A program made the position numbers and the translations under genes. This document shows positions 1-64,000 of a DNA stretch of 64,000 bases, piece after piece. The notes below the pieces were generated by a model, which made no database searches, had not been told where the DNA came from, and saw only the letters and a list, made by a program, of their open reading frames with translations. Position 1 is the first letter of the stretch; every line of letters starts with the position of its first letter. Source of the stretch: a virus; the IMG/VR virus record IMGVR_UViG_3300047564_003843, positions 96,705-160,704 of that record; one strand, given 5' to 3'.

Positions 1-1
1 A

Positions 2-2929
2 CACCCAACGTCAACAGATGCTACAAACAATACAAATATTGTTGACATAACAACTACAGGAACTGGAAGCAACTTCCAGCTTGCTGCAGTAATTAAAACT
101 TTTGCTGATGCAGATGTTAATACAACAAACAACCGTATTGTTAAAACTCATAACTTTGCTACTGGCGATGTTGTTAAGTTTGCTACAAATGGTGGAGTGG
201 CCCCAACTCCTTTGGTTGATGGTTACTACTACTATGTAAGAGCTGTATCAAATACTGAAATCACTCTTCACACTACTTTGAACGATGCTAACAACAACCT
301 TCAGGCTATTGACTTCAGCACACAAGGTACTGGAACAGGGTTCACTTTAACAAACACAATCCCTGTTGGACCAATTATTCGTAAGATTACTGCAATTGGT
401 TCTGATACACAGATTACTGTGGACCGTCCATATGCAAATGCATATAGCGCTGTTTCTTACTCTTACCCAACCTTCGTATATGTTCGCCCACAAGGTTACT
501 CACTGCACCGTCCATTCGACGGTGGCGTTGAAATGTCGGTAGGTTCTAAGACATCATTTGGTCAGATTGTTCGTCAGACTCGTAAGTACTTCCGTTATCA
601 GTCAGGTAAGGGTATTCAGTCTTCTTGCGGTGTCAACTTCCAGCCTTCAATTGACCTTGAAAGTATGGTTCAATTTAGCTCTCTACAAGTTGAATGTAAG
701 ACTCGACGTCCACACGGACTTGTGTCAGGCTTGTTTATTGCTGTAAACGGTGCTGAAGATTCTTATGGAAACACAAGCACTGTATATAACGGAGAGTTCC
801 AAGTTACTGTTGTTAACTTAACAACATTTAGATTTACCGCTTCCCAGCCAATTGTAGAAAATAGAGCTTATGGATTCCCTCAGTTCTATGTCCGCGAGTG
901 GGAAAATGGTGCTGTACGTGAAGGTATGTTTGATTTCCAGAACGGTGCCTTCTTTGAGTTCGATGGAGAAGCAATTTACTGTGTTCGTCGTTCCTCTACA
1001 CAACAGCTTGCTGGAACAGCATCTGCTTTGCAAGGTTCAGAGTTAATTTTTGGAAATAATACAGCGTTTCAAGCTCAACTTGCAGTAGGTGATTACATCG
1101 TTATGCGTGGTCAAAGCTATCGTATTGCAGAAATTGAGTCAGATACTCGTATGGCTGTTCGTCCAGAGTATAAAGGCTCTTCTGGAACAGAAAAAGAATT
1201 TAACCCACAAACTCAAGTTAATACAACAACTGACATAATTAGCATCATTGGACACGGTTTTTCAAATCGACTTCCAGTTGTATACAACTCAATTGACGGT
1301 GAGCCAATTGGTGGAATGATTAACGGTCGAACTTACTATATTGACTTAATCAACAACAATACTTTTAAACTACTTGCTGACCCAGATGCAACAGTTAACG
1401 TAGATTTGTCTAGTACTGGAACAACTACAGTTCACTCATTTGTACCTGCTAAGTCAGGTATTGTTATGACTAAGACAGTAGATACAAGAGTTCCTCAAAG
1501 CCAGTGGAATATTGACATCTGCGATGGCTCTGGTCCAACTGGTTATAACCTTGATATCTCTCGTATTCAGATGGCCTACATTGACTACTCTTGGTACGGT
1601 GCAGGTAAGATTCGTTTTGGATTTAAGACTGTAGACGGTCAGGTTCAATACGTTCACGAGTTTGTCCACAACAACAACTTATTTGAGTCATACTTCCGTT
1701 CTGGTAACTTGCCAGGTCGCTACGAAGTAGTCACCTATGAGAATCCAACTTACATCCCTTACTTGTTCCACTGGGGTACATCGGTCATCATGGATGGTCG
1801 ATTTGATGATGACAACGCATACTTGTTCACTGGTTCAAGCCAGACACTAAATGTTCCAGGAACAACAGCAAAATCATTTGCTTCATCTGGTATCAACCTA
1901 ACAACTGACTTGTTTACTGTTCAAAGTCACGGTTTTTCTACTGGTGACACTCTACAGTTCCAGTCAATTGCAACTAATGGTTTCCCAGGCACTAACTCTT
2001 TGAACCCAGCAACTCAGATTATTGGTTCAAATACTCGTGCAAACCTAACTAATGATTCGTTATATGGAGTTTTGGTTAACTCACCAAACTTTATTCACTT
2101 GACTCCACCTAACGTAACAATTAGCCGTGGCACTGGATACGCTATTAATCCTCAGACTATTCAGAGCGCTCAGACTGGAACTACTGTAACTATCACAACA
2201 ACACAGCCACACGGTTTAACTACTGGTATGTATGCTGGTATCTACGGTTCTAGTCGTGTACCAAATGGTCCGTTCTATGTAACTAGAACAAGTGACACAG
2301 TGTTTACTTACACAGCAACTAACGTTGCTACCCCCGTGACTGCTGCTAATGATCCAAACATCATTATCTCTGAAGTTATTAACTTTACTTCACAAGGTAA
2401 CACCCAGTACACCTACTTCTTGTATCCAAACGGCTCATTGAACAATACCTCTGGTCCTAACTACCAGCCATTGCTTTCAATCCGCCTCTCTCCTTCAGTA
2501 TCTGAAGGTTTGACAGGTAAGCTTGGTGACCGAGATGTTCTTAACCGAATGCAGCTACGCCTACAAGAAATTGGTGTATCTACAACACAGCTTGTCGACG
2601 TTAAGGTTCTTTTGAATCCACGTTTGAACAACTTGAACTTCGTAGGTGTAGACTCACCTTCCTTGACTCAGATTGTTGAGCACACTGCTCAAGACACTGT
2701 TTCAGGTGGAGTTCAGGTTTATAACTTCCGTGCCGCTGGTGGTGCTGCTGGTGCAGAAGATACAACCGTGGTAGATGTTTCAACATTGTTCGAGTTATCA
2801 AACTCAATCCTTGGCGGAGACTCTATCTTCCCAGATGGTCCAGACATCTTGACAATTGCAGTGTCTAGGTTGACTGGTAGTTCTACACTAACTTCAGCGA
2901 AGATGTCATGGGCAGAAGCTCAGGCGTAG
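2..2929 (+). CDS. Tail/virion structural protein with FCCH-like repeats, 5' truncated by window edge
   Basis: The frame is open from the first bases, so the gene begins outside the window; the in-frame GTG at 197 is not a convincing start because the same repeat-rich protein continues upstream of it. About 975 residues are visible. Several units of about 60 residues follow the pattern T-rich strand, (P/S)HGL or HGF, G-D/G-x-V, then a Tyr/Phe-rich strand (for example PHGLVSGLFIAVNGAE and SHGFSTGDTLQFQS). This pattern matches the small beta domain often labelled FCCH-like in phage tail proteins and recurs in three other tail proteins here. The C-terminal 150 residues lack repeats. It is followed after 9 bases by a fibre gene with the ribosome site GGAGAGACAC. 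A baseplate or tail-tip role is inferred from content and position; no enzymatic motif was seen. Confidence 0.8.
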   Translation, partial: HPTSTDATNNTNIVDITTTGTGSNFQLAAVIKTFADADVNTTNNRIVKTHNFATGDVVKFATNGGVAPTPLVDGYYYYVRAVSNTEITLHTTLNDANNNLQAIDFSTQGTGTGFTLTNTIPVGPIIRKITAIGSDTQITVDRPYANAYSAVSYSYPTFVYVRPQGYSLHRPFDGGVEMSVGSKTSFGQIVRQTRKYFRYQSGKGIQSSCGVNFQPSIDLESMVQFSSLQVECKTRRPHGLVSGLFIAVNGAEDSYGNTSTVYNGEFQVTVVNLTTFRFTASQPIVENRAYGFPQFYVREWENGAVREGMFDFQNGAFFEFDGEAIYCVRRSSTQQLAGTASALQGSELIFGNNTAFQAQLAVGDYIVMRGQSYRIAEIESDTRMAVRPEYKGSSGTEKEFNPQTQVNTTTDIISIIGHGFSNRLPVVYNSIDGEPIGGMINGRTYYIDLINNNTFKLLADPDATVNVDLSSTGTTTVHSFVPAKSGIVMTKTVDTRVPQSQWNIDICDGSGPTGYNLDISRIQMAYIDYSWYGAGKIRFGFKTVDGQVQYVHEFVHNNNLFESYFRSGNLPGRYEVVTYENPTYIPYLFHWGTSVIMDGRFDDDNAYLFTGSSQTLNVPGTTAKSFASSGINLTTDLFTVQSHGFSTGDTLQFQSIATNGFPGTNSLNPATQIIGSNTRANLTNDSLYGVLVNSPNFIHLTPPNVTISRGTGYAINPQTIQSAQTGTTVTITTTQPHGLTTGMYAGIYGSSRVPNGPFYVTRTSDTVFTYTATNVATPVTAANDPNIIISEVINFTSQGNTQYTYFLYPNGSLNNTSGPNYQPLLSIRLSPSVSEGLTGKLGDRDVLNRMQLRLQEIGVSTTQLVDVKVLLNPRLNNLNFVGVDSPSLTQIVEHTAQDTVSGGVQVYNFRAAGGAAGAEDTTVVDVSTLFELSNSILGGDSIFPDGPDILTIAVSRLTGSSTLTSAKMSWAEAQA

Positions 2930-2938
2930 GAGAGACAC

Positions 2939-5320
2939 ATGCCAATTCAGCGACTTGGGATTTCAAACCCTGCGGCTAACACTGACACTGTACTTGCAAC
3001 ATTTTCTGAGGCACACCTTGTCTCGGTTATTGTTGCTAGCAGAGCAGTTGTAGCTGTACCAGCTTGTAAAGTAAGTATTTGGATTGCTCCAGCTAATGCT
3101 GTTCAGCAATCAAATTTTGCATACATTGCTTTCAACCTTGATATCCCTGTTGGTTCTTCCTTCGAGACTTTCCGTTTTGCAGTAAATCCAGGAGATACTC
3201 TTTGGGTACGTTCAGCTGTACCAACTACTTCCTTTAGTTGCGTAGGTATTGCTCAAGAAGATTCAGCTCTTCCAGAAAACATAACTCAGACATTCACAAA
3301 CAAAGAAATTCGTGGTCTTTACAACACTATTTATGTAGACATTGGAACAACTTCAGAACGTCGTAGTTCTGCTGAAGTTGGTTATGTTCGTTTTAATACT
3401 GAACTTAATAGTGGAAATGGTGCTTTAGAGCAGAAGACTTCAAACGGCTGGGAAATTGTTGGAACAGGTGTAACATCTGGCCCAACTGGCGCTACTGGCC
3501 CAGTTGGTGCAACAGGAGCAACTGGCCCTTCTGGAGGCCCTACTGGACCTACAGGCTCTACAGGCCCAACTGGTGCTACTGGTCCTGTTGGTTTAGGTGG
3601 TAATGAAGGTCCTTTAGGTCCTACTGGTCCTGCTGGTCCAGCTGGTCCTCAAGCAACATCTGTAAATATTTTAGGCTCCGTAGAAAATGTTGGAGCACTA
3701 CCTCTTACTGCAGCAGAAGTTGCTGATGCGTATGTAGTTTTAAGTACTGGTGATGTTTATGCTTGGACTGGAACAGAGTGGCAGAGTTTAGGACCACTTA
3801 TTGGTCCTACGGGCCCAACAGGTGCAACTGGCGCTGCAAGCACAGTGGCTGGTCCAACTGGACCAACTGGTGCGCAAGGATTAGTTGGGCCTCAAGGTGC
3901 TACAGGTCCTCAAGGTGCTGACTCTGTAGTTCCAGGACCTACGGGCCCAACGGGAGCTACTGGTCCTGTAAGCACAGTGGCTGGTCCAACTGGATCAACT
4001 GGTCCTACTGGACCAATAGGTCTTCAAGGACCAGCTGGTACAAATATAACTGTAAAAGGATCTGTTGCGGATGTTGCATCACTACCTTCTTCTGGAAACA
4101 CAACTGGTGATGCATATATAACTCTTGATACTGGAAATACTTATTTCTGGACTGGTTCCGCTTGGGTAAATATTGGATTAATTGCAGGACCAGTGGGTCC
4201 AACAGGTGCAACTGGTGCAGTAGGTGCTACAGGTCCAACAGGATCTACAGGCCCATCAGGTGGACCAACTGGTCCAACAGGCCCAGCGGGACCTATAGGA
4301 CCTGCTGGAACTTCAAACGTGGCTGTAGTGGAAACTACAGATTCAACAACTTTTGTTGGTTTGTATGAAAACATAACTGGTACACAAGGTGGCGTAACAA
4401 ACCAAGGTATTAAATATGATGCTTCAACACAAAAGTTTATTGTCACTCAAATTGAAACATCTCAAATTTTGCCACCTTCTAGTGGCACTGGAACTTTTAC
4501 TATAAGTTCTCCAACAACTTTAACTTTGTCTGCACAAAGCGAAGTTATTACAGATGCACCATTCCAGCTTCTCAGTGCAACTCTTACGGAGTTAACAACT
4601 TTAGTTGCTACGGCTGGTTCAATTATTTATGTAACTGATGCTCCTTTAGGTTCTCAGTTGTACTACTACGATGGACTTCAATGGGTTGAAATTGAAGGAA
4701 CTGGTCAAGGACCTACGGGACCTACAGGTGCTACTGGTCCTTCTGGTGGCCCAACTGGTCCAGAAGGACCAACTGGCCCAACAGGTGCCACTGGACCATC
4801 AGTAACTGGTGCGACTGGAGCACAGGGTATTACTGGTCCAACAGGCTCTACAGGACCAACTGGTCCTACTGGAGCAACTGGTCCTGCTGGAACAACTAAC
4901 TTCAATTCTCTTAATGATATAACTGCAGCTTCAGTAACAATTGATGAAATTGCAGAGTCAGCTATGGCTAAATTAACTGTTGTAAATAATGCAACAGTAG
5001 CTTATAGATTTACAAGTCATTATGGAACCACAAATAATCCAGTTATTTATGTTATCTCTGGAACAACAATTGCATTTAATCTTGCTAATGCTGGACACCC
5101 ATTTGCTATTCAAACAGCAGACGGTAACAACTACAGTGAAGGTTTAATTCATGTTGATACTAATGGTGTAGTTTCTACTGATTCAAACGCTCAAGGAAAA
5201 ACTTCTGGAACTTTGTATTGGAGGGTTCGTCAAGGAATTTCTGGTGGATATAGATATCAATGTCTATCCCACCCAGGAATGGGCGGAACTATTGCTATCC
5301 GAGAAATCTCTACAATCTAA
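2939..5320 (+). CDS. Collagen-like tail fibre protein with C-terminal cupredoxin-like domain
   Basis: A 793-residue virion fibre. Residues 1-175 form an N-terminal attachment domain (starts [12 protein letters not shown]) that is homologous to the start of the fibre gene at 6973. Four Gly-X-Y tracts (roughly 180-237, 289-365, 416-457 and 590-650; mainly GPT/GAT triplets) should form collagen-type triple helices. Tracts 1-3 are separated by two copies of a module ending GDAY...Y-W-T-G-x-x-W. The last about 120 residues contain AGHPFAIQ and [11 protein letters not shown], giving His720, Cys775, His778 and Met781, the ligand types of a type-1 copper site. Similar Y-x-C-x2-H-x-x-MGG domains occur in aquatic phage structural proteins. 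Host binding is inferred. The ribosome site is AGGAGAGACAC, 1-2 bases before ATG. Confidence 0.88.
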
Positions 5321-5332
5321 TAGGACTGGTAG

Positions 5333-6919
5333 ATGAGTGATTATAAAGAATACACAGTCACTACAGAGAGTATGGAAATTACCGACTCTGTGTGGGAAGA
5401 CTTGGTGTCTCCAAATAGTATTCTAGAAACTATCCCAGATAGACCTGTAGAAGTCGCTAATGAGAGACCATCTAACCCCTGCAATACGTCTTACTGGCTA
5501 ACCGATGAAGAAGCAATGGCTCTTCGAGAAGACCCTCGTATTGTTGATGTTCAAGATTTAAGTATTTTTAAGCCAACAAAATTTGCTTTTCAAGAAGGAA
5601 ATTTTGACAAGTTAAGCACGCAAACTGGAGCTAAAGCCAACTGGGGTTTATTAAGACATTCAAATTTAAGTAATCTCTATGGCAATCAATTAGGTGATCC
5701 AGGTGGAACTTACGATTATGTGTTAGATGGTACTGGTGTTGATGTAGTAATTATCGATAGTGGGATTCAAACAAATCATCCAGAATTTACAGAAGTAAGT
5801 AACCCATCAGCCAGTAGAGTTAATCCAATAGATTGGTTTGCTGTTAGTGGAGTTTCTGGCTCTATGCCATCAGGGTTTTATCAAGATTATGACGGACACG
5901 GTACACATGTTGCAGCAACAGTTGCTGGTAAAACTTTTGGCTGGGCAAAAAATGCTCAAATTTTTTCTATAAAGTTAGAAGGTCTTAGGTCACCTCTTGA
6001 TCCAGGTCAAGGTTTAGATACAGCTACAGCTTTTGATGTTTTAGTAGGTTGGCATAACAATAAAACAAATGGAAGACCAACTGTTGTCTGCAACAGCTGG
6101 GGATATGGAATCTTTCATAGAGCAGATTTAGAAGCTTTTTCTTTTGGATTAGATGAGAATGACACATTGTTTGGAATTAGTGGTGGTTCTTATAGAGGAG
6201 TTACTTGGAGTGGAGGAACCTTAGACCCTAATAAAGGTCATACAGGTGCTTTAGTAGCTCCAAGTACTTATTTTTATCCTTACAGGGTCTCTGCTGTAGA
6301 TGCTGATATTACTATAGGAGCTAATGCTGGAATTTTATTTTGTAATGCTGCTGGAAACAATTATTTAAAAATTGATGTACAAGGTGGAGTAGATTACAAT
6401 AATTACATATCAACAGACTTTGGATTTTATTATTACCACAGGGGTGGTACACCAGCTAGAAATATTAGCGTCCCAGACAAAGTTTTTACTGTTGGAGCGC
6501 TAGACCACACAACTCAAGGTATTGTAGATAGAAAAGCAAGTTTTAGTAACTCTGGACCAGGTGTTAATATTTATGCAGCTGGATCTAGAATTATTAGCGC
6601 TATGAGTGCAGTAAATGATGACAACAGTAACTTTGCTTATTTTTTAAACAACTCATTTAAACAGCAGCTTCTATCTGGAACTTCAATGGCTGCTCCTCAG
6701 GTGGCAGGGGTTGCTGCCCTCGTGTTCCAAATGCACCCAGACTGGGACCCTCGAAGGGTTATTGCTTTTATAAAAAATAAATCTTTAGACCAAGTTTATA
6801 AGACCAATTTAGACGATGACTATACAAACACTGCTAGTATCCATGGAGGGGCTAATGATCTATTGTATGTCCCTATGGCCTCCCAGCGTGTCTTTTCATT
6901 CTTTAAGGCTACAGTCTAG
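5333..6919 (+). CDS. Subtilisin-like serine protease (peptidase family S8)
   Basis: A 528-residue protein with the full S8 triad: Asp142 in VVIIDSGIQTNHPEF, His189 in DGHGTHVAATVAG and Ser451 in LSGTSMAAPQVAGVAAL; Asn338 in ILFCNAAGNN is the expected oxyanion-hole residue. Residues 40-90, with TSYWLTDEEAMALREDPRI, resemble an I9-type inhibitory prodomain, which would keep the enzyme latent until it cleaves itself. No signal peptide was seen, so it probably acts in the lysing cell or on the virion and is not exported. It lies 12 bases after one collagen fibre gene and 53 bases before another, all on the same strand. Possible jobs are fibre maturation or degrading host surface protein; the sequence does not decide between them. 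Confidence 0.92.
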   Translation: MSDYKEYTVTTESMEITDSVWEDLVSPNSILETIPDRPVEVANERPSNPCNTSYWLTDEEAMALREDPRIVDVQDLSIFKPTKFAFQEGNFDKLSTQTGAKANWGLLRHSNLSNLYGNQLGDPGGTYDYVLDGTGVDVVIIDSGIQTNHPEFTEVSNPSASRVNPIDWFAVSGVSGSMPSGFYQDYDGHGTHVAATVAGKTFGWAKNAQIFSIKLEGLRSPLDPGQGLDTATAFDVLVGWHNNKTNGRPTVVCNSWGYGIFHRADLEAFSFGLDENDTLFGISGGSYRGVTWSGGTLDPNKGHTGALVAPSTYFYPYRVSAVDADITIGANAGILFCNAAGNNYLKIDVQGGVDYNNYISTDFGFYYYHRGGTPARNISVPDKVFTVGALDHTTQGIVDRKASFSNSGPGVNIYAAGSRIISAMSAVNDDNSNFAYFLNNSFKQQLLSGTSMAAPQVAGVAALVFQMHPDWDPRRVIAFIKNKSLDQVYKTNLDDDYTNTASIHGGANDLLYVPMASQRVFSFFKATV

Positions 6920-6930
6920 GGAGATGAAGG

Positions 6931-6936
6931 TATAAT
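6931..6936 (+). promoter_or_regulatory. Possible -10 box ahead of the second fibre gene
   Basis: A perfect TATAAT lies between the protease stop and the ATG at 6973, in an otherwise compact operon. No good -35 was found at 16-18 bases, so this is only a candidate internal promoter. The ribosome site AAGGAGAGACAT just before the ATG closely copies that of the fibre gene at 2939. Confidence 0.3.
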
Positions 6937-6972
6937 TATGATGAAAAGTGTAGACGCAGTAAGGAGAGACAT

Positions 6973-8559
6973 ATGGCAGTAAAACGTTTAGGTGTAGCCA
7001 CCCCTAACTCCACCGTTCCTACCCTTTTGGCCACTAACGATACTAGCGGTGTCGCCTCAGTTATTGTTTCAAATCGAGCAAATATAGCCAGTCTTGTAAC
7101 AATTTATGTAGAGCCTTCAGACTCTTTAGGAGTAGAGGGAAGTCGTGGCTATATTGTTGACAATCTATCTGTAGATGTCGGTCAGTCTTTTGAAACCTTT
7201 AGATTTGCATTAAATGTTGGAGACCAAATATGGGTCAAATCTTCAACCTCTCTTGCCAATTTTTCTTGCACTCTTTTGTATGACCAAGCTGGAAAATCAA
7301 ATGTAATTTACTCACCTACTCAACCTGGTTTCCCATCAATAGGTGATATTTGGATTGATTCGGAAACAGAAGAAGTTAATGTTTATGTAGGAGATGGTTT
7401 TAATACTATTGCTACAGTTGCACCTACTGGACCTACTGGTCCTGCTGGTCCATTCGGACCTACTGGTCCTTCTGGTCCAACTGGTCCACAAGGTTCAAGT
7501 GTTCGTATCCTTGGAACTTATTCAACTCTTCAACTTCTTCAAGCAGATAACCCAATCGGTGCAATTGGTGATGCTTATGTTGTCGGTCAAGAATTTGTAT
7601 ATGCATGGTCTGATTTAAATCAAGAGTGGGCATTAGTTGGTCCAATTGGTGTAACTGGTCCAACGGGAGCAACTGGTGCACAAGGTCCGCAAGGTATCGG
7701 TGGTGCAGATGGTGGTACTGGTCCAACAGGTCCCGCAGGTGAGCCAGGTGGACCAACAGGTGCTGCAGGTCCAACTGGTGTAGCAGGTCCAACGGGTCCA
7801 GAAGGCCCAACTGGTCCAGAAGGTCCAACGGGTCCAACTGGAAGTATTGGAGCTACAGGAATTGAAATTGGAGCTACTCCACCAGCAAATGTTGGCCTAC
7901 TATGGGTTGACACAACTCAAGATGCAGCAATTTTACCTCACTCGCAGACTCATACAGTGGGTGGAAGTGACCAACTCACATTGTCTTCATCTCAGATATC
8001 TGGATTAGATACAAAGTTATCCGAGTTAGATATTTTGACCAGCGGCGAATCAAGCATTGATAGAAAAGCAGCTCTTACAGGTATTTCATATGGTTCCTCT
8101 GGTAACGTCCTTTTAACTTATAGAAGAGCTACAAAAACTGAAACTGTGACAAAACTTCAAGCAGCTTGTGGTACTGCAGCTGGAGCTACCCCAACTCTTA
8201 TTAAATTTGGTGTTTATTCTGTAAATGAATCTACTGGAGAGCTAACAAGAGTGGCTATTACAGCAAGCGATACTTCTGTTTTTGCTACTTCTAACACTGG
8301 ATATGAACTTACTTTAACAACCCCTTGGGAAAAACAAGCTGGTGTTATGTATGCATATGCTCTTCTTATCGTTAGTGCTCAGACTCTTCCTACAATTGTT
8401 GGATTTGCTCACGCATCCTCCGCAGCTGTGAACGCAATATTGGCTCTTCCACCAAGAATAACTGGAACAGTTCCAGCTCAAACAGATTTACCAGATACTG
8501 TTGCTGGTGGCTCCGTTAGCGTATCCAACCGTGCTATTTGGATGCACGCTCTTCCATAG
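6973..8559 (+). CDS. Collagen-like tail fibre protein
   Basis: A 528-residue fibre. The first about 150 residues (RLGVATPNST...) align with the N-terminus of the fibre at 2939, including the shared SFETFRFA(L/V)N strand, so both probably dock to the same tail site. Gly-X-Y tracts (about residues 150-176 and 222-295) flank one copy of the GDAYVV...YAW...W module. Residues about 310-528 form a non-collagen C-terminal beta-rich domain (DQLTLSSSQISGLDTKL at its start, NRAIWMHALP at its end) that would be the distal, receptor-facing part. It lies between the protease and a shorter collagen fibre. Which of the two large fibres binds the receptor cannot be told from sequence. Confidence 0.85.
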   Translation: MAVKRLGVATPNSTVPTLLATNDTSGVASVIVSNRANIASLVTIYVEPSDSLGVEGSRGYIVDNLSVDVGQSFETFRFALNVGDQIWVKSSTSLANFSCTLLYDQAGKSNVIYSPTQPGFPSIGDIWIDSETEEVNVYVGDGFNTIATVAPTGPTGPAGPFGPTGPSGPTGPQGSSVRILGTYSTLQLLQADNPIGAIGDAYVVGQEFVYAWSDLNQEWALVGPIGVTGPTGATGAQGPQGIGGADGGTGPTGPAGEPGGPTGAAGPTGVAGPTGPEGPTGPEGPTGPTGSIGATGIEIGATPPANVGLLWVDTTQDAAILPHSQTHTVGGSDQLTLSSSQISGLDTKLSELDILTSGESSIDRKAALTGISYGSSGNVLLTYRRATKTETVTKLQAACGTAAGATPTLIKFGVYSVNESTGELTRVAITASDTSVFATSNTGYELTLTTPWEKQAGVMYAYALLIVSAQTLPTIVGFAHASSAAVNAILALPPRITGTVPAQTDLPDTVAGGSVSVSNRAIWMHALP

Positions 8560-8572
8560 GAATAGGTGAAAA

Positions 8573-9034
8573 ATGCCAATTATAAAGAAATATAACTTAG
8601 ATACCACTATCTGGGAACCTGTTGCTGTTGGAGCTACTGGACCTACAGGTCCTATTGGAGTTTTGGGAGCTACAGGACCAACAGGACCAACGGGCCCGAC
8701 AGGACCTCAAGGAGATTGGTCTACAGCTCAGGTAGTTGTTACAAAAAGTGCATCTTTTGATTTAGAGCTTTCTGATGCTGGAAAAATTTTAAAATGCGAC
8801 AGTGGAGCTTCTCTAGCTGCAACTATACCTACAGCAGCTACTGCTGCTTTTGTTATTGGACAAAAGATAGACTTTTTACAATATGGAGCTGGTCAGCTAA
8901 CTGTTGGCGGAGCTACTGGAGTTACAGTTCGATCTACACCAACCAATAGACTTCGCACTCAATACTCTGTCGCATCTGCGATAAAGATTGCTGAGAACGA
9001 ATGGATTTTGGTTGGAGATTTGGCGCTGAGCTAA
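8573..9034 (+). CDS. Short collagen-like tail fibre protein
   Basis: A 153-residue protein. Residues 1-20 (MPIIKKYNLDTTIWEPVAVG) are followed by a Gly-X-Y tract to about residue 48 and a 100-residue C-terminal head containing DAGKILKCDSGASLAATIP and a final ENEWILVGDLALS. That head is a familiar phage fibre tip: a small beta domain beginning with a DAGK motif and ending in W-x-L-x-GDL. It starts 13 bases after the preceding fibre gene and ends one base before the next start, which indicates co-translation. Probably an accessory fibre or a trimeric tip. Confidence 0.75.
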   Translation: MPIIKKYNLDTTIWEPVAVGATGPTGPIGVLGATGPTGPTGPTGPQGDWSTAQVVVTKSASFDLELSDAGKILKCDSGASLAATIPTAATAAFVIGQKIDFLQYGAGQLTVGGATGVTVRSTPTNRLRTQYSVASAIKIAENEWILVGDLALS

Positions 9035-9035
9035 A

Positions 9036-9665
9036 ATGCCAGTAAATGTTGGATTTGTAGGTGCAGCTGGTTCTCTTAAAGACAGAGCAAAACCTAGAGA
9101 GCTTGGCTATAGAGTTAACTACATTAAAAATCCTAGTTTTGAAGTTTCAGTTGCAGACTGGGCACCTTTTGCTGGAACTACTTTAGAAAGAACCACTTCT
9201 GAATTTAATACTGGTTCTGCCTGTTTAAAAGTAACTAATACTTCTGGTGGTGGAGCTCAAAATGTAACAAGAATTCCATTTTTTAATCCTAACGATGTAT
9301 GGCATATAAGTGCCTATGTAAAGCTTGAATTAGGGAATGAAAATGCTACTTACTATTTGAGACATTTACAGTATGTAACAGAATCATCCAGCGCTGCTGT
9401 TGCTAGTGGTAATATAGGAGTGCAAAGTTTAACCGATGCTGATGGTTGGGTAAGATTAAGCGGCTCTTTTCAAAAAAACCCAAGTGCCAACTTTTTTCTA
9501 ATGAGAGTTGTGACCACCTCTGCTTCAAATACAGATGTTTTTTATGTAGACTCTGCTTTAGCAGAGTATTCTGCCGATTTAAACCCATATTTTGATGGCT
9601 CATATAATGGATTCTGGTCTGGCGAGCCTAATAACAGTTTTAGTGGTGCTACCCCCTACATTTAG
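9036..9665 (+). CDS. Carbohydrate-binding-module-like virion protein
   Basis: A 209-residue protein. NYIKNPSFEVSVADWAP near residue 30 and the following beta pattern (GSACLKVTNTSGGG) match the start of CBM4/9-type jelly-roll carbohydrate-binding domains, which typically open with N-P-S/G-F-E...W. No catalytic motif was seen. One base separates it from the upstream fibre stop, so it is translated as part of the fibre operon. Probably a receptor- or glycan-binding tail accessory; binding to sugar is inferred from the fold pattern only. Confidence 0.65.
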   Translation: MPVNVGFVGAAGSLKDRAKPRELGYRVNYIKNPSFEVSVADWAPFAGTTLERTTSEFNTGSACLKVTNTSGGGAQNVTRIPFFNPNDVWHISAYVKLELGNENATYYLRHLQYVTESSSAAVASGNIGVQSLTDADGWVRLSGSFQKNPSANFFLMRVVTTSASNTDVFYVDSALAEYSADLNPYFDGSYNGFWSGEPNNSFSGATPYI

Positions 9666-9702
9666 CCTATACTTTATAAACTGAAAGGACAAAAGAGACG
9701 AT

Positions 9703-10278
9703 ATGGACCTACCTAACTGGTTTGTGCAAAATGGAGTAGAAAATTTTGTTAATCATTTAACAGACTATAAAGATAAACCTACAAGGATGCTTCAAATAGG
9801 AGCGTATACAGGAGATGCCTCCCTGTGGCTTTGGGACAATATTTTGACACACAATCCTGCTTCTGTTCTTATTGATGTTGATACTTGGCAGGGTTCTGAC
9901 GAGCCTTCCCACTACGAAATGAATTGGAATACTGTAGAAAAAATTTATGATGTAAAAACCCAAGAAGGTCAGCTAAAAAGAAAAATAATAAAAGTAAAAT
10001 CAACAAGCGACTGGTTTTTTAAAAATAATTTAGAAAAATACGATTTTATATATGTTGATGGGGACCACACTTCATACGGGGTTTTAAAAGACGCTATTAA
10101 CGCTTTTGAGTGTTTAAATGTTGGCGGCATATTAGCTTTTGATGATTACAGATGGTCAGCAGGATTAGGTATATTAAAAGAGCCAAAACTAGCTATTGAT
10201 GCGTTTTCAGTAGTCAATTCAGACAAAATCGAGACAATAGTTGACGGCTATCAGCGTTGGTACAAGAGAATCGGGTAG
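9703..10278 (+). CDS. Class I SAM-dependent methyltransferase
   Basis: A 191-residue Rossmann-type methyltransferase resembling the Methyltransf_24 group. MLQIGAYTGDASLWLW is motif I (glycine-rich SAM loop), VLIDVDTWQG is the acidic end of strand 2, and YDFIYVDGDHTSYGVLKDA plus GGILAFDDY are the later core strands. The substrate is unknown; relatives with this VDGDH pattern often methylate sugars. It heads a three-gene cassette with a glycosyltransferase and a flavin halogenase directly behind the fibre genes, suggesting that it decorates a glycan or virion component. The ribosome site GAAAGGACAAAAGAGACG precedes ATG; TATACT at 9668-9673 could be a weak -10. Confidence 0.75.
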   Translation: MDLPNWFVQNGVENFVNHLTDYKDKPTRMLQIGAYTGDASLWLWDNILTHNPASVLIDVDTWQGSDEPSHYEMNWNTVEKIYDVKTQEGQLKRKIIKVKSTSDWFFKNNLEKYDFIYVDGDHTSYGVLKDAINAFECLNVGGILAFDDYRWSAGLGILKEPKLAIDAFSVVNSDKIETIVDGYQRWYKRIG

Positions 10279-10287
10279 GATATAAAC

Positions 10288-11364
10288 ATGAAGGTAGCCA
10301 TATACACAATAGCTTTAAACGAACGTCAATTTGTAGATACATGGTATGAAGCCGCAAAAGATGCTGATTACTTGCTAATTGCTGACACAGGGTCGACTGA
10401 TGGCACTGTAGAGCGTGCTAAAGAGCTCGGGATTAATGTTGTAGATGTTCGAGTCTCTCCTTGGAGATTTGACGATGCACGAAACGCAGCGATGGCTGCT
10501 CTGCCAATTGATATTGACATGTGCATCTCTCTTGACATGGATGAAGTAATCACTCCAAATTGGAGAGAACCACTACGCCGAGCTTGGCAAAAAGGGGTGA
10601 CTCGCCCTCGCTACAAGCACATTTGGTCTTGGAATGATGATGGAACTCCTGGCCTCGAGTTTAGCTATGACCACATCCACACTCGTAAAAACTATCGTTG
10701 GCGCCATCCAGTACACGAGTGTCTGTATGTATATGGACGTGAAGAGGTTCAAGAGTGGATTGAAGATATTGAAACTCATCACCACCCAGATCCAACTAAG
10801 TCTCGTTCACAATATCTACCTCTTCTTGCTATGTCAGTTCAAGAAGACCCTTATAACGATAGAAACGCTTTTTACTATGGCCGCGAACTTTATTTTTATG
10901 GTCAATATCAAGAAGCAGCTGTAGAACTAAAACGCCACCTCGAACTGCCTACAGCACGCTGGGCACCTGAACGTGCTGCTTCAATGAGATTTATTGGTAA
11001 GTCTTTACCTGCAGAAGCAGAAATTTGGTTCCGTAAAGCAATTGCACAAGCGCCCGGTAGACGAGAACCATTTGTAGACCTTGCAGAGCTTTACTATCAA
11101 CGCAAGGACTGGGAGAAATGCTATGAAGCTTCTAAAGATGCTATTGCAATTGTAGAAAAACCTCTCGAGTATCTTTGTGAGGCTAAAGCTTGGGGAGCAG
11201 CCCCACACGATTTCGCTGCTATTTCTGCTTTTAATTTAGGAAATTTTGAAGAAGCGGTAGAACATGCCAAGAATGCATTTAGTCTCGAGCCCGATAACGA
11301 TAGATTAAAAGCTAATCTTGATTTTTGTTTAAAAGCTTTACTACCTAAAGAAGAGAAAAAATGA
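10288..11364 (+). CDS. Family 2-like (GT-A) glycosyltransferase with C-terminal TPR-like repeats
   Basis: A 358-residue protein. Residues 1-130 are a GT-A domain: AIYTIALNE at the start, ADTGSTDGT for the nucleotide site, and SLDMDEVI (Asp83-x-Asp85), the DXD metal motif. HPVHECLYV follows near residue 145, as in GT2 proteins that modify peptides or glycans. From about residue 190 to the end are helical TPR-like repeats (AAVELKRHLEL, AEIWFRKAIAQAP, NFEEAVEHAKNAFSLEP), often used to hold a protein acceptor. The stop overlaps the next start as ATGA, so it is coupled to the halogenase. A protein or tail-fibre acceptor is inferred. Confidence 0.85.
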   Translation: MKVAIYTIALNERQFVDTWYEAAKDADYLLIADTGSTDGTVERAKELGINVVDVRVSPWRFDDARNAAMAALPIDIDMCISLDMDEVITPNWREPLRRAWQKGVTRPRYKHIWSWNDDGTPGLEFSYDHIHTRKNYRWRHPVHECLYVYGREEVQEWIEDIETHHHPDPTKSRSQYLPLLAMSVQEDPYNDRNAFYYGRELYFYGQYQEAAVELKRHLELPTARWAPERAASMRFIGKSLPAEAEIWFRKAIAQAPGRREPFVDLAELYYQRKDWEKCYEASKDAIAIVEKPLEYLCEAKAWGAAPHDFAAISAFNLGNFEEAVEHAKNAFSLEPDNDRLKANLDFCLKALLPKEEKK

Positions 11365-12863
11365 AGTTTGTAATCTGTGGCGGTGGAACAGCTGGCTGGG
11401 TCACTGCCTACACTATCCATGCTTCTAATCCTAGGACCCACGAAGTAGTTGTAATTGAGTCCCAGAAAATTGGAATTATTGGTGCTGGAGAAGCTACAAG
11501 TGGTTTTTTGTATGACTTACTAGATGGAACAACTCTTTTTAATAATAATGATTATTTAAACCCGAATAAGCCTCCTTTTGATTTTGCAGAGTTTGTTTCA
11601 AAAGTAGATGCGGTTCCAAAGTACGCACTTAAACATATAAACTGGGCAAAAGAAAAAGGACATTACTGGGCACCTATTAACGGTTCAGAGACTTCCAAAA
11701 GGTCTCCAGATCATTTGTTTAACTATGTAATTTCAGAGTTTGGTCCAGAAAAAGCATATTTATCTTCTACCCTTGGTCAAGCTTATGATTTAAATAAAAT
11801 GCCTAAAAGCGGCGGATATGGATTTCAATTTGATGCCCATAAGGTTGCTAAATATCTTCGAGAGCATATAACAACAACTACTAATACAAATCATATTGAC
11901 GCTGTAATAGACAATGTATCTGTTAATAGCGCTGGTCTTGTTGAAAGCGTAACTCTAGACAACGGAGAAGTTGTTGAGGGTGACTTTTTTATTGACGCTA
12001 CAGGTTTTGCTCGAGTTTTAGCAAATAAGTTAGATATTGGTTGGATTGACTATAAAGATCAACTTCTAGTTGATAAAGCTATGCCATTTATTGTTCCTTA
12101 CAAAGATGAGGAAAAAGTTCAACCAGTTACGGTTGCAGAAGCTTTGTCATCTGGCTGGATGTGGAGAACTCCAACAGGTGGTCGCAGAGGTTGCGGGTAT
12201 GTTTACAGTAGCTCATTTATGTCTGAAGATGAGGCCCAAGCCGAGGCAGAGAAAGTAATGGGCCACCCTATTGAACCAATTAAACACATTAAATATGAAT
12301 CTGGCCGTGTTGACCAGTTTTGGAAAGGTAATGTTCTTGTTGTTGGTCTTGCAAGTTCATTTATTGAACCTTTGGAAGCAACAAGTATTCATGCAACTAT
12401 TACTCAGATATTTATATTTTGCCAAGAGTATTTGTCATATACAAAAGAAAAAACTTTAAATCAAGCATCTATTGAAAAATATAATGCTAAAACATCAAAA
12501 ATGTATGAGTATTACAAAGACTTCACCGTGTTTCATTACCAAGGAGGACGTGAAGATTCTGAATTTTGGAAAACAATTAAGTTCGACAAAATTACTTCTC
12601 CAGCTGTAGAAAACTATATTGAGCGCTCAAAGAGTAGGATTCCAAGCGTTCTACATTTTATGGATTTCTGGGGGGTAGATGCTCTTTGGAAGTGGACCTT
12701 GGCAGGTTTAGGCTACATAAATAGAGAGCAAGCTATGAATGAACTAATCCAATTTCAACAGTTTGAGTACGCACAGGGTCATTATCAAGCTTTTAGAAAT
12801 GACATGAGAAAAATGTTAGCTGACAGACCTGCTTTTGAAATGAATCCAAAAGATATTATTTAG
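11361..12863 (+). CDS. Flavin-dependent (tryptophan-type) halogenase family protein
   Basis: A 500-residue protein of the PrnA/RebH family. GGGTAGW (residues 7-13) is the FAD-binding GxGxxG motif. Lys87 lies in K-x7-W (KYALKHINW), the spacing of the catalytic lysine in this family. VVGLASSFIEPLEATSIHA is the conserved flavin-binding block. The WxWxIP signature appears as GWMWRTP (about residues 264-270), with Thr for Ile. The enzyme should make hypohalous acid from FADH2, O2 and halide and pass it to the lysine; a flavin reductase would have to come from the host. Substrate unknown; free tryptophan is not implied. Its last 8 bases overlap the convergent WhiB gene, with no terminator between them. 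Confidence 0.88.
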   Translation: MKFVICGGGTAGWVTAYTIHASNPRTHEVVVIESQKIGIIGAGEATSGFLYDLLDGTTLFNNNDYLNPNKPPFDFAEFVSKVDAVPKYALKHINWAKEKGHYWAPINGSETSKRSPDHLFNYVISEFGPEKAYLSSTLGQAYDLNKMPKSGGYGFQFDAHKVAKYLREHITTTTNTNHIDAVIDNVSVNSAGLVESVTLDNGEVVEGDFFIDATGFARVLANKLDIGWIDYKDQLLVDKAMPFIVPYKDEEKVQPVTVAEALSSGWMWRTPTGGRRGCGYVYSSSFMSEDEAQAEAEKVMGHPIEPIKHIKYESGRVDQFWKGNVLVVGLASSFIEPLEATSIHATITQIFIFCQEYLSYTKEKTLNQASIEKYNAKTSKMYEYYKDFTVFHYQGGREDSEFWKTIKFDKITSPAVENYIERSKSRIPSVLHFMDFWGVDALWKWTLAGLGYINREQAMNELIQFQQFEYAQGHYQAFRNDMRKMLADRPAFEMNPKDII

Positions 12864-13401
12864 ATTTCTTTTTAAGCAGTTTAGCTTGTCTTTTTCTTTC
12901 TAGTTGTCTTGCCTTTTTCTCTCGAATACGGGCACGCTTTTCTGACTTTTCAATCTTCTCTACTTTATATGCTTCTATAGCATTAACACTTGTTCGACTG
13001 CGCCAAGAAAAGCCACACACCGTACATGTGACTATCTTGGCGACAGTCCATCTCCCACCACCAGGAATTTCTTGAGAACTTGTTTCTAGTTTAGAAGGAC
13101 GTGCTGAACAATGAGGACAATGAGGGTATCTACGTCTTTTTATTTCTTCACCTTTGTAAGAAACCGAAAGAGCACGACGAATCTCTCCTTCATCTCTTCC
13201 ACCCCAAGTCCCCCAAATTTGCCTGTGCTCTAAAGCCCACTGCAAACACTTAGTTCTTACAGGACATTGGTAGCAAAGGTTCTTAGCATCGTATTTTTCT
13301 TTTGCATCCTTTGAAAAGAACCAATCCTTGTAATGTCTATTATTAGGGTCGGCACAGAAGGCTTCAGACTGCCACTCTAAATTATTAGCTGGTTTCCACA
13401 C
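12856..13401 (-). CDS. whiB: WhiB-family iron-sulfur transcription factor fused to a zinc ribbon
   Basis: A 181-residue protein. Residues 1-80 are a WhiB domain: Cys16, Cys43, Cys46 and Cys52 (C-x26-C-x2-C-x5-C) to bind a 4Fe-4S cluster, followed by GTWGG, the sigma-factor-contacting turn. Residues 95-129 add CPHC...CTVC, a typical zinc ribbon, and the last 40 residues are a Lys/Arg-rich helix likely to contact DNA. Typical WhiB proteins are 80-130 residues, so the ribbon and tail are an extension. The start is GTG at 13401; no Shine-Dalgarno sequence is visible. It lies between a convergent halogenase gene and a leader with two 15-base direct repeats. Likely controls host or phage promoters through the primary sigma factor. 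Confidence 0.88.
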   Translation of the reverse strand: MWKPANNLEWQSEAFCADPNNRHYKDWFFSKDAKEKYDAKNLCYQCPVRTKCLQWALEHRQIWGTWGGRDEGEIRRALSVSYKGEEIKRRRYPHCPHCSARPSKLETSSQEIPGGGRWTVAKIVTCTVCGFSWRSRTSVNAIEAYKVEKIEKSEKRARIREKKARQLERKRQAKLLKKKSK

Positions 13402-13457
13402 ACTATAAACTATACAACTAAAAGTCTATAAAATGAGAACTAACACACTATAAACTA
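13398..13457. repeat. Two 15-base direct repeats over the start of the first WhiB gene
   Basis: The identical 15-mer acacactataaacta occurs at 13398-13412 and 13443-13457, 45 bases apart. On the minus strand each reads TAGTTTATAGTGTGT and contains TATAGT, a plausible -10. They could be tandem promoters or binding sites for autoregulation. No convincing -35 was found, and the proximal copy overlaps the GTG start. Confidence 0.5.
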
Positions 13458-13462
13458 AATAT

Positions 13463-13801
13463 TTAAAACTCTATCCAAGTAAACTCTAAAACCTCTTGAA
13501 CATACTCTCCGTACTCAGTTTCCCCTACTTCATCACAAAAAGTATAATTGTTTTCCCCTTCAATAACTCCTGCCCAGCCAGCTTCTACATGAGCGTCAGC
13601 TATCATATTAAATCCGTCTGATAACGAGTCAGCTATTCCATCCCTTTGTAGTGTTGAAGCAAGAGCTCTTCTAACTATCTCATTCTCAATATCAACATGC
13701 CCAACGGTATAATAAATTAAATCACTATATATTGTTTGTTGTATGTAGCCACTACCGTCCCAATGAATCCAAAGAGATTCTCCAACTCTTTTATCTTTCA
13801 T
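13463..13801 (-). CDS. Hypothetical protein (acidic, 112 residues)
   Basis: Not recognised. The protein is acidic and rich in Trp and Tyr, beginning MKDKRVGESLWIHWDG and ending EVLEFTWIEF; no membrane segment, Cys motif or repeat was found. Its start overlaps the stop of the upstream zinc-cluster gene by 4 bases (ATGA), so it is translated with it. It belongs to the block of small regulatory-looking genes between the two WhiB genes. Confidence 0.65.
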   Translation of the reverse strand: MKDKRVGESLWIHWDGSGYIQQTIYSDLIYYTVGHVDIENEIVRRALASTLQRDGIADSLSDGFNMIADAHVEAGWAGVIEGENNYTFCDEVGETEYGEYVQEVLEFTWIEF

Positions 13802-14103
13802 TCGTTAGTGTCTTCCCCGTAGTAGTCGCTAGCCTCATCTTCTTCATAATCCTGAGACTCTTCGCCAGCATTAAAAATTATTTGCTGTTCTTTTACATCA
13901 AATATCCCAGCAATGGTTATTTTTCCACAACCCGAGCATGTTTCTACAGAGCCAGTATTTATTTTTTGTGGGACATCCACCCCCGAAAGAGCCATTTTTA
14001 TATTTCCATGGCCATCCATACTGTGAGGCTCCCAGCGGGCATGCTCTTTTAACCAGCACTGTTCGCAGACAGGCATAGGAGACATTATTGGTGAAGCGCT
14101 CAT
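13798..14103 (-). CDS. Small zinc-finger-like protein
   Basis: A 101-residue protein with CEQC (Cys13, Cys16) and CSGC (Cys56, Cys59), spaced for one zinc site, His residues between them, and a very acidic tail (DYEEDEASDYYGED). No enzyme motif was seen. It sits 9 bases after the second WhiB gene and overlaps the next gene by 4 bases. A nucleic-acid or protein adaptor is possible, but that is inference. Confidence 0.65.
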   Translation of the reverse strand: MSASPIMSPMPVCEQCWLKEHARWEPHSMDGHGNIKMALSGVDVPQKINTGSVETCSGCGKITIAGIFDVKEQQIIFNAGEESQDYEEDEASDYYGEDTNE

Positions 14104-14112
14104 AACATAATT

Positions 14113-14397
14113 CTACGCCGTCTTTTTATACGGGAATGCTTTGCGCTTGCTTTTTATATTCTTTCTATCTCCAGGACTTAATCCGCCCCATAAACCAAAT
14201 TCTTCGTTACTTAAACCCCATAAAGCACACTCAACTAAATGAGAACAGCTTTTACAAATTCTTCTTGCTCCCTCATAATTTACTTCAGGAGTTGCTACAA
14301 GTCCTGGCTCATCTCTATCATCAGCAAAAAATAAGTTACCTCCCACCTGAGCACAAAGCGGGTCTTCATATTGCCAGGGTGGGCGGACATTTTCCAC
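14113..14397 (-). CDS. whiB: WhiB-family iron-sulfur transcription factor (second copy)
   Basis: A compact 94-residue WhiB. Cys15, Cys48, Cys51 and Cys57 (C-x32-C-x2-C-x5-C, around ICKSCSHLVEC) should hold a 4Fe-4S cluster, and FGLWGG is the family's G[VIL]WGG turn. A short basic tail follows (KNIKSKRKAFPYKK). Unlike the copy at 12856 it has no extra zinc ribbon and matches the usual family length. Such proteins bind region 4 of the actinobacterial primary sigma factor. Its place in an operon of short genes between replication and fibre genes suggests a role in switching transcription. Confidence 0.9.
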   Translation of the reverse strand: MENVRPPWQYEDPLCAQVGGNLFFADDRDEPGLVATPEVNYEGARRICKSCSHLVECALWGLSNEEFGLWGGLSPGDRKNIKSKRKAFPYKKTA

Positions 14398-14402
14398 TTG
14401 TT

Positions 14403-14711
14403 TTATCCCTTCTTGTTTTTTTCTTCCTTGAGCCCTACTTCATAACCACATCCAGCATAGCCAGCGATATCAATCCAAGTATCGGGTTGAAAATCTCCTT
14501 TGTTTGCATATCTAGCCATTTTTAAACCAACCATCATCATGGCCACATCTTCATTGGAGATATCTACTCCCAAAATAACTGACCAAATTTTTCTTGTTCT
14601 GTCAAAGTTATCTTCAGGATCTCCATAATTCATATTGCGCTCGGTGGAAATAATGCGAGCTGCTTCTCGAAGGGCTTCTATACGAGGTGGTGTTACTTCA
14701 TTCTCTGACAT
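14403..14711 (-). CDS. DUF6378-like phage protein
   Basis: A 102-residue protein matching a widespread phage family by its pattern: AARIISTERNMNYGDPEDNF, then DVAMMMVGLKMARYA, then DTWIDIAGYAGCGYE. It is all-helical and its conserved acidic residues recall all-alpha NTP pyrophosphohydrolases, but no function is established. Its start overlaps the stop of the upstream 83-residue gene by 14 bases. Confidence 0.75.
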   Translation of the reverse strand: MSENEVTPPRIEALREAARIISTERNMNYGDPEDNFDRTRKIWSVILGVDISNEDVAMMMVGLKMARYANKGDFQPDTWIDIAGYAGCGYEVGLKEEKNKKG

Positions 14712-14949
14712 CTTTTACCTTCGCTATCACTTGTGCCGAGTATTGATATTCGGATGACATGTTCTCTATTTGTGTTACTACCAGTTCATAGTTTATGTTC
14801 CTAAAAGATTCTGGAATAGATTCTTCGTCAAAAAAATCGTCTTCTTCGTCTTCAGTCCCTAAAAACTTTGAGATTGCAACTTCAGCTTTCTCTTTTAGTT
14901 CTTCGTAGTTGTCCCCCTGAACTGTTAGGTTTAGGGTAATACTTTTCAT
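14698..14949 (-). CDS. Hypothetical protein (83 residues)
   Basis: Not recognised. A small acidic protein with an N-terminal beta strand (SITLNLTVQG), a helix and an acidic loop (GTEDEEDDFFDEES). It overlaps both neighbours (4 bases upstream, 14 downstream), a sign that it is a real member of this translationally coupled run. Confidence 0.6.
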   Translation of the reverse strand: MKSITLNLTVQGDNYEELKEKAEVAISKFLGTEDEEDDFFDEESIPESFRNINYELVVTQIENMSSEYQYSAQVIAKVKDVRE

Positions 14950-15368
14950 GTTAGTACTAGTTTTTCAAGTTTAGTTGGTGGATAATGAGCTCCATCTAAT
15001 ACTGGTTCTTTTCCATCAGTGCTTTTAATAATAATGTCGCCATATCTAACACCAACTACTACACCGCGTCTACCGTTGTGTAAAGTCCCTAGCTCACCAT
15101 CAAATGCATCTGATTTAACTCTTACCGAGTCTGCAACTTTTATAAAACCTGCTTGTACTGGTACCCAAGTTTCATTTTTTTGCTCTTTCGCAACTACATG
15201 ACCTTTTGCTAAAGTAGAAAACATATCGACTGCTTTAGTTCTAAACTCTGGACTTAAGTCAAAAGAGTCTAGAAGTTCTATCAGTTTCATAGTGGCATCA
15301 CCCACTGGTTTTCTTACTTTAGCGGCCTGTAGTTGGGATTTAATCCAATCAATATCTAGGCTTCCCAT
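14946..15368 (-). CDS. Hypothetical protein with KOW/SH3-like C-terminal half
   Basis: A 140-residue protein. Residues 1-60 are helical; residues 75-140 (KVADSVRVKSDAFDG then GRRGVVVGVRYGDIIIKSTDG) follow the pattern of a KOW or SH3-like barrel, in which a VRV...G strand is followed by a GxVxGVxxGDIxI strand. A nucleic-acid or RNA polymerase contact is possible. The start is supported by the ribosome site GAAGGGAGGCCTC before ATG; this is the first gene of the run that ends with the WhiB genes. Confidence 0.6.
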   Translation of the reverse strand: MGSLDIDWIKSQLQAAKVRKPVGDATMKLIELLDSFDLSPEFRTKAVDMFSTLAKGHVVAKEQKNETWVPVQAGFIKVADSVRVKSDAFDGELGTLHNGRRGVVVGVRYGDIIIKSTDGKEPVLDGAHYPPTKLEKLVLT

Positions 15369-15422
15369 GAGGCCTCCCTTCTTTCATATAGTCTATTAGT
15401 TTTTAGTCTTTTAGTAAAGCAT

Positions 15423-16436
15423 TTAAACTAACTGTTTTATAGTTTTTAATAAGATATTGCTAGTTTCTTCCTGCTCTGGGAGTTGATTAAGATATGATTG
15501 TTTTTGACTATAAGCAAGCTCTTCTCTGTCAGAAACATTCATACCTTCTACAGTGCTAGCAAGATTTAACCACTCATTTCCTAAATACCCTGTAGAACGC
15601 CAGTTGTGCACTACAGGTACGCCCTGAGAAAGTGATTGAGCAAGGGCTGGAGACCACCAAGACTCATCTCCTCTGTATGTAGCTATAAGAGTGCCTAATG
15701 ACTCTCTAATTCTAGAAAGTGTGTCATTCTCGTTTTCCCAAATAGAAGACCTTGTGGGAAGCACTGGTTTAGTGAGAAGTTTTTGTTGCTCTTTGCCAAA
15801 AGGATTCATAGAGTCGCAGGTCCAGTATTCGTCACTAGCATAAAAATTTTTGACTTTTGCTGGTTGTAAAAGGACATATAAATCAACACTTATTCCGCAA
15901 AGAGCCTCTGAATCTAAATTAGAGATGTTTTTTATCATACTATCTTTTGTAGACCAAGGAAATGCAGGGTAGAAGGTTGTAGGCCAAGGGTCTTCGCATA
16001 AGTATGAAATAAAACTTTTTAGCTGGTCTTGAAGGGTTTCATCTTTTGCAACATCAGAATAATTTTTTCTTCTGTCATAAAAACTTTTTAAAGTTGTCTC
16101 TTTATCTGACCATGATCTGAAGGATGGGAGAAGTTTAAAGCTTTCAGGAGCATCTAAAAGTAGTGCTAAATTTCCAATGTTTCTAGCTTTTTCTGCTGTT
16201 ATAAATGCAGGGTAAATCTTATTTGCTGAGATACTAGTTGTAGGAGCAATACCAACAATTACTAGATTAAATTGGGAAAGAAATCCCTCGTCCCAATCTA
16301 AGCGGGGGGACGCTAAGTGTGCTTCTACTCCCGCATCTTGAAAACTTCTTACAAGTAAATTTGAAAAAGTAGGAGTTCTTTCTACATGCAAACGAGATGC
16401 TTGTTGAGCAGTACACCCAGTAATTAAAACTTTCAT
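15423..16436 (-). CDS. GT-B-like glycosyltransferase family protein
   Basis: A 337-residue protein. The N-terminus (MKVLITGCTAQQASRL...FSNLLVRSFQDAG) looks like the first Rossmann half of a GT-B enzyme. The C-terminal part (LGTLIATYRGDESWWSPALAQSLSQGVPVV) resembles the donor-binding region of GT1/GT4 enzymes, although the usual E-x7-E signature is replaced. The substrate could be phage DNA bases, a capsule sugar or a tail glycan. A strong hairpin separates it from the upstream ssDNA-binding gene, so it may be regulated apart from the replication genes. Confidence 0.6.
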   Translation of the reverse strand: MKVLITGCTAQQASRLHVERTPTFSNLLVRSFQDAGVEAHLASPRLDWDEGFLSQFNLVIVGIAPTTSISANKIYPAFITAEKARNIGNLALLLDAPESFKLLPSFRSWSDKETTLKSFYDRRKNYSDVAKDETLQDQLKSFISYLCEDPWPTTFYPAFPWSTKDSMIKNISNLDSEALCGISVDLYVLLQPAKVKNFYASDEYWTCDSMNPFGKEQQKLLTKPVLPTRSSIWENENDTLSRIRESLGTLIATYRGDESWWSPALAQSLSQGVPVVHNWRSTGYLGNEWLNLASTVEGMNVSDREELAYSQKQSYLNQLPEQEETSNILLKTIKQLV

Positions 16437-16460
16437 ATCATCTCTTTCGTTTTATGTGAA

Positions 16461-16491
16461 GAGCCACCCAACGTTTTTCGTTGGGCGGCTC
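16461..16491 (-). terminator. Strong stem-loop between the replication genes and the GT-B-like gene
   Basis: A 13-bp stem (16461-16473 with 16479-16491, one wobble pair) closes a 5-base loop. It lies 16 bases after the stop of the DUF669-like gene. The minus-strand tail after the stem is not a clean U-run, so it may act as a partial terminator or an mRNA 3' stabiliser. Confidence 0.65.
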
Positions 16492-16506
16492 TAACACAAT
16501 GGCACT

Positions 16507-17034
16507 TTAGAACGGTGCTGCAGGTGCTGCTGCTGGTGCTGGTGCTGGAGCAGGAGCTGGTGCTGGAGCAGGAGCTACAGCAACTGGTGGAACTGCTGCC
16601 CCTGCAGGTGCTGCTGATGCAGTCGTGGCAGGGTAGTAGTTCTTAATTTCATTCCTTTTTTGACCCTGATAAGTCTTTTGACCAATCTGAGCACGGAACT
16701 TACGTCCTGCAAGTGCAGCTTCAATCTGCGCATTTGTAGGGGCTGGATTACGATCAAAGAACTCTCGAGTTAGACCAAGAGCTCCCATCTTACGGAAAAA
16801 GATTCCTAGAGCAGTTGAATTATCTGGTGAGACAGTTAGGTTGTCCCAAACTAGGCGCTTTGCAAATGCACCTGATTCAACTTGCGACTTTAGGCTGAAC
16901 ATAGTCTTTCCAGACTGTGCAACCTTTGCTACGGCTTCTACGACAACTAGGTCGTAATCGCCATCTGGTAGTGGTTCATAAGAAGCTGATTCTCCAGCAT
17001 TCTTAATGAGGTCTGACCAATTGAGAGTACTCAT
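16507..17034 (-). CDS. DUF669-like single-stranded-DNA-binding protein with Pro-Ala tail
   Basis: A 175-residue protein. Residues 1-130 (PLPDGDYDLVVVEA near 21-34; GKTMFSLKSQVESG; GRKFRAQIGQKTYQGQKRNEI) match the OB-like fold of phage DUF669 proteins that bind ssDNA during replication and recombination. The last 40 residues are an alternating Pro-Ala tail ending APF, like the flexible acidic or hydrophobic tip of SSB proteins that recruits partners. Its start overlaps the stop of the Sak4-like gene by 4 bases. Partnership with that ATPase is inferred from the coupling. Confidence 0.75.
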   Translation of the reverse strand: MSTLNWSDLIKNAGESASYEPLPDGDYDLVVVEAVAKVAQSGKTMFSLKSQVESGAFAKRLVWDNLTVSPDNSTALGIFFRKMGALGLTREFFDRNPAPTNAQIEAALAGRKFRAQIGQKTYQGQKRNEIKNYYPATTASAAPAGAAVPPVAVAPAPAPAPAPAPAPAAAPAAPF

Positions 17035-17819
17035 ACGGTTGTTTCCTTCTTAGTAGTGGTGGTTTTTTCGGCTTGTGGCGCTTGCTTTGGGCCGAAGATG
17101 GTGTCAAGCATTACATCAATCGAGAGTTTGTCTTGCTCAACGATTGCTCCTAAACGTCCCTGTACTCGCTCTCCTGCTTCATATTCGTTTGTGCGCTCGA
17201 CATACATGCGACGAACTTTGTAAGGAGATTGCAACGGGTCAGGATTTGGGAACGACTCAATAGTCAATGCACCAAGAATGTCGTAGAAATATGGCGCTTG
17301 AATTGCGAGCTGTCCCTGTAGATATGGACGATGCTTACCGTCCTGAGTCACACGAGACATTGCTGTAAGAACAACTGCCTCGAGTGGATTAGTTGGGTGC
17401 ATTGTGAGGTCACGAAGGTCACGAAGAAGGCCACCCATGTGACGGAGAAGTTCTCCCCACTGTTGCATCTTCATTTGTTCGTTACCAGCAATGCTGTCCA
17501 TACACTTGACTTGCAACTCTGAAATAGAATCGATAATCAAGCTCTTAAAGTGGTGTTTACCGAGTTGTAGCCACTGATATGTTTTGATAACAGTGTCATA
17601 ATCTCGAACTGGAACAACCACAGTGTCCCAAGTACCATCTGCGATTGGTGGTTCCTCACGCAATGGGTCCCAATACTTGACAACGATAGGCAAGAATCTG
17701 TGTCCGCCTTCGACGTCTAGCATGAGTCTTGGATACGGTGCGGTTACAGCAAAAGTTGACTTACCAACTTTTGATTCTCCGTAAACCATTACGGTCAACG
17801 ACCGTTGGATTTCACTCAT
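17031..17819 (-). CDS. Sak4-like RecA-fold ATPase (AAA_24)
   Basis: A 262-residue protein with Walker A in YGESKVGKSTFAV (Lys20), Walker B at KSLIIDSISEL, and a conserved GQLAIQAPYFYDI region typical of the phage Sak4/AAA_24 family. Sak4 proteins are RecA-related single-strand annealing or strand-exchange factors used with a phage SSB. Here the SSB-like gene follows at once and a Cas4/RecB-like nuclease gene lies 3 bases upstream, which is the expected recombination set. A role in replication-coupled recombination is inferred. Confidence 0.82.
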   Translation of the reverse strand: MSEIQRSLTVMVYGESKVGKSTFAVTAPYPRLMLDVEGGHRFLPIVVKYWDPLREEPPIADGTWDTVVVPVRDYDTVIKTYQWLQLGKHHFKSLIIDSISELQVKCMDSIAGNEQMKMQQWGELLRHMGGLLRDLRDLTMHPTNPLEAVVLTAMSRVTQDGKHRPYLQGQLAIQAPYFYDILGALTIESFPNPDPLQSPYKVRRMYVERTNEYEAGERVQGRLGAIVEQDKLSIDVMLDTIFGPKQAPQAEKTTTTKKETTV

Positions 17820-17822
17820 TCG

Positions 17823-18752
17823 TCACTCATTTCCTTTAGTTTCTTCTTGACCATAATAAGCATATGGATCTGCTACTACGAAGTTATCACTGATTGCTTG
17901 TTCGGCGGCACTGCCGTCATCAACAAGAGTGCAAACAGTGAAGAACGGACACTTCCATTTGCAATCACGGCTAGGCCGTGGGTACGCATGGAATGCTGGA
18001 TTTTCACCTTCATCTAATGCTGTGCGAACACGCATCATGTCTGCAATGGTTCCGTGGAGACGGTCCCAGAAAGACCTGAGGGTGAAAATGTTGTGCCGTA
18101 CTTCGATTTGGTCGTAGAACGGCGGACGTGCCGCTGCAGAACGACGAACTTTCTTCAACATTGTGAAGATTCCGCCATCTGAGCGTTCTGACTCATCCTT
18201 CTTGGTGGATTCCAAGAGCATGTAAGTCAAAATCTGTTCATTCATTGGAGCAAGGTTTGCAAAGTCTCCAAGAGAGCCACCAACAGTTTTAAAGTCACGG
18301 AACATACGAACACCATCACCCTTGCGACGGACACGCATGTCAAGCTTTCCTGTTAACTCAACCTCGCCATTAAACAGTGGAGCAGTGATGACTTCTTCAG
18401 TAGAAATCATTTCAAGTTCTGCATCAATGCCATTTTCTTCTACCCACTGTAGGTATCCCTCAAGCATTATGTGCCCGAGCTCTCCTTCTTTTTCTAACTC
18501 TGATACATCTTTAAATTCTGCTAAGAGAGCAGCTTTTTCTGTGTTCAAAAGATTTGAATGGGATTGTAGTAATGGAGTTCCATTAGCGTAATAATCATCT
18601 AACGCGGCGTGGATTCGTGTACCAAGAGCAAGAGCTCCAGTGGAGTCTCTATATTTTGGTTGCAGTCTTCTGTAATAAGTGAGCCACCACTTACGACGAC
18701 AATCTTTAAATGTCTGAATCTCGCTATTAGAGATTCTAACTATTTCGCTCAT
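17823..18752 (-). CDS. Cas4/RecB-like PD-(D/E)XK nuclease with 4Fe-4S cluster
   Basis: A 309-residue protein. Cys18 (FKDCRRKWW) near the N-terminus and Cys264, Cys268 and Cys274 (DCKWKCPFFTVC) near the C-terminus form the split cluster ligands of Cas4/AddB-type nucleases. His48 in GTRIHAALDD, Asp138 in GKLDMRV and Asp153-x-Lys155 in FRDFKTV are the nuclease core. Such enzymes resect DNA ends, usually 5' to 3', to feed strand exchange. The gene overlaps the helicase gene by 4 bases upstream and the Sak4-like ATPase gene follows, consistent with one recombination unit. No cas genes or CRISPR array are present. Confidence 0.88.
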   Translation of the reverse strand: MSEIVRISNSEIQTFKDCRRKWWLTYYRRLQPKYRDSTGALALGTRIHAALDDYYANGTPLLQSHSNLLNTEKAALLAEFKDVSELEKEGELGHIMLEGYLQWVEENGIDAELEMISTEEVITAPLFNGEVELTGKLDMRVRRKGDGVRMFRDFKTVGGSLGDFANLAPMNEQILTYMLLESTKKDESERSDGGIFTMLKKVRRSAAARPPFYDQIEVRHNIFTLRSFWDRLHGTIADMMRVRTALDEGENPAFHAYPRPSRDCKWKCPFFTVCTLVDDGSAAEQAISDNFVVADPYAYYGQEETKGNE

Positions 18753-20548
18753 AGTAGTCCTGCCTTATCGTCTTTGAGTAGTTTTAACAATTGTGCTTGG
18801 TCTTGAACAATATCTTCGAAGTTTTGTGCCTTTTTGTCAAGGACACTAATAACTCTCTCTTCAATTGTTCCTTCAGTTACATAATCAGTAATGATGACGG
18901 AGTCATGAATCTCTGACCCAATGCGATGCACACGGTCCAACGCTTGCTTGTGGTCGACAAGTGACCAAGGGCGTTGAAGCATAATCAACCGACGAGCAGC
19001 AGTAAGAGTTACACCTACGCCACCAGCTTGTGCTGTAAATAAAATCCACTTGATTTTACCTGATTGAAAATCATCAATTGCTTTTTGTCTCTCGTCTTCA
19101 GTTTGGGCGCCAGTGATTAAACCGTGAGGGATATTCTTTTTAGTCATCTCAGCGCTAACTAAATCGATAAGTTGTCTAGATACAGCACACACAGCTACAG
19201 AGTCGTCACCAAAATCATTATTATTAATATCGTCCATTAACGCATCAACTTTGCAAGAAGGTTCAGTTAAATAGACACGAACTTCACCTGTTTGCTCATC
19301 TGTCTCTAACACAGCAGAGGAACTTGCAAACTGAAGTAGTCTCAGTGTTTGAGTCAGAATACTTGGTGCAGTAAGAGCATCGCCATTTTCAAGTTCAGCA
19401 ATCATGGTGTCACGCATCTGCTCGTAGGCTTTCTTTTGCTTAGGTGACATTTCAATATCGCGACGCTCGTTAATTACTTCTGGGAGCCAAGGCAGCACCA
19501 CAGACTTAAGCATTCTTCGCATAACTGGTTGCACTGCTTTATCAAACTCTGTTTGCATATGCGGTTTCACACCAAGAACTAACATGCCACCAAAAGCATT
19601 GAGCATCGTATCAACCATGCGTTCAATCCAACGAGTCTTTGAAGGCCAATCTTTTGGAGATAGCCAATGCAAGATTGCCCAAAGATCTACAACGTCTTTT
19701 GCAATTGGAGTTCCTGTTAAAGCAAATCGAATGTTGGCATCTCCTGTAGCAGCCCACAAAGCGCGAGTTTGTTTGCTCTTAGGTTCTTTAGAACGGTGAA
19801 TCTCATCTGCAACTACAGCCTTAAAATCAATCTCATTTAGTTCCCGTGTATGCACCTCACAACGGTTAGCACTAACAGACTCATCGTGTCCACCGCAATC
19901 AGAACATCTTGTAAGAGCAACAGAGCCATATGGAGCCAATCTGGAGTGTCCCCTTAAGGCTTCCCAATTGATGACATAAACATCGGCTTGTGCTTCAAAT
20001 TGTTTTTTTCTTTGGACAGCACTGCCCTTAACCACCTGAGTAGTGACTTCAGGCCACCATTTTTCAAACTCTCTAGCCCAGTTCTTTTTTAGGGTGTTAG
20101 GGCAGACAATTAGAGCTGGGAATACTGGTTCACCCTGCTCTTGGATTTTCTTCAGGGCACGGATAGCTTGAGCTGTCTTACCTAAGCCTGGTTCATCAGC
20201 TAAAAGAGCACGTTTAGCCGTGCTAAGGAACTGTACGCCAGCCCTTTGATGCGGGAACAAGTCTTCATCCCCATCAGCCTCTAAAACCTCTCTAAGAGCC
20301 ATTGCAGGGCCTATACGGGTAGTTAATTCATTAGCTGCCCAATCGTTGAGGGCAGGGCCTATTTGTAGGTCATTGAGGAATGTAGAGCGTAGTGCAAGGC
20401 AACTAGACCAGCTTAGGGGGATTCTCCACAGTTGGTCTTGAGCCGACCATTTAGAGCCGGGAATAGACTTACATAGGTCTTTAAACCGCCATTCGGCTTT
20501 TATGACTATATGACTCTTGGACTCGTCAAGTTCCACTAATACTGGCAT
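18749..20548 (-). CDS. SNF2-type superfamily 2 helicase/translocase
   Basis: A 599-residue protein. Motif I is DEPGLGKTAQ (Lys124), motif Ia NTLKKNWAREF, motif II ADEIH (Asp248-Glu249), motif III FALTGTPIA, motif V TAQAGGVGVTLTAA and motif VI QALDRVHRIGS. Residues 1-90 form an N-terminal domain with a WSAQDQLWRIP strand, like the small HARP-type or DNA-clamp domains of phage SNF2 proteins. Between motifs Ia and II, Cys215, Cys218, His221 and Cys230 could bind zinc. Probably remodels forks or recombination intermediates. Ribosome site AGAAGGTAGCAA. Confidence 0.88.
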   Translation of the reverse strand: MPVLVELDESKSHIVIKAEWRFKDLCKSIPGSKWSAQDQLWRIPLSWSSCLALRSTFLNDLQIGPALNDWAANELTTRIGPAMALREVLEADGDEDLFPHQRAGVQFLSTAKRALLADEPGLGKTAQAIRALKKIQEQGEPVFPALIVCPNTLKKNWAREFEKWWPEVTTQVVKGSAVQRKKQFEAQADVYVINWEALRGHSRLAPYGSVALTRCSDCGGHDESVSANRCEVHTRELNEIDFKAVVADEIHRSKEPKSKQTRALWAATGDANIRFALTGTPIAKDVVDLWAILHWLSPKDWPSKTRWIERMVDTMLNAFGGMLVLGVKPHMQTEFDKAVQPVMRRMLKSVVLPWLPEVINERRDIEMSPKQKKAYEQMRDTMIAELENGDALTAPSILTQTLRLLQFASSSAVLETDEQTGEVRVYLTEPSCKVDALMDDINNNDFGDDSVAVCAVSRQLIDLVSAEMTKKNIPHGLITGAQTEDERQKAIDDFQSGKIKWILFTAQAGGVGVTLTAARRLIMLQRPWSLVDHKQALDRVHRIGSEIHDSVIITDYVTEGTIEERVISVLDKKAQNFEDIVQDQAQLLKLLKDDKAGLL

Positions 20549-20576
20549 TTGCTACCTTCTGTCGTTATGTCTAAAT

Positions 20577-20617
20577 ACTATCACGAAAAATTAAAAAACT
20601 TTTTATTTCTTGATAGT
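20577..20617 (-). terminator. AT-rich hairpin between the RuvC-like and SNF2 genes
   Basis: Arms ACTATCA (20577-20583) and TGATAGT (20611-20617) enclose a second, inner A/T stem. It starts at the stop of the RuvC-like gene and ends about 28 bases before the helicase start. It may be a weak terminator or an mRNA processing site. Confidence 0.4.
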
Positions 20618-21102
20618 TATTTTTCTTTGTCTAAGAGTACACGAGGTACCCATTTTTGCTTAGTTAAGGCAAGTAGGGCGTGTCGTATTGCATCATTAGC
20701 ATGACCTTCTCCGCCCACATGCCAAGTCCCGATTTTCTTTAGTGCTTGGTTCGGGAACATGTTTTTAGCATCTACTGGATTTTGCATCCATATATTTTCA
20801 GGGTCGTACCCAGACTCTCTACATAGATGTTTTAAAACACCTATTTGCTCTAAAGAGTATGGAGCCTGACTATTTCTGACTGTTGCGGCATTTATAATAA
20901 AACGTTCACAGACCACTTTTACAGAAGGTGCGACCGCCGCCTGAGCCAATACCGCTCTTACATCGGCAGCAAAATCTTCAGGCTGAGACTCCATTGAGTA
21001 GACCTTTACTGGCAAATCTTCTGACCCACCAGACCAAGTAATTAAAGCAATCCCGCTGGCTTTACCTGGGTCGATAGACACTACTGCAAAATTACTATTC
21101 AT
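20617..21102 (-). CDS. RuvC-like Holliday-junction resolvase
   Basis: A 161-residue RNase H-fold nuclease. AVVSIDPGKASGIAL carries the first catalytic Asp in the RuvC DPG motif, VVCERF the Glu, and GHANDAIRHALLAL the C-terminal Asp and His. The start chosen is ATG at 21102: it overlaps the polymerase stop by 8 bases and has GGGG about 10 bases upstream, whereas starts at 21138 and 21132 lie deeper in the polymerase gene. It should cut branched DNA made by recombination before packaging. Adjacent to DNA polymerase, as in many phages. Confidence 0.85.
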   Translation of the reverse strand: MNSNFAVVSIDPGKASGIALITWSGGSEDLPVKVYSMESQPEDFAADVRAVLAQAAVAPSVKVVCERFIINAATVRNSQAPYSLEQIGVLKHLCRESGYDPENIWMQNPVDAKNMFPNQALKKIGTWHVGGEGHANDAIRHALLALTKQKWVPRVLLDKEK

Positions 21103-22921
21103 ACTTTTGACCCCAATTCTGTAATGGTCCATCAACATCTGCTGTAAGTGGTACTGACCAACCTTCTCGAGTAGTCATGCATTCTTTTACTAGTTGTTTA
21201 ATTTCCTCGGCTTCGCCCTTAGGAGCTTGAAGAACAATTTCATCGTGTACAGGAACAATCAAATAGTCAGTCAAATCTGCTTGGTCTAACTTTAAAAGAT
21301 TTGATTTAAATACTTCAGCTGCTCCACCTTGAATTAGATAGTTTACAAGTGTGTATGTACGGTCATCGTCACAGGGGATACGACGACCAGTCCACGTGTG
21401 AACATAGCCCTGACCTTCTTCACGGAAACGACGTTGTCCTATGTTGTCTATTTGTTTTTGAAAAGACGCCATACCTGGATAATTAATGTCAAAAGAATCT
21501 GAAACAGCACGCATCTGCGGCTCTGGGACGCCAGCAGTTAGTGCTTGTTTAGAAACTCCTGCGCCGTAGAGACGACCATAAACAACACCCTTAATAAGAT
21601 TACGACGCTTGTCCGACTTTTGCATAGTTGGGTCTTGATAAACCTGACGACCAATTTCGGTGAACGGGTCTGAGCCAGTTGCATCTGCCATGTTAAACAG
21701 GTTGATGAGATTCTCATCCCCTGAGAGCGATGCAAACATACGGAACTCAACCTGATCTAGGTCGGAAGTGATGATTACATGGTCTGGGTCTTTAGGTATA
21801 AATGCTCGACGGACAGTCGCATCTCCCTTTGGAAGAGTTTGTAGAGCTGGGTCAGTAATAGACATACGAGATGTTCTAGCCGCTACAGTTTTAATTGAGG
21901 GATGTAGAACTCCATCTATATTCATATTGATAAAGTTTAAAAAGTAAGTGCTAGCAAGTTTTTCAGCTTTTCTAACTTGAAGAACTATCTCTGCTAACTC
22001 TTTTACCTCTTCGTTACCTTCAATTACTAGTTTATCTAGCTGATCTTTTGCAGCAGACTTTTGACCAGAAGCAGTGAACTCTGTTATCTCTGCTCCCAAA
22101 TCTTCAAGCATTCTTACTAGTTGCTGATTGCTAGTTATAGAACCACCAAATTTGTTAAACGCCCAAAGTTTTGTTTTTTCTGTGTAATCAAGAAGTTCGT
22201 CATATTTCTTTTTAGAATAGTCAACATCAACAGTTGCTCCATTGATTTCCATTCTGGTGACTACCTTGCGAGCACCCATCTCCAATTCATATGCGCGACT
22301 ATATGGACCGTTTGGCCCACACTTCTCCCAAAACATTTCCCAAAGACGCATTGTTAGAACAGTATCGAGTGCTCCATAAGACCAGAATGGTTCAAATGAA
22401 ATAGGAACTGTTCCCCAAGTCCACCCATTTGCAGCAAGCTCTTCATCAAGTTTGCTTTGTAGATGTGCAGCGTAAGGGTCGATGTGCTGAGCGGAAAGTT
22501 CTTTCAATGCTCCTGACCCAAGTGGATCAACAATGTGAGCCATAATCATCGTGTCATGTGCACGGTCCCAAGGAATACGCCACTTAGATTTAATCTCAAA
22601 CCAACGAGCTTCAAACGCAATGTTGTGACAGACAATTGGACCGTCAAAACGATTCATTGCTTCGTAGAAGACGCCGTTCCACTCTTCCCACGGTATAGAC
22701 CAACCAGTCATACCGTCGCCCACTTGGACTAATCGAAGTTGACCATGCCAAGGAGATAATGCATCTTTGCGTTGCCCACCTGGAAGTTCTCCAGTTTCAG
22801 TATCAATTGCTATGGCATTGTAAGGACGTCGTTCACCAAGCCAATGTAGGAACTCTTGCGCTTTTTCTACAGAGTCAACTAGTTTTAATTGAACTCCTGT
22901 TAAATCTCGTCTCTCAGTCAC
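21095..22921 (-). CDS. polA: Family A DNA polymerase with 3'-5' exonuclease domain
   Basis: A 608-residue replicative polymerase lacking a 5' nuclease domain. The exonuclease has Asp40-x-Glu42 (AIDTETGE), Asn100...Glu104 (HNIAFEARW; many relatives have Asp) and Tyr182-x3-Asp186. Polymerase motif A is SDLDQVEFRM (Asp387, Glu392). Motif B is R440-x3-K444-x3-Y448-G-x2-Y452-G. Motif C is VPVHDE (His559-Asp560-Glu561). Tyr448 is at the position of E. coli Phe762 and T7 Tyr526, which predicts fast, weakly discriminating synthesis. The start is GTG at 22921 after AGAAGAGAGA. The RuvC-like gene is translationally coupled behind it. No primase or replicative helicase is in the window. Confidence 0.95.
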   Translation of the reverse strand: MTERRDLTGVQLKLVDSVEKAQEFLHWLGERRPYNAIAIDTETGELPGGQRKDALSPWHGQLRLVQVGDGMTGWSIPWEEWNGVFYEAMNRFDGPIVCHNIAFEARWFEIKSKWRIPWDRAHDTMIMAHIVDPLGSGALKELSAQHIDPYAAHLQSKLDEELAANGWTWGTVPISFEPFWSYGALDTVLTMRLWEMFWEKCGPNGPYSRAYELEMGARKVVTRMEINGATVDVDYSKKKYDELLDYTEKTKLWAFNKFGGSITSNQQLVRMLEDLGAEITEFTASGQKSAAKDQLDKLVIEGNEEVKELAEIVLQVRKAEKLASTYFLNFINMNIDGVLHPSIKTVAARTSRMSITDPALQTLPKGDATVRRAFIPKDPDHVIITSDLDQVEFRMFASLSGDENLINLFNMADATGSDPFTEIGRQVYQDPTMQKSDKRRNLIKGVVYGRLYGAGVSKQALTAGVPEPQMRAVSDSFDINYPGMASFQKQIDNIGQRRFREEGQGYVHTWTGRRIPCDDDRTYTLVNYLIQGGAAEVFKSNLLKLDQADLTDYLIVPVHDEIVLQAPKGEAEEIKQLVKECMTTREGWSVPLTADVDGPLQNWGQKYE

Positions 22922-22935
22922 TTACAATCTCTCTT

Positions 22936-23406
22936 CTAGGGAATCATCTCTATTCTGTAGATTGATTCTATCTTTTCATCATACTTGGCTGCTTGTTCAA
23001 GTAGTCTTTGGGCTACATGAGTTAGATATCTTGCCCCACCAGCATCATATTTGTAAAGGGCATCTAAAACAGGTTCAGGCTCTTCCGAAACCTGAGCCCA
23101 TGTTCTATCTTTTTCAGGGAAAATTACAGGAAGGTTTTTGCTTGGATAACACTCTTCACAAGGTAAAGAGTCTACTTTTAACTCGTCAGAGCCAGCTTCA
23201 ACAAGTCCATAGCGCTTCACTAGTGGACAAGCTGCTCCATGAAAAACTAATGAAACACCGACTCGAGAAAGAATATATGAACCATTATCTGTTTTGTAAA
23301 GCTTAAACTCAATCCATCGGGTTGACCCGCGGCGCCAAGAAGATGATTCACCTAAAAGGCGTCCGCTAAATTGGAGGGTACGAGAACCGTCCTTAACTTC
23401 ATACAT
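22936..23406 (-). CDS. Hypothetical protein (156 residues)
   Basis: Not recognised as a named family. A beta-rich N-terminal part (WIEFKLYKTDNGSYILSRVG) is followed by a CEEC pair and a helical C-terminus (YLTHVAQRLLEQAAKYDEKI). It sits between a tail-side gene (1-base TAATG overlap) and DNA polymerase (14 bases), so it may belong to either module. A small DNA-metabolism accessory is possible. Confidence 0.65.
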   Translation of the reverse strand: MYEVKDGSRTLQFSGRLLGESSSWRRGSTRWIEFKLYKTDNGSYILSRVGVSLVFHGAACPLVKRYGLVEAGSDELKVDSLPCEECYPSKNLPVIFPEKDRTWAQVSEEPEPVLDALYKYDAGGARYLTHVAQRLLEQAAKYDEKIESIYRIEMIP

Positions 23407-23879
23407 TAGGGTTGTGTCTCCTCTGGTGTAGTCTCGTTCGGGATTGCTTCTCCTGTTTCTGGGTCATGAGTGTGGTCTTGAGTCTCATGTGTTTCAGCTT
23501 CTGCTGCTAACTCTGCTTCTAATTTAGCATTAATAGCTGCCATATATCTCTCTTCATAATCCTTGTTATATATGTATTGCCACCACACTTCAATTTCATT
23601 TTGAGCCCAAACAACCTCTGCCCAACCTTTTACAGGCCATGGCTCTTGATGTTGAAAATCGTCCATAGCAATGATGGTCATTAAATCTAGTTTTTCATCT
23701 ACGTATTTAAGTACGTTTTGCATATGTTCATATATTAACTCTGCAGTAATCTCTTTTACATCTTCTTCGTTTCCAAGATTTATCAGAGTATGAGAGTCTT
23801 CTCCGTTAGAAGCAGTAAATTTTTTGCAAATGTATGGACGTTTTTCGGCTCCATAAAAATTAGCAATATATTCTATCAT
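23406..23879 (-). CDS. Hypothetical protein (157 residues, acidic tail)
   Basis: Not recognised. It has a compact N-terminal part with a Trp-rich segment (PWPVKGWAEVVWAQNEIEVWW) and an extended acidic, Thr/Pro-rich tail (ETHETQDHTHDPETG). The gene overlaps the S74 fibre stop by 4 bases and the following gene by 1 base. Last of the tail-side run; it could be a fibre chaperone, but that is position only. Confidence 0.6.
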   Translation of the reverse strand: MIEYIANFYGAEKRPYICKKFTASNGEDSHTLINLGNEEDVKEITAELIYEHMQNVLKYVDEKLDLMTIIAMDDFQHQEPWPVKGWAEVVWAQNEIEVWWQYIYNKDYEERYMAAINAKLEAELAAEAETHETQDHTHDPETGEAIPNETTPEETQP

Positions 23880-25447
23880 TTTGCATCCTTTAGTCGTTGT
23901 ACTTCTTCTTTTAGGAAGTCTATCTCATCTTGTTGAGATTTAAGGAGTTCTACAACTAGTGTCGAAAGAAGTCCGTAATTTAAACCAATCGGCTCTTGAT
24001 TTTCATTATAAACAACTATTTCTTCAATACCTAAATCTTGAACTTCTTCAGCAATGTAGCCATGCATCCACTCTCTATTTAGATCATCTTGAAATTGTCT
24101 AGCTGGAGCAGCTTCTCTGTATTTGTATTTTTTAAGTTTTAGTTCGAGAATTTTTTTTGGATCAATCTCGTAATCTGATATATCTTTTTTAAATTTTCTG
24201 CTAGATGTGACAACAGAACCAACTGTTCCTTGAACAGTAAGCCCGTGTTGGTGGCTACCATCTCGGCCTAAGTGGGAGTGGCCTGAGAGAGCACCAGGAT
24301 TTGTTATCAGACTTTGACCAAAAAATTGGTGCGTGTGAGCAGGTACCGAACCGCCTGAATGCGAATGGTTTCCAAGAGCTACTTGATTAGAACCAGTACC
24401 AGTTGGAATACGGCTAATGCTTAAAGTTCCAGAGTCAATCTTACTTGCTGAAATTCCTGGAATTCGAGCATCAGCAAAAACACCAGAGTTAATTTTTGCT
24501 GCTTCTAAGCTAGGAATTAATGTAGTAGCAAATGTTCCACTTGTTATTTTTGCTGCAGTTAAGCTAGGAATTCGAGCATCAGCAAATGTTCCACTTGTTA
24601 TTTTTCCTGCATCTAAGCTAGGAATTCTTGCAGTATCAAATGTCCCACTTGTTATTCTTGATGCAGTAAGACCAGCAGTGGCTATATGACGATTTTCAAC
24701 AGCTCCACTAAGTATTGCATCTCCATCAACAGCGTTAGTTCCAAGCTCTGCCTGTCCAACAGCATTTAGTGCAATTTCATCTGCATCTACACCGTTTGTA
24801 GCAATTTCGGAAGTACCAACCGCATTTAATCTAATTTCTGCAGAGTCTACGGAGTCATTACCCATTTCTGAAAGGTTGACGGCATCAACATCAATTTCAT
24901 CTGCCTTAACAGCACCAATTGCAATCTCGTCGGAGCCCACGGCGTTAGTTCTAATTTCTGCGGCATCTACGGAGTTGTCTCCCATTTCTGAAAGACCAAC
25001 AGCATCAATATCGATTTCATCTGCTTTAACAGCACCTAATGCAATTTCCTCAGAACCCACTGCGTTAAGACGAATCTCTGCAGCATCAACAGAGTTATCG
25101 TCCATTTCTGTTAAACCAATAGCATTGACATTAACATTCTCATTGTAGACAGCGTCAATACCAAGTTCGCTAGTTCCAACAGCGTTCTCTCGAATCTCTG
25201 AAGAATCAACAGAGTTCTCACCCATCTCTCGAATGCCGATAGCTCCTTCTTCAACATTGAGAGCTGTTACAGCAGAAAGTGCAAGTTGGTCTGCAGCAAC
25301 CGAGCGAGGCTGTAAGTTATTCCCTTTAACAGAGTAATTACCTAATCTAGAAGGAGAAGGTCTTCCTTCTAAATACTTAAGTCTTTTTTGGACATCAGAT
25401 AACGAGCCAGTAAGACTTCTGCTACGCGTTCTTCTTCTAGAAGCCAT
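23876..25447 (-). CDS. Repeat-rich tail fibre/spike protein with C-terminal S74 chaperone domain
   Basis: A 523-residue protein. A short coiled-coil start is followed by about 150 residues of degenerate NAVGxxEI / DxxSVDAAEI repeats, then five to six 19-residue units (GKITSGTFADARIPSL type), both expected to wind as a trimeric beta structure. Residues about 413-523 are a peptidase S74 intramolecular chaperone: SSRKFKKDI (catalytic Ser, and Lys), HGYIAEEVQDLG, LNYGLLSTLVVELL and a coiled-coil end. S74 domains trimerise the fibre and then cut themselves off. It is the last large protein of the tail operon and overlaps the upstream gene by 11 bases. Confidence 0.88.
   Translation of the reverse strand: MASRRRTRSRSLTGSLSDVQKRLKYLEGRPSPSRLGNYSVKGNNLQPRSVAADQLALSAVTALNVEEGAIGIREMGENSVDSSEIRENAVGTSELGIDAVYNENVNVNAIGLTEMDDNSVDAAEIRLNAVGSEEIALGAVKADEIDIDAVGLSEMGDNSVDAAEIRTNAVGSDEIAIGAVKADEIDVDAVNLSEMGNDSVDSAEIRLNAVGTSEIATNGVDADEIALNAVGQAELGTNAVDGDAILSGAVENRHIATAGLTASRITSGTFDTARIPSLDAGKITSGTFADARIPSLTAAKITSGTFATTLIPSLEAAKINSGVFADARIPGISASKIDSGTLSISRIPTGTGSNQVALGNHSHSGGSVPAHTHQFFGQSLITNPGALSGHSHLGRDGSHQHGLTVQGTVGSVVTSSRKFKKDISDYEIDPKKILELKLKKYKYREAAPARQFQDDLNREWMHGYIAEEVQDLGIEEIVVYNENQEPIGLNYGLLSTLVVELLKSQQDEIDFLKEEVQRLKDAK
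24417..24690 (-). repeat. In-frame 57-base tandem repeats in the S74 fibre gene
   Basis: Five to six imperfect 57-base units encode 19-residue KITSGTFADARIPSL-type repeats. They keep the reading frame, so they are coding repeats and not a CRISPR array. They could change copy number by recombination and so change fibre length. Confidence 0.75.
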
Positions 25448-27452
25448 TTTCTTCCTTAAACTCTCTCTTCTTGTCTACTTTCCAATCAGGTATCAACACT
25501 AAATCTACCGTTTCTGGGAAGGTAGGACTGTCAGGAACGGAGACTTTAAAAGACTCTATTTTTCTCACAAGAACGTCATCTCGCGGCTCTTGGTCATCAC
25601 CCATGCGTTGACGTATAAATTCGTCATCAATAATGATTGTGCAGTAATCGCCTGGAACATATGAACCAATTACTGGTGAAAGAGAGCCGTTAACTTGAAT
25701 GTTGTATGTACCGATAGGGGGTAGAGCTTCATACAAATATTCTTGAGCGTAGTTCCATAAAGCGTCTTCGTTCTCAATCTCATCTATTTGCTCTACTTGG
25801 TCAAGAAGTGGCCAACTTCGACCGCTCTCAGCGGAAAGATATGAACGATTTGCTGCACCAGCATATGGTTGACTGGCGTCATCAGTCATATCTTCAATAC
25901 GACCTACAACAAAGAATCGAGTTGCAGCTTCTTCAGCCGATTCATCAACTGTAAAAGTAAGAATGTTGCCAGGATACTCAAAGACTCTTTGGTCTGCTCC
26001 AAGCTCCTCGGGCTCATAGTACGACCCATTTGCAGGTAGAAAATCTGGTTGACTTGGGAAGGTAACAAACGTTCTTGTAAAACTCGCTGTGTCGTAGTCA
26101 TAATCACATTCAATACGATAATCAAATGGACCATTTACAGAGTTTGAATAGTCTTCAAGAATTTCTCCAACAGTTTTGTTTTGATAGCCTCTAAAAATTC
26201 TTGTGTCTCTATAAACTCCACTTTTATTGGTATCAGAAAGAGAAATACCAATATCTGAGTTTGATAGATAGCTTCCAAAGTCTCCGTATGTAACTTTACT
26301 TCCCATGGTAACGGTTCCACCAGATACAGGTCTAGAATCGTTAAGTATTCCACCAGTTACATATTGAATTATATTTGCAGACGGAACGTTACTAATAACG
26401 TGTCTTCCATTATATGTAGAGTCTAGAGTTCCAGAGAAAAAGCTGTCTACACCAGTAACAACAAAAGAAGAGCCAACAGACAACCCGTGGGGCCTGTCCA
26501 GTGTAAGTTCAGCAACACCATTTTGTGTTTTTCTAAAAGTTACGTTAAATGTTTGCAGACCGTTTACTACAGCCGATGGCACATCTGGACCATTTAAATC
26601 AAATCTAAAAGTTGTTCTAGAAGGAACTTCGGTAACAAAATGAGTTCCGTCTAAGCCAGATCCCACCTCATACAAAGTAATTTCTTGACCAATAATTATG
26701 TCGTGCTCGGTGGCTGTAGTTATAGTTACTACGTTTGCAGAGCGTTCTTTTTTAATAACAGGTACGTCATAGTCTTTTGATGGTCTAATTGCTTCATTAG
26801 CAAAATTAACCCCACCTAAATCTGTGTTAATTCTATATACCAAATCGCGAGCAACATCATATGTATCTGCAAGTAGTCTGCACGCCCCCGAGGTGCTGCT
26901 TCCAGAGGTGTTCGCCGAGTTTGTCGAGTAGGTAAATTGATTTGCGGCTGGAATAGAGATTATTTGATAGTCACCGTCCACCGCTGGGTTTACTGTAGTA
27001 ATTTTTACAAACTGACCTTCAATAAATCCATGAGCCGCATCTGTTGTGATTGTTGCAGTTCCATTAGAAATTGAATACGCAGAAACTCCAACATATTCAG
27101 AACCATAAATAATAGTTTGCCAAATATTTCTATGATAAAGATAACTTACAAACTCTGATGCATCTACAGAAAGCTCTTTTGTGGCTACGCTGTATTGACG
27201 CGCCCAAATTATCCCTCCCCAAACGCAAGTGCCATTTCGAATTATGTACAAACCAGTTCTTCCTGGCATTGTAGACTCATAAAGATTTAAAGCTTTTGTA
27301 GTCTCGATGAAAGGTATAGTTCCAGAAAAGCCACCAGCTTTTTTATTAGCTCTTTCATAAGAAACGCTTTTAAAAGGCACCTCTGATATAACAGTGTTGC
27401 TTAGCAAATCTGTTAGGTAATATCGATATTCAACATTAGTCTGTAGTGTCAT
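25437..27452 (-). CDS. Gp37-like tail hub/minor tail protein
   Basis: A 671-residue protein like the siphovirus ReqiPepy6 Gp37 group. The N-terminal part (YRYYLTDLLSNTVISEVPF...GGFSGTIPF) and the segment LYIIRNGTCVWGGIIWARQ are the typical start of baseplate-hub proteins encoded after Dit. Three FCCH-like repeats are inserted between about residues 125 and 380 (AHGFIEGQFVKI, EHDIIIGQEITL, PHGLSVGSSFVV). The C-terminal third (GSYVPGDYCTIIIDDEF) returns to the hub fold. Ribosome site AAAGGACAA. It starts 16 bases after the Dit-like gene. Probably forms the tail tip that carries the fibres. Confidence 0.8.
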   Translation of the reverse strand: MTLQTNVEYRYYLTDLLSNTVISEVPFKSVSYERANKKAGGFSGTIPFIETTKALNLYESTMPGRTGLYIIRNGTCVWGGIIWARQYSVATKELSVDASEFVSYLYHRNIWQTIIYGSEYVGVSAYSISNGTATITTDAAHGFIEGQFVKITTVNPAVDGDYQIISIPAANQFTYSTNSANTSGSSTSGACRLLADTYDVARDLVYRINTDLGGVNFANEAIRPSKDYDVPVIKKERSANVVTITTATEHDIIIGQEITLYEVGSGLDGTHFVTEVPSRTTFRFDLNGPDVPSAVVNGLQTFNVTFRKTQNGVAELTLDRPHGLSVGSSFVVTGVDSFFSGTLDSTYNGRHVISNVPSANIIQYVTGGILNDSRPVSGGTVTMGSKVTYGDFGSYLSNSDIGISLSDTNKSGVYRDTRIFRGYQNKTVGEILEDYSNSVNGPFDYRIECDYDYDTASFTRTFVTFPSQPDFLPANGSYYEPEELGADQRVFEYPGNILTFTVDESAEEAATRFFVVGRIEDMTDDASQPYAGAANRSYLSAESGRSWPLLDQVEQIDEIENEDALWNYAQEYLYEALPPIGTYNIQVNGSLSPVIGSYVPGDYCTIIIDDEFIRQRMGDDQEPRDDVLVRKIESFKVSVPDSPTFPETVDLVLIPDWKVDKKREFKEENGF

Positions 27453-27467
27453 TTTTATTTTGTCCTT

Positions 27468-29795
27468 TTATCCAAGCCATCCAGAGCGGTAGTAGATTCT
27501 TAAGCTTGCCCCACCCTTTGGGTTTCCAGCATCCTCAAACTCTATCTGATTATTGCCAGGAGCAATTTCAATAAAATCAGCAAGAACATCAACTCTTCCT
27601 CGAGCACCATCAACTTCTCCGTTAAAAGCAACTTCTCTATTTTTTGTATCAATTTCTAAAATATCTGCAGATAGGACAGCAGTAGCATTTGAAATACCTG
27701 GAGTAAAGATGACATCGTTCTTTTTAATAGCTTTTCCAGACGCCTGAGTTGCTGCTACTGTTCCAGAGACACTAGCAGTTCCTGAAGACCCAGTGAAAGG
27801 AAGACTTCCTGAAACAGTTGCTGTTCCACTAGGAGTTACTGTGGTCACGTTTTCAATACCTAAAAGCTCAAGAAAAACTGTTGTCACATTTGTACTTGGA
27901 ATATCTGTACCAGAGATTACTACCGTAAAAGAGTTTGCAGTAAGAATAGAAGCAACTTGCCTTGCATCTGTTCCGAACGGGGTTGTTCCAGAGAAACGAA
28001 CCTCTGCCCCAGTAAATAACCCATGAGAGCTATTTGTAACTACAGTTACTATATTTCCAGTCCTTGAGTAAGAACTTACTTTTCTAGTTGCAACCTCGAC
28101 AAAACCTGCAGATACCACTGTAGGAATTAAATTAGTAACGGTTTTTGAGTATGAGAAAGTGGTTGTACTAGGTATGGCTGTAATTACAAAAGTTCCATCA
28201 TAGGTAGGGTCTACCCCAGAAACCGTGACTCTTTCACCAATTATAAAATTATGTGGAGTTGTTGTTGTCAATATAACTGTATTAGAAGACGCCGAACGAG
28301 TTGCAATAGACCGTTCGTTTGCAGATGCTCTTTTATATGTAAAGCTGGTAGAAGTTGGTGTATCTAAAACTGTGTAATTCCCGTTAAAGTGAGAGTCTAC
28401 GTTTGAAATAGCCACTGACTCTCCTACAATAAAACCGTGAGCAGAGTTAGTAACTAAGCTTGCAATATTAGAAGTGAGCTGTTTGCTTACAATCTCTTTT
28501 GCATTTGTACGAGTTGCAGCATAGCTAAAAGTATTGCTAGTTACAGCAGTAATTCCATATGAACCGTCAAAAGGAATTCCAGCACCAGCCACGGTGGCTG
28601 TATCTCCAATAATAAATTGATGTACGTCAGAAGTTGTTATTGTTGCAATGTTAGATACAACAACTTTTCCTGTTATAGCTCTTGGCGGTACTCGAGTCTT
28701 TTGGTATGTAAAACTATTAGCATTTGGAGTTCCTGTAACTGTATATACCCCGTCAAAAAGACTATCTACTCCAGCTATTGTTACTGAATCGCCAGACCCA
28801 AAACCGTGAGGAGTTGTTGTCTCAAGTCGAGCAACAGTATTTAAAAGAGACTTAGAAACAATTTCACGCACTTCTGCAGACTGTGTTTCAAAAGTAAAAG
28901 TTGTGTCTGTAGGAACAGTTAATATCGACTGCTCTCCATCAAACGGAAATCCAACATTAGAGATATAGATACTGTCTCCAACTTTAAAATCATGCTTAGT
29001 TGTAGTTGTCAACGTAGCAATGTCCTTTAATTGAGTTGTATCAAAAACAAGCTGTTTATTTACAATAGACCTTGTAATGCTGCCTTTAAGAGACTGAGTT
29101 ATTAAAAGAAGCTTATCTGTTGTTCTGTTATAAATTGTAGCTGGAGAGGTTAAAGGTCCACTAATTTCTAAAATACAAGGAACAGGGTAATTTCCAATAT
29201 TGACTACTGAACCTGTTCCGTCATAGCCAGTTTCAATGTTACTTACAGGAACTTCTACAACGCTGTAGCCGTCTGGGCTAGCATCGTTCCAAGAATATTT
29301 AATTGGGTCTGCAGCGCGAAGACCGATTTCAAAGTTTGTTCTGCCACGAGCATTATCAGTGTTTATTTGAACATCCCCACTTAGACGAACAAAAGACGCT
29401 CTAATTGGGTCGTTACCAGTCTTTAGCCATGTTCCCTTATAAACCAAGTCGCAAGCGGCTACTAATCTATCTCGAGCTGTTTCCACCTGAGCAGGGTTTT
29501 GAACAAGGAAAGTTCCCTTTAAAACAAGACTTCTTGCAGCATATCGTCCTTGAACATCGTAAGAACCGTCACCAAATCCCCGAGCAATATCTGGCATTTC
29601 TGCTGGTGGCATAGACCACCAACCTTCAATATCTGTGACAACCCAAACAACACCAAATTCATCAATAGTGTTAAAAATAAAATCTCCAAGAATAATATTT
29701 GCTTGAAGTTTTAGTTTTTCTATTTCATTTGGTTGTAGGGGTGTAAGACCTCTATTAACGTAATAATTTTCCTGAGCTTGATTGTAAGAAGTCAT
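27468..29795 (-). CDS. Distal tail (Dit)-like protein carrying six FCCH-like repeats
   Basis: A 775-residue protein. Residues 1-180 match the Dit ring fold (FGVVWVVTDIEGWW, YAARSLVLKGTFLV, TNFEIGLRAADPIKYSW), and the last 60 residues (EFEDAGNPKGGASLRIYYRSGW) look like the second half of that fold. In between are six tandem repeats of about 62 residues, each with an HGF/HNF/HDF-x3-G-(D/E)-x-V core and a TSFTY-like strand. Ordinary Dit proteins are about 250-300 residues, so this one is greatly extended. It follows the tape measure by one base, the standard position. The repeats probably decorate the tail tip and could bind glycans. Confidence 0.8.
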   Translation of the reverse strand: MTSYNQAQENYYVNRGLTPLQPNEIEKLKLQANIILGDFIFNTIDEFGVVWVVTDIEGWWSMPPAEMPDIARGFGDGSYDVQGRYAARSLVLKGTFLVQNPAQVETARDRLVAACDLVYKGTWLKTGNDPIRASFVRLSGDVQINTDNARGRTNFEIGLRAADPIKYSWNDASPDGYSVVEVPVSNIETGYDGTGSVVNIGNYPVPCILEISGPLTSPATIYNRTTDKLLLITQSLKGSITRSIVNKQLVFDTTQLKDIATLTTTTKHDFKVGDSIYISNVGFPFDGEQSILTVPTDTTFTFETQSAEVREIVSKSLLNTVARLETTTPHGFGSGDSVTIAGVDSLFDGVYTVTGTPNANSFTYQKTRVPPRAITGKVVVSNIATITTSDVHQFIIGDTATVAGAGIPFDGSYGITAVTSNTFSYAATRTNAKEIVSKQLTSNIASLVTNSAHGFIVGESVAISNVDSHFNGNYTVLDTPTSTSFTYKRASANERSIATRSASSNTVILTTTTPHNFIIGERVTVSGVDPTYDGTFVITAIPSTTTFSYSKTVTNLIPTVVSAGFVEVATRKVSSYSRTGNIVTVVTNSSHGLFTGAEVRFSGTTPFGTDARQVASILTANSFTVVISGTDIPSTNVTTVFLELLGIENVTTVTPSGTATVSGSLPFTGSSGTASVSGTVAATQASGKAIKKNDVIFTPGISNATAVLSADILEIDTKNREVAFNGEVDGARGRVDVLADFIEIAPGNNQIEFEDAGNPKGGASLRIYYRSGWLG

Positions 29796-29796
29796 T

Positions 29797-32700
29797 TTAT
29801 GCAGCTCCTCGTCTCATTTGATAAGCAAGCTGACGTGATACAAGGTTTGCAAGCTCACGCTCATCCATACCAGCTGAAGGGTAAACATTTACTGTTATGC
29901 CTCTACCAGAACCACCTGCCATGTAATCAATCATGGCTTTATCACGCTTTGATAACCCGTCTGGGTCCAAAGGTTCAACGCGCTCTGCTCTTCCACCTTC
30001 ACCAATAAGGCTGAGCATTCCACCTCTTGTTGGTGGAACAATTCCACCCATAGCAAGTCTAGGTAGGCCAATCTCAAAACTTGGAAGTTTCTTTCCAAAT
30101 ACTTCAAAGCCACCAATTTTTAATCTCTTTGAAGCTACATTGCTGTTCCACCAGTTTTTAGCTAACTCCCAAGCGCCTTGTAGCCCACTAGATATAAAAC
30201 TCCAAATACCCTTAAGGTTGTTTGTAAATCTTTGTGGGATTCCCTTCACCCAACCAAGGACTTCTTCCATCTTAGTTTTTACAGCTTGATACGCTGTACC
30301 AAGACCATCAGAGACAAATCCCCAAATCTTTCCAGCACCATCAATAAATCTCTTAGGTAATCCTGTTAACCATGGAACTAAAGTATTTGTAAAGTATGTA
30401 GTTACTGCATTCCAAGCATCTTTAATCTTGTCTGATAAAAAGTTCCAAACTTTTCCTGCAAGCTCAAAAACTTTTTTAGGTAAGAATGTATACCAATCCC
30501 AAACAGTCTTAAACCAAGAAAGAAGAGTGTTCCATGAAGTGACAGCAGCATCCTTGAGGAAGTTCCAAACTTTGCCCGCTAACTCCATAACTTTTCCAGG
30601 AAGTGCAGTAAACCAAGGGAAGACAGTTTCAGTAAAGAATTTAGTGATTTCAGGCCAAAACTTGATAATTAAACTTGGAATAGGGAATAAGATAAATGCC
30701 AAAACTTCAAGGACTTTTTTACCAAAGTCCACAATTCCTGGGATTAAAGTTTCAGTAAAGAAAGTCTTAACCTTTGTCCAAATTTCTGGAACCTTTTCAC
30801 TAACTGCACCCCATACCTTTGAGAATATTTCTCCAATTTTTTTAGGAAGTTCTTTAAAGAAGGCAACAATCTTGTCCCAGTTTTCGATAATAAGAGGAAG
30901 AACTAGAAGAAGAATTCCAATAGGACCGCCAATTAAAGCAAGACCTCTACCAGCAGTGCGAGCAGCAGCTCCCAAACCTCTTAAAACGCCAGTCTTTACC
31001 TTTGCAGCACCAGTGCTTTTCTGCATTCCAGCCCTTGCTGCAGCAGAAGAAGTTGAAACTTTACGAAGACTTATAGCAGCTTGATCTGCAGATAGATAAA
31101 CGCCCCTCATCGCTGCTTTCTTTTGCTTATCTACAATCATCTGTTTTTGTAGTTCTTTTCTGGTTAAACCAGAACCAGTACGGAATTTACCAAATGGGTC
31201 ACGTATAAATTTAAGTAGTCCACTAAAAGTATTTTTAACTTTTAGAATCGAACCAATAATTCCTAGAAATACAAATCTTGCACCCTTACCTACAAGGGCA
31301 AATGCACGATATACAGCAAAGATACTTCCAGTAAATATCAAAATCTTTTGACCAATATCACTACCAAAAATATTTGTTAAAACTCTAAAAATCTTAGACA
31401 GTGTTTCAAAGAATATTTGAATAGCTCCGCTATCTGCAAACACCTTCACAAGTTTTGCAAACTCAACTACTACATCTCCCAAAGCAGGAAGAGTCCCAGA
31501 AAATTCTTCACCAATACTTCCAAAAATGTCAACTGCTTCATTAAGCTTGTCAAGAAGTATTCCAAAACCTTCAGAAGCTCCAACTTTGGCTGATTCACCA
31601 ACAATATTGCCAATTAAATCCAAAAGCTTTGTAAAGTTGGTTGTTAACCCATTTAAGAACGTTGTAAGACCTTCGTTATCAGCCCCACCGCTTGTAAATT
31701 CTTTCCATTTTGTAAAGGTGGTGTCTAAGTATTTAACAAAGATATCTGCAGCACCACCTGGGGCAATAACGTTGTCAATAATGTCGCCTAGAGAGCCAAA
31801 GCCCTTCTTGAAAGCATCTCCTAAGCCACTCGAGATTCTATTAATGTTTTCAAAAAACTCTGTAAGCTCTCCTGTAGCTTGTTTAGCTTTCATTGTTTTA
31901 TCAAAAGTTTCGCCAAGACGCTGAATCCATAAACCAAACTTGTCAATCAAAGGCTCAGCTGCAGCTAGAAGAGCAACAAGCCCGCCATAGAATCCAGCAG
32001 CACCTTTACCTACTCTTCTTAGGAGAGTGTCGTTGTTTTTCCATACCTTTTGAAGGTTAGCAAGATTTGTACCTTCAGTGAGTGCATTAGAAAAATCAAT
32101 AGCAATATCACCAAGAACTCCTCCAGTGCCTTCAAGCAGTGGAATAAGTTTTGGAAATAGGTTATCTACAAGATTTTGAATTGCTGTTTCAAGTTTAGGG
32201 AATAGGTTCTTTCCAGCGGCGGCTCTAAGTTTTTTAAACTCGCCTTGGATACTCATTAAGTATTTAACAAACCTTTGAGCCTCAGGGGATAAGCCAGCAA
32301 GAGCATCAGCAAAAGCATCTGCTCCAGGACCTTTTCGAGCGTCTGCTAATTCTTTTTCAGCATCTACAACATCACGAATAGCTAGTCCAATTTGACGATT
32401 GATGTCACGGACTGCTTTGCTTTTCTTTTCATCATTTGTTGCTTCATCTGTAGCTTCAGAAAGGGCTTTCTTTGCATCGTCAACTGATTTCAAAGATTTT
32501 GCATAATCAACAGCAGCATCTCCAGCTGCTTCTCGAGCATTTCTTTCTGCAATGGCAGCATCTTTAACAGCCTGAGAACCCTCGACGCCAACAGCAGTTG
32601 CTGCTTTTTCTTCTTTCTTTAAATCTTTATTTCGATCAATAGCCTTACGAAGGTTGAGGTCAGCCTCGGCAAATGCAAGCTCGGCTTCTTGTCGAGCACG

Positions 32701-33537
32701 AGAGTTTGGTGGGAGGTCTTGAACGCGTTGCAACGCATCTCTTGCTTTAATAAACTCAAGTCGTGCTTTTTTCTCGGAGATTGCAGCGCCTTCAGTCTCA
32801 AATCTGAGCTGCTGTAGTTTTTCTTTAGCCTCTTCACGAGTTTTATTAAGTTGCTGCGTTGCTTTATTACTTGCTTCCTGAGCATCTCGATAAGTGCGCT
32901 CAGAGCGAGAAGCAGAAATTTTTGCATCAGCAAGGTTCTCTTCTGCATCAAGCTGCCTTTTAGCTAATTGAGCAAGAAGTTCTGGTTTTCCTTCTGTTTG
33001 AAGACGCTTAAGTTTTAATGTAGCGTCTGAGACTCTTCGCCTAGCTGCTGCAATTGCTTTATCATTTGCAATAGAACCTTTCTGGGTTTTTAGTCCAGCT
33101 TTTAAAGCTTCACTAACACCAGAAAATGCAAGTTTTGCAGTTAGAGCAGCTTGCGCTACGGCACCTAAAGTAGCGGTCATTGCTACTAAACCACCTGCTG
33201 CTACTGCAGCTGCGGTTGCACCTAAAGTTAATAATCCACCACCTACAGCACCAATAGCTCCTGCTAAAGCAGTAAATGCAGGACCTAAAAAGTATCCTGT
33301 AGTGATTAATCTCTGTAAACCTAGTCGAGCGTCTTCAGCTTCTTTTCTAAACTTTGCACTAAAGAGTCCTCCTCTGTCCTTGTCACCGCTGGATAGCCCT
33401 CTTGAAAAAGAGTTGGAAATATCGCGTCCGTATCTTTCACCAATACCGTCTAAGCCTTCAAAGGCTCTTTGAATATCGGGACGAACGCGATTTGTGATAG
33501 CACGGACAATGACGTGTGCTTCACCTACTACTGCCAT
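29797..33537 (-). CDS. Tape measure protein
   Basis: A 1,246-residue protein that sets tail length; at about 0.15 nm per residue this predicts a tail near 190 nm. Residues 78-140 are strongly hydrophobic Ala/Gly-rich segments that probably insert in the host membrane on DNA entry. Residues 150-400 are long coiled coil (many EA/EK helices). Residues 900-1160 contain repeats of Trp- and Phe-rich helices (FFTETLIPGIVDFGKK, SFKTVWDWY...LPKKVFELAGKVWNFL). The C-terminus has GRGITVNVYPSAGMDERELANLV. No peptidase or lysozyme motif was seen. The gene lies between the tail-assembly chaperone and Dit genes, as in most siphoviruses. Confidence 0.93.
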   Translation of the reverse strand: MAVVGEAHVIVRAITNRVRPDIQRAFEGLDGIGERYGRDISNSFSRGLSSGDKDRGGLFSAKFRKEAEDARLGLQRLITTGYFLGPAFTALAGAIGAVGGGLLTLGATAAAVAAGGLVAMTATLGAVAQAALTAKLAFSGVSEALKAGLKTQKGSIANDKAIAAARRRVSDATLKLKRLQTEGKPELLAQLAKRQLDAEENLADAKISASRSERTYRDAQEASNKATQQLNKTREEAKEKLQQLRFETEGAAISEKKARLEFIKARDALQRVQDLPPNSRARQEAELAFAEADLNLRKAIDRNKDLKKEEKAATAVGVEGSQAVKDAAIAERNAREAAGDAAVDYAKSLKSVDDAKKALSEATDEATNDEKKSKAVRDINRQIGLAIRDVVDAEKELADARKGPGADAFADALAGLSPEAQRFVKYLMSIQGEFKKLRAAAGKNLFPKLETAIQNLVDNLFPKLIPLLEGTGGVLGDIAIDFSNALTEGTNLANLQKVWKNNDTLLRRVGKGAAGFYGGLVALLAAAEPLIDKFGLWIQRLGETFDKTMKAKQATGELTEFFENINRISSGLGDAFKKGFGSLGDIIDNVIAPGGAADIFVKYLDTTFTKWKEFTSGGADNEGLTTFLNGLTTNFTKLLDLIGNIVGESAKVGASEGFGILLDKLNEAVDIFGSIGEEFSGTLPALGDVVVEFAKLVKVFADSGAIQIFFETLSKIFRVLTNIFGSDIGQKILIFTGSIFAVYRAFALVGKGARFVFLGIIGSILKVKNTFSGLLKFIRDPFGKFRTGSGLTRKELQKQMIVDKQKKAAMRGVYLSADQAAISLRKVSTSSAAARAGMQKSTGAAKVKTGVLRGLGAAARTAGRGLALIGGPIGILLLVLPLIIENWDKIVAFFKELPKKIGEIFSKVWGAVSEKVPEIWTKVKTFFTETLIPGIVDFGKKVLEVLAFILFPIPSLIIKFWPEITKFFTETVFPWFTALPGKVMELAGKVWNFLKDAAVTSWNTLLSWFKTVWDWYTFLPKKVFELAGKVWNFLSDKIKDAWNAVTTYFTNTLVPWLTGLPKRFIDGAGKIWGFVSDGLGTAYQAVKTKMEEVLGWVKGIPQRFTNNLKGIWSFISSGLQGAWELAKNWWNSNVASKRLKIGGFEVFGKKLPSFEIGLPRLAMGGIVPPTRGGMLSLIGEGGRAERVEPLDPDGLSKRDKAMIDYMAGGSGRGITVNVYPSAGMDERELANLVSRQLAYQMRRGAA

Positions 33538-33552
33538 GCTCTCACCTCCTAG

Positions 33553-33990
33553 CTATCCGAGCGGTGCATCAAGTACTGTTCCAAATGGTTTTGACATTTC
33601 TGCGTCAAAATCAGTTGGTGGTACATAAGGTTTAGTTACGCTATTTGACGGATCAAATGGAACTAGATCGTCAAAGGACTGCGAGCCAGATGCGGTTGCA
33701 GTTGAACCTGCACTCGTATCAACTCTGTACTTGTAAGTCGTGCCATACAGCGTTCTGTAGATCACTGAACGCGACTCTGACTTTGCTGCTACTTGTTCTT
33801 GAGAGACAAGATTTAAATCATCCTCAAAATAGTAGTGAAGGACGTCGACCATATCAGCCGCATCCATTTCAGCTAGTTTCAGCCCGCTCACAATTGCTTT
33901 CCCATTAACGTAAGGCCAGAGATCTACTGCCCACTCGAGGAAGGCTCTGGCTGCTGCATAGGGCGGAGTGAATACTGTTCCACTAGCCAC
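33553..33990 (-). CDS. Tail assembly chaperone, second frame (GT-type extension)
   Basis: The frame runs from a GTG at 33990 and overlaps the first chaperone gene by 67 bases in the -1 frame. By analogy with lambda G/GT it should be made as a frameshifted C-terminal extension rather than as a separate protein. Content: helical AARAFLEWAVDLWPYVNG and MDAADMVDVLHYYFEDDL, then a Ser/Asp-rich flexible end. The -1 frame is closed by TGA about 13 bases upstream of the GTG, so any slip must occur inside the overlap. No canonical X-XXY-YYZ heptamer was found there, leaving independent GTG initiation possible. Confidence 0.75.
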   Translation of the reverse strand: MASGTVFTPPYAAARAFLEWAVDLWPYVNGKAIVSGLKLAEMDAADMVDVLHYYFEDDLNLVSQEQVAAKSESRSVIYRTLYGTTYKYRVDTSAGSTATASGSQSFDDLVPFDPSNSVTKPYVPPTDFDAEMSKPFGTVLDAPLG

Positions 33991-34271
33991 GCAGTAATCT
34001 CACCGAGGGTGTCCACGGTTACGATTTTGTCTGGGTCGTTGAGAAGTGCATTGAACTTCTCCAAACTCTCTGAGAGAAGAGTCTTCTCAAAGAATTCGTT
34101 GATGGTTCGTGCTACCGCTGCACCATCAGACTCATCTGAATTTGCCACGATGGTAAGAAGTGTCTTGCCTTGAATTGCTGGTCGGCAATGAAACTCTTCA
34201 CCGTGAATCTTGAACGATAGTGGAGAGAACTCTTGAGCAGCTCCACCGAAGTCCTTGAATCGGTTTGTCAT
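33924..34271 (-). CDS. Tail assembly chaperone, first frame (G-type)
   Basis: A 115-residue protein that probably coats the tape measure while the tail tube grows. It has the usual pattern of actinophage chaperones: a small beta start (SFKIHGEEFHCRPAI), helices with FFEKTLLSESLEKFNALL, and the ending TLGEITAWLVEQYSLRPMQQPEPSSSG, where the L-V-E-x-Y-x-x-R-P sequence is a family hallmark. It lies immediately before the second chaperone frame and the tape measure. The ribosome site AAAGGAAACAGG precedes ATG, and a hairpin at 34296-34315 lies upstream. Confidence 0.82.
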   Translation of the reverse strand: MTNRFKDFGGAAQEFSPLSFKIHGEEFHCRPAIQGKTLLTIVANSDESDGAAVARTINEFFEKTLLSESLEKFNALLNDPDKIVTVDTLGEITAWLVEQYSLRPMQQPEPSSSGQ

Positions 34272-34295
34272 CCTGTTTCCTTTGTTTGTGTCTTT

Positions 34296-34315
34296 CCTAT
34301 TACTGGTGTAATAGG
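34296..34315 (-). terminator. Perfect 8-bp hairpin between connector and chaperone genes
   Basis: CCTATTAC and GTAATAGG pair perfectly across a 4-base loop. It follows the gp10-like stop by about 10 bases and ends 24 bases before the chaperone start. There is no U-run, so it is probably an mRNA processing or stabilising structure or a weak attenuator. Confidence 0.45.
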
Positions 34316-34325
34316 TGTATCTATT

Positions 34326-34715
34326 TTACCTAGCTAACCTAAGGTTATCTGTCAGATAACGATTAGGTCTTGTACCAGGGTGCTTCACTACATGGGCAAA
34401 AACTATTTGACCTCTTGTAGCAAACTTTAGAACTTGCTTTCTATTTGGCTTAATAATGTGCGGAGAAGTGCCTTCGTGATGCATTTTTGCATAGCTCAAG
34501 GTAGAGCCAACTCGAACATATTGACCTCTCGTGTCAGTAAAATGTCGCATATGAATGGATGCACGAAGTGCTCCAGTTCTAACACCGACTTGACGTCGAG
34601 CCCCACTCAAAACTCTTAGTCCTCTTGCTCTTAAATCTTTTCCTATTGGACCATTTGAAGACCTAAGCAGATACTCCATACCTGCTCTATTTTCTATAAA
34701 AATTACATCAGCCAT
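34326..34715 (-). CDS. HK97 gp10-like head-tail completion (neck) protein
   Basis: A 129-residue protein with the gp10 family pattern: an early helix, ARRQVGVRTGALRASIHMRHF (VRTGALRxSI is the hallmark), VGSTLSYAKMHHEGTSPHII, and KHPGTRPNRYLTDNLRLA at the end. These proteins join the filled head to the tail. It shares one base with the preceding gene and precedes the chaperones. Confidence 0.85.
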   Translation of the reverse strand: MADVIFIENRAGMEYLLRSSNGPIGKDLRARGLRVLSGARRQVGVRTGALRASIHMRHFTDTRGQYVRVGSTLSYAKMHHEGTSPHIIKPNRKQVLKFATRGQIVFAHVVKHPGTRPNRYLTDNLRLAR

Positions 34716-35221
34716 TATGGAACCACCATCGTGATTGTCATACGAGTTGTTTGAAATCCACCCTCGGGAGGAGCAGAGTCAACAGTTGCAATAACGCCCA
34801 TACCAAATGGACCATTAGTTGCCCAAGAATCGAATTGGTTAATACTTTCCATAAGAATCCAAGCATCGTAAGCTGCAACAACAGCTGCTGCTTGAATATC
34901 ATCAGCTAGAGGTGGTTGACCATTTTGCTGAACAATTGGGACCTCACGGGAGACAGAAATATTTAAGGTAACAGAGCGAGGGTCATTACAACGACGAGGC
35001 TCAGTTGCTTCATCTCCTGGAGTTCCTACATACATCTGAATAAGAGAAACAACAAGCTGTTCGCAGTCGACAACAGGAGTGGCTATATTCCAATAACGAC
35101 GTGCTGGAAGAGGCATGTCATAAGAGTTATAAACATTAATAACTCTATTTAAAACATCTTGCATCAAATTAGCCAAATTTTTAGCGTCATTTGACACACC
35201 AGTCACGTTAGGAAGTGCCAT
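34715..35221 (-). CDS. Head-tail connector / tail terminator-like protein
   Basis: A 168-residue protein placed between the head-tail adaptor and the gp10-like gene, where siphoviruses encode head-closure or tail-terminator proteins. Content fits: helical N-terminus (NDAKNLANLMQDVLNRVIN), a central acidic part, an LNISVSREVPIV strand and a C-terminal beta hairpin (FQTTRMTITMVVP). No diagnostic motif distinguishes closure from terminator, so the exact role is by position. Confidence 0.6.
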   Translation of the reverse strand: MALPNVTGVSNDAKNLANLMQDVLNRVINVYNSYDMPLPARRYWNIATPVVDCEQLVVSLIQMYVGTPGDEATEPRRCNDPRSVTLNISVSREVPIVQQNGQPPLADDIQAAAVVAAYDAWILMESINQFDSWATNGPFGMGVIATVDSAPPEGGFQTTRMTITMVVP

Positions 35222-35236
35222 TGTCTATCTCCGTCT

Positions 35237-36376
35237 CTAGGGAAGTGCTATAGGGGTTACAGGATTTCCTAGTTGATAAATAATGTTGCTTGTCAAAAGG
35301 TTTATTACTTCATCAACTGCAGGGTTACCTAGACTTGGTCTTGTTGCATAAAGGTCTAAAGTACCTGGGTCACGAGTACCGAGAATTGGAAGAATGTCTG
35401 TGTAATTAAGACTTAATCTAATTGTTCCCTCAGTACGGTCTAATGCTGCTGCCTCCGTAAAAGTTGTACTAGTTGTGTTTGTATAGTTGGAAACAGTTGC
35501 TGTAACTGTCCAAGCATTATCAAGAGTTAGGAAATCTCCACCAAACTCATCGAGGTAGTAAATGTTAGTTCCGCCTTCTTGGTTAAAGTACAAGTCAAAG
35601 GCAGACAGCTCGAAAGCAGGTGCCTGACCAATAATACGTCGAGCACGAGGAGTATCTGGGGAGAACACACGGGAACGGGCACGGGCTTTATCTGGGTTTG
35701 CAGTCTTTAAAAATAGGTCAACAGCGTAAACACCAGTGCGAAGGTCATCAATAAAGTCTTGAGAATCTAGAACAGTGTAAGAAACACCTTGTCTAGATAC
35801 AGAAGTTACCCGCTGAGGTAGGGCGCAGGTGTCATCTCCTTCATAGAGTTTTACAAGCTCTGTAGCAAGAATTCTGGCGGCTGCTTTACCTGCTACTGGT
35901 GGAGGAGAGCCATATGTGTATGTAACTTCCACATTAGAAGGAGTCCATGTGGCATTAGGAGTGCCATAAATAGTTGAGTGGTCAGCTAAATAATAAGTAT
36001 TTGGGTCAACAATATCTCCGTCACCTGTACGAAGAGCATGTACTCGAACCACTTTGCGACCACGAAGGCGTACACGGCTGTAGGAAGATGTTCCATCTCC
36101 TTGGTAATCATGGTGGGAATCAGAACCAAATCCCCCCTGAGGAAGGTTTTCTACTTGACCATTGATAAGAGTAGGAGAGTATGACAAGCGAGAAGCGCCA
36201 GCACGAAGATATGGGTCATACACCGAAACATAACGCTCGGTTACTGTAGTGGTGCCAGAGAACTTGCGGCCTGACATTGCCCAAAGCATGTAAGAGGCAG
36301 TCTTAACGGCTTCATAGGCATAATCAGATTCGGCATATATGCCTAACTCTTCTGTATCAACCCATAAGTTGCTCAT
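35237..36376 (-). CDS. Head-to-tail adaptor protein
   Basis: A 379-residue protein. Residues about 165-235 (AARILATELVKLYEGDDTCALPQRVTSVSRQG, then DLRTGVYAVDLFLKTANP) match actinophage head-to-tail adaptors (HK97 gp6/SPP1 gp15 type), which bind under the portal. Its N-terminus (YAYEAVKTASYMLWAMSGRKFSG) also fits that family. The last about 130 residues are an unusual beta-rich extension. It is transcribed just after the major tail protein, separated from it by a strong hairpin. Confidence 0.8.
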   Translation of the reverse strand: MSNLWVDTEELGIYAESDYAYEAVKTASYMLWAMSGRKFSGTTTVTERYVSVYDPYLRAGASRLSYSPTLINGQVENLPQGGFGSDSHHDYQGDGTSSYSRVRLRGRKVVRVHALRTGDGDIVDPNTYYLADHSTIYGTPNATWTPSNVEVTYTYGSPPPVAGKAAARILATELVKLYEGDDTCALPQRVTSVSRQGVSYTVLDSQDFIDDLRTGVYAVDLFLKTANPDKARARSRVFSPDTPRARRIIGQAPAFELSAFDLYFNQEGGTNIYYLDEFGGDFLTLDNAWTVTATVSNYTNTTSTTFTEAAALDRTEGTIRLSLNYTDILPILGTRDPGTLDLYATRPSLGNPAVDEVINLLTSNIIYQLGNPVTPIALP

Positions 36377-36401
36377 TGCGTCCCTTTCTACAAATGTGAA
36401 T

Positions 36402-36453
36402 AGGGGCGGGCAGGGAACCGAGTGCTAAACACAAACGGCATCTGCCCGCCCCT
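36402..36453 (-). terminator. GC-rich stem-loop after the major tail protein gene
   Basis: A 12-bp perfect stem (36402-36413 with 36442-36453) in an AT-rich genome, 15 bases beyond the major tail protein stop. The plus-strand side is followed by TTTTT; the minus-strand side is followed by TATTCACATTT. Likely limits transcription past the highly expressed tube gene or protects its mRNA 3' end. Confidence 0.65.
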
Positions 36454-36467
36454 TTTTCCTACTATTA

Positions 36468-37514
36468 CTAGGCGGATGGATCCTCAGTCGACGCAATGAT
36501 GAAGTCGATTGGTAGATCTGGGTTGTAGGTATCAGAGCCTGGAACGTTATATCCAGTTTCTGAACCTTGGCTATCGAAGTCAGAGACTGCGAGATATCCG
36601 CGGTTACGAGTTGCTGAACCAGCTGGGCTTACTGCTGCTGATGGAACATCAGTTGCTGTCTTAGCAAAACGGAAGGATGTTGGAGTTGGAGCTGCAGTAA
36701 TTGTGTAAGTTCCGTTGAATGTTGAATCAACGCCCTCGACTGTTACTGACTGACCAACTTCAAACCCGTGTGCAGAACCTGTTGTAAGGGTTGCAGTGTT
36801 TGAAGTGAGAGACTTGTTGGTGATTGTCTTTGTTGACAAATCGAACCAGCGGTAGAAGCCCTTTAGTCCTTCTGGTGCCCAGTTTGAACGAGCATATGAA
36901 TATGGACGTTCTGCAGCTACTGGGAACTCCCAGCGGCCATCTAGACCCATTTCGAACTGTGGGTTTCCAAGGCCGTAGCCTTCGAAGGTGTTCGCAAGCA
37001 AACCATTTTCAATAACACGGTCACCGCTTTGACGAAGCTTGCAATATGGGAATACCCAGTAGAAGTATGGAAGTGTGGTGTCACGCTTTCCGTCCTTCAC
37101 TGCAAATGACCATACTTCAATTGAAACGCCGTTTCCAGCAGGGTCGTCGCCAACAGCTGGTGCGGCCCAACCGATTGACTTGTTATCAGGTGATGCATAT
37201 GAACCAAAATTCTTGCGGAGAAGTAGACCGCCAGACATTAGAGCTGAAAGCTCAGTGTCTGGTTCGCAAATCGCGATCTCCATAGTGATGCGCTTTAGAG
37301 TGTCAGGGGCTTTGTATGACACGCATACAGTACCGTCTGCTGACTTCTCTACAATTTCGTCACCCTCTTCATATTCAGGGGTGAATGATGCGCGAAGAAA
37401 CGCCGAGGTGGTGTAAGAGTCACCTGCTCCATTAAGCAGGTTACCAGCGGCGTCCAGTCGAGTGACTCGGATCGCCACACCTTGGACGCTAGCCGCGTAG
37501 TCCTGTGTAGCCAT
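36468..37514 (-). CDS. Major tail (tube) protein with one inserted FCCH-like repeat
   Basis: A 348-residue tube protein. Residues 1-230 show the actinophage tube pattern: VAIRVTRLDAAGNLL, SFTPEYEEGDEIVEKSADGTVCV, LKRITMEIAICEPDTELSALMSGG, and PYFYWVFPYCKLRQSG. Residues about 232-295 are one FCCH-like repeat (SAHGFEVGQSVTVEGVDSTFNGTYTI) added after the tube domain, which would be displayed along the whole tail. The remaining 50 residues form the C-terminus. It lies directly after two capsid-type genes and before the head-tail adaptor, which is not the most common order. Confidence 0.85.
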   Translation of the reverse strand: MATQDYAASVQGVAIRVTRLDAAGNLLNGAGDSYTTSAFLRASFTPEYEEGDEIVEKSADGTVCVSYKAPDTLKRITMEIAICEPDTELSALMSGGLLLRKNFGSYASPDNKSIGWAAPAVGDDPAGNGVSIEVWSFAVKDGKRDTTLPYFYWVFPYCKLRQSGDRVIENGLLANTFEGYGLGNPQFEMGLDGRWEFPVAAERPYSYARSNWAPEGLKGFYRWFDLSTKTITNKSLTSNTATLTTGSAHGFEVGQSVTVEGVDSTFNGTYTITAAPTPTSFRFAKTATDVPSAAVSPAGSATRNRGYLAVSDFDSQGSETGYNVPGSDTYNPDLPIDFIIASTEDPSA

Positions 37515-37549
37515 TCCAGTGTGCTCCTTATTCTATGTTGTTGTTGCTT

Positions 37550-38440
37550 TTAGTCGCTAGGAAGTGTCACTCGCATTGCGTAATGAATCGACGGATCTGC
37601 ATACGCAGCTGCAGGGCGAAATGCCTTAATCCGCATGTTATTAATTGTAACATCTGCACCTTGAGCTAAGTTTTCATTCACAATCTCGATTTTACCGAGG
37701 TGAACATCAACTGCTCCAGTTGCATAAATCCACTTGTTAGTAGCAGACGCCGCAGCGTTTGTATCTCCAATTGGACCGTTACCTGTATAACCCGAACCAA
37801 TGACAACGTGAGTTCCAAGACGTGTCATAGCACGACCAGAATTCTCGTCATCTCCCTTCTTATAAATAAGACGGGAACCTAGAATTGAAGCCACATCGCG
37901 AGTCATATGAATGACTGCATTCTCACCAGTAGGTGAGTCTGCAATTGCTTGTTCTAGAATCATTAGTGCGTTCTCTGGCTTTTTAGCTCCAGAAACTGGA
38001 ACAAGTGCATGATTAGCCTTGCTGAGATACATGTTGCCATTGGCAGATGATTCAGCTTGAGCTGCTGCTCCTTCCCAGAATTCTCTTTCTACTGCCTTCT
38101 GTGTTGCTGCCTCAAGCGCACGAGTTACTTGCGCGAAGCGGTCTTCACCAGGAAGGCTAAATGTTGAATCAAATAGTTCTACGTCAACAATAAATGGGAC
38201 GTAATCAAGATAAGTTGTGAACCCAGCGTTATCGGTTAGAGTTCCGTTAGTTACAGACGCATCGTTAACTGTTAAAAGACGAAGATATGAAGGTAGTGTG
38301 TCAAACTCCTGAGAGATATGACGAACCCAACGCTCGTCCCCTTCGCGACCCGTGTGTTTCATAACACGGGCAACGCTTAGGAGACCGCATGGGGCAGGAA
38401 GCAGCTCATTCGCTGGAAATACTCCTCTGAATGTTGCCAT
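37550..38440 (-). CDS. Second capsid-type protein (possible vertex or minor capsid protein)
   Basis: A 296-residue protein next to the main capsid gene. It begins MATFRGVFPANELLPAPCGLLSVARV and contains RHISQEFDTLPSYLRLLTVNDASVTNG, LEAATQKAVEREFWEGAAAQAE and MRIKAFRPAAAYADPSIHYAMRV. The long helix with FWEG and the late beta strands are compatible with an HK97-like capsid fold. Some actinophages encode separate hexamer and pentamer proteins in tandem; that is the favoured reading, but a decoration protein is possible. Ribosome site GAGGAGTAAGAA. Confidence 0.55.
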   Translation of the reverse strand: MATFRGVFPANELLPAPCGLLSVARVMKHTGREGDERWVRHISQEFDTLPSYLRLLTVNDASVTNGTLTDNAGFTTYLDYVPFIVDVELFDSTFSLPGEDRFAQVTRALEAATQKAVEREFWEGAAAQAESSANGNMYLSKANHALVPVSGAKKPENALMILEQAIADSPTGENAVIHMTRDVASILGSRLIYKKGDDENSGRAMTRLGTHVVIGSGYTGNGPIGDTNAAASATNKWIYATGAVDVHLGKIEIVNENLAQGADVTINNMRIKAFRPAAAYADPSIHYAMRVTLPSD

Positions 38441-38481
38441 TTCTTACTCCTCGATTCCTAAGCGTTGCCTACGTATTATTT

Positions 38482-38501
38482 ATCGAATTTTAGTATTCGA
38501 T
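38482..38501 (-). terminator. Small hairpin spanning the capsid protein stop codon
   Basis: ATCGAAT (38482-38488) and ATTCGAT (38495-38501) pair perfectly around a 6-base loop containing part of the TAA stop of the capsid gene. Weak; perhaps an mRNA 3' stabiliser for the preceding cistron. Confidence 0.3.
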
Positions 38502-40610
38502 TGCAGCAGCGGTTGCGCCACCAGTTGTGTCACGGAGAGCAGCTGCTACACCGTTAACACTGATAGTTGAGGTCACTGCAAGACCCTCGATACCAACCTT
38601 TGCAACACCTTCGAAGGTCTCAACGAACATCTTGTAGTCGTTGGTTCCAACTAGGGAGCTGTCACGGATGATTCCGAGATCAAGAGTTCCACCGTCAAGG
38701 AACAAGAATGTTCCCTCGGAGAACAGATACCAAGTGAAGGAATCTGCGAACTCATTTAGAGCGCCTGTGGACTGTGCGCCATAGACGTTCTGGTCAAGGC
38801 TGAAGCTAACAACTACACCGCGAGCTGCGAGGTAGCCATCGATTTCAGCATATGCATTGAGGGTGCTGTCGCCAGGCATTGACAAGGCGAGGTCTGCAGC
38901 CATTGCATCCTTAACCCATGAAGGGATAATGACGCGAAGTGGTGCATCAGCCTCAAGGCGGTGACGTGAACGGTAAGCAGAAGCAGCGCGAGCAACCTGT
39001 ACTAGGAAGTCACGACCGAACCCGATTAGCGAAGAAGTAGTTACAGCGGTTGAACCAGCTGCAATCTTGCTAAGTAGGTACTGCTCTGCCTCACGAGCGT
39101 GCTGAATCAGACCAAGCTCGTTGTGACGAGCAATTAGTTCTGGGTATGCACGGGTGGCGAGGTTACCAAACTGCATCTGAAGAGTGACAGCGTCAGTTGC
39201 GACGGTTGTCTCAGATGCTGCTGCAACAGTAAGACTTGTCTTAGTTGCTGGGTCTGGAGTAGTAGCTGCATCGTTTGCTGCAGTCCATACACCGACAGCG
39301 TTTGCATAGTCAGTTAGAACTGGTGGAACGATGTAGCGGATACCACCACGGTCAGCTTGGAAACGAGGAAGTGCGTCACGTACTGGACGTGCAGTAGTTC
39401 CTAGCCCGAAGATGTCGTAGCGGACCTCGAAAGGTGCAACGTGTCCACCAGCAGCGACAATCGCCTCTGGGGAAGTTACAGCCTGGATCTTTGCCCAGTT
39501 AGATTCTGCATCCTGAGTAAGGGTGCGCTCTTCTGAGAAAGAGGTAGAGACGGATGCAACGATGTGTTGTTCTCCATCTCCGCCGTTTACACGGCGTAGA
39601 GCATGGATGCGCTTAGCGAAAGCTTCAGCAACATCTGACATGCTTGAAAGCGGGCTGCCAGCTGTTAGACCAGGGATATCAGCACCTGCCGTGATTGCCA
39701 CGGGAGCGGCTGAGACCTGAGCAACAGGACGGCGGTCCGCTGGGACCTCTGGGGTGAGGTCATCTGCATTTGCAGCGGCGGTCACGGGTGCCTCCATTGT
39801 TTCCTGAACCACTACTGGTTCAATTGGTTGGGTTTCTTTAATTGATGCCTCTGCGCCGTCGGCGACATCGGCAGCTGCGTCGTCAGTTTCATCGGAAACT
39901 GCATCTGCAACATCTGAATCAGCAGAAGCATCTGCTTCTGCAGGTGCATCGGTTGATTCAGCTGCAACAGCTTCTTCATCTCCAGATGCGGTTACTGGTA
40001 CCTCAGTAGCGGAAGCTACTTCAGCAACAGGTGCCTCAGTAGCAGGTGCTACCTCAGCTGTCTCGGTTGTGTCAGTTGAGAGCTCAACGGTTTTATCCGC
40101 TTCGGTTGACGCTTCAGACATGGCCTTTTTCTCCTCTTCCTTTTCTTTGTCTGCATCTGTTTCAGCAACAGGTGCTTCTTCAGCTGCAGGTGCGGAATCG
40201 GCAGGAGCTTCAGGAGCTTCCTCAGCAACAGGTGCTGGGGCTTCTTCCTTCTTCTCCTCTTCCATCACAGGTGCTGCCATCTCAGACTTTTCCTCTTCGG
40301 TAGAGTCATCCTTAGCTTCATCTGTTTCTGGCATTTCGCCATCTTCCTTCTTCATGTCGTCGCCATACACACGGGACGCTGCCTCAGCGGCCCGCTGGGC
40401 GAGCTCCTGAACTGCGGCTTCGCGCTGCTTAAGTTCTGACTTAACAGAATCAAGCATGTCGGCAAGCGACGTCATAGCGTCAACTGTCGCAGGAGTGGGC
40501 TCTTCTTTCTCAACCGATTCGAATTCGCTGATAATCGACTTCTGAAGCTCGGCGACTGAAGAGTCGTCAAGGTCAGCAAGCTGATCCATCATTTCTTTGA
40601 TTCGGTCCAC
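38490..40610 (-). CDS. Major capsid protein with fused N-terminal scaffold-like region
   Basis: A 706-residue protein. Residues 1-100 are helical (DRIKEMMDQLADLDDSSVAEL), 100-300 are an Ala/Glu/Pro-rich, very acidic low-complexity stretch, and about 317-706 form the capsid core (SDVAEAFAKRIHALRRVNGG; RGGIRYIVPPVLTDYANAVG; HAREAEQYLLSKIAAGS; VIIPSWVKDAM; TNDYKMFVETFEGVAKVG near the end). HK97-fold coats often carry a delta or scaffold domain removed by the head protease, and the acidic part fits that role although it is much longer than usual. The start is GTG with ribosome site AAGGAGGGACA. Confidence 0.85.
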   Translation of the reverse strand: MDRIKEMMDQLADLDDSSVAELQKSIISEFESVEKEEPTPATVDAMTSLADMLDSVKSELKQREAAVQELAQRAAEAASRVYGDDMKKEDGEMPETDEAKDDSTEEEKSEMAAPVMEEEKKEEAPAPVAEEAPEAPADSAPAAEEAPVAETDADKEKEEEKKAMSEASTEADKTVELSTDTTETAEVAPATEAPVAEVASATEVPVTASGDEEAVAAESTDAPAEADASADSDVADAVSDETDDAAADVADGAEASIKETQPIEPVVVQETMEAPVTAAANADDLTPEVPADRRPVAQVSAAPVAITAGADIPGLTAGSPLSSMSDVAEAFAKRIHALRRVNGGDGEQHIVASVSTSFSEERTLTQDAESNWAKIQAVTSPEAIVAAGGHVAPFEVRYDIFGLGTTARPVRDALPRFQADRGGIRYIVPPVLTDYANAVGVWTAANDAATTPDPATKTSLTVAAASETTVATDAVTLQMQFGNLATRAYPELIARHNELGLIQHAREAEQYLLSKIAAGSTAVTTSSLIGFGRDFLVQVARAASAYRSRHRLEADAPLRVIIPSWVKDAMAADLALSMPGDSTLNAYAEIDGYLAARGVVVSFSLDQNVYGAQSTGALNEFADSFTWYLFSEGTFLFLDGGTLDLGIIRDSSLVGTNDYKMFVETFEGVAKVGIEGLAVTSTISVNGVAAALRDTTGGATAAAIEY

Positions 40611-40708
40611 TGTCCCTCCTTGGGCAGTTGTGTAGAACGGAAATAGTTCTATCGCTGATTAGTCGAGGCCGAGGGACTCCGAGACGCGCATAATGCGGGG
40701 AGGCACTC

Positions 40709-40774
40709 CACCTGTTATAAATGGTACTAGCATCTAAAACAGGTGATTGGACGGAAAACGCCGTGTTTCTGTCC
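40709..40774 (-). terminator. Two hairpins in the capsid-gene leader
   Basis: Stem 1: 40749-40757 with 40766-40774 (9 bp, one wobble), immediately after the upstream stop. Stem 2: CACCTGTT (40709-40716) with AACAGGTG (40738-40745). Together they fill much of the 165-base gap before the capsid gene. They may insulate the capsid gene transcript. A TTATAA-like -10 on the minus strand lies in the second loop, without a clear -35. Confidence 0.45.
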
Positions 40775-40775
40775 T

Positions 40776-41498
40776 TTATGTTAGAAGTCTTAATAGCTTC
40801 GCCATCTGACCAGAAATCTCTGATTGATTGTAGAGTTCACTGCCAGACATAAACTTTTTTAGCTCGGCGGTTGCAATATCTGCATCCTCATCGCCAATCT
40901 TTTCCTCAACCCGAGTAATCATGTCTTTCATAAGTTTTTGTAGGGCTGGGGGTACATCAGAGAATCGAATCTTTTCTGCTTGCTCTCCAAAGGCAAATGG
41001 GAGGTTAGCAATAACCTTGCCGAGTTCTGCAGAACTGGCTCGAACGTTCTCTAAAGCTTCAGGATTAAGGGCTTTTGCGTCCAATCGGTCAATAATTCCA
41101 ATTAAATCGTCTGCTGCTTTAGCCGCATTACCGTAGTCACCAGCATTGTCTAAGTTTTCGGCCTCTTCAACCTTGGCAATTACTCGGTCAAGACCAGCAG
41201 TCCCAAGGTCAGACTTTAAACGAGCAAGGACTTGACGGAACTTTCCTGCAGCATCACGAGGTTGAGTTTTAGGGGTGTACTTGCCACGCTCTTCCCCCGC
41301 CTTATCTTGTTTAACTTTTTCTAGCTTTAAGGCTTCAATCTCTTCTTCAGTCAAACCCTCTAATTCTGGGTCTATAGCAAAAAGTGCTTCTGATTTTTCA
41401 GAAATATCACTTTTTATCTCTCCTGCAGCCAACATAGCCTGAGCAGCAGAAATAGCCTCGCGCATTCTAAAAGCTGTGTCTTCAGTGTTTGTAGTCAC
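40776..41498 (-). CDS. Hypothetical head-module protein, possibly scaffold or assembly factor
   Basis: A 240-residue, highly charged, almost wholly helical protein. TPKTQPRDAAGKFRQVLARLKSDL near residue 80 is a pattern seen in phage head proteins, and long helices with Asp/Glu/Lys runs resemble assembly scaffolds. No Cys or membrane segments. Located between the capsid protease and the capsid gene, where scaffold genes usually lie; since the capsid protein already carries an acidic scaffold-like region, this may be an auxiliary factor. Confidence 0.6.
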   Translation of the reverse strand: MTTNTEDTAFRMREAISAAQAMLAAGEIKSDISEKSEALFAIDPELEGLTEEEIEALKLEKVKQDKAGEERGKYTPKTQPRDAAGKFRQVLARLKSDLGTAGLDRVIAKVEEAENLDNAGDYGNAAKAADDLIGIIDRLDAKALNPEALENVRASSAELGKVIANLPFAFGEQAEKIRFSDVPPALQKLMKDMITRVEEKIGDEDADIATAELKKFMSGSELYNQSEISGQMAKLLRLLT

Positions 41499-41500
41499 TA

Positions 41501-44500
41501 TTAGTCCTTTTTAGATTCAGTTGACTCTTTCGATTCAAGCACTGCAGCAGCGGCTAGGGCACGCTCCCGCATTGAGGCAACTACAGAGTCATCTACTGCA
41601 GCTGCTCCCCACTTCTCTGGGATTAGATTCTCTCGCTTTAGAGCACGAGCACGCTTCATGATGTGCTTGCGAACAAGACCACGCTTACCAGCCTTTGCAC
41701 GACCATAAGCTTGAATTGCGTTCTTCAAATCACCTGGGTTGCGGATTGGGAACGAACCATCTGGCAAAGCCTTACCCTCTTCTGCAAGCTTCTTTCGCTC
41801 ACGGCGAGTAATAACAGCCATTTCTGCTTCAGGGTTGTCGTCAAACATCTGAAGCATGTACTCTGAAGCAGCATCCTCTTCTGCTTTAATGCTTGCCACA
41901 CGGGAAGAAAGCTCTGCCATCTTCTCGGAGAGAGCTGACGCCTGAGACTGCTTGTGAATGTTTTCTAGTGCGTCAATTTTTGAATTTATTTCAGCAATTG
42001 GGTCGTACTTCATTTGAGCAAGAACGTTCGCACCTGCTGCAACCAAAGCCATTACCTGACCTGATGCAACACGAGCACGAGCAATTGGGAATCCTGGAAC
42101 GTTTACTTGGCAAACAGCAACCAACTCAAGGTGTCCCTTGATTGGTCGCCAGTCACCTGATGGAGCTGATGCACGAGCGGCTCTGATTTGCTCGGGGGTT
42201 GTGCCAGGACGTAGTGCGCCTGAAACCCAGATTCCGTAAGCATCTTCACCTGCGTGCACGTCTGCGAATGCTGATGCAGTGTCGTCATAGTGACGTACTG
42301 CTTCTTCAGCAGAAGCTTCTAGACCAGCGTGACCGCCAGCCAAAGTTAGTTGACCAACTGGAACATCCTTACCTTCAGCGGTACGAATTACACCAGTGTG
42401 GAAATATGAATACTTAGAGCGGCTACGTGGAGGACGAGTTCCAAATGCCATTCCGATGTGGTCTACATGCCAAGCAGCAATGTGACCGAATACGCGACCC
42501 TCATCTGTGATGGTGAGTGGAGTCGCTTTATCAAGTTTCTGATTCTCAAACCATTCTGCAGGAGGTTCTACAGGGATAGCACCAGCAACCATGCCGCAAG
42601 CAACAAGTGCTGAAGCATCAAGCGGGTTCACCCCATCTACATAAATACCATCTGGAACTGCCACGGCATCCTCCTCTAACTCGTTGTCATCATCAACGAT
42701 TTGGATATAACACTCTTGAAACGCTGGTTTTGGCACAATCGTGACTGCCATAATCCGAGCATTCTTGATTACTATTCTACCCGCCTCTATCTTCTCTGAG
42801 TCCTCTGAAGCCTCTTCTTCATCAGCTTCAAACATATCCATGTCAGCGGAGACTCCACGGATAAACCCATGACGAACTAGCCTTTCGGCTTCTTTTCCAT
42901 ACTCACCTGTATCGAAAACACCAACGGCATTTCCAATTCCATCTTCGACACGCTCCATGTGGGTAATTTGACCTACAACCACGGAGCCGTCATGTCCTTG
43001 ACCTGTCTTAATCTGCCAAAGTAGCGGCAAAGGTAGGTCACGCATAACTATTACACCTTTATCAAAGATGCGACCATCGCCAGATTCTTTGCCCTCAGGG
43101 ATAACCAAAGGAATCACAAACTTTGCACCATGCTCTGTTGGCTTCGCACCTTCTCGCCCAGCAAACTTGGCTTTTGCGGCTTCAGCACGGGCATTCAAAG
43201 TGAAAGTATCAATAATTTGCTCTTCAGAACGAAGTGCTTCAATACTTGACACTAAAGACTTCTTTTTCATACCTGGATTGCGCTTATCTCCTGGCCACAT
43301 ACCAGTCATCTCTTTATGACGAAGAGCGCAGTAGCCTTTCGAGCGAGGGCCAAGATATTTAGATAGGTAGCGGTCGCAGCGGGTCCAGTCTCCTGGAGAG
43401 TTCCAGCGAATTTTTAATCCACCCTTACCAACTGTCCAGTAGCGTCGTAATTTCTCAGCATTACCGCGGTTCCTGTCAGCACCACCTGCTGCAGTAATTG
43501 CATTAAGGCTTAGTGCCATTCCAACGTTAAAACTTAGAGAAGCAACAATTCCGCCATCAATTTGTGAAACAACGTCTGCTAATTGCTCGTTGCTCAAAAC
43601 AATTGTTGGTGGTGGAGTTGGGCTCTTAAGGTCAGCCATAATCCCTTCGTCGCGCTCCCACTTACGATTACGGCGCTTGAAAGTTGATGGTTGATTTGTG
43701 TCAATTCCAGCAGGAACTACAGCAACTAATTCCATGACTGCAGCAGGGTCATCCTCGGCGACAATTGCAATGTACATAGGAGCAACGTCTGTTTTTTCAG
43801 GGGTAATCTCATAGTTAGGCTTTTTACCCTCAGCTGAAGAAATAATTGACATCTCAAGGTCTGGGTCAAACTTCTTCATGTAATCTTTTGCGCTGACCTT
43901 TTTTACATCCTTAGCAGATTTTTTATCTTCTACCTTTGGTCCAAGATCACCATAAGTACGACTTGGTCTATACCAGCCGTCTCGGTGGTAAGCAGTTTCT
44001 GGGCTTGTAGTGTTTTTGTTTTTCTTATCTAGCCAGTCACGCAAGAGTGGGTTGTTGTAAACATTTTCTGTTGTAGCAGGATTCCAACCTGGCTTTGGAG
44101 TTCCATCTGGATTAAATGACCCTGTGTAGTACTTACCCAAAACGCTGTTGATATCAATGTTTGTGTTTACTGGAGTTGTTCCAGCAGAACTTGGGCTTGG
44201 GTTAGTTGCAGAAACAGGTTGACCTGTGTACTCAGGAGTAAGTCTTTGGTCTGAAACCCAAGTAGTCCAGTCATTCATCATTACTTGCAAACTGTCTGGG
44301 TTTAGTGGAGGAAGACGACCAGGAAGGTTTGCAATTGGGCTATCAATTGGAGCACGAGGCTCACCAAGAATGCCAGATGTGTCTAGCTCGAAGTCAACAA
44401 AACCTTGATTTGAAATTGGCTTGTAATCTTCCGCCAACTGAGTCTGATTTGCAGGAACTGCAACAACTTGTCCACTTGGGAACTCAACATTTGCTTCCTG

Positions 44501-45697
44501 AGTTTGAGCATTAATGGAAAGAATTTTTCCTGTGTACTTAGGATCATTTCCAACAACAACTGTGCTTCCAGCTTTAGCAAATTTTCCTAGCTGGTCGCGA
44601 ACTTGACCCTTTGCCTTCTCGGAGCGCTCTTCAGGAGTGTAGTTGCCATCTTGGTCTGTAGGAGCACCTACAGCAATGAGGCCATCATCCCACTCATCAA
44701 CCTCATAGACGTCGTCTTCTGATAGCTGGTCTAAGAAATTCCAATCAATTTCAGGAATTGCTTTCTCAATTAAGTGTGATTCATCAAAATCAATCATCTG
44801 CACAGAAACTGGACTGAAAGGACTGTTGTCTAGCATTGCAGAAATTTTTACTGCAGATTCACGGTCCACAGGGGTGTGAATTTTTTGCACTTGGTCGTAA
44901 GGGTCGTCAAGTGACTTGTCGTAGGTAATAAAGTCGTGGTCTATATGACCAAGGTCTTCCCAGCTACCGTCATCCCAAACGGTGCAGTAACCTTCCATAT
45001 CTACTTTGTATAGACGGTCAATACCTGATCCATCTAAACGAATACGAATGTAGAAATCGGGTTCGTAATCTGACGGAGTAAATGCGGTGTAGTCAATTCT
45101 TTGTACAGGCATAAACTCATCAATTGATGCAACCACTGAGTTATCTGCACGCTTCTTGTTATCGCGTTCGACAATTGCAGATGCCCAGCGCTTAGCAGCA
45201 TCTCCACCCCAAAGTGCCCATGCGATGCGACCATTACTTGGGTAGTTTTGTTGACCTGGCTTGTAGCCCTTGCCTTTTTTGTCCACTTCGTGGCGTGGAA
45301 AATATTTTGCGATATGACGAATCTTTTGGATACCAATCTGACCACCCTGCGCTAGAGTGCGTGCAGTATTCAGGCCAACAGGTGTGCCACCACGTTTTTC
45401 CTCGCGTCTCCAAGCAAGACCTCTCTTAGCCTCAGCAATAACAGCATCAGGAATTGTGTACATGTTACTGCTATCGCCATTACTTAAAACTTTAATATCT
45501 AAGTCAGTTACAGCTGCGCTCGCTAGCTCTAAAGAAGGAGCTGATGGACTTCCAGCCGAGGTGCTCCACTCTGCAGATGCAAGTAAAACAGCTGTCTTGT
45601 CTACCTGAACAACTGTATTGGTTGACTCATCAACAATAGCTGCCAACTCTTCATTGGAGAAGAGAACATAACTGTCAGTTCTGCCTAGATATTTCAT
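41501..45697 (-). CDS. Multi-domain capsid maturation protease
   Basis: A 1,398-residue protein. About 100-175: GIQKIRHIAKYFPRHEVDKKG and RIAWALWGGDAAKRWA, a helical phage-head module. About 375-400: a KOW-like strand set. About 760-815: RCDRYLSKYLGPRSKGYCALRH. About 856-1015: an S78-like prohead protease region (GDGRIFDKGVIVMRDLPLPLLW, GQITHMERVEDG, RGVSADMDMFE). About 1046-1240: the actinophage protease domain (TPLTITDEGRVFGHIAAW, VGQLTLAGGHAGLEAS, APSGDWRPIKGHLELVA). About 1302-1375: a DUF6582-like tail (KLAEEGKALPDGSFPIRNPG). It should cut the capsid delta domain. Far longer than single-domain relatives. Confidence 0.85.
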   Translation of the reverse strand: MKYLGRTDSYVLFSNEELAAIVDESTNTVVQVDKTAVLLASAEWSTSAGSPSAPSLELASAAVTDLDIKVLSNGDSSNMYTIPDAVIAEAKRGLAWRREEKRGGTPVGLNTARTLAQGGQIGIQKIRHIAKYFPRHEVDKKGKGYKPGQQNYPSNGRIAWALWGGDAAKRWASAIVERDNKKRADNSVVASIDEFMPVQRIDYTAFTPSDYEPDFYIRIRLDGSGIDRLYKVDMEGYCTVWDDGSWEDLGHIDHDFITYDKSLDDPYDQVQKIHTPVDRESAVKISAMLDNSPFSPVSVQMIDFDESHLIEKAIPEIDWNFLDQLSEDDVYEVDEWDDGLIAVGAPTDQDGNYTPEERSEKAKGQVRDQLGKFAKAGSTVVVGNDPKYTGKILSINAQTQEANVEFPSGQVVAVPANQTQLAEDYKPISNQGFVDFELDTSGILGEPRAPIDSPIANLPGRLPPLNPDSLQVMMNDWTTWVSDQRLTPEYTGQPVSATNPSPSSAGTTPVNTNIDINSVLGKYYTGSFNPDGTPKPGWNPATTENVYNNPLLRDWLDKKNKNTTSPETAYHRDGWYRPSRTYGDLGPKVEDKKSAKDVKKVSAKDYMKKFDPDLEMSIISSAEGKKPNYEITPEKTDVAPMYIAIVAEDDPAAVMELVAVVPAGIDTNQPSTFKRRNRKWERDEGIMADLKSPTPPPTIVLSNEQLADVVSQIDGGIVASLSFNVGMALSLNAITAAGGADRNRGNAEKLRRYWTVGKGGLKIRWNSPGDWTRCDRYLSKYLGPRSKGYCALRHKEMTGMWPGDKRNPGMKKKSLVSSIEALRSEEQIIDTFTLNARAEAAKAKFAGREGAKPTEHGAKFVIPLVIPEGKESGDGRIFDKGVIVMRDLPLPLLWQIKTGQGHDGSVVVGQITHMERVEDGIGNAVGVFDTGEYGKEAERLVRHGFIRGVSADMDMFEADEEEASEDSEKIEAGRIVIKNARIMAVTIVPKPAFQECYIQIVDDDNELEEDAVAVPDGIYVDGVNPLDASALVACGMVAGAIPVEPPAEWFENQKLDKATPLTITDEGRVFGHIAAWHVDHIGMAFGTRPPRSRSKYSYFHTGVIRTAEGKDVPVGQLTLAGGHAGLEASAEEAVRHYDDTASAFADVHAGEDAYGIWVSGALRPGTTPEQIRAARASAPSGDWRPIKGHLELVAVCQVNVPGFPIARARVASGQVMALVAAGANVLAQMKYDPIAEINSKIDALENIHKQSQASALSEKMAELSSRVASIKAEEDAASEYMLQMFDDNPEAEMAVITRRERKKLAEEGKALPDGSFPIRNPGDLKNAIQAYGRAKAGKRGLVRKHIMKRARALKRENLIPEKWGAAAVDDSVVASMRERALAAAAVLESKESTESKKD

Positions 45698-45699
45698 GA

Positions 45700-45963
45700 T
45701 TATTCCTCTATCACGTATTCTGCTAGGTCCGATTCAGTTAGAGTGTTGGTGTCCCATTTGTCGACTAGCTCACGGGACTTTGTAGCATCTAGTTCAAAAA
45801 CAACTAGCTCTTCAAATTGACCGTCAGTTTCTTCGTAATTAGGAACCCACTTTGAACCTTCGCGGCGGAAATCACCTAGACCTTCTACAAGGTAGGTAAA
45901 GTACTTAATTTCTCTAGTTTTAGGGTCGAGCAAAACCTCTAGAGTTTGAATTCCGTTACTCAT
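45700..45963 (-). CDS. Hypothetical protein (87 residues)
   Basis: Not recognised. Start set at ATG 45963 because it overlaps the upstream stop as ATGAGTAA; an alternative start at 46005 lies inside the upstream gene. It has a beta-rich N-terminal part (LEVLLDPKTREIKYFTYLVEG) and an acidic helical C-terminus (ATKSRELVDKWDTNTLTESD). It sits 2 bases ahead of the capsid protease gene. Possibly a small virion or assembly factor. Confidence 0.6.
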   Translation of the reverse strand: MSNGIQTLEVLLDPKTREIKYFTYLVEGLGDFRREGSKWVPNYEETDGQFEELVVFELDATKSRELVDKWDTNTLTESDLAEYVIEE

Positions 45964-46273
45964 CGGCTTCTGTCTCCTCTTCCTGCTCGTTCCTTGCGAT
46001 TTCATCTAACTCTTCCGCAGAGTAGGGGCGAACTATGTATCTGTTTTCGTATGCCTCAAACTCAATTGTACGCGCCTCATTATTAATGATTAGCTCATTT
46101 TCAGGCACAAAAAACATCTTGTCGTCTACAAGAAGACCGCTTTGGTCTACTTCATCGCCATCGTATGTTTTATAGAGGACTGATTGATAAGGGAGTTTAT
46201 ATGGCTCTGGCTGGGTAAGTCGCTCCAACATGCCTGGAGTGTCGAAAATTATCTTATCTTCTACAAAAGACAT
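45956..46273 (-). CDS. Hypothetical protein (105 residues)
   Basis: Not recognised. A beta-rich protein (YQSVLYKTYDGDEV, MFFVPENELIINNEARTIEFE) with an acidic C-terminal helix ending EEETEADE. It begins 2 bases after the giant multi-domain gene and overlaps the next gene by 8 bases, so it is co-translated with its neighbours in the head operon. Confidence 0.6.
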   Translation of the reverse strand: MSFVEDKIIFDTPGMLERLTQPEPYKLPYQSVLYKTYDGDEVDQSGLLVDDKMFFVPENELIINNEARTIEFEAYENRYIVRPYSAEELDEIARNEQEEETEADE

Positions 46274-46275
46274 GA

Positions 46276-49200
46276 TTAGCTGTCCTCCTTCAGAATGTCA
46301 ACGACATTTACTCCACTAACAATTTCATTATTTCCCTGGGTCAACTTTTCAATAAGCTTTTTTCTCACCGCTGGGCTCATGTTCACCACTGCAAGGTCAG
46401 CCCAAGATAGGTTCTTCTTAAACATAATCTGTGAAGCGTTATTCTTCATGTTATCCATTACGTCGAAGTTTTCCCCCTTAAGTTGCCCATACTGGTCTCC
46501 GCCCGTCGAGTAGTACCCTAATTTGCGGAAAAGCTTGGCAGCATCAAAATTCCATGTTGGACTCCCGCTGTTAGAACCATTTGATTTGCTGGAGTGTGAC
46601 CCGTAGGTGAAAACATAGTTCCCACCGTTAGCACGCAAGTCTTCGCTGGAGGACATACCTCCCATGTTTAGACCGTTGTCCCATCTCTGGCCTGTTGCCA
46701 AAATTCCACCTCGAAGAATCATTTTGTACAAAGCTTCTGCCTGACCATCTGAATCGGATGGAAAATCTTTCCCAGTAGTTTTGTGGTAGAAATATTTAAT
46801 TCCAGTAAAATCAGAAATCTTTTTTCCAACACTTTCTGGAAGTAGGTACTCGACTGTTCCAGTTGTGTCGAGCTTTACTTCGACATCATCTGCAGTTACG
46901 CCCCACTCTTGCTCGATCTGCTGTAGCTTCTGTTCACGTAGAATACCCTTGTAGTTTTTCTTACCCGTGGTGTGTTTTCCAAGTAGCCAAATAAGTTTGT
47001 TCTCTACAACACCTTTCACATCCTCTGGGCTTGCTGGTTTTACAGATTGAACACCGAAAACAGACATAGCATCAGCAATATCTTTTTCAGTAGCGTCTGC
47101 AGGAAGAAGTAGTTCTACGCGGTTGTGTAAACCAACTGTGTAGTTGCTGTATGAATAGTGTTTTGTAAAATCAACTTCACTATCATCGATATCTTTAGTG
47201 GCACGAATGAAGTTAAAAACACCTTTTCCTGCTTTACCTGTAATAGTCGTACCTTTTTCATATTTATCTACGGTACGACGCTTCGAGTCTTCACCGCCAG
47301 TCTTGAAAAACTTTCCTTGCTTAAGAAGACCGCTTTCGGGGTCTGTTTCCCACATTGTCATCTGAATAGCATCTGACTTTGTTGCTTCAGGATTATTAGA
47401 CAAAGCGGCAGCTACACCATTTCCTGCCCACGGGGTGAGTTTAAAAGTAACGCGAATATTTTCTTTATTGCCTTTTACTTTTACCTTTTGAACTTTAACT
47501 TCTAAGTCTTCAATTTCATCGGCGTCAACCAAAGCAGATACGCCATTAGTTGCAACTACTGCATTACCTTCTTTTACTTGAGATACAGCGGAAGCTAGTG
47601 AGGGTACAGCATCAGAAGATGAGCTGCTCCAATCTGCTGGTTTGTTTTCAGCGGGTGCTTGCTCAAATCCACCACCTTCAACCTCGAACTCTGCTTTAAG
47701 AGCCTTCTCCTGTGCTTCGATTTCGGCTTGCTTCTTTTTCTTAAGAAGTTCTTTTTCGTAAGCTTCAGCTTTATCCTTAGCTACTTGAAGAGCTTTTTTT
47801 AGATAAGAAGGGTCAACATCAATGTCAAGTTCTTTTGCCTGCTCGATGGTTAGGAACTTTTCACGGCTCCATACTTTGTCGTTTGGCAAAGTCTTGCTTT
47901 CACCTGCGAGCGGTCCATCAAAATATGAAATCTCAACGGTGTTATCTGATGGATTCAAGTTAGTGATTACACCGTGGCTAGCAAGGTCTTGGTCTCCAGC
48001 AGCTGGACTTGCGTTAGATGCAATCAAACCAGGAAACATATTCTTAGACTCTGGGTCTTTAAGGAACATGCCAGCAGGCTTAAATACATTCTTGTAGTCA
48101 GATTGACTCTGCGCACCGAAATATGTGTAATGCTCGACAGAGTTTTTTTCTTGAGCTTTCTTCAAAACATCTTTGAGAGTTTTTGCTCCGCTAATTGATT
48201 GTCCAGTGAAGTACGGGCTAGAACTTTCTCCTGTAGGTGCAGAAGAAGCTTCTGGTGTTGCTGGGACTTCTGCTGGTGCAGTTGTAGGAGTGGCAGGGGT
48301 TGCTGAATCAGGAGTTGAGTCAGTTTTTGGGGTTGGGTCGCCCCACTTCCACTCGCTATCGATTGGAGTAACGCTTAGAGAGCGAATTTTATTCTTTTCG
48401 CCATCTTCATACACAACGTTTAGGTAGTCGGTGTACACATACTTTCCGACCTTCCAATACAAACGCTTCTTTTTAATAACGGCAGTTTGACCAAATTTAG
48501 AGTGAGAAGGGTTGACAATTTTAACAGTCATACCTTCCTCAAGAACAGTTCCATCAGCAGCAATGTGAGCTTCTTTTTTAGTAGGGACTGATTCCTCGGA
48601 AGTCGGTAGTAGAGATTTGTCCGTCTCGGGTTTGGTCTTGCTCTTTAGATATTTAGGTTTGCTATTAGCATTGTAAATCTGGTCTGCAATAGAGTTCTTA
48701 AGAGCCTCACTTGAGTGGTTCTTCTTTGATAGGAAGTAAACCTTACTTGTGCCGTTTGCAAAAGTAATTCGGTGATATACCTCGAAGCTGTTGCTCTCGT
48801 TTCTGCGAACCACAACGTCGTAGCGGTCCTCTCCATGCATTACAGAATGGACAACAATGTGTCCATTTTCAAGAACACTGCCGTTGTAGTCTTCCTTTAC
48901 TGACTTCCAAATAAGTTCTGGGTCAGTAAGAGATGGATCAGACATAACCTTTTCAGCCTGTTCAACCGTAAGTGGGGTTGAAGCAAGCTCTGGGTCTTCT
49001 GGAGTAAGGTCTGTAATGTCTGCAGCTAGTTTTTCTTCAGCAGTTTCTAACTCTTCTGGTGCATCAACCGAAGAGAGTAAAGAATCAACTAGGTCTGGAT
49101 TCTGTGAACCTTCTTTTAGACCTTCAAGAGTTTCTTTTAGCTCATCGGTGGTGTTGGCTTTACCAAACACACCATCAACAACATCTGACAAGTCATCTAA

Positions 49201-52200
49201 AACTTTTTGCTTTTCTGCAGCAGGAAGTTCAGTTGGTTTTTCAACTGGTGTTCCTGGTGTTTCTAAGATTTCTGCTTCTGGTGCTGGTTTTGTTACAGAA
49301 CTTTCTGGAACGTTTGTTCCATCACCTTCTGCATCTTCCATCTTTCCAATGGTGAATGCCTTGATGACACCTGTGTTGTCTACAGTAATAACGTTGACGT
49401 TTCCGTTTTTGCCTTCTTTGATTTCCTGTGGCTTTACTAAACGGTCTTTTCCGTTATAGCTAAATAAAATCATGTCGCCGTTAGCAATTGCATCTTCAAT
49501 TTGAGCCTGCATGTCATCGGCAGTTGAAAGCTTACGAACTTTCTGCGTAGTTGAGACAGCTTCAGGTGCGTCTGCTGCAACTTCTTCAACACCAAGTTTT
49601 TGCATAAGGTTTGTACGACGTGCCTTTAGAAGGCTCTTAAGCATTTCTGCGGTCTCAGGGTCTTCAGGGAACGCTGCATCAACCAGTTCGTCAATCTTTT
49701 CTGGAGTGACGGCAGCAACCTTCTTACCAGATTCAGCGAGTTCGTCTGGAGTCATACCCGAGAAAATATCGGCAGCTTGTGGATTCGTATCAGAATCAAG
49801 CATGCTGTCAAGTTCAGTTACTTCTTCTCCAAAGTTTTCTTTGTTTTTACCCTGTGCACGGAATAGAAGTGAACCACCTGCATCAACACGGGTGACATTT
49901 CCTTCGCCGTCGGTAAGCATGTTGTCATACTCAAGACCTACTGCATCGTAGTTAGCAAGCCATGCATCAACAGCGAAATCTGCTTGAGCATTCTTTTTCA
50001 CTGTTTCATCATTCTTCTTGCTAGCAAGATCAGCTTTTGAACCGTCAATAACTGGAGAAACTAAAACAGTTTTTCCACTCTTGTCTACACCTAGATAAGC
50101 ACGACCGAACTTAACACCTGCAGCTTCGTATAATGCACCGCCAAGAACTTCATTCGCAGCGTGCTTGTCAGACTTTGGCTTCTTTACGTAGTACTGCTGA
50201 CCAGTTTGTGGGTCAGTGTAGAAAGCACCTTGGTTAGAACCACCTTGTCCACCTGACTTGACCCACTTGCTGGTGTCGAATGTTGTTGAAACATCTTCAG
50301 CAAATACGGTTTCAGTGGTAGTTGGCTTACCAGAGGTAGGAGCATCAAGATTTACAGAGTCAATAATTCCTGGGAATGAGTCAGCAAAGTCTGAGTGAAG
50401 TTTTCCTTCATCTGCCATCTTGGTAATTTGGTCAGCGGTGAACCAACCAACTGCAGTGTTCTCTCCATCCTTGCTGGAAAGGTCTTTGAATTGGTTTGGT
50501 CCTACTTCATAAACATCTGTCTCGTAGCCCCACTCTGCCCCAACCTTGTTAATGTCGGTGTAGATAGGTGTGAGGTTAGTGAGGTCACCACCAACTTCTT
50601 CCATAAACTCTTCTTTGGAAGTTGCTTGTGGAGTCTTCGCCATAAGTTGGTCTTTGTGAGCACCACCTGGGATGCCCCACTTGCCACCACCTTGGGATAG
50701 GCTTGAAGAACGCTTTGCTAAGAAGTACTCGTACTCTCCATCTGCATTCTTGCGACGTACCAAAGCACCAGCGGCACCATACTTACCCCAGAAGCGCTTG
50801 CCATCTGTGGTGAAGAAGTAGCCTTCTCCAGTCTCTTGATCATTTCCGCCGCCAAGTGGTGCAAAGAATGGAGTTTGTGGAGGTGTTAGCTCACCACTCT
50901 TTAGTTTCTGTACATCCTCAGACTTAATGTTTTCGGCATAGTAAACACCGTCGGTGCCTTGAGAAATCTTGTAACCCTCCCAAGTACCAGCGGACTCCTC
51001 CTTCTTTGGGGCCTCATCGGTTTCAAGTTGTGGTTGTTCTAGCTCTGGCTCTGGTTCTACTTCAGTAGTAGCAGAGTTACGTCTCCACAAACCGTACTTC
51101 GCATACTTAACCCAGCTGTTAATTTTTCCGTTCTCGGCGCTGTAAACGTTACCGTTTGCAAGCAGACGTCGATTAACAAAAACTTTTTTATCGTTTTCTG
51201 GGTCTGGCTCAATTGAGAGGACTTCCCAGTATCCGCCGTTTGGTGCAGCAATAAAGTCTCCTGCTTTCCACTCTTCAACAGGAACTGCACCTAGGTAGGT
51301 AACGTTTTCTGGGTCATTTACATAGTTGTTGGAAACAAATCCACCAAGGACAGACTCGATGTCTGGCTCTGTTGTAACGACTTCAGAGATAGTTGCAGAA
51401 GTTAGGTCATCTTTTGTTGGAAGCTCAGCTGGGACCTTCTCGATAAGAGAGTCAACAGTCTCCCCTTCGCCGCCCTTAGCAACAGTCTCAGCCATAATCT
51501 GGTCTGTTTCAACCTTAGACTTCTTAGCCTTACTAGCAAGGTAGTCTGCTACAGCTGCATCGTACTTAGCCTTTGCTGCATCAATGTCGAAATCTTCTAA
51601 AACTAGAGGATTCTTAGTTAACGCAGTTTCATCAAGCATTGCGTTGAGAATGTCTGGAAGAACTGAAACATCAGTTGCAGCGTCGTGCCAGTTGAGGTCT
51701 CCCTTCTCAGGGAAATACTTTGCGTAAACTTCAGCAAGCTTGTTTCCATCTCCAAGGAACTTTAACTTCTTTGCAAGTGGAAGTGTGTCAATAGTTCCAC
51801 CAATATTTACAGTCTCACCGATTTCTTCCATGTGGCGCTGAAGAATTGGGATATCAAAGTCACTGATGTTATGGCCCATGAGAATTACAGGCTCGTCACC
51901 AAGGTATTCCTTAATCTTGGCAAAAGCTTCACTAATAGATTGCTGCTTAGCGAGCCACTCATCAGAGATTGGGTTTCCTTCAGTGTCCTTGAGAATACCT
52001 TCTGAGTCAGCCTTCTTGTAGAAATCGCCTAGAGGTACTTCAGGATTCATCCAAAGAACTAGAGGCTCTTCTACAAGCTCGCCATTCTTAGTCTTTGTAA
52101 CTGCAACTTGAATTGGCTTTTGCTCGTTAAATACTTTTGTCTTGTTTGCAGCAGTTTCAAAATCAAAGCTGACAATAACTTCATTATTAAGAAGTTCCTT

Positions 52201-55200
52201 GAGCTTTGCTGGGTCTCCATTAGCTTCAGCAAGAATCGACTTGAGCTTCTCGCCGCCACCAAAGATTGGGTAAACAGGGCGAGATGGCTTTGGAGGAACT
52301 GCAGCTGTGGTTGTTTCTGGGTCAATTGGAGGTGTGAAAGCTGCACCAGACTCTGCTTTAGCTTTATCAAAAGCAGCCTTCTTAGAGTTGTAATCTGGGT
52401 CTGCATACTTTGGACGCTCTAGAGCTGGCTTGTCGCCAGGTGAAGGCAAGTCCTGAGTTCCACGCATAACTTTGATAAGAGTTCCTGCGTTCCAAGCCTT
52501 CTCCTGAGAGACGTGTCCTGGATAGAATCCCTTTAGTTTTGCCTGACCTGTTTCTGGGTCAATGCCGAGGTTCTCTTCAACAACAAAAAATTCGTAGTTT
52601 GGAGCGTCTTTCTCTTTCTTGAAAGTTATGTCTCCAGCTTTTACTTCAGCTGCAGGAACTTCAACAATGGCAACAGGGTTAGAAACAGGAACAGAAGAAA
52701 CAGTGTCTTCTTTACTGTGCCACTTGTCTAGACCTTCTGGCTCTTGCCACTTAGCTTTAGCCTCTGCCATCTGAGCGTTGTATTGGTCTAGAGCATCGAG
52801 GAACTTGCTGCGAGCTTCTCCATCTTTTGGAACAAAAACACCAAGGACCTTGTCCTTGTAAATCTTGCCTTCAGGGTCAAACTCTTTTGGCTTTGGCTTA
52901 GACAGCTCTGGCAAGTCTCCCTTTGCAGGAGGCTCGACGTTACGGAAAACAGAAATGTTTGTGTCTGCGTTCCACAATTTAGTCTTTTGTGTGACGTGAC
53001 CTGGATAGTAACCCTCAACCCAAACTGAACCCGGTTTTAGTGCCTCAGACTCTTCATCAGAAAATACGTTTTCAATCGTAAAGTTGTCACCAACAGTTAT
53101 ATCTCCTGGTTTGAGATCTCCTGCTTTTGATTCAACGATTGCAGGTCCGCTTGGTTCTCCAATATTGGCAACGGTTTCGGGTCCCGCTTCATCCGTCGCA
53201 ACTTGTTGCGGGGCTTCGGCAGGCGCTTCTTGCTCAGGGGTTGGTGTTCCTTCGGATGTTTCAGGTTCTTCTCCTTCCAGAGCGTCACTGATTTCTACAG
53301 GGGTTAGGTCTTCTTGACCAGCGATACCTTCTTCGTAAATGTCATTAAGAAGAGAATTAGTGTCTTCACCTTGTAGTTGAAGCGCATCGCGAATCGCTTC
53401 TGCTGGAACGTACCCATTGTAATCTTCGCCAGTATCAGTCTCTTGAGAAAGAATTCCATAACCATCGCCGCCTGGTTCCACAGCGCGACGCAACTCCTTC
53501 TTAAGTGCTTCAGTGTCGTAGTTATTTGCAATATCGATTGGGTCGAAATTAAATCCTTCTGGAGCATCCTCTGGAAGTGTGAATAGGTCTTTGTTAAAAG
53601 GCTCTGCGTCTAGGAAGCCGTAACCTTCTGGCAAATCAAAATCATCTTTATTTTTTGGAAGATGCTTGGCGTAATCGCCAGTTTTGGCATACTCGTCTTT
53701 TTCTGCATCAGACAATCCATCAAGCAGTGCAGGCAATTTTGCTGGGTCTGCATCAGCAGATGGCATTGGAGACTCTGGTAAGTCTTTGCCTAATTCATCT
53801 ACAACATCTTGAGGAACTTCAGGTGTAGCTTCTTCTTTCTTACCTGAAAGCTTGTTTTTAATCTTGTCGTAAATTTTTGCAAGAATGCTTTTAGAGTCTT
53901 CGCCCTTTTCATCAAGAGCATCTCTTAGAGCCTCAGCAGGTACAGACTCATCTCCTGCTTCAAATGGAAGCTGAGAAGTTCCGTCTCCATCAACAGCTTT
54001 TTCCAAAGCATCAGTAATTTCTGGAGTATCAAACTTTTGTGCGATTTCAGCAGGGTCATCTGTGTAGTCAGCAGACTCTACATCTGCATCGGCTCCCTGT
54101 GGTGTGTATGGAGCATCGTCCATCTTGTATGCGCCAGCAGGAACTTCAGATGCTTCAGTTCCAGGCTTAATTTTTGCAGAGGTTCCATCTGCATTACGAA
54201 CAACCTCACCAGTCTCAGCGTCAACAACTGTGCCATCTGGAAGAAGCATGTGGTCTTTGGTCGGGTCGAGTGGGAATGTTCCACCACTCTTCTCATAATC
54301 CTTAAGAGCCTTTTGATACTTCTTCTGGTCTTTCTTCAAATTCTTCTTTGAAGATTTAGGAACTAACTTGCCTTCAAGACCTTCAGCAGGTGTTGCCTCT
54401 GGGGCTTGTGGCTCAGAAGCTTCTTGACCTTCATCAAGCATCTTTGATGGGTCTGGTAGTTCGTTCTTCTCAAACTTTGGTTCATCCTGTGCAATGTAGT
54501 CCTGAACATCAGACCAACGCTGTACAGCAGCAAACGGGAACTTCTCGTTCTCTCCACGGCGAGATACAAAGTAGACAGGAAGATTTGGGTCTAGTGAGCC
54601 ATTCTTTCCAAGTCCTTCTGTAACAACGTTCTGACCTTCTCCTTCGCGCTGTTGTGCTGCTTCGAATTGGTCTTTAGCAAATGCGTTAGGGCTAGAAACT
54701 TTAATAACGTCGTATGCATCATCTGTGTACTTGGTTCCAAGGTCAATCTTGGTTCCGTAGTACTTCTGGTCGTCTTCGCTTGGAGACCAGCTTTCATCCT
54801 TGCTAAATCCTGCAGGAGCATCGAGCTTAATTAAATCTTTTTCATCAACAACTGGGTCACCAGTTTTTACCTTTGCAGGAGTCTTGCTATATCCATCTGG
54901 ATTTTGAGCAGACTTAAGAACTGCCTTGACACCTTCTGCAGACTTGGCTGGGACACGAACAAGGTCACCATTTGGCAACTCAATGTCAAAAGTATCGCTG
55001 TTCTCATCGGCAGCAACAGTCTTACCAGTTAGAGATTGAACAACACCATTTGCTTTACGAATCAAAGCACGAAGTGAACCGCCCATGAACGCAAAGCGAC
55101 CCTTACGGTCACGACGCTGTAGCAAAGCACGAGCGCGACGTGCAGCAGATGAGTTTCCATCACCTAGAGCTGCTAGAAGTGCGTAAGAAGGGACTGTGCC

Positions 55201-55689
55201 CTGTGGCAGTGACTGCAAGCGAGCGATTGAATACTCGTACTCAGCGGTAGCTGGGTGTGCAGTTAGAGCAGAAGCTAGAACAGAGCGAATCTCATCGTCT
55301 TGAATCTTTGGGTCGTCAACAATCCAGCGAGCGCGGTGGCGCATAAGGTCAGCAGTGCTCAACTCATGCTTGCGAGTAGAACGTGGGTGGGAGATTGGAA
55401 GTAGGTCTGTGTTATCTACAGTTCCAAAGAAAACTTTGTTGTATTGAGCAAGTTGGATGTAGTTGTTTAACTCTTTGATGGAGCGAATACGACGAAGAGA
55501 GTAAGACTCACCTTCATACTTTGTCAAAGAACGGTTTAGAACAGCAAGAGCAGCTCTACGAGTAACAATGCGAGAACCAGAAAACTTAGAGTTTGCTTCT
55601 TTAACTAGCTCAAGACCAGCATCAATAATTCGCTGGTTCTGCGCTTCATAAGAAATAACTGGTACTTGTATTTTGCTCTTGGCAGCCAT
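46276..55689 (-). CDS. Giant multi-domain (polyvalent-type) protein: exonuclease, Nudix, kinase-like, WYL-like and ART-like regions
   Basis: 3,137 residues. About 1-210: helical phage-head start with DLLPISHPRSTRK and DRKGRFAFMGG. About 400-900: acidic linkers with a repeated EALRDAL...GED unit. About 856, 1011 and 1473: three AGD(I/F) modules. About 1175-1345: DEDDh exonuclease (VSFDFETA, GHNISDFDIPIL, WHDAATDV). About 1650-1710: Nudix-like (WGIPGGAHK, KEEFMEEVGGDL). About 1805-1990: kinase-like (SGGQGGSNQGAFY, YYVKKPKS, DAWLANYDAVGLEYDNML, RVDAGGSLLFRAQG). About 2063-2115: WYL-like. About 2380-2450: KOW-like. About 2965-3060: ART-like (YHKTT...RGGILATG...GGNYVFTY). It lies two genes downstream of portal with a 1-base overlap. 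Domain names rest on motifs only; packaging in the virion is inferred. Confidence 0.8.
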   Translation of the reverse strand: MAAKSKIQVPVISYEAQNQRIIDAGLELVKEANSKFSGSRIVTRRAALAVLNRSLTKYEGESYSLRRIRSIKELNNYIQLAQYNKVFFGTVDNTDLLPISHPRSTRKHELSTADLMRHRARWIVDDPKIQDDEIRSVLASALTAHPATAEYEYSIARLQSLPQGTVPSYALLAALGDGNSSAARRARALLQRRDRKGRFAFMGGSLRALIRKANGVVQSLTGKTVAADENSDTFDIELPNGDLVRVPAKSAEGVKAVLKSAQNPDGYSKTPAKVKTGDPVVDEKDLIKLDAPAGFSKDESWSPSEDDQKYYGTKIDLGTKYTDDAYDVIKVSSPNAFAKDQFEAAQQREGEGQNVVTEGLGKNGSLDPNLPVYFVSRRGENEKFPFAAVQRWSDVQDYIAQDEPKFEKNELPDPSKMLDEGQEASEPQAPEATPAEGLEGKLVPKSSKKNLKKDQKKYQKALKDYEKSGGTFPLDPTKDHMLLPDGTVVDAETGEVVRNADGTSAKIKPGTEASEVPAGAYKMDDAPYTPQGADADVESADYTDDPAEIAQKFDTPEITDALEKAVDGDGTSQLPFEAGDESVPAEALRDALDEKGEDSKSILAKIYDKIKNKLSGKKEEATPEVPQDVVDELGKDLPESPMPSADADPAKLPALLDGLSDAEKDEYAKTGDYAKHLPKNKDDFDLPEGYGFLDAEPFNKDLFTLPEDAPEGFNFDPIDIANNYDTEALKKELRRAVEPGGDGYGILSQETDTGEDYNGYVPAEAIRDALQLQGEDTNSLLNDIYEEGIAGQEDLTPVEISDALEGEEPETSEGTPTPEQEAPAEAPQQVATDEAGPETVANIGEPSGPAIVESKAGDLKPGDITVGDNFTIENVFSDEESEALKPGSVWVEGYYPGHVTQKTKLWNADTNISVFRNVEPPAKGDLPELSKPKPKEFDPEGKIYKDKVLGVFVPKDGEARSKFLDALDQYNAQMAEAKAKWQEPEGLDKWHSKEDTVSSVPVSNPVAIVEVPAAEVKAGDITFKKEKDAPNYEFFVVEENLGIDPETGQAKLKGFYPGHVSQEKAWNAGTLIKVMRGTQDLPSPGDKPALERPKYADPDYNSKKAAFDKAKAESGAAFTPPIDPETTTAAVPPKPSRPVYPIFGGGEKLKSILAEANGDPAKLKELLNNEVIVSFDFETAANKTKVFNEQKPIQVAVTKTKNGELVEEPLVLWMNPEVPLGDFYKKADSEGILKDTEGNPISDEWLAKQQSISEAFAKIKEYLGDEPVILMGHNISDFDIPILQRHMEEIGETVNIGGTIDTLPLAKKLKFLGDGNKLAEVYAKYFPEKGDLNWHDAATDVSVLPDILNAMLDETALTKNPLVLEDFDIDAAKAKYDAAVADYLASKAKKSKVETDQIMAETVAKGGEGETVDSLIEKVPAELPTKDDLTSATISEVVTTEPDIESVLGGFVSNNYVNDPENVTYLGAVPVEEWKAGDFIAAPNGGYWEVLSIEPDPENDKKVFVNRRLLANGNVYSAENGKINSWVKYAKYGLWRRNSATTEVEPEPELEQPQLETDEAPKKEESAGTWEGYKISQGTDGVYYAENIKSEDVQKLKSGELTPPQTPFFAPLGGGNDQETGEGYFFTTDGKRFWGKYGAAGALVRRKNADGEYEYFLAKRSSSLSQGGGKWGIPGGAHKDQLMAKTPQATSKEEFMEEVGGDLTNLTPIYTDINKVGAEWGYETDVYEVGPNQFKDLSSKDGENTAVGWFTADQITKMADEGKLHSDFADSFPGIIDSVNLDAPTSGKPTTTETVFAEDVSTTFDTSKWVKSGGQGGSNQGAFYTDPQTGQQYYVKKPKSDKHAANEVLGGALYEAAGVKFGRAYLGVDKSGKTVLVSPVIDGSKADLASKKNDETVKKNAQADFAVDAWLANYDAVGLEYDNMLTDGEGNVTRVDAGGSLLFRAQGKNKENFGEEVTELDSMLDSDTNPQAADIFSGMTPDELAESGKKVAAVTPEKIDELVDAAFPEDPETAEMLKSLLKARRTNLMQKLGVEEVAADAPEAVSTTQKVRKLSTADDMQAQIEDAIANGDMILFSYNGKDRLVKPQEIKEGKNGNVNVITVDNTGVIKAFTIGKMEDAEGDGTNVPESSVTKPAPEAEILETPGTPVEKPTELPAAEKQKVLDDLSDVVDGVFGKANTTDELKETLEGLKEGSQNPDLVDSLLSSVDAPEELETAEEKLAADITDLTPEDPELASTPLTVEQAEKVMSDPSLTDPELIWKSVKEDYNGSVLENGHIVVHSVMHGEDRYDVVVRRNESNSFEVYHRITFANGTSKVYFLSKKNHSSEALKNSIADQIYNANSKPKYLKSKTKPETDKSLLPTSEESVPTKKEAHIAADGTVLEEGMTVKIVNPSHSKFGQTAVIKKKRLYWKVGKYVYTDYLNVVYEDGEKNKIRSLSVTPIDSEWKWGDPTPKTDSTPDSATPATPTTAPAEVPATPEASSAPTGESSSPYFTGQSISGAKTLKDVLKKAQEKNSVEHYTYFGAQSQSDYKNVFKPAGMFLKDPESKNMFPGLIASNASPAAGDQDLASHGVITNLNPSDNTVEISYFDGPLAGESKTLPNDKVWSREKFLTIEQAKELDIDVDPSYLKKALQVAKDKAEAYEKELLKKKKQAEIEAQEKALKAEFEVEGGGFEQAPAENKPADWSSSSSDAVPSLASAVSQVKEGNAVVATNGVSALVDADEIEDLEVKVQKVKVKGNKENIRVTFKLTPWAGNGVAAALSNNPEATKSDAIQMTMWETDPESGLLKQGKFFKTGGEDSKRRTVDKYEKGTTITGKAGKGVFNFIRATKDIDDSEVDFTKHYSYSNYTVGLHNRVELLLPADATEKDIADAMSVFGVQSVKPASPEDVKGVVENKLIWLLGKHTTGKKNYKGILREQKLQQIEQEWGVTADDVEVKLDTTGTVEYLLPESVGKKISDFTGIKYFYHKTTGKDFPSDSDGQAEALYKMILRGGILATGQRWDNGLNMGGMSSSEDLRANGGNYVFTYGSHSSKSNGSNSGSPTWNFDAAKLFRKLGYYSTGGDQYGQLKGENFDVMDNMKNNASQIMFKKNLSWADLAVVNMSPAVRKKLIEKLTQGNNEIVSGVNVVDILKEDS

Positions 55690-57032
55690 TACTTGTTCTT
55701 CCTTTTCGGCAGAAGGTCTGAATCCATGCTGTCGTATGTCATTACTGCAAGAACTGCTGCTCGCTTAAATGGGTTTTCATTGTTGCGAACTGCACGAAGC
55801 CAAGCAGCACGGAAAGCTGGCTCTGCTTCGTAGCCAAGTCCAGAATATTCTGTCATGGCAAAAATTGCGTACTCTGGAGTTTCGTACTCTTCTTCAGACT
55901 TCAACTCCACGGTTAGGTCTGCTTCTGCCTCTGCAGATGCAAGAAGAAGTTCTAGGTCTTCTTCATCACGAACTGGAACCTGCGAAACATCTACAACGCC
56001 TTCTGGAATTACAGCAAAACGGCACTTACCATCATCTTCAATTGGAAGAGAAATAATTCGACATACATCTCCTGCTTGGTAGAAGACGCAGTTGGAGCAC
56101 TTAACGCCGATATCTTTTACTTCGTTCTCAGAAGCAGGTGTGTAGCCAGCCCAAACTCCATCACCGTCTTGGTCAAACTTGCCATATTTCTCTGTGATTG
56201 AAACAAGAGCGTCTGCTAGTGCCTGCTCTTCAGGAATCAACGCAGAAGCTGTAATTGCTTTTGAAGATGCGTTCTTTTTTGAAGACTTAGGGTGTGATGC
56301 TGGTAGAAGGTCATTATCTGCTTTGTACGCAGAGTTCTTTGGCTTACCAGACTTAAGTAGACGAAGGAAAGCGTTAACGCGACCCATAGCCCACTGGTTA
56401 CGAGTCATCCCAGGTCGATGAGATACTGAATAGGCTCCTGCACCACGGCGGTAGACCGCCTTGAGCGTTGAGACGGAAGTCTTGCGACCCTTAGGTGCCT
56501 TCTCGTTGTGCTCCTGTGCCTTCTTTCGAAGAGAAGCTTCAATCGCAGGAGTAAAAGTGATTTTCTTACCGCCTGCAGCTGAGCCCTTTGTATTTTTGTC
56601 AGAGCCTTTGACGCGATCTTTTTTAGGGGCAGGGGTTTGTGCAATCTTCTTTTTAGCAGCAGCTGTCACAGGACCACCTGCAACCCAAGCGCGACATGTA
56701 CGTGCAGATGCACATTTGAAATCAAACGCTTCGCAATATCCTAGTTCACCAGCTGCATCAATTGAATCGAACTCATCTGAGTTGTCGGTCAAACCGCTTT
56801 CAATGCATGAAAGCATCTCTGGTGTTTTAATAAAGACAGCGCAATTGCCACAAGTCTGCTTTTTAGCAGTTTCTGCATCTACGCCCCACTCGCTTCCAAG
56901 TGCAGTCCAATACTCTTCGTTTGGCTCTGCAGGATTGAGTGGTCCATACATTGCAGTGTCAATCGCGTTCTTGCGATTTTTTAGATTCAAAGCAACATCT
57001 TGAGTTGCTGGAGGGCAAGTCTCTTCAGCCAT
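55689..57032 (-). CDS. Head-module protein with two Cys clusters and a DUF5824-like region
   Basis: A 447-residue protein right after portal. Cys61, Cys64, Cys76, Cys100 and Cys107 form one cluster (CGNCAVF...) and a second set lies around residues 311-343 (KCSNCVFY...CRI...KCRF); the spacing recalls HiPIP-like small iron-sulfur or zinc modules. Between them, LKAVYRRGAGAYSVSHRPGMTRNQWAMGRVNAFL is a motif common in phage head proteins, and DLLPASHPKSSKK matches a motif in the following giant protein. FDQDGDGVWAG is a calcium-loop-like motif. It shares one base with the giant gene and follows portal without a gap. Function unknown; likely a virion component. Confidence 0.7.
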   Translation of the reverse strand: MAEETCPPATQDVALNLKNRKNAIDTAMYGPLNPAEPNEEYWTALGSEWGVDAETAKKQTCGNCAVFIKTPEMLSCIESGLTDNSDEFDSIDAAGELGYCEAFDFKCASARTCRAWVAGGPVTAAAKKKIAQTPAPKKDRVKGSDKNTKGSAAGGKKITFTPAIEASLRKKAQEHNEKAPKGRKTSVSTLKAVYRRGAGAYSVSHRPGMTRNQWAMGRVNAFLRLLKSGKPKNSAYKADNDLLPASHPKSSKKNASSKAITASALIPEEQALADALVSITEKYGKFDQDGDGVWAGYTPASENEVKDIGVKCSNCVFYQAGDVCRIISLPIEDDGKCRFAVIPEGVVDVSQVPVRDEEDLELLLASAEAEADLTVELKSEEEYETPEYAIFAMTEYSGLGYEAEPAFRAAWLRAVRNNENPFKRAAVLAVMTYDSMDSDLLPKRKNK

Positions 57033-58802
57033 TTACTGCTGAGCCTCCTCAGTTGGTGCAGGTGTTGCTGGTTCCTCGGTTGGAGTCTCTGCTGGAGCTT
57101 CGCCAATTGCACCGTCAAGAAGAGTTTGCAACTCTGGTGACATTGGAGCAACAGAACTTTCTTGGCTTACTTGCTGAACTGCTTGCATCACATCTGGTGC
57201 AACAGCTTTAAGCATTGCCTCTGTAAGTTCTGGTGTGATTGCGCCACGCTCTTGTAGAAGTCGTAGAGCAACTTCTGTTGGAGTAGGAGCATCTTGGTCT
57301 GAGAAGCCGTGAGCACGACGCCATGTGTCAGCAGAAACTGCCATGCGGTCGTAACCTGCATCTGCATCTGCAGCACGGTCGTTACGTGTTGAGACTGCTG
57401 ATGGGTCGTACCAAACAACAATTCTATTTACTTCAGACTCGGTGAAACCATTTGCCATTAGATATGGGCGTAGGTAGACAACTGTAAGAGCGTCTGAGAT
57501 GAGAAGCATCAATGGTTCGATGTGTGCCTTGTACAGAGACTCGTCGATTTGCATCGCGTTGGAGTACTTAACATTTGCAAGACCTGTGACGATGTCCTTT
57601 GGAACATCAAGACCTTGAAGAATGCGCTCTAGTACACGGTCTGAACGCTCAGCAAGTGCTGGGTCGAAAGAACGCTCAAACTTAAATTGCTTGATGCGGT
57701 CACCAAGTTCTGCAGGACCGCGAATGATAAGAGGAACAACAGCGCTCGCAGATTCTTCATCACGAATCGGAGTTGTCATCGCATCGATGAGTTGCTCTTC
57801 AAATTCGTCTTCTGCTTCTTCTGCAGTAAAGCCCGCTCCCATTCCGTCTTCAGAATCGTATGGATAGTTAGGGTCTGCTTGTGCAGCAACAGAAAGTCCG
57901 TCTGGAAGATAAAGTGCTCCTGCGTTGAGGCGAGAGCGTGCAGTTGCACGGAATGTTCTGTTGAGGAGAAGTAGTTCTGCGCAAAGATCTAGAAGACCGC
58001 GTAGAGAAGAATCTGCTTCATCAGAGAAACGTGGATGTGAACGCCAGATACGTCCTACAAAGGAACCTTTATTAAGTTTGTTAACTCCCATTGATGCACC
58101 GCCACCTTGACCTGCACCCTGCTCACGGCGACCAATAACATTAAATCCACCACGTGCATCTGTTACAACTTCGTCAACGGAACGGACGTCCCAAGATTCA
58201 GGAATTCCTGAACCTGGACGAGCTGGCATTTGTACTAGATAACATTCACCAGCAACTGAAAGATTAAGAGCTGCATCTTTAAGAAGACCTGCTTGGCCTC
58301 CATATGCAGAGTTAAGACGGTCAAGAGCACGCTCTGCTGCTGATGCAAGACGTTGGTCAATTACTCGAGACTCGTGTACTGAAACTGGAGCCTGTGATGG
58401 GTCATCAATTGCAGCTGCGTATATACGAATACGTGAGACAACAGATGCAACAAGATTAAATGCGTATTTAATTTCACCAATTGCGTCGTAATACTCCCAA
58501 GCTTCGGCCTGCCATGCAGATGAGGATGCGCTACGACGTTGCTTAAACTGTTCGAACTCGCCTTTGTCATTTACTTTGACTTGAACTGCTGCTGCAGTCA
58601 TAGAACGAGGAGTGTTGTAAGAAAGCGGAGCTGGTGAGTTTGGTGAAGTGAAAACTGAAAGAATGCCAGAAGGCTGAGGAGCTACTGTTCTCTCAATAAT
58701 TTGAGTAGAGCGGTTAGTACGAGTACGGCGACGAGGACGTGGTTTCTTGGTTTCAGAAACAACTGGCTCTTGTACTGGCTCTTCTTTTTTGAATACCGCC
58801 AT
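57033..58802 (-). CDS. Portal protein
   Basis: A 589-residue portal that forms the 12-subunit packaging ring at one capsid vertex. After a basic, Pro-rich start (KKPRPRRRTRTNRS) the core has EAWEYYDAIGEIKYAFNLVASVVSRIRIYAAA, WDVRSVDEVVTDARGG, RIWRSHPRFSDEADSSLRGLLDLCAELLLL and ERILQGLDVPKDIVTGLANVKYSNAMQIDE, all typical of actinophage portals. The C-terminus is Glu/Pro/Thr-rich. It begins the head operon here, with ribosome site AAGGGTTAACA. No terminase gene lies upstream of it in this window. Confidence 0.93.
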   Translation of the reverse strand: MAVFKKEEPVQEPVVSETKKPRPRRRTRTNRSTQIIERTVAPQPSGILSVFTSPNSPAPLSYNTPRSMTAAAVQVKVNDKGEFEQFKQRRSASSSAWQAEAWEYYDAIGEIKYAFNLVASVVSRIRIYAAAIDDPSQAPVSVHESRVIDQRLASAAERALDRLNSAYGGQAGLLKDAALNLSVAGECYLVQMPARPGSGIPESWDVRSVDEVVTDARGGFNVIGRREQGAGQGGGASMGVNKLNKGSFVGRIWRSHPRFSDEADSSLRGLLDLCAELLLLNRTFRATARSRLNAGALYLPDGLSVAAQADPNYPYDSEDGMGAGFTAEEAEDEFEEQLIDAMTTPIRDEESASAVVPLIIRGPAELGDRIKQFKFERSFDPALAERSDRVLERILQGLDVPKDIVTGLANVKYSNAMQIDESLYKAHIEPLMLLISDALTVVYLRPYLMANGFTESEVNRIVVWYDPSAVSTRNDRAADADAGYDRMAVSADTWRRAHGFSDQDAPTPTEVALRLLQERGAITPELTEAMLKAVAPDVMQAVQQVSQESSVAPMSPELQTLLDGAIGEAPAETPTEEPATPAPTEEAQQ

Positions 58803-58834
58803 TGTTAACCCTTCACTTTGTTACGGAGCATGAG

Positions 58835-59119
58835 CTATTTGTCCTCATACGCAGTCAACAGTCCTGCTACGGCTGATAGTGCGAATGGCACTAAAAGGAT
58901 AACAGTTACTGATGTAATGATAAAGCATACGTAGACAAGTGATGCTACCCAAATCGACATACACCACTCGCAAGTGAATAGGTAGCCAATCTTGGAAGAC
59001 TCTGGGGGTAGCTTTTTCCAGACTCTACTCCTTATTGGTTCGGTAATAACGTCTCGCGTTATTAGTCTGGTGATACGAAAGGTTGCAAGGGCGAGTATTA
59101 CAAACTCAAATAATTCCAC
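58835..59119 (-). CDS. DUF1360-like membrane protein
   Basis: A 94-residue small membrane protein with LALATFRITRLITRDVITEPIR, a CEWC pair (FTCEWCMSIWVASLV) and two hydrophobic helices near the C-terminus: the DUF1360 pattern found in actinobacteria and their phages. The start chosen is GTG at 59119, because GGAGGA lies 5 bases before it and it overlaps the upstream stop by only 14 bases; a start at 59182 would bury 77 bases in the upstream gene without a ribosome site. Function unknown; a role at the host membrane is likely. Confidence 0.8.
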   Translation of the reverse strand: MELFEFVILALATFRITRLITRDVITEPIRSRVWKKLPPESSKIGYLFTCEWCMSIWVASLVYVCFIITSVTVILLVPFALSAVAGLLTAYEDK

Positions 59120-59477
59120 TTGGGTCCTCCGTAGATGAGACGATGTTTCCAAAAGGGTTCCAACTACGAAGCCGAGACCCACACCCGCAGTTATTGTCCT
59201 TGATAAAAGCCAGCATTTTGCCTGATTCGGTTTTTACCCTGTCTAAGCCCTTCTCATTGAGCATTTCAACAACCCGCTCGCGGAAGACTAGCTGAGGCCC
59301 CTCAGGAGAGTCAACGGCAATCACAATCGTGTCGCCAAGCACCACAACCCTACAACGGTCCAACTTCCTTGTCCCTTGTGGCATATCCCCTTTGACGTTA
59401 GCGAGGCTTAGGTCGGAAAGGGAGCCCGGAGAAATGACTTTTACGATTGCTGGAAAGACATCTAGTTGTTTTCTCAT
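59106..59477 (-). CDS. Hypothetical protein (123 residues)
   Basis: Not recognised. A beta-rich core (RCRVVVLGDTIVIAVDSPEG, LVFRERVVEML) is followed by a short Cys pair (NNCGCGSRL) and a flexible end. It overlaps the upstream gene by one base and the DUF1360 gene downstream. Part of the compact leader run before portal. Confidence 0.6.
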   Translation of the reverse strand: MRKQLDVFPAIVKVISPGSLSDLSLANVKGDMPQGTRKLDRCRVVVLGDTIVIAVDSPEGPQLVFRERVVEMLNEKGLDRVKTESGKMLAFIKDNNCGCGSRLRSWNPFGNIVSSTEDPSGII

Positions 59478-59800
59478 TATTCCTCTACGTATTCAGTTGG
59501 GATATAGAAGTTGTCCCAGCCCAAGGCTGATTTGGCAATCGGCATTGGGATTATTAGAGGACTTCTTTTGGTGCTCTTAGGTAGAAGGTCAAAAACCTCT
59601 TGCTGTGTGGACACAAATGTGGCAAGGCCCCACTCGCGCCTTTTCTTAAGATAGGCAGTGGGGAAAACGATTGGCATAGTGGAATCGTCGGTAGTCATAG
59701 TCTCAAGGGCTCTACCCCTGCCTTTTTGGTTAGACCACACAACAATGGACAGCTCGGTGGGGGCGTAGGAACCAGTCTTGTTCTTAAAGACGGTGTTCAC
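59477..59800 (-). CDS. Hypothetical protein (107 residues)
   Basis: Not recognised. A basic N-terminal half (VVWSNQKGRGRALETM) and LKKRREWGLATFVSTQQEVFDLLP in the middle; no Cys or membrane segment. It starts with GTG at 59800, overlapping the stop of a 53-residue gene as GTGA, so translation is coupled along this run. Confidence 0.6.
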   Translation of the reverse strand: MNTVFKNKTGSYAPTELSIVVWSNQKGRGRALETMTTDDSTMPIVFPTAYLKKRREWGLATFVSTQQEVFDLLPKSTKRSPLIIPMPIAKSALGWDNFYIPTEYVEE

Positions 59801-59958
59801 GAGTCTCTCCGCTCAAGGTAGAAAACAAAGACTCGTTTGCCGATAATTAGGTCAATGGTAAATAAACGTCGGTCATCTCTGTAGATATTAAACCCGAAGA
59901 CGTAGGTGTTGCCCAAGCTGCCACTGTTGTTGTAGCGAGTGAATCTAAGACGGGTCAT
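59797..59958 (-). CDS. Small basic protein (53 residues)
   Basis: A short gene that is easily missed. It encodes MTRLRFTRYNNSG... ending FYLERRDS, rich in Arg and aromatic residues, with beta-strand patterns (YVFGFNIYR, LFTIDLIIG, RVFVFYLE). Its ATG overlaps the HTH gene's stop as ATGA and its TGA overlaps the next start as GTGA. Both couplings support it as a real gene. Could be a tiny nucleic-acid-binding beta protein; function unknown. Confidence 0.7.
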   Translation of the reverse strand: MTRLRFTRYNNSGSLGNTYVFGFNIYRDDRRLFTIDLIIGKRVFVFYLERRDS

Positions 59959-60449
59959 TTTGTTATCCTTCGAATCATTGCTCTGTAAGAAACTCCAGCG
60001 GCATCGGCTAATGCTTGTGCAGGAACGCCCATTGTGTAGAGGGTTTTAACCATTGTAGTTAATTGATCGTTAGCAAGGGCTACAGGATGACCCATCGGCG
60101 TTTTTGCTCGGTAGAGTCTTGCTTGTAGAGATAACTGCTTAATCTCGCTTTTTAGATGCTCGGGGACGCCCGGAGAAATCGTTCTAACTCGAGGAGCAGT
60201 CCTTGTCGGAACGCTGGTTGTCAGAGAGCGTGGAGGCGGTGAAGGTACCTGCCTATGTTGCTCCTCAGGGGTGGCTCGCTTGACCCAGAAGTGGATTGTG
60301 GTTTTAGGGCGTTGAGGAACGAGAGAGGACCCGATTGATTGTAGGGACCAGCCAACCTCCCAGAGGGCTCGCATACGGGCCTCAGCTTGTGGGCGTGGCA
60401 AAGATTTGATGAAGGTTACTTCATCTGCAGGCAAGGTTGGGATATCCAC
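59955..60449 (-). CDS. Helix-turn-helix DNA-binding protein
   Basis: A 164-residue protein with two HTH-like helices: residues about 22-58 (ARMRALWEVGWSLQSIGSSL...IHFWVKRA) and 130-163 (MVKTLYTMGVPAQALADAAGVSYRAMIRRI), joined by a Pro/Thr-rich linker. Such a two-HTH layout suits a regulator or a small terminase; its place as first gene of the leftward run bordering the control region favours a regulator. The start is GTG at 60449, exactly 6 bases after a TACACT box, so the message may be leaderless. A palindrome CCGTACGG lies 29 bases upstream and could be its operator. Confidence 0.7.
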   Translation of the reverse strand: MDIPTLPADEVTFIKSLPRPQAEARMRALWEVGWSLQSIGSSLVPQRPKTTIHFWVKRATPEEQHRQVPSPPPRSLTTSVPTRTAPRVRTISPGVPEHLKSEIKQLSLQARLYRAKTPMGHPVALANDQLTTMVKTLYTMGVPAQALADAAGVSYRAMIRRITK

Positions 60450-60461
60450 TTACTTAGTGTA
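60450..60461 (-). promoter_or_regulatory. Likely leaderless -10 box for the HTH gene
   Basis: TACACT (60461 to 60456 on the minus strand) is followed by six bases and then the GTG start at 60449, which would place transcription start on the G of GTG. Leaderless messages are common in actinobacteria. No consensus -35 was found, so activation by another factor may be needed. Confidence 0.4.
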
Positions 60462-60648
60462 CAGGCTTTTAGAGGAGCCGTACGGAGCTAAATCTTTGTA
60501 CGGCAGCAGCGTTTTTATGAACCTTAACGTTTTTTTGTTTTGGCCTGTGAGACGGCTCTGCATGCTAGGAGCCTTTCTCCAAATCGTTCCGGGCTTTTTT
60601 TGATGTCGTCGAGCTTTTTTCTGTCAATCAAAAAATGTGCTGCTGCTT

Positions 60649-60875
60649 GTCAATGCATGTTGTTTTTATTCTGCAGGGGGGAGGGGGGGTGTCAAATAAA
60701 GATGTTTTTTATTTTTTGTGCAGGTTGTAAATCTGGAGGTTGTTCTTTTGTTGTCAATGTGTCTAGTCAATGACTAGTTCTTGTCTAAAGTTTCTAGTCA
60801 ATGTCTTGTCAAGGTGGGCTTGATGTCTAATGTCTAGTGCTAGTGGTCAAGACTTGTGCTTAGGTCAATGACTAG
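60649..60875. repeat. GTCAATG iteron-like cluster with a CTAGTCAATGACTAG palindrome
   Basis: GTCAATG occurs at 60649, 60753, 60766, 60797 and 60864. The copy at 60766 lies inside the perfect palindrome CTAGTCAATGACTAG (60763-60777), and TGACTAG recurs at 60869. Clustered direct and inverted copies of one heptamer look like binding sites for a replication or regulatory protein. Confidence 0.55.
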
Positions 60876-60884
60876 ACAGGTGGA

Positions 60885-60916
60885 GGTGGTGGGTCAGGTG
60901 GTGGGTCAGGTGGTGG
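60885..60916. repeat. Tandem GGTGGTGGGTCA repeats
   Basis: Two identical 12-base units (60885-60896 and 60897-60908) and a partial third (to 60916), immediately right of the GTCAATG cluster. They could be binding sites or a slippage product. Confidence 0.6.
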
Positions 60917-61043
60917 CTACTGACGAGTAGCAAATGTTGTGCTGACAGATACAAACAACTTACAAATGTCTGACCTGGTACATGTGTGCCTGGCTAAGTC
61001 TGGCTGGGCTACTGGCTGGGGCTGAGTTATTGTGATGTTGGGA

Positions 61044-61069
61044 TTAGCACTCTAGGCTTAGAGTGCTAA
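61044..61069. promoter_or_regulatory. CIRCE-like inverted repeat (HrcA-type operator)
   Basis: Arms TTAGCACTC (61044-61052) and GAGTGCTAA (61061-61069) are a perfect inverted repeat and equal both arms of the CIRCE operator bound by the heat-shock repressor HrcA. The spacer is 8 bases (TAGGCTTA), where CIRCE normally has 9. Neither strand has a T-run after the stem, so it is not a terminator. It lies 42 bases upstream of a TTGACA promoter. Confidence 0.6.
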
Positions 61070-61111
61070 AAACTTGTTACCAAACTGTTATCTAATTCAC
61101 TGAGGTTGGGC

Positions 61112-61139
61112 TTGACATTATGCAGGAAGGTGCTAGATT
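61112..61139 (+). promoter_or_regulatory. Promoter of the first early + strand gene
   Basis: TTGACA (61112-61117), a 16-base spacer and TAGATT (61134-61139). The spacer region shares the 15-mer tgcaggaaggtgcta (61121-61135) with the promoter at 61812. The leader then forms a 6-bp hairpin (GGTGAG with CTCACC, 61148-61162) before the gene. Confidence 0.75.
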
Positions 61140-61186
61140 AGAGGAGTGGTGAGAGGCTCACCGCATAAATGACGAAAGAGGCAAAG

Positions 61187-61399
61187 ATGAAAACTTATGG
61201 TGTAGCAATCACCGCAGGTGGAACAAAGTATCACTTCCATGTAGACCGTATCAAAGATGTTCGAGAGTTGTTCTCGGGGTCACGGTATGTGACTGACTTT
61301 CAGGTGACTGAAGAGTCCCGCACCAATGACGGGTGTGTCGCTCACAGGGAGATGCCCGCAGAAGAAGTGCAAGACATTATCTGGGGGAGAGCTTCCTAA
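61187..61399 (+). CDS. Small early protein of unknown function
   Basis: A 70-residue protein (MKTYGVAITAGGTKYHFHVD...). The start is placed at 61187 because AAAGAGG lies 5 bases before it and the sequence around it parallels that before the gene at 61875; an in-frame ATG at 61169 has no ribosome site. Beta-rich N-terminal part, acidic C-terminus (EEVQDIIWGRAS). It is the first gene of the rightward early operon and its TAA overlaps the next ATG by one base. Could be a host-takeover factor; not recognised. Confidence 0.65.
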   Translation: MKTYGVAITAGGTKYHFHVDRIKDVRELFSGSRYVTDFQVTEESRTNDGCVAHREMPAEEVQDIIWGRAS

Positions 61400-61728
61400 T
61401 GACTACCGCACTAGTTCTCAAGGCAGACGGCACAATGGAAACCCTAGATAAAGTGGGGCTTCAAGAATTACAGACCGCAGTTGGTGGGTGGGTGCAAGCC
61501 GTAGACCTAGCACCAGACTTGACAATGTGGCTCAATGAAGAGGGCAAACTCATAGGGCTACCGCACAACCAAGCCGCACAGAAACTCTGGGATAAGACTT
61601 TCTGGGTGGGTTCAGATTTCGTCGTTGGTGATGTCGTCCTAACGGGTGGCACAGATGATGAGGGTCAGACCCTTGCTCTGGCTACAGACACCGCACAACG
61701 AGTCCGTGAGTTATTAGTTGCCTCCTAA
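61399..61728 (+). CDS. DUF3846-like protein
   Basis: A 109-residue protein: MTTALVLKADGTMETLDK, LQELQTAVGGWVQAVDL, MWLNEEGKLIGLPHNQAAQKLW and FVVGDVVLTGGTDDEG. The N-E-E-G-K-L-x-G-L-P-x-N core and the DxxVGDVVLTG strand are the hallmarks of DUF3846, common in actinobacteria, their plasmids and phages, with no known activity. The start at 61399 forms TAATG with the previous stop; GGGGGAGAG precedes it. A strong terminator follows. Confidence 0.82.
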   Translation: MTTALVLKADGTMETLDKVGLQELQTAVGGWVQAVDLAPDLTMWLNEEGKLIGLPHNQAAQKLWDKTFWVGSDFVVGDVVLTGGTDDEGQTLALATDTAQRVRELLVAS

Positions 61729-61749
61729 ATAACTCAAACGAAAGACCCT

Positions 61750-61775
61750 CCCTCCCTTCTTGGGGAGGGTTTTTT
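61750..61775 (+). terminator. Rho-independent terminator after the DUF3846 gene
   Basis: A 7-bp C/G-rich stem (61750-61756 with 61763-61769) is followed by six T residues. It ends the first early transcript and separates it from the second promoter. Confidence 0.85.
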
Positions 61776-61811
61776 GTTACCTAAATGTGATGTAATAAAC
61801 GGCGTGTCTAC

Positions 61812-61839
61812 TTGCAAAAGTGCAGGAAGGTGCTACAGT
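61812..61839 (+). promoter_or_regulatory. Promoter of the second early + strand transcript
   Basis: TTGCAA (61812-61817), a 16-base spacer, TACAGT (61834-61839). The spacer holds the same 15-mer tgcaggaaggtgcta (61821-61835) in the same register as the promoter at 61112, marking both as one promoter class. Confidence 0.7.
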
Positions 61840-61874
61840 TATCCGTATAGAGGCAAACGACGAAAGGAAAACAA

Positions 61875-62108
61875 ATGTCAGGCTACTACCCAGCAGGTGT
61901 TACAGGAAACGAATACCAAATCGCAGGGGCTCAGAGGGAGTGGAGTGATGTCCGTGCAGAGGCTTGCTACAACGAAGAGTGTAAGATGTTCGAGGTTGAA
62001 GATGTCGAGGCAGATGTAGACATTGAGTTGTATCACGACATGGAGTATTACGAGTGGGCTTGTCCAACTTGTGGGGCAACCCGCGACATTGAAAGAAATG
62101 TCGAATAG
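61875..62108 (+). CDS. Small zinc-ribbon-like early protein
   Basis: A 77-residue acidic protein with Cys31, Cys36, Cys63 and Cys66 (CYNEEC...CPTCG), a zinc-ribbon spacing. The N-terminus (MSGYYPAGVTGNEYQIAG) is Gly/Tyr-rich. It has its own promoter, a good ribosome site (GAAAGGAAAACAA) and its own terminator, so it is a single-gene transcript. Such phage early proteins often bind host transcription or division machinery; the target is not known. Confidence 0.7.
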   Translation: MSGYYPAGVTGNEYQIAGAQREWSDVRAEACYNEECKMFEVEDVEADVDIELYHDMEYYEWACPTCGATRDIERNVE

Positions 62109-62122
62109 AACCTAAAAAAGAG

Positions 62123-62150
62123 AACCCCGCTTCGGCGGGGTTTTTCTTTT
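62123..62150 (+). terminator. Rho-independent terminator
   Basis: AACCCCGC and GCGGGGTT pair around a TTCG tetraloop, followed by T-rich sequence. It ends the + strand early gene just before the leftward lysis transcript arrives. Confidence 0.9.
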
Positions 62151-62162
62151 GCTATGGGAGTA

Positions 62163-62202
62163 GAGGGCCTGGGAGGGTAAAAATTCCGATCACCAGGCCC
62201 TC
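62163..62202 (-). terminator. Hairpin terminating the lysis cassette
   Basis: GAGGGCCTGG (62163-62172) and CCAGGCCCTC (62193-62202) form a perfect 10-bp stem, 12 bases beyond the holin stop. It faces the + strand terminator, closing two convergent transcripts. Confidence 0.7.
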
Positions 62203-62213
62203 CAACATCTGAA

Positions 62214-62483
62214 TTACTTTGCTTTCTTAGATGTTTTTGCTTCAGCCTCAACGAAGATGTCATTAATTTCATCTTCAGTGAGCTTGCCATCGGTAAGGTA
62301 TGCGCGACTCAGGGCTTCAACCACTGTTGCTACACCACCAATACCTGCCATCAAGACTGCTTGCCATAGTTCGACACCAGCAATAGCACCAGCACCAATC
62401 ACAGACAACCCAGATGCAGAGAACACCGCAAGGATTCTTTTCATAATCCCAGAGGTTTTCTTACTCATTTTGTATGCTGACAT
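62214..62483 (-). CDS. Putative holin
   Basis: An 89-residue protein with a Lys-rich start (MSAYKMSKKTSG), two hydrophobic segments (ILAVFSASGLSVIGAGAIAG and WQAVLMAGIGGVATVVEAL) and a charged C-terminus (DIFVEAEAKTSKKAK), the layout of class II holins. It follows the endolysin genes. The start is ATG 62483, 9 bases after GGAAGGG; the ATG at 62513 has no ribosome site and lies at the edge of a leader hairpin. It would form membrane lesions that release the transglycosylase or trigger its action. It could instead be another small membrane lysis protein. Confidence 0.75.
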   Translation of the reverse strand: MSAYKMSKKTSGIMKRILAVFSASGLSVIGAGAIAGVELWQAVLMAGIGGVATVVEALSRAYLTDGKLTEDEINDIFVEAEAKTSKKAK

Positions 62484-62513
62484 GAGAACCGCCCTTCCAT
62501 AGTCCGTACCCAT

Positions 62514-62573
62514 GCGTTGGCGTTAAAACACCAACGCCCAGCACTCCGATTTTCTCAGAGATACTGGGCGTTG
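62514..62573 (-). promoter_or_regulatory. Alternating hairpins in the holin leader
   Basis: Three related blocks: 62514-62520, 62531-62541 and 62564-62573. The middle block can pair with the first (7 bp) or, alternatively, with the third (10 bp perfect, 62532-62541 with 62564-62573). The two pairings exclude each other, as in attenuators. It may set holin timing relative to the upstream endolysin gene. Confidence 0.5.
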
Positions 62574-62585
62574 ATACTTGTAAAA

Positions 62586-63242
62586 CTATGGAAGAACTTG
62601 AACTGATGTGCCTACAAACAAGGACTTGATGACGTCCTCGGCGTAAATACTATCTGCTTCGATTCCATTATCTTTCTTGTAGTCTTCTAGGGCTTCAACA
62701 GTTCCCGTACTTACCCAGCCTGGCTTGTCATCACCAGCAGTGATGTAGCCATGCTCCATCAAACGAGCCTGAAGTACACGAACGGAGTTGCTGTTCTGCT
62801 CAGTGTTTGACTGAAATACGAGTTTAGAAAGAAGAACAACAGATCCTTCTTCGATTTCCGTTGGGATCACAGCTGATGTGCTGGATTTTTTACCCTTGTT
62901 TCTCTTTGCAGGTGCAGCTGGAGCTGCTTCTACAACTGGAGCTGCTTCTTCAACAGCTGCTGCCATCACTACTGGAATAGTTTCTGGCTCTACCGCAACA
63001 GCAACAGGCTCCGCAGGGCGTTCCCATTTGGTTGCGTCTTGAACAAATCCATCTCCATCGCCATCTTTGGCATCTGGATTGAACCCATCAACGGGACGCT
63101 CCCACTCGGTACCATCTTGCACGAACCCATCACCATCACCATCGGTTGCATCTGGGTTGAAACCTTGTGGGACATTGACGCCACCCTGGTCCAAAATGTC
63201 AGGGTGATGAGTGCCCTCGTTTAGGTTTTTCTCATCGCTCAT
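62586..63242 (-). CDS. Peptidoglycan-binding-like lysis protein with two DGDGDGF repeats
   Basis: A 218-residue protein. Residues 27-50 and 53-76 are two copies of GFNPDAxDGDGDGFVQDxTxWERP, a calcium-binding-like loop repeat. A Pro/Ala linker follows, then a C-terminal domain (NSVRVLQARLMEHGYITAG, GTVEALEDYKKDNGI) matching peptidoglycan-binding domain 1. No catalytic motif or signal peptide was seen. It is 9 bases after the transglycosylase gene and probably anchors lysis factors to the wall or assists them. It may alternatively be a virion protein. Confidence 0.75.
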   Translation of the reverse strand: MSDEKNLNEGTHHPDILDQGGVNVPQGFNPDATDGDGDGFVQDGTEWERPVDGFNPDAKDGDGDGFVQDATKWERPAEPVAVAVEPETIPVVMAAAVEEAAPVVEAAPAAPAKRNKGKKSSTSAVIPTEIEEGSVVLLSKLVFQSNTEQNSNSVRVLQARLMEHGYITAGDDKPGWVSTGTVEALEDYKKDNGIEADSIYAEDVIKSLFVGTSVQVLP

Positions 63243-63251
63243 GGTTATCCT

Positions 63252-63905
63252 TTATTTATCTGATGGGTATTCAGCGAGAAATGTTCTAAATCTCTCACTA
63301 CCTTGATTATACCCTCTAACCTTCCACGCTGAGAAGTCAGTTCCACCCGCACTCATCTTGTATGCGATGGTTGCGTTAGTTACTGGGTCAAACAAATCAT
63401 CATTGGACTTGAGTTCATACTTGGCTCTACGAGCCTCTCCAAGAGAACCAATCATGTTTATTTGGAATAGTCCGTATGAGTTATCGCCTGTTGAGGCGTT
63501 CCCATTATGTGCTTTTGGACGACCATTGGATTCAGTCATCACGATAGCCCAAGCTGCCTTGAGGGATTGACCTTCAAAACCTACCAACTTCAGTAAGTTC
63601 TTTAGTTCTATCTCAGCTAGAGGGACTTTTCGTTCCTCAAACAGCTCAAGCTGTATCTCGGCTTTCAGATTTTTTACCTCTTGCAGCTTCTTCTCTTCTG
63701 TCGCAGCTCTGTCAATCTTCGCCGCAACTACTTTGAATAGCCGCACTTCTTCATTAACAACAACAACGGGGGCTGCTGCTTCTACTGCATCTACTCGATT
63801 AGTTTCTGCACTTGCTGCCGCGCTCCACACGACTGCTCCTGCTAGCACTGCTGCTATCACACCAAACACTGTGGTTTCGGCATGGCGAAATAAAGGGTTT
63901 CGCAT
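63252..63905 (-). CDS. Lytic transglycosylase-like endolysin with N-terminal membrane anchor
   Basis: A 217-residue protein. Residues 13-33 (FGVIAAVLAGAVVWSAAASA) form a signal-anchor or signal peptide. Residues 50-100 are helical and charged. Residues 105-217 are an SLT-like domain with the catalytic Glu125 in AIVMTESNGRPKAHN, the GDNSYGLFQIN motif and GYNQGSERFRTFL. It should cut the glycan of the cell wall. Ribosome site AAAGGAGAAGCAA. Such exported proteins can reach the wall through host secretion, with the holin only triggering lysis. Confidence 0.85.
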   Translation of the reverse strand: MRNPLFRHAETTVFGVIAAVLAGAVVWSAAASAETNRVDAVEAAAPVVVVNEEVRLFKVVAAKIDRAATEEKKLQEVKNLKAEIQLELFEERKVPLAEIELKNLLKLVGFEGQSLKAAWAIVMTESNGRPKAHNGNASTGDNSYGLFQINMIGSLGEARRAKYELKSNDDLFDPVTNATIAYKMSAGGTDFSAWKVRGYNQGSERFRTFLAEYPSDK

Positions 63906-63940
63906 TTGCTTCTCCTTTGTTAGGGGACATGGGCAGGTTG

Positions 63941-64000
63941 CTAGTTACTCGCAACCAATGGGCTAGGACGCCCTTCGTTTTGTCTAATGTGTCGTTTCAT
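63941..64000 (-). CDS. Possible 3' end of an upstream lysis-operon gene, cut by the window edge
   Basis: The minus frame is open from the edge to TAG at 63941 (ending RQNEGRPSPLVASN), 35 bases before the transglycosylase start. It may be the end of a gene outside the window or a 19-residue leader starting at the edge ATG. A small hairpin (63936-63956) surrounds the stop. Confidence 0.25.
   Translation of the reverse strand: MKRHIRQNEGRPSPLVASN

What the first reader, a model, noticed from the sequence alone, without database searches (positions are those of the whole stretch)
46276..55689. 3,137-residue polyvalent-type protein in the phage head operon
Seen: one uninterrupted frame with motifs for a DEDDh exonuclease (FDFET, GHNISDFD, WHDAATD), a Nudix-like box, a kinase-like fold (Gly-rich loop, Lys, NYDAVGLEYDN, VDAGG), a WYL-like region, KOW-like barrels and an ART-like C-terminus. 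Known: polyvalent proteins of phages and conjugative elements string such domains together and are proposed to act against host defence on entry. Inference: its position between portal and capsid protease suggests it is packaged and injected to degrade nucleic acid, clear nucleotide signals and modify host targets. It may be a new domain combination.
Basis: partly seen in the sequence, partly recalled or inferred. Interest (0 to 1): 0.88.

Follow-up and report, generated by a model that had tools for sequence, protein, structure and literature searches.

The report
Giant multi-enzyme phage head-operon protein
A freshwater actinobacterial phage encodes, among its head genes, one 3,137-residue protein that strings together a nuclease, a nucleotide-cleaving enzyme and a kinase with intact active sites; it is probably carried in the virus particle as a multi-tool against the host, a new member of a known class whose tail end is swapped between phages together with two small neighbouring genes.

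Summary
The ORF is real: minus strand, 46276-55689, 3,137 aa, uninterrupted, conserved in more than 20 environmental contigs, always between portal and prohead protease where the contig reaches. Three of the six proposed domains are confirmed with invariant catalytic residues: a DEDDh exonuclease, a Nudix domain and a kinase (AlphaFold/Foldseek: CtkA/HipA/PI4K-like). A WYL-like module is supported through relatives. KOW barrels are not established. The ART-like C-terminus is not confirmed: it has an H-Y-E/Q pattern (Q in this copy), but no sequence or PDB fold match to an ART. Relatives sharing its N-terminus carry ArdC-N and the MPTase-PolyVal peptidase, UvrD helicase, ADP-ribosyltransferase and WYL, so it belongs with the polyvalent proteins of Iyer et al. 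2017. Residues 20-110 are homologous to the DUF5824 domain of the neighbouring head-operon protein, a candidate docking module. New points: the domain combination, a 6,094-aa relative, and hyperdivergence of the C-terminus plus two small downstream genes, exchanged as one block between close relatives (55-70% DNA identity inside about 90% flanks). That resembles a toxin cassette with cognate partners. Packaging and injection remain inferred; the only virion hint is a 'phage particle associated' note on a Yersinia phage protein with the same kinase domain.

The parts
46276..55689 (-). 3,137-aa polyvalent-type protein
   Evidence: relatives
55360..55632 (-). aa 20-110: N-terminal domain homologous to the DUF5824 domain of the upstream 447-aa head-operon protein (candidate prohead-docking module)
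   Evidence: hhalign prob 96, E 2e-9; DUF5824 in the neighbour, 36 bits vs cut-off 25
51520..52188 (-). aa 1168-1390: DEDDh (DnaQ/RNase_T) exonuclease, catalytic D1176 E1178 D1279 H1335 D1340
   Evidence: phrog_192 4e-17; PDB PolC exonuclease 1.4e-9; PADLOC DEDDh 1.4e-12; residues 29/29
50335..51012 (-). aa 1560-1785: Nudix domain; box GGAHKD...KEEFMEEVGG, carboxylates E1694 E1697 E1698; canonical Arg and first Glu not in place
   Evidence: PDB 6uuf RenU 3e-10; Pfam NUDIX 72.9 and 29.8 bits in relatives, cut-off 21.1
49660..50277 (-). aa 1805-2010: CtkA/HipA/PI4K-like kinase; K1836 E1847 D1915 N1923 D1936
   Evidence: AlphaFold pLDDT 84; Foldseek CtkA 1.5e-7, LepB, PI4K, HipT, prob 1.0; residues 31/31
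49390..49617 (-). aa 2025-2100: WYL-like module (tandem copies in L012 and DSL-LC01)
   Evidence: Pfam WYL 4.3e-6 in L012; PADLOC WYL 3e-15 in two relatives; window copy itself gives no hit
48415..48612 (-). aa 2360-2425: small module proposed as KOW-like; not established
   Evidence: SPT5 E 0.37 only
46825..47622 (-). aa 2690-2955: conserved C-terminal module of unknown fold, first half of the exchanged cassette
46279..46824 (-). aa 2956-3137: C-terminal candidate ART-like domain, H2969-Y3025-Q3087 (Glu in 20 of 23 sequences)
   Evidence: no ART by sequence or fold
45956..46273 (-). small acidic gene 1, hyperdivergent, co-exchanged with the C-terminus
45700..46005 (-). small acidic gene 2 (likely start 45963), hyperdivergent, co-exchanged with the C-terminus
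55689..57032 (-). 447-aa DUF5824 head-operon protein
57033..58802 (-). portal protein
   Evidence: phrog_776 3e-107
41501..45697 (-). prohead protease (Peptidase_S78) fusion, 1,398 aa
38490..40610 (-). major capsid protein, 706 aa
   Evidence: phrog_777 2e-83

Best explanation
It is a polyvalent effector made with the head proteins. Its N-terminal DUF5824-related region probably docks it in the prohead (inferred), and it probably enters the cell with the DNA (inferred). There, separate domains act on different targets: the DEDDh domain trims 3' ends of nucleic acids or signalling oligonucleotides, the Nudix domain cleaves nucleoside-diphosphate-linked metabolites or signals (for example ADP-ribose or NAD-type), the CtkA/HipA-like kinase phosphorylates host proteins, and the WYL-like module may sense a nucleotide ligand. 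The C-terminal H-Y-E/Q module acts as a variable effector, exchanged together with the two small downstream genes. Shown: the ORF, its slot, the three enzyme folds with intact active sites, modular shuffling, and the exchange block. Inferred: virion packaging, injection, substrates and the role of the C-terminus.
For: Conserved portal > DUF5824 protein > giant > small gene(s) > protease order. N-terminus homologous to the neighbouring head-operon protein. Exonuclease, Nudix and kinase catalytic residues invariant or nearly so in 26-31 distinct sequences and confirmed by independent matches. Relatives anchored by the same N-terminus carry ArdC-N and MPTase-PolyVal (L120), UvrD helicase, NUDIX, WYL and ADPrib_exo_Tox (L012), in different orders. 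The kinase domain sits just upstream of ADP-ribosyltransferases in unrelated phages, one noted 'phage particle associated protein'. Polyvalent proteins and Nudix/ART domains fused to head proteins are described and proposed to be injected (PMC5512222, PMC9503650).
Against: No virion proteomics for this lineage. The particle-associated note concerns a different protein that shares only the kinase domain, and the underlying paper was not found. Substrates unknown. The Nudix box lacks the canonical Arg. No MPTase-PolyVal was detected in the window protein itself, so how or whether it is processed is unknown.
Confidence: 0.75

Rival explanations
1. A late, non-packaged multi-enzyme that works in the producing cell (host takeover, superinfection exclusion or nucleotide recycling) and merely shares the head transcript.
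For: No direct virion evidence for this lineage; enzymes such as Nudix and DnaQ also serve in nucleotide metabolism (general knowledge).
Against: Fixed position between portal and protease across divergent phages; N-terminal domain shared with a head-operon protein; a protein with the same kinase domain is annotated particle-associated.
Confidence: 0.14
2. Mainly a structural or ejection protein of the head (scaffold-like, inner-core), whose enzyme-like domains are ancestral relics.
For: Head-operon position, large size, repeats and low-complexity linkers, homology of the N-terminus to a head-operon protein.
Against: All catalytic residues of exonuclease and kinase invariant in 29-31 sequences; strongest constraint in Nudix and kinase (dN/dS 0.035-0.041); domain content swaps while the slot stays.
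Confidence: 0.08
3. A refinement rather than an alternative of the best explanation: the C-terminal domain is a toxin of the H-Y-E ADP-ribosyltransferase type and the two small genes are its cognate immunity or loading partners.
For: Invariant H2969 and Y3025 and E in 20 of 23 sequences at 3087; C-terminus plus small genes form one exchanged block; small-gene divergence tracks the C-terminus more than the adjacent protease (Spearman 0.58 vs 0.28).
Against: No ART match by sequence, PDB fold or profile comparison; Gln at 3087 in the window copy; genes side by side can be exchanged together without a functional link; a small-gene-like region is fused to a DUF5824-type protein in L012 and DSL-LC01, which suggests a structural or loading role.
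Confidence: 0.3

Closest known systems
Polyvalent proteins of phages and conjugative elements (Iyer et al. 2017, PMC5512222)
   Same: Very large; several unrelated enzymatic domains in one chain; phage head gene context; relatives with the same N-terminus carry ArdC-N and MPTase-PolyVal.
   Different: This copy has no detected ArdC-N or MPTase-PolyVal; its kinase is CtkA/HipA-like rather than demonstrably the reduced kinase described there; it has a DEDDh domain not mentioned in the main text; its C-terminus is exchanged as a cassette, whereas that paper says the proteins it recovered did not follow the toxin-style layout.
Virion-associated Nudix/ART fusions of phages (PMC9503650)
   Same: Nudix domains in head-gene clusters or fused to MuF, portal or serine peptidase.
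   Different: Here the Nudix is one module of a 3,137-aa protein and not fused to MuF or portal.
Actinomycetia phage DSL-LC01 WJZ48510.1 (3,289 aa, hypothetical protein)
   Same: Same slot, homologous N-terminus, kinase, WYL-like and C-terminal modules.
   Different: No exonuclease or Nudix found; annotated only as hypothetical.
Kinase-ART proteins of Pseudomonas, Yersinia and other phages (e.g. fHe-Yen8-01 WOL24339.1)
   Same: Kinase domain about 40% identical; one noted as phage particle associated.
   Different: Carry a Pfam-recognised ADP-ribosyltransferase after the kinase; no shared N-terminus, exonuclease or Nudix.
Helicobacter pylori CtkA / HipA-type kinases
   Same: Kinase fold (Foldseek E 1.5e-7, prob 1.0).
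   Different: Not recognisable in PDB sequence searches; different context.

Membership tests
Polyvalent proteins (Iyer 2017) | Two or more domains with disparate biochemical activities in one chain | tested here: met
   Exonuclease, Nudix, kinase
Polyvalent proteins (Iyer 2017) | Encoded next to phage packaging/virion genes of a portal-terminase phage | tested here: met
Polyvalent proteins (Iyer 2017) | Domain architecture network shared with known polyvalent domains (ArdC-N, MPTase-PolyVal etc.) | tested here: met
   Met through N-terminally homologous relative L120 (ArdcN 1e-29, MPTase-PolyVal 6e-12), not in the window copy itself
Polyvalent proteins (Iyer 2017) | Carried in the virion and transferred with the DNA | not testable with these tools
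   Only indirect: note
DEDDh exonucleases (DnaQ/RNase_T) | D-E-D-D acidic residues and H-x4-D motif | tested here: met
   29 of 29 distinct sequences; RNase_T in 11 of 15 members
Nudix hydrolases | Family profile and metal-binding glutamates of GX5EX7REUXEEXGU | tested here: met
   Pfam in close relatives and PDB RenU; three Glu conserved, canonical Arg and first Glu absent or shifted
HipA/CtkA/PI3K-PI4K-like kinases | Kinase fold with Lys, Glu, catalytic Asp, Asn, DxG Asp | tested here: met
WYL domain | Profile match | tested here: inconclusive
   Above cut-off in relative L012 and by PADLOC in two relatives; no match for the window segment
KOW/SH3-like barrels | Profile match | tested here: not met
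ADP-ribosyltransferases (C-terminus) | Profile or fold match to an ART | tested here: not met
ADP-ribosyltransferases (C-terminus) | H-Y-E type residue pattern | tested here: inconclusive
   H and Y 23/23, E 20/23, Q in the window

The most novel reading that the evidence does not exclude
The family is a virion-borne, toxin-style polyvalent effector: a constant docking N-terminus and constant enzyme core, with a C-terminal effector module that is exchanged together with two small adjacent genes encoding its cognate partners (immunity or loading factors). Phages would thus diversify an injected weapon by cassette swapping, in the way bacterial polymorphic toxins do.
Probability: 0.3. Interest if true: 0.75.

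Novelty: new variant of a known kind. Interest (0 to 1): 0.58.

Why it matters
It adds to the polyvalent class a freshwater actinophage family of 3,000-6,000 residues with a conserved slot, a candidate docking domain and a natural recombination experiment that marks which part is under diversifying exchange. Cultured soil actinophages have their own giant proteins in the same slot (Microbacterium phage Pumpernickel gp82/gp84, Arthrobacter phage Talia1610 gp77, Gordonia phage Forza gp78/gp80), so packaging, injection and the role of each domain can be tested directly.

Tried and rejected
ART reading of the C-terminus: Pfam, NCBIfam, PADLOC, PDB sequence, Foldseek PDB and hhalign against phage ARTs all gave no ART; Foldseek against viral models gave only uncharacterised giant-virus proteins at the top (best 3e-3). 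KOW reading: only SPT5 at E 0.37. Artefact by chance or misassembly of the ORF: rejected by independent contigs. PDC-S48 defence-family hits turned out to be the exonuclease segment. Host link through GTDB genomes: no relatives with kinase or N-terminal queries. The genome search 'relatives' is not available for a virus record. No paper in the library mentions DUF5824 or fHe-Yen8-01. A genome or viral scan with the C-terminal 190 residues alone was not possible, its alignment having no conserved stretch long enough.

Full report
Observation. The ORF exists as described but on the minus strand: 46276-55689, 3,137 aa, no internal stop, and every quoted motif is present. It is flanked upstream by a 447-aa DUF5824 protein and the portal, and downstream by two small ORFs, a 1,398-aa protein with a Peptidase_S78/head-protease region, and the major capsid protein. 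The window is 96705-160704 of a 160,704-bp virus record.

Relatives. A scan of IMG/VR found full-length homologues (53-60% identity) and a 6,094-aa one (L012); further scans with single domains brought more records. Among annotated phage records the closest is Actinomycetia phage DSL-LC01, assembled from lake water; portal relatives are Microbacterium, Arthrobacter and Gordonia phages, which also have very large proteins next to the portal. In relatives the order portal, DUF5824 protein, giant, small gene(s), protease is preserved wherever the contig reaches.

Domains. (1) Exonuclease, aa 1168-1390: phrog_192 E 4e-17, PolC exonuclease in the PDB E 1.4e-9, PADLOC DEDDh E 1.4e-12, Pfam RNase_T in 11 of 15 members; D1176, E1178, D1279, H1335 and D1340 are invariant in 29 distinct sequences. 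(2) Nudix, aa 1560-1785: PDB RenU E 3e-10; Pfam NUDIX above cut-off in L012, L073 and L076; the most conserved part of the protein; E1694, E1697 and E1698 are kept, but the canonical Arg and first Glu are not in place. (3) Kinase, aa 1805-2010: AlphaFold model at mean pLDDT 84 whose best PDB matches are H. pylori CtkA (E 1.5e-7), LepB, PI4K and HipT; K1836, E1847, D1915, N1923 and D1936 are invariant in 31 sequences. The same domain, about 40% identical, precedes ADP-ribosyltransferases in unrelated phages, one of them noted as phage particle associated. (4) WYL-like module, aa 2025-2100: tandem in L012 and DSL-LC01; Pfam WYL in L012 and PADLOC WYL in two relatives; the window copy alone gives no hit. 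(5) KOW: not established. (6) C-terminus, aa 2690-3137: AlphaFold pLDDT 81, but no PDB match above noise and only uncharacterised giant-virus proteins at the top among viral models. H2969 and Y3025 are invariant and position 3087 is E in 20 and Q in 3 of 23 sequences, Q in the window. That fits an H-Y-[EQ] ART pattern known to me from general knowledge of the superfamily, but it is a lead, not a demonstration.

N-terminus. A profile of aa 1-275 matches the DUF5824 region of the upstream head-operon protein (prob 96, E 2e-9, aa 20-110). The slot, the homology to the neighbour and the constancy of this part across relatives that otherwise differ in content suggest a prohead-docking role (inference).

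Modularity. Relatives with the same N-terminus have different bodies: L120 has exonuclease, UvrD helicase, ArdC-N and MPTase-PolyVal; L012 has WYL repeats, kinase, exonuclease, UvrD helicase, Nudix and an ADP-ribosyltransferase, in a different order; DSL-LC01 lacks exonuclease and Nudix. ArdC-N and zincin-like peptidases are hallmark domains of the polyvalent proteins (PMC5512222), so membership in that class is well supported.

Hyperdivergence and cassette exchange. The record's other end holds a second version of the head module: portal 90%, 447-aa protein 84%, protease 90%, capsid N-part 94% identical, but the giant 53% and the two small genes 29-33%. Between L033 and L035/L037 DNA identity is about 0.9 through most of the giant, falls to 0.55-0.7 over the last 1.4 kb of the giant and the two small genes, and returns to 0.88-0.97 at the protease. 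Small-gene divergence tracks the C-terminus more than the protease (Spearman 0.58 vs 0.28; pairs are not independent, so this is descriptive). The window and L032, which share the Q variant, are each other's best match in both C-terminus and small genes among the pairs with the window. So the C-terminal domain and the small genes move as a block. Whether the small proteins are immunity, loading or structural partners is open; in L012 and DSL-LC01 a small-gene-like region is fused to a DUF5824-type protein, which favours a loading or structural role.

Selection. In L002/L003 the dN/dS is 0.10 overall, 0.035 in Nudix, 0.039 in kinase and 0.032 in the C-terminal domain: the protein is maintained, not decaying.

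Mechanism. Most likely an effector carried in the head and delivered with the DNA, whose enzyme domains act on host proteins, nucleotide signals and nucleic acids. Shown: ORF, slot, folds, catalytic residues, modularity, exchange block. Inferred: packaging, injection, substrates. PMC9503650 argues that Nudix and ART domains are frequently virion-packaged to counter NAD-derived signals, which is the closest precedent.

Novelty. A new variant of a known kind. The polyvalent concept and head-packaged Nudix/ART domains are published. The DEDDh + Nudix + CtkA-like-kinase combination, the DUF5824-related N-terminus and the C-terminal-plus-two-genes exchange are, as far as the held literature shows, undescribed; notably PMC5512222 states that the polyvalent proteins it recovered did not follow the toxin-style layout, which this family partly does.

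Noticed in passing
G000:C1:1-24000 versus window 39741-64000: The 160.7-kb record is longer than the apparent 136-kb genome unit (L001 contig 136,029 bp; two portals about 136.4 kb apart) and its two ends hold two different strains' versions of the head module; the start is about 100% identical to contig IMGVR_UViG_3300047510_001678 (L007). Probably a chimeric assembly of two co-occurring strains.
   Followed up: partly
window 45700-46273: Two small acidic genes after the giant are the most divergent genes of the head module (29-33% identity between flanks of 90%); fused into one ORF of about 200 aa in L002, L004, L007, L031.
   Followed up: yes
window 25437-27452, 27468-29795, 36468-37514: The same roughly 70-residue module (HGFxxGxxVxIxGVDxxFxGTYxI...) recurs in three different predicted structural proteins, several times in one of them (seen).
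   Followed up: no
L012 6608-24889: A 6,094-aa relative in the same slot, with WYL repeats, KTSC, kinase, exonuclease, UvrD helicase, Nudix, an ADP-ribosyltransferase and the C-terminal module.
   Followed up: partly
window 12856-13401: WhiB-like protein, typical of actinobacteria and their phages (by eye, from the translation); supports an actinobacterial host.
   Followed up: no
window 11361-12863: Protein resembling FAD-dependent tryptophan halogenases (by eye), next to a glycosyltransferase-like protein; a halogenase homologue is also reported in DSL-LC01 (PMC10611076).
   Followed up: no
L006, L010, L038, L121: The giant ORF is split in some contigs (frameshift or stop), which may be sequencing error or real decay.
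   Followed up: no
L022 17628-25757 (Arthrobacter phage Talia1610 gp77): A 2,709-aa protein in the same slot of cultured Arthrobacter phages carries a UvrD-type helicase and a weak match to the N-terminal module, a cultivable system for testing the family.
   Followed up: partly
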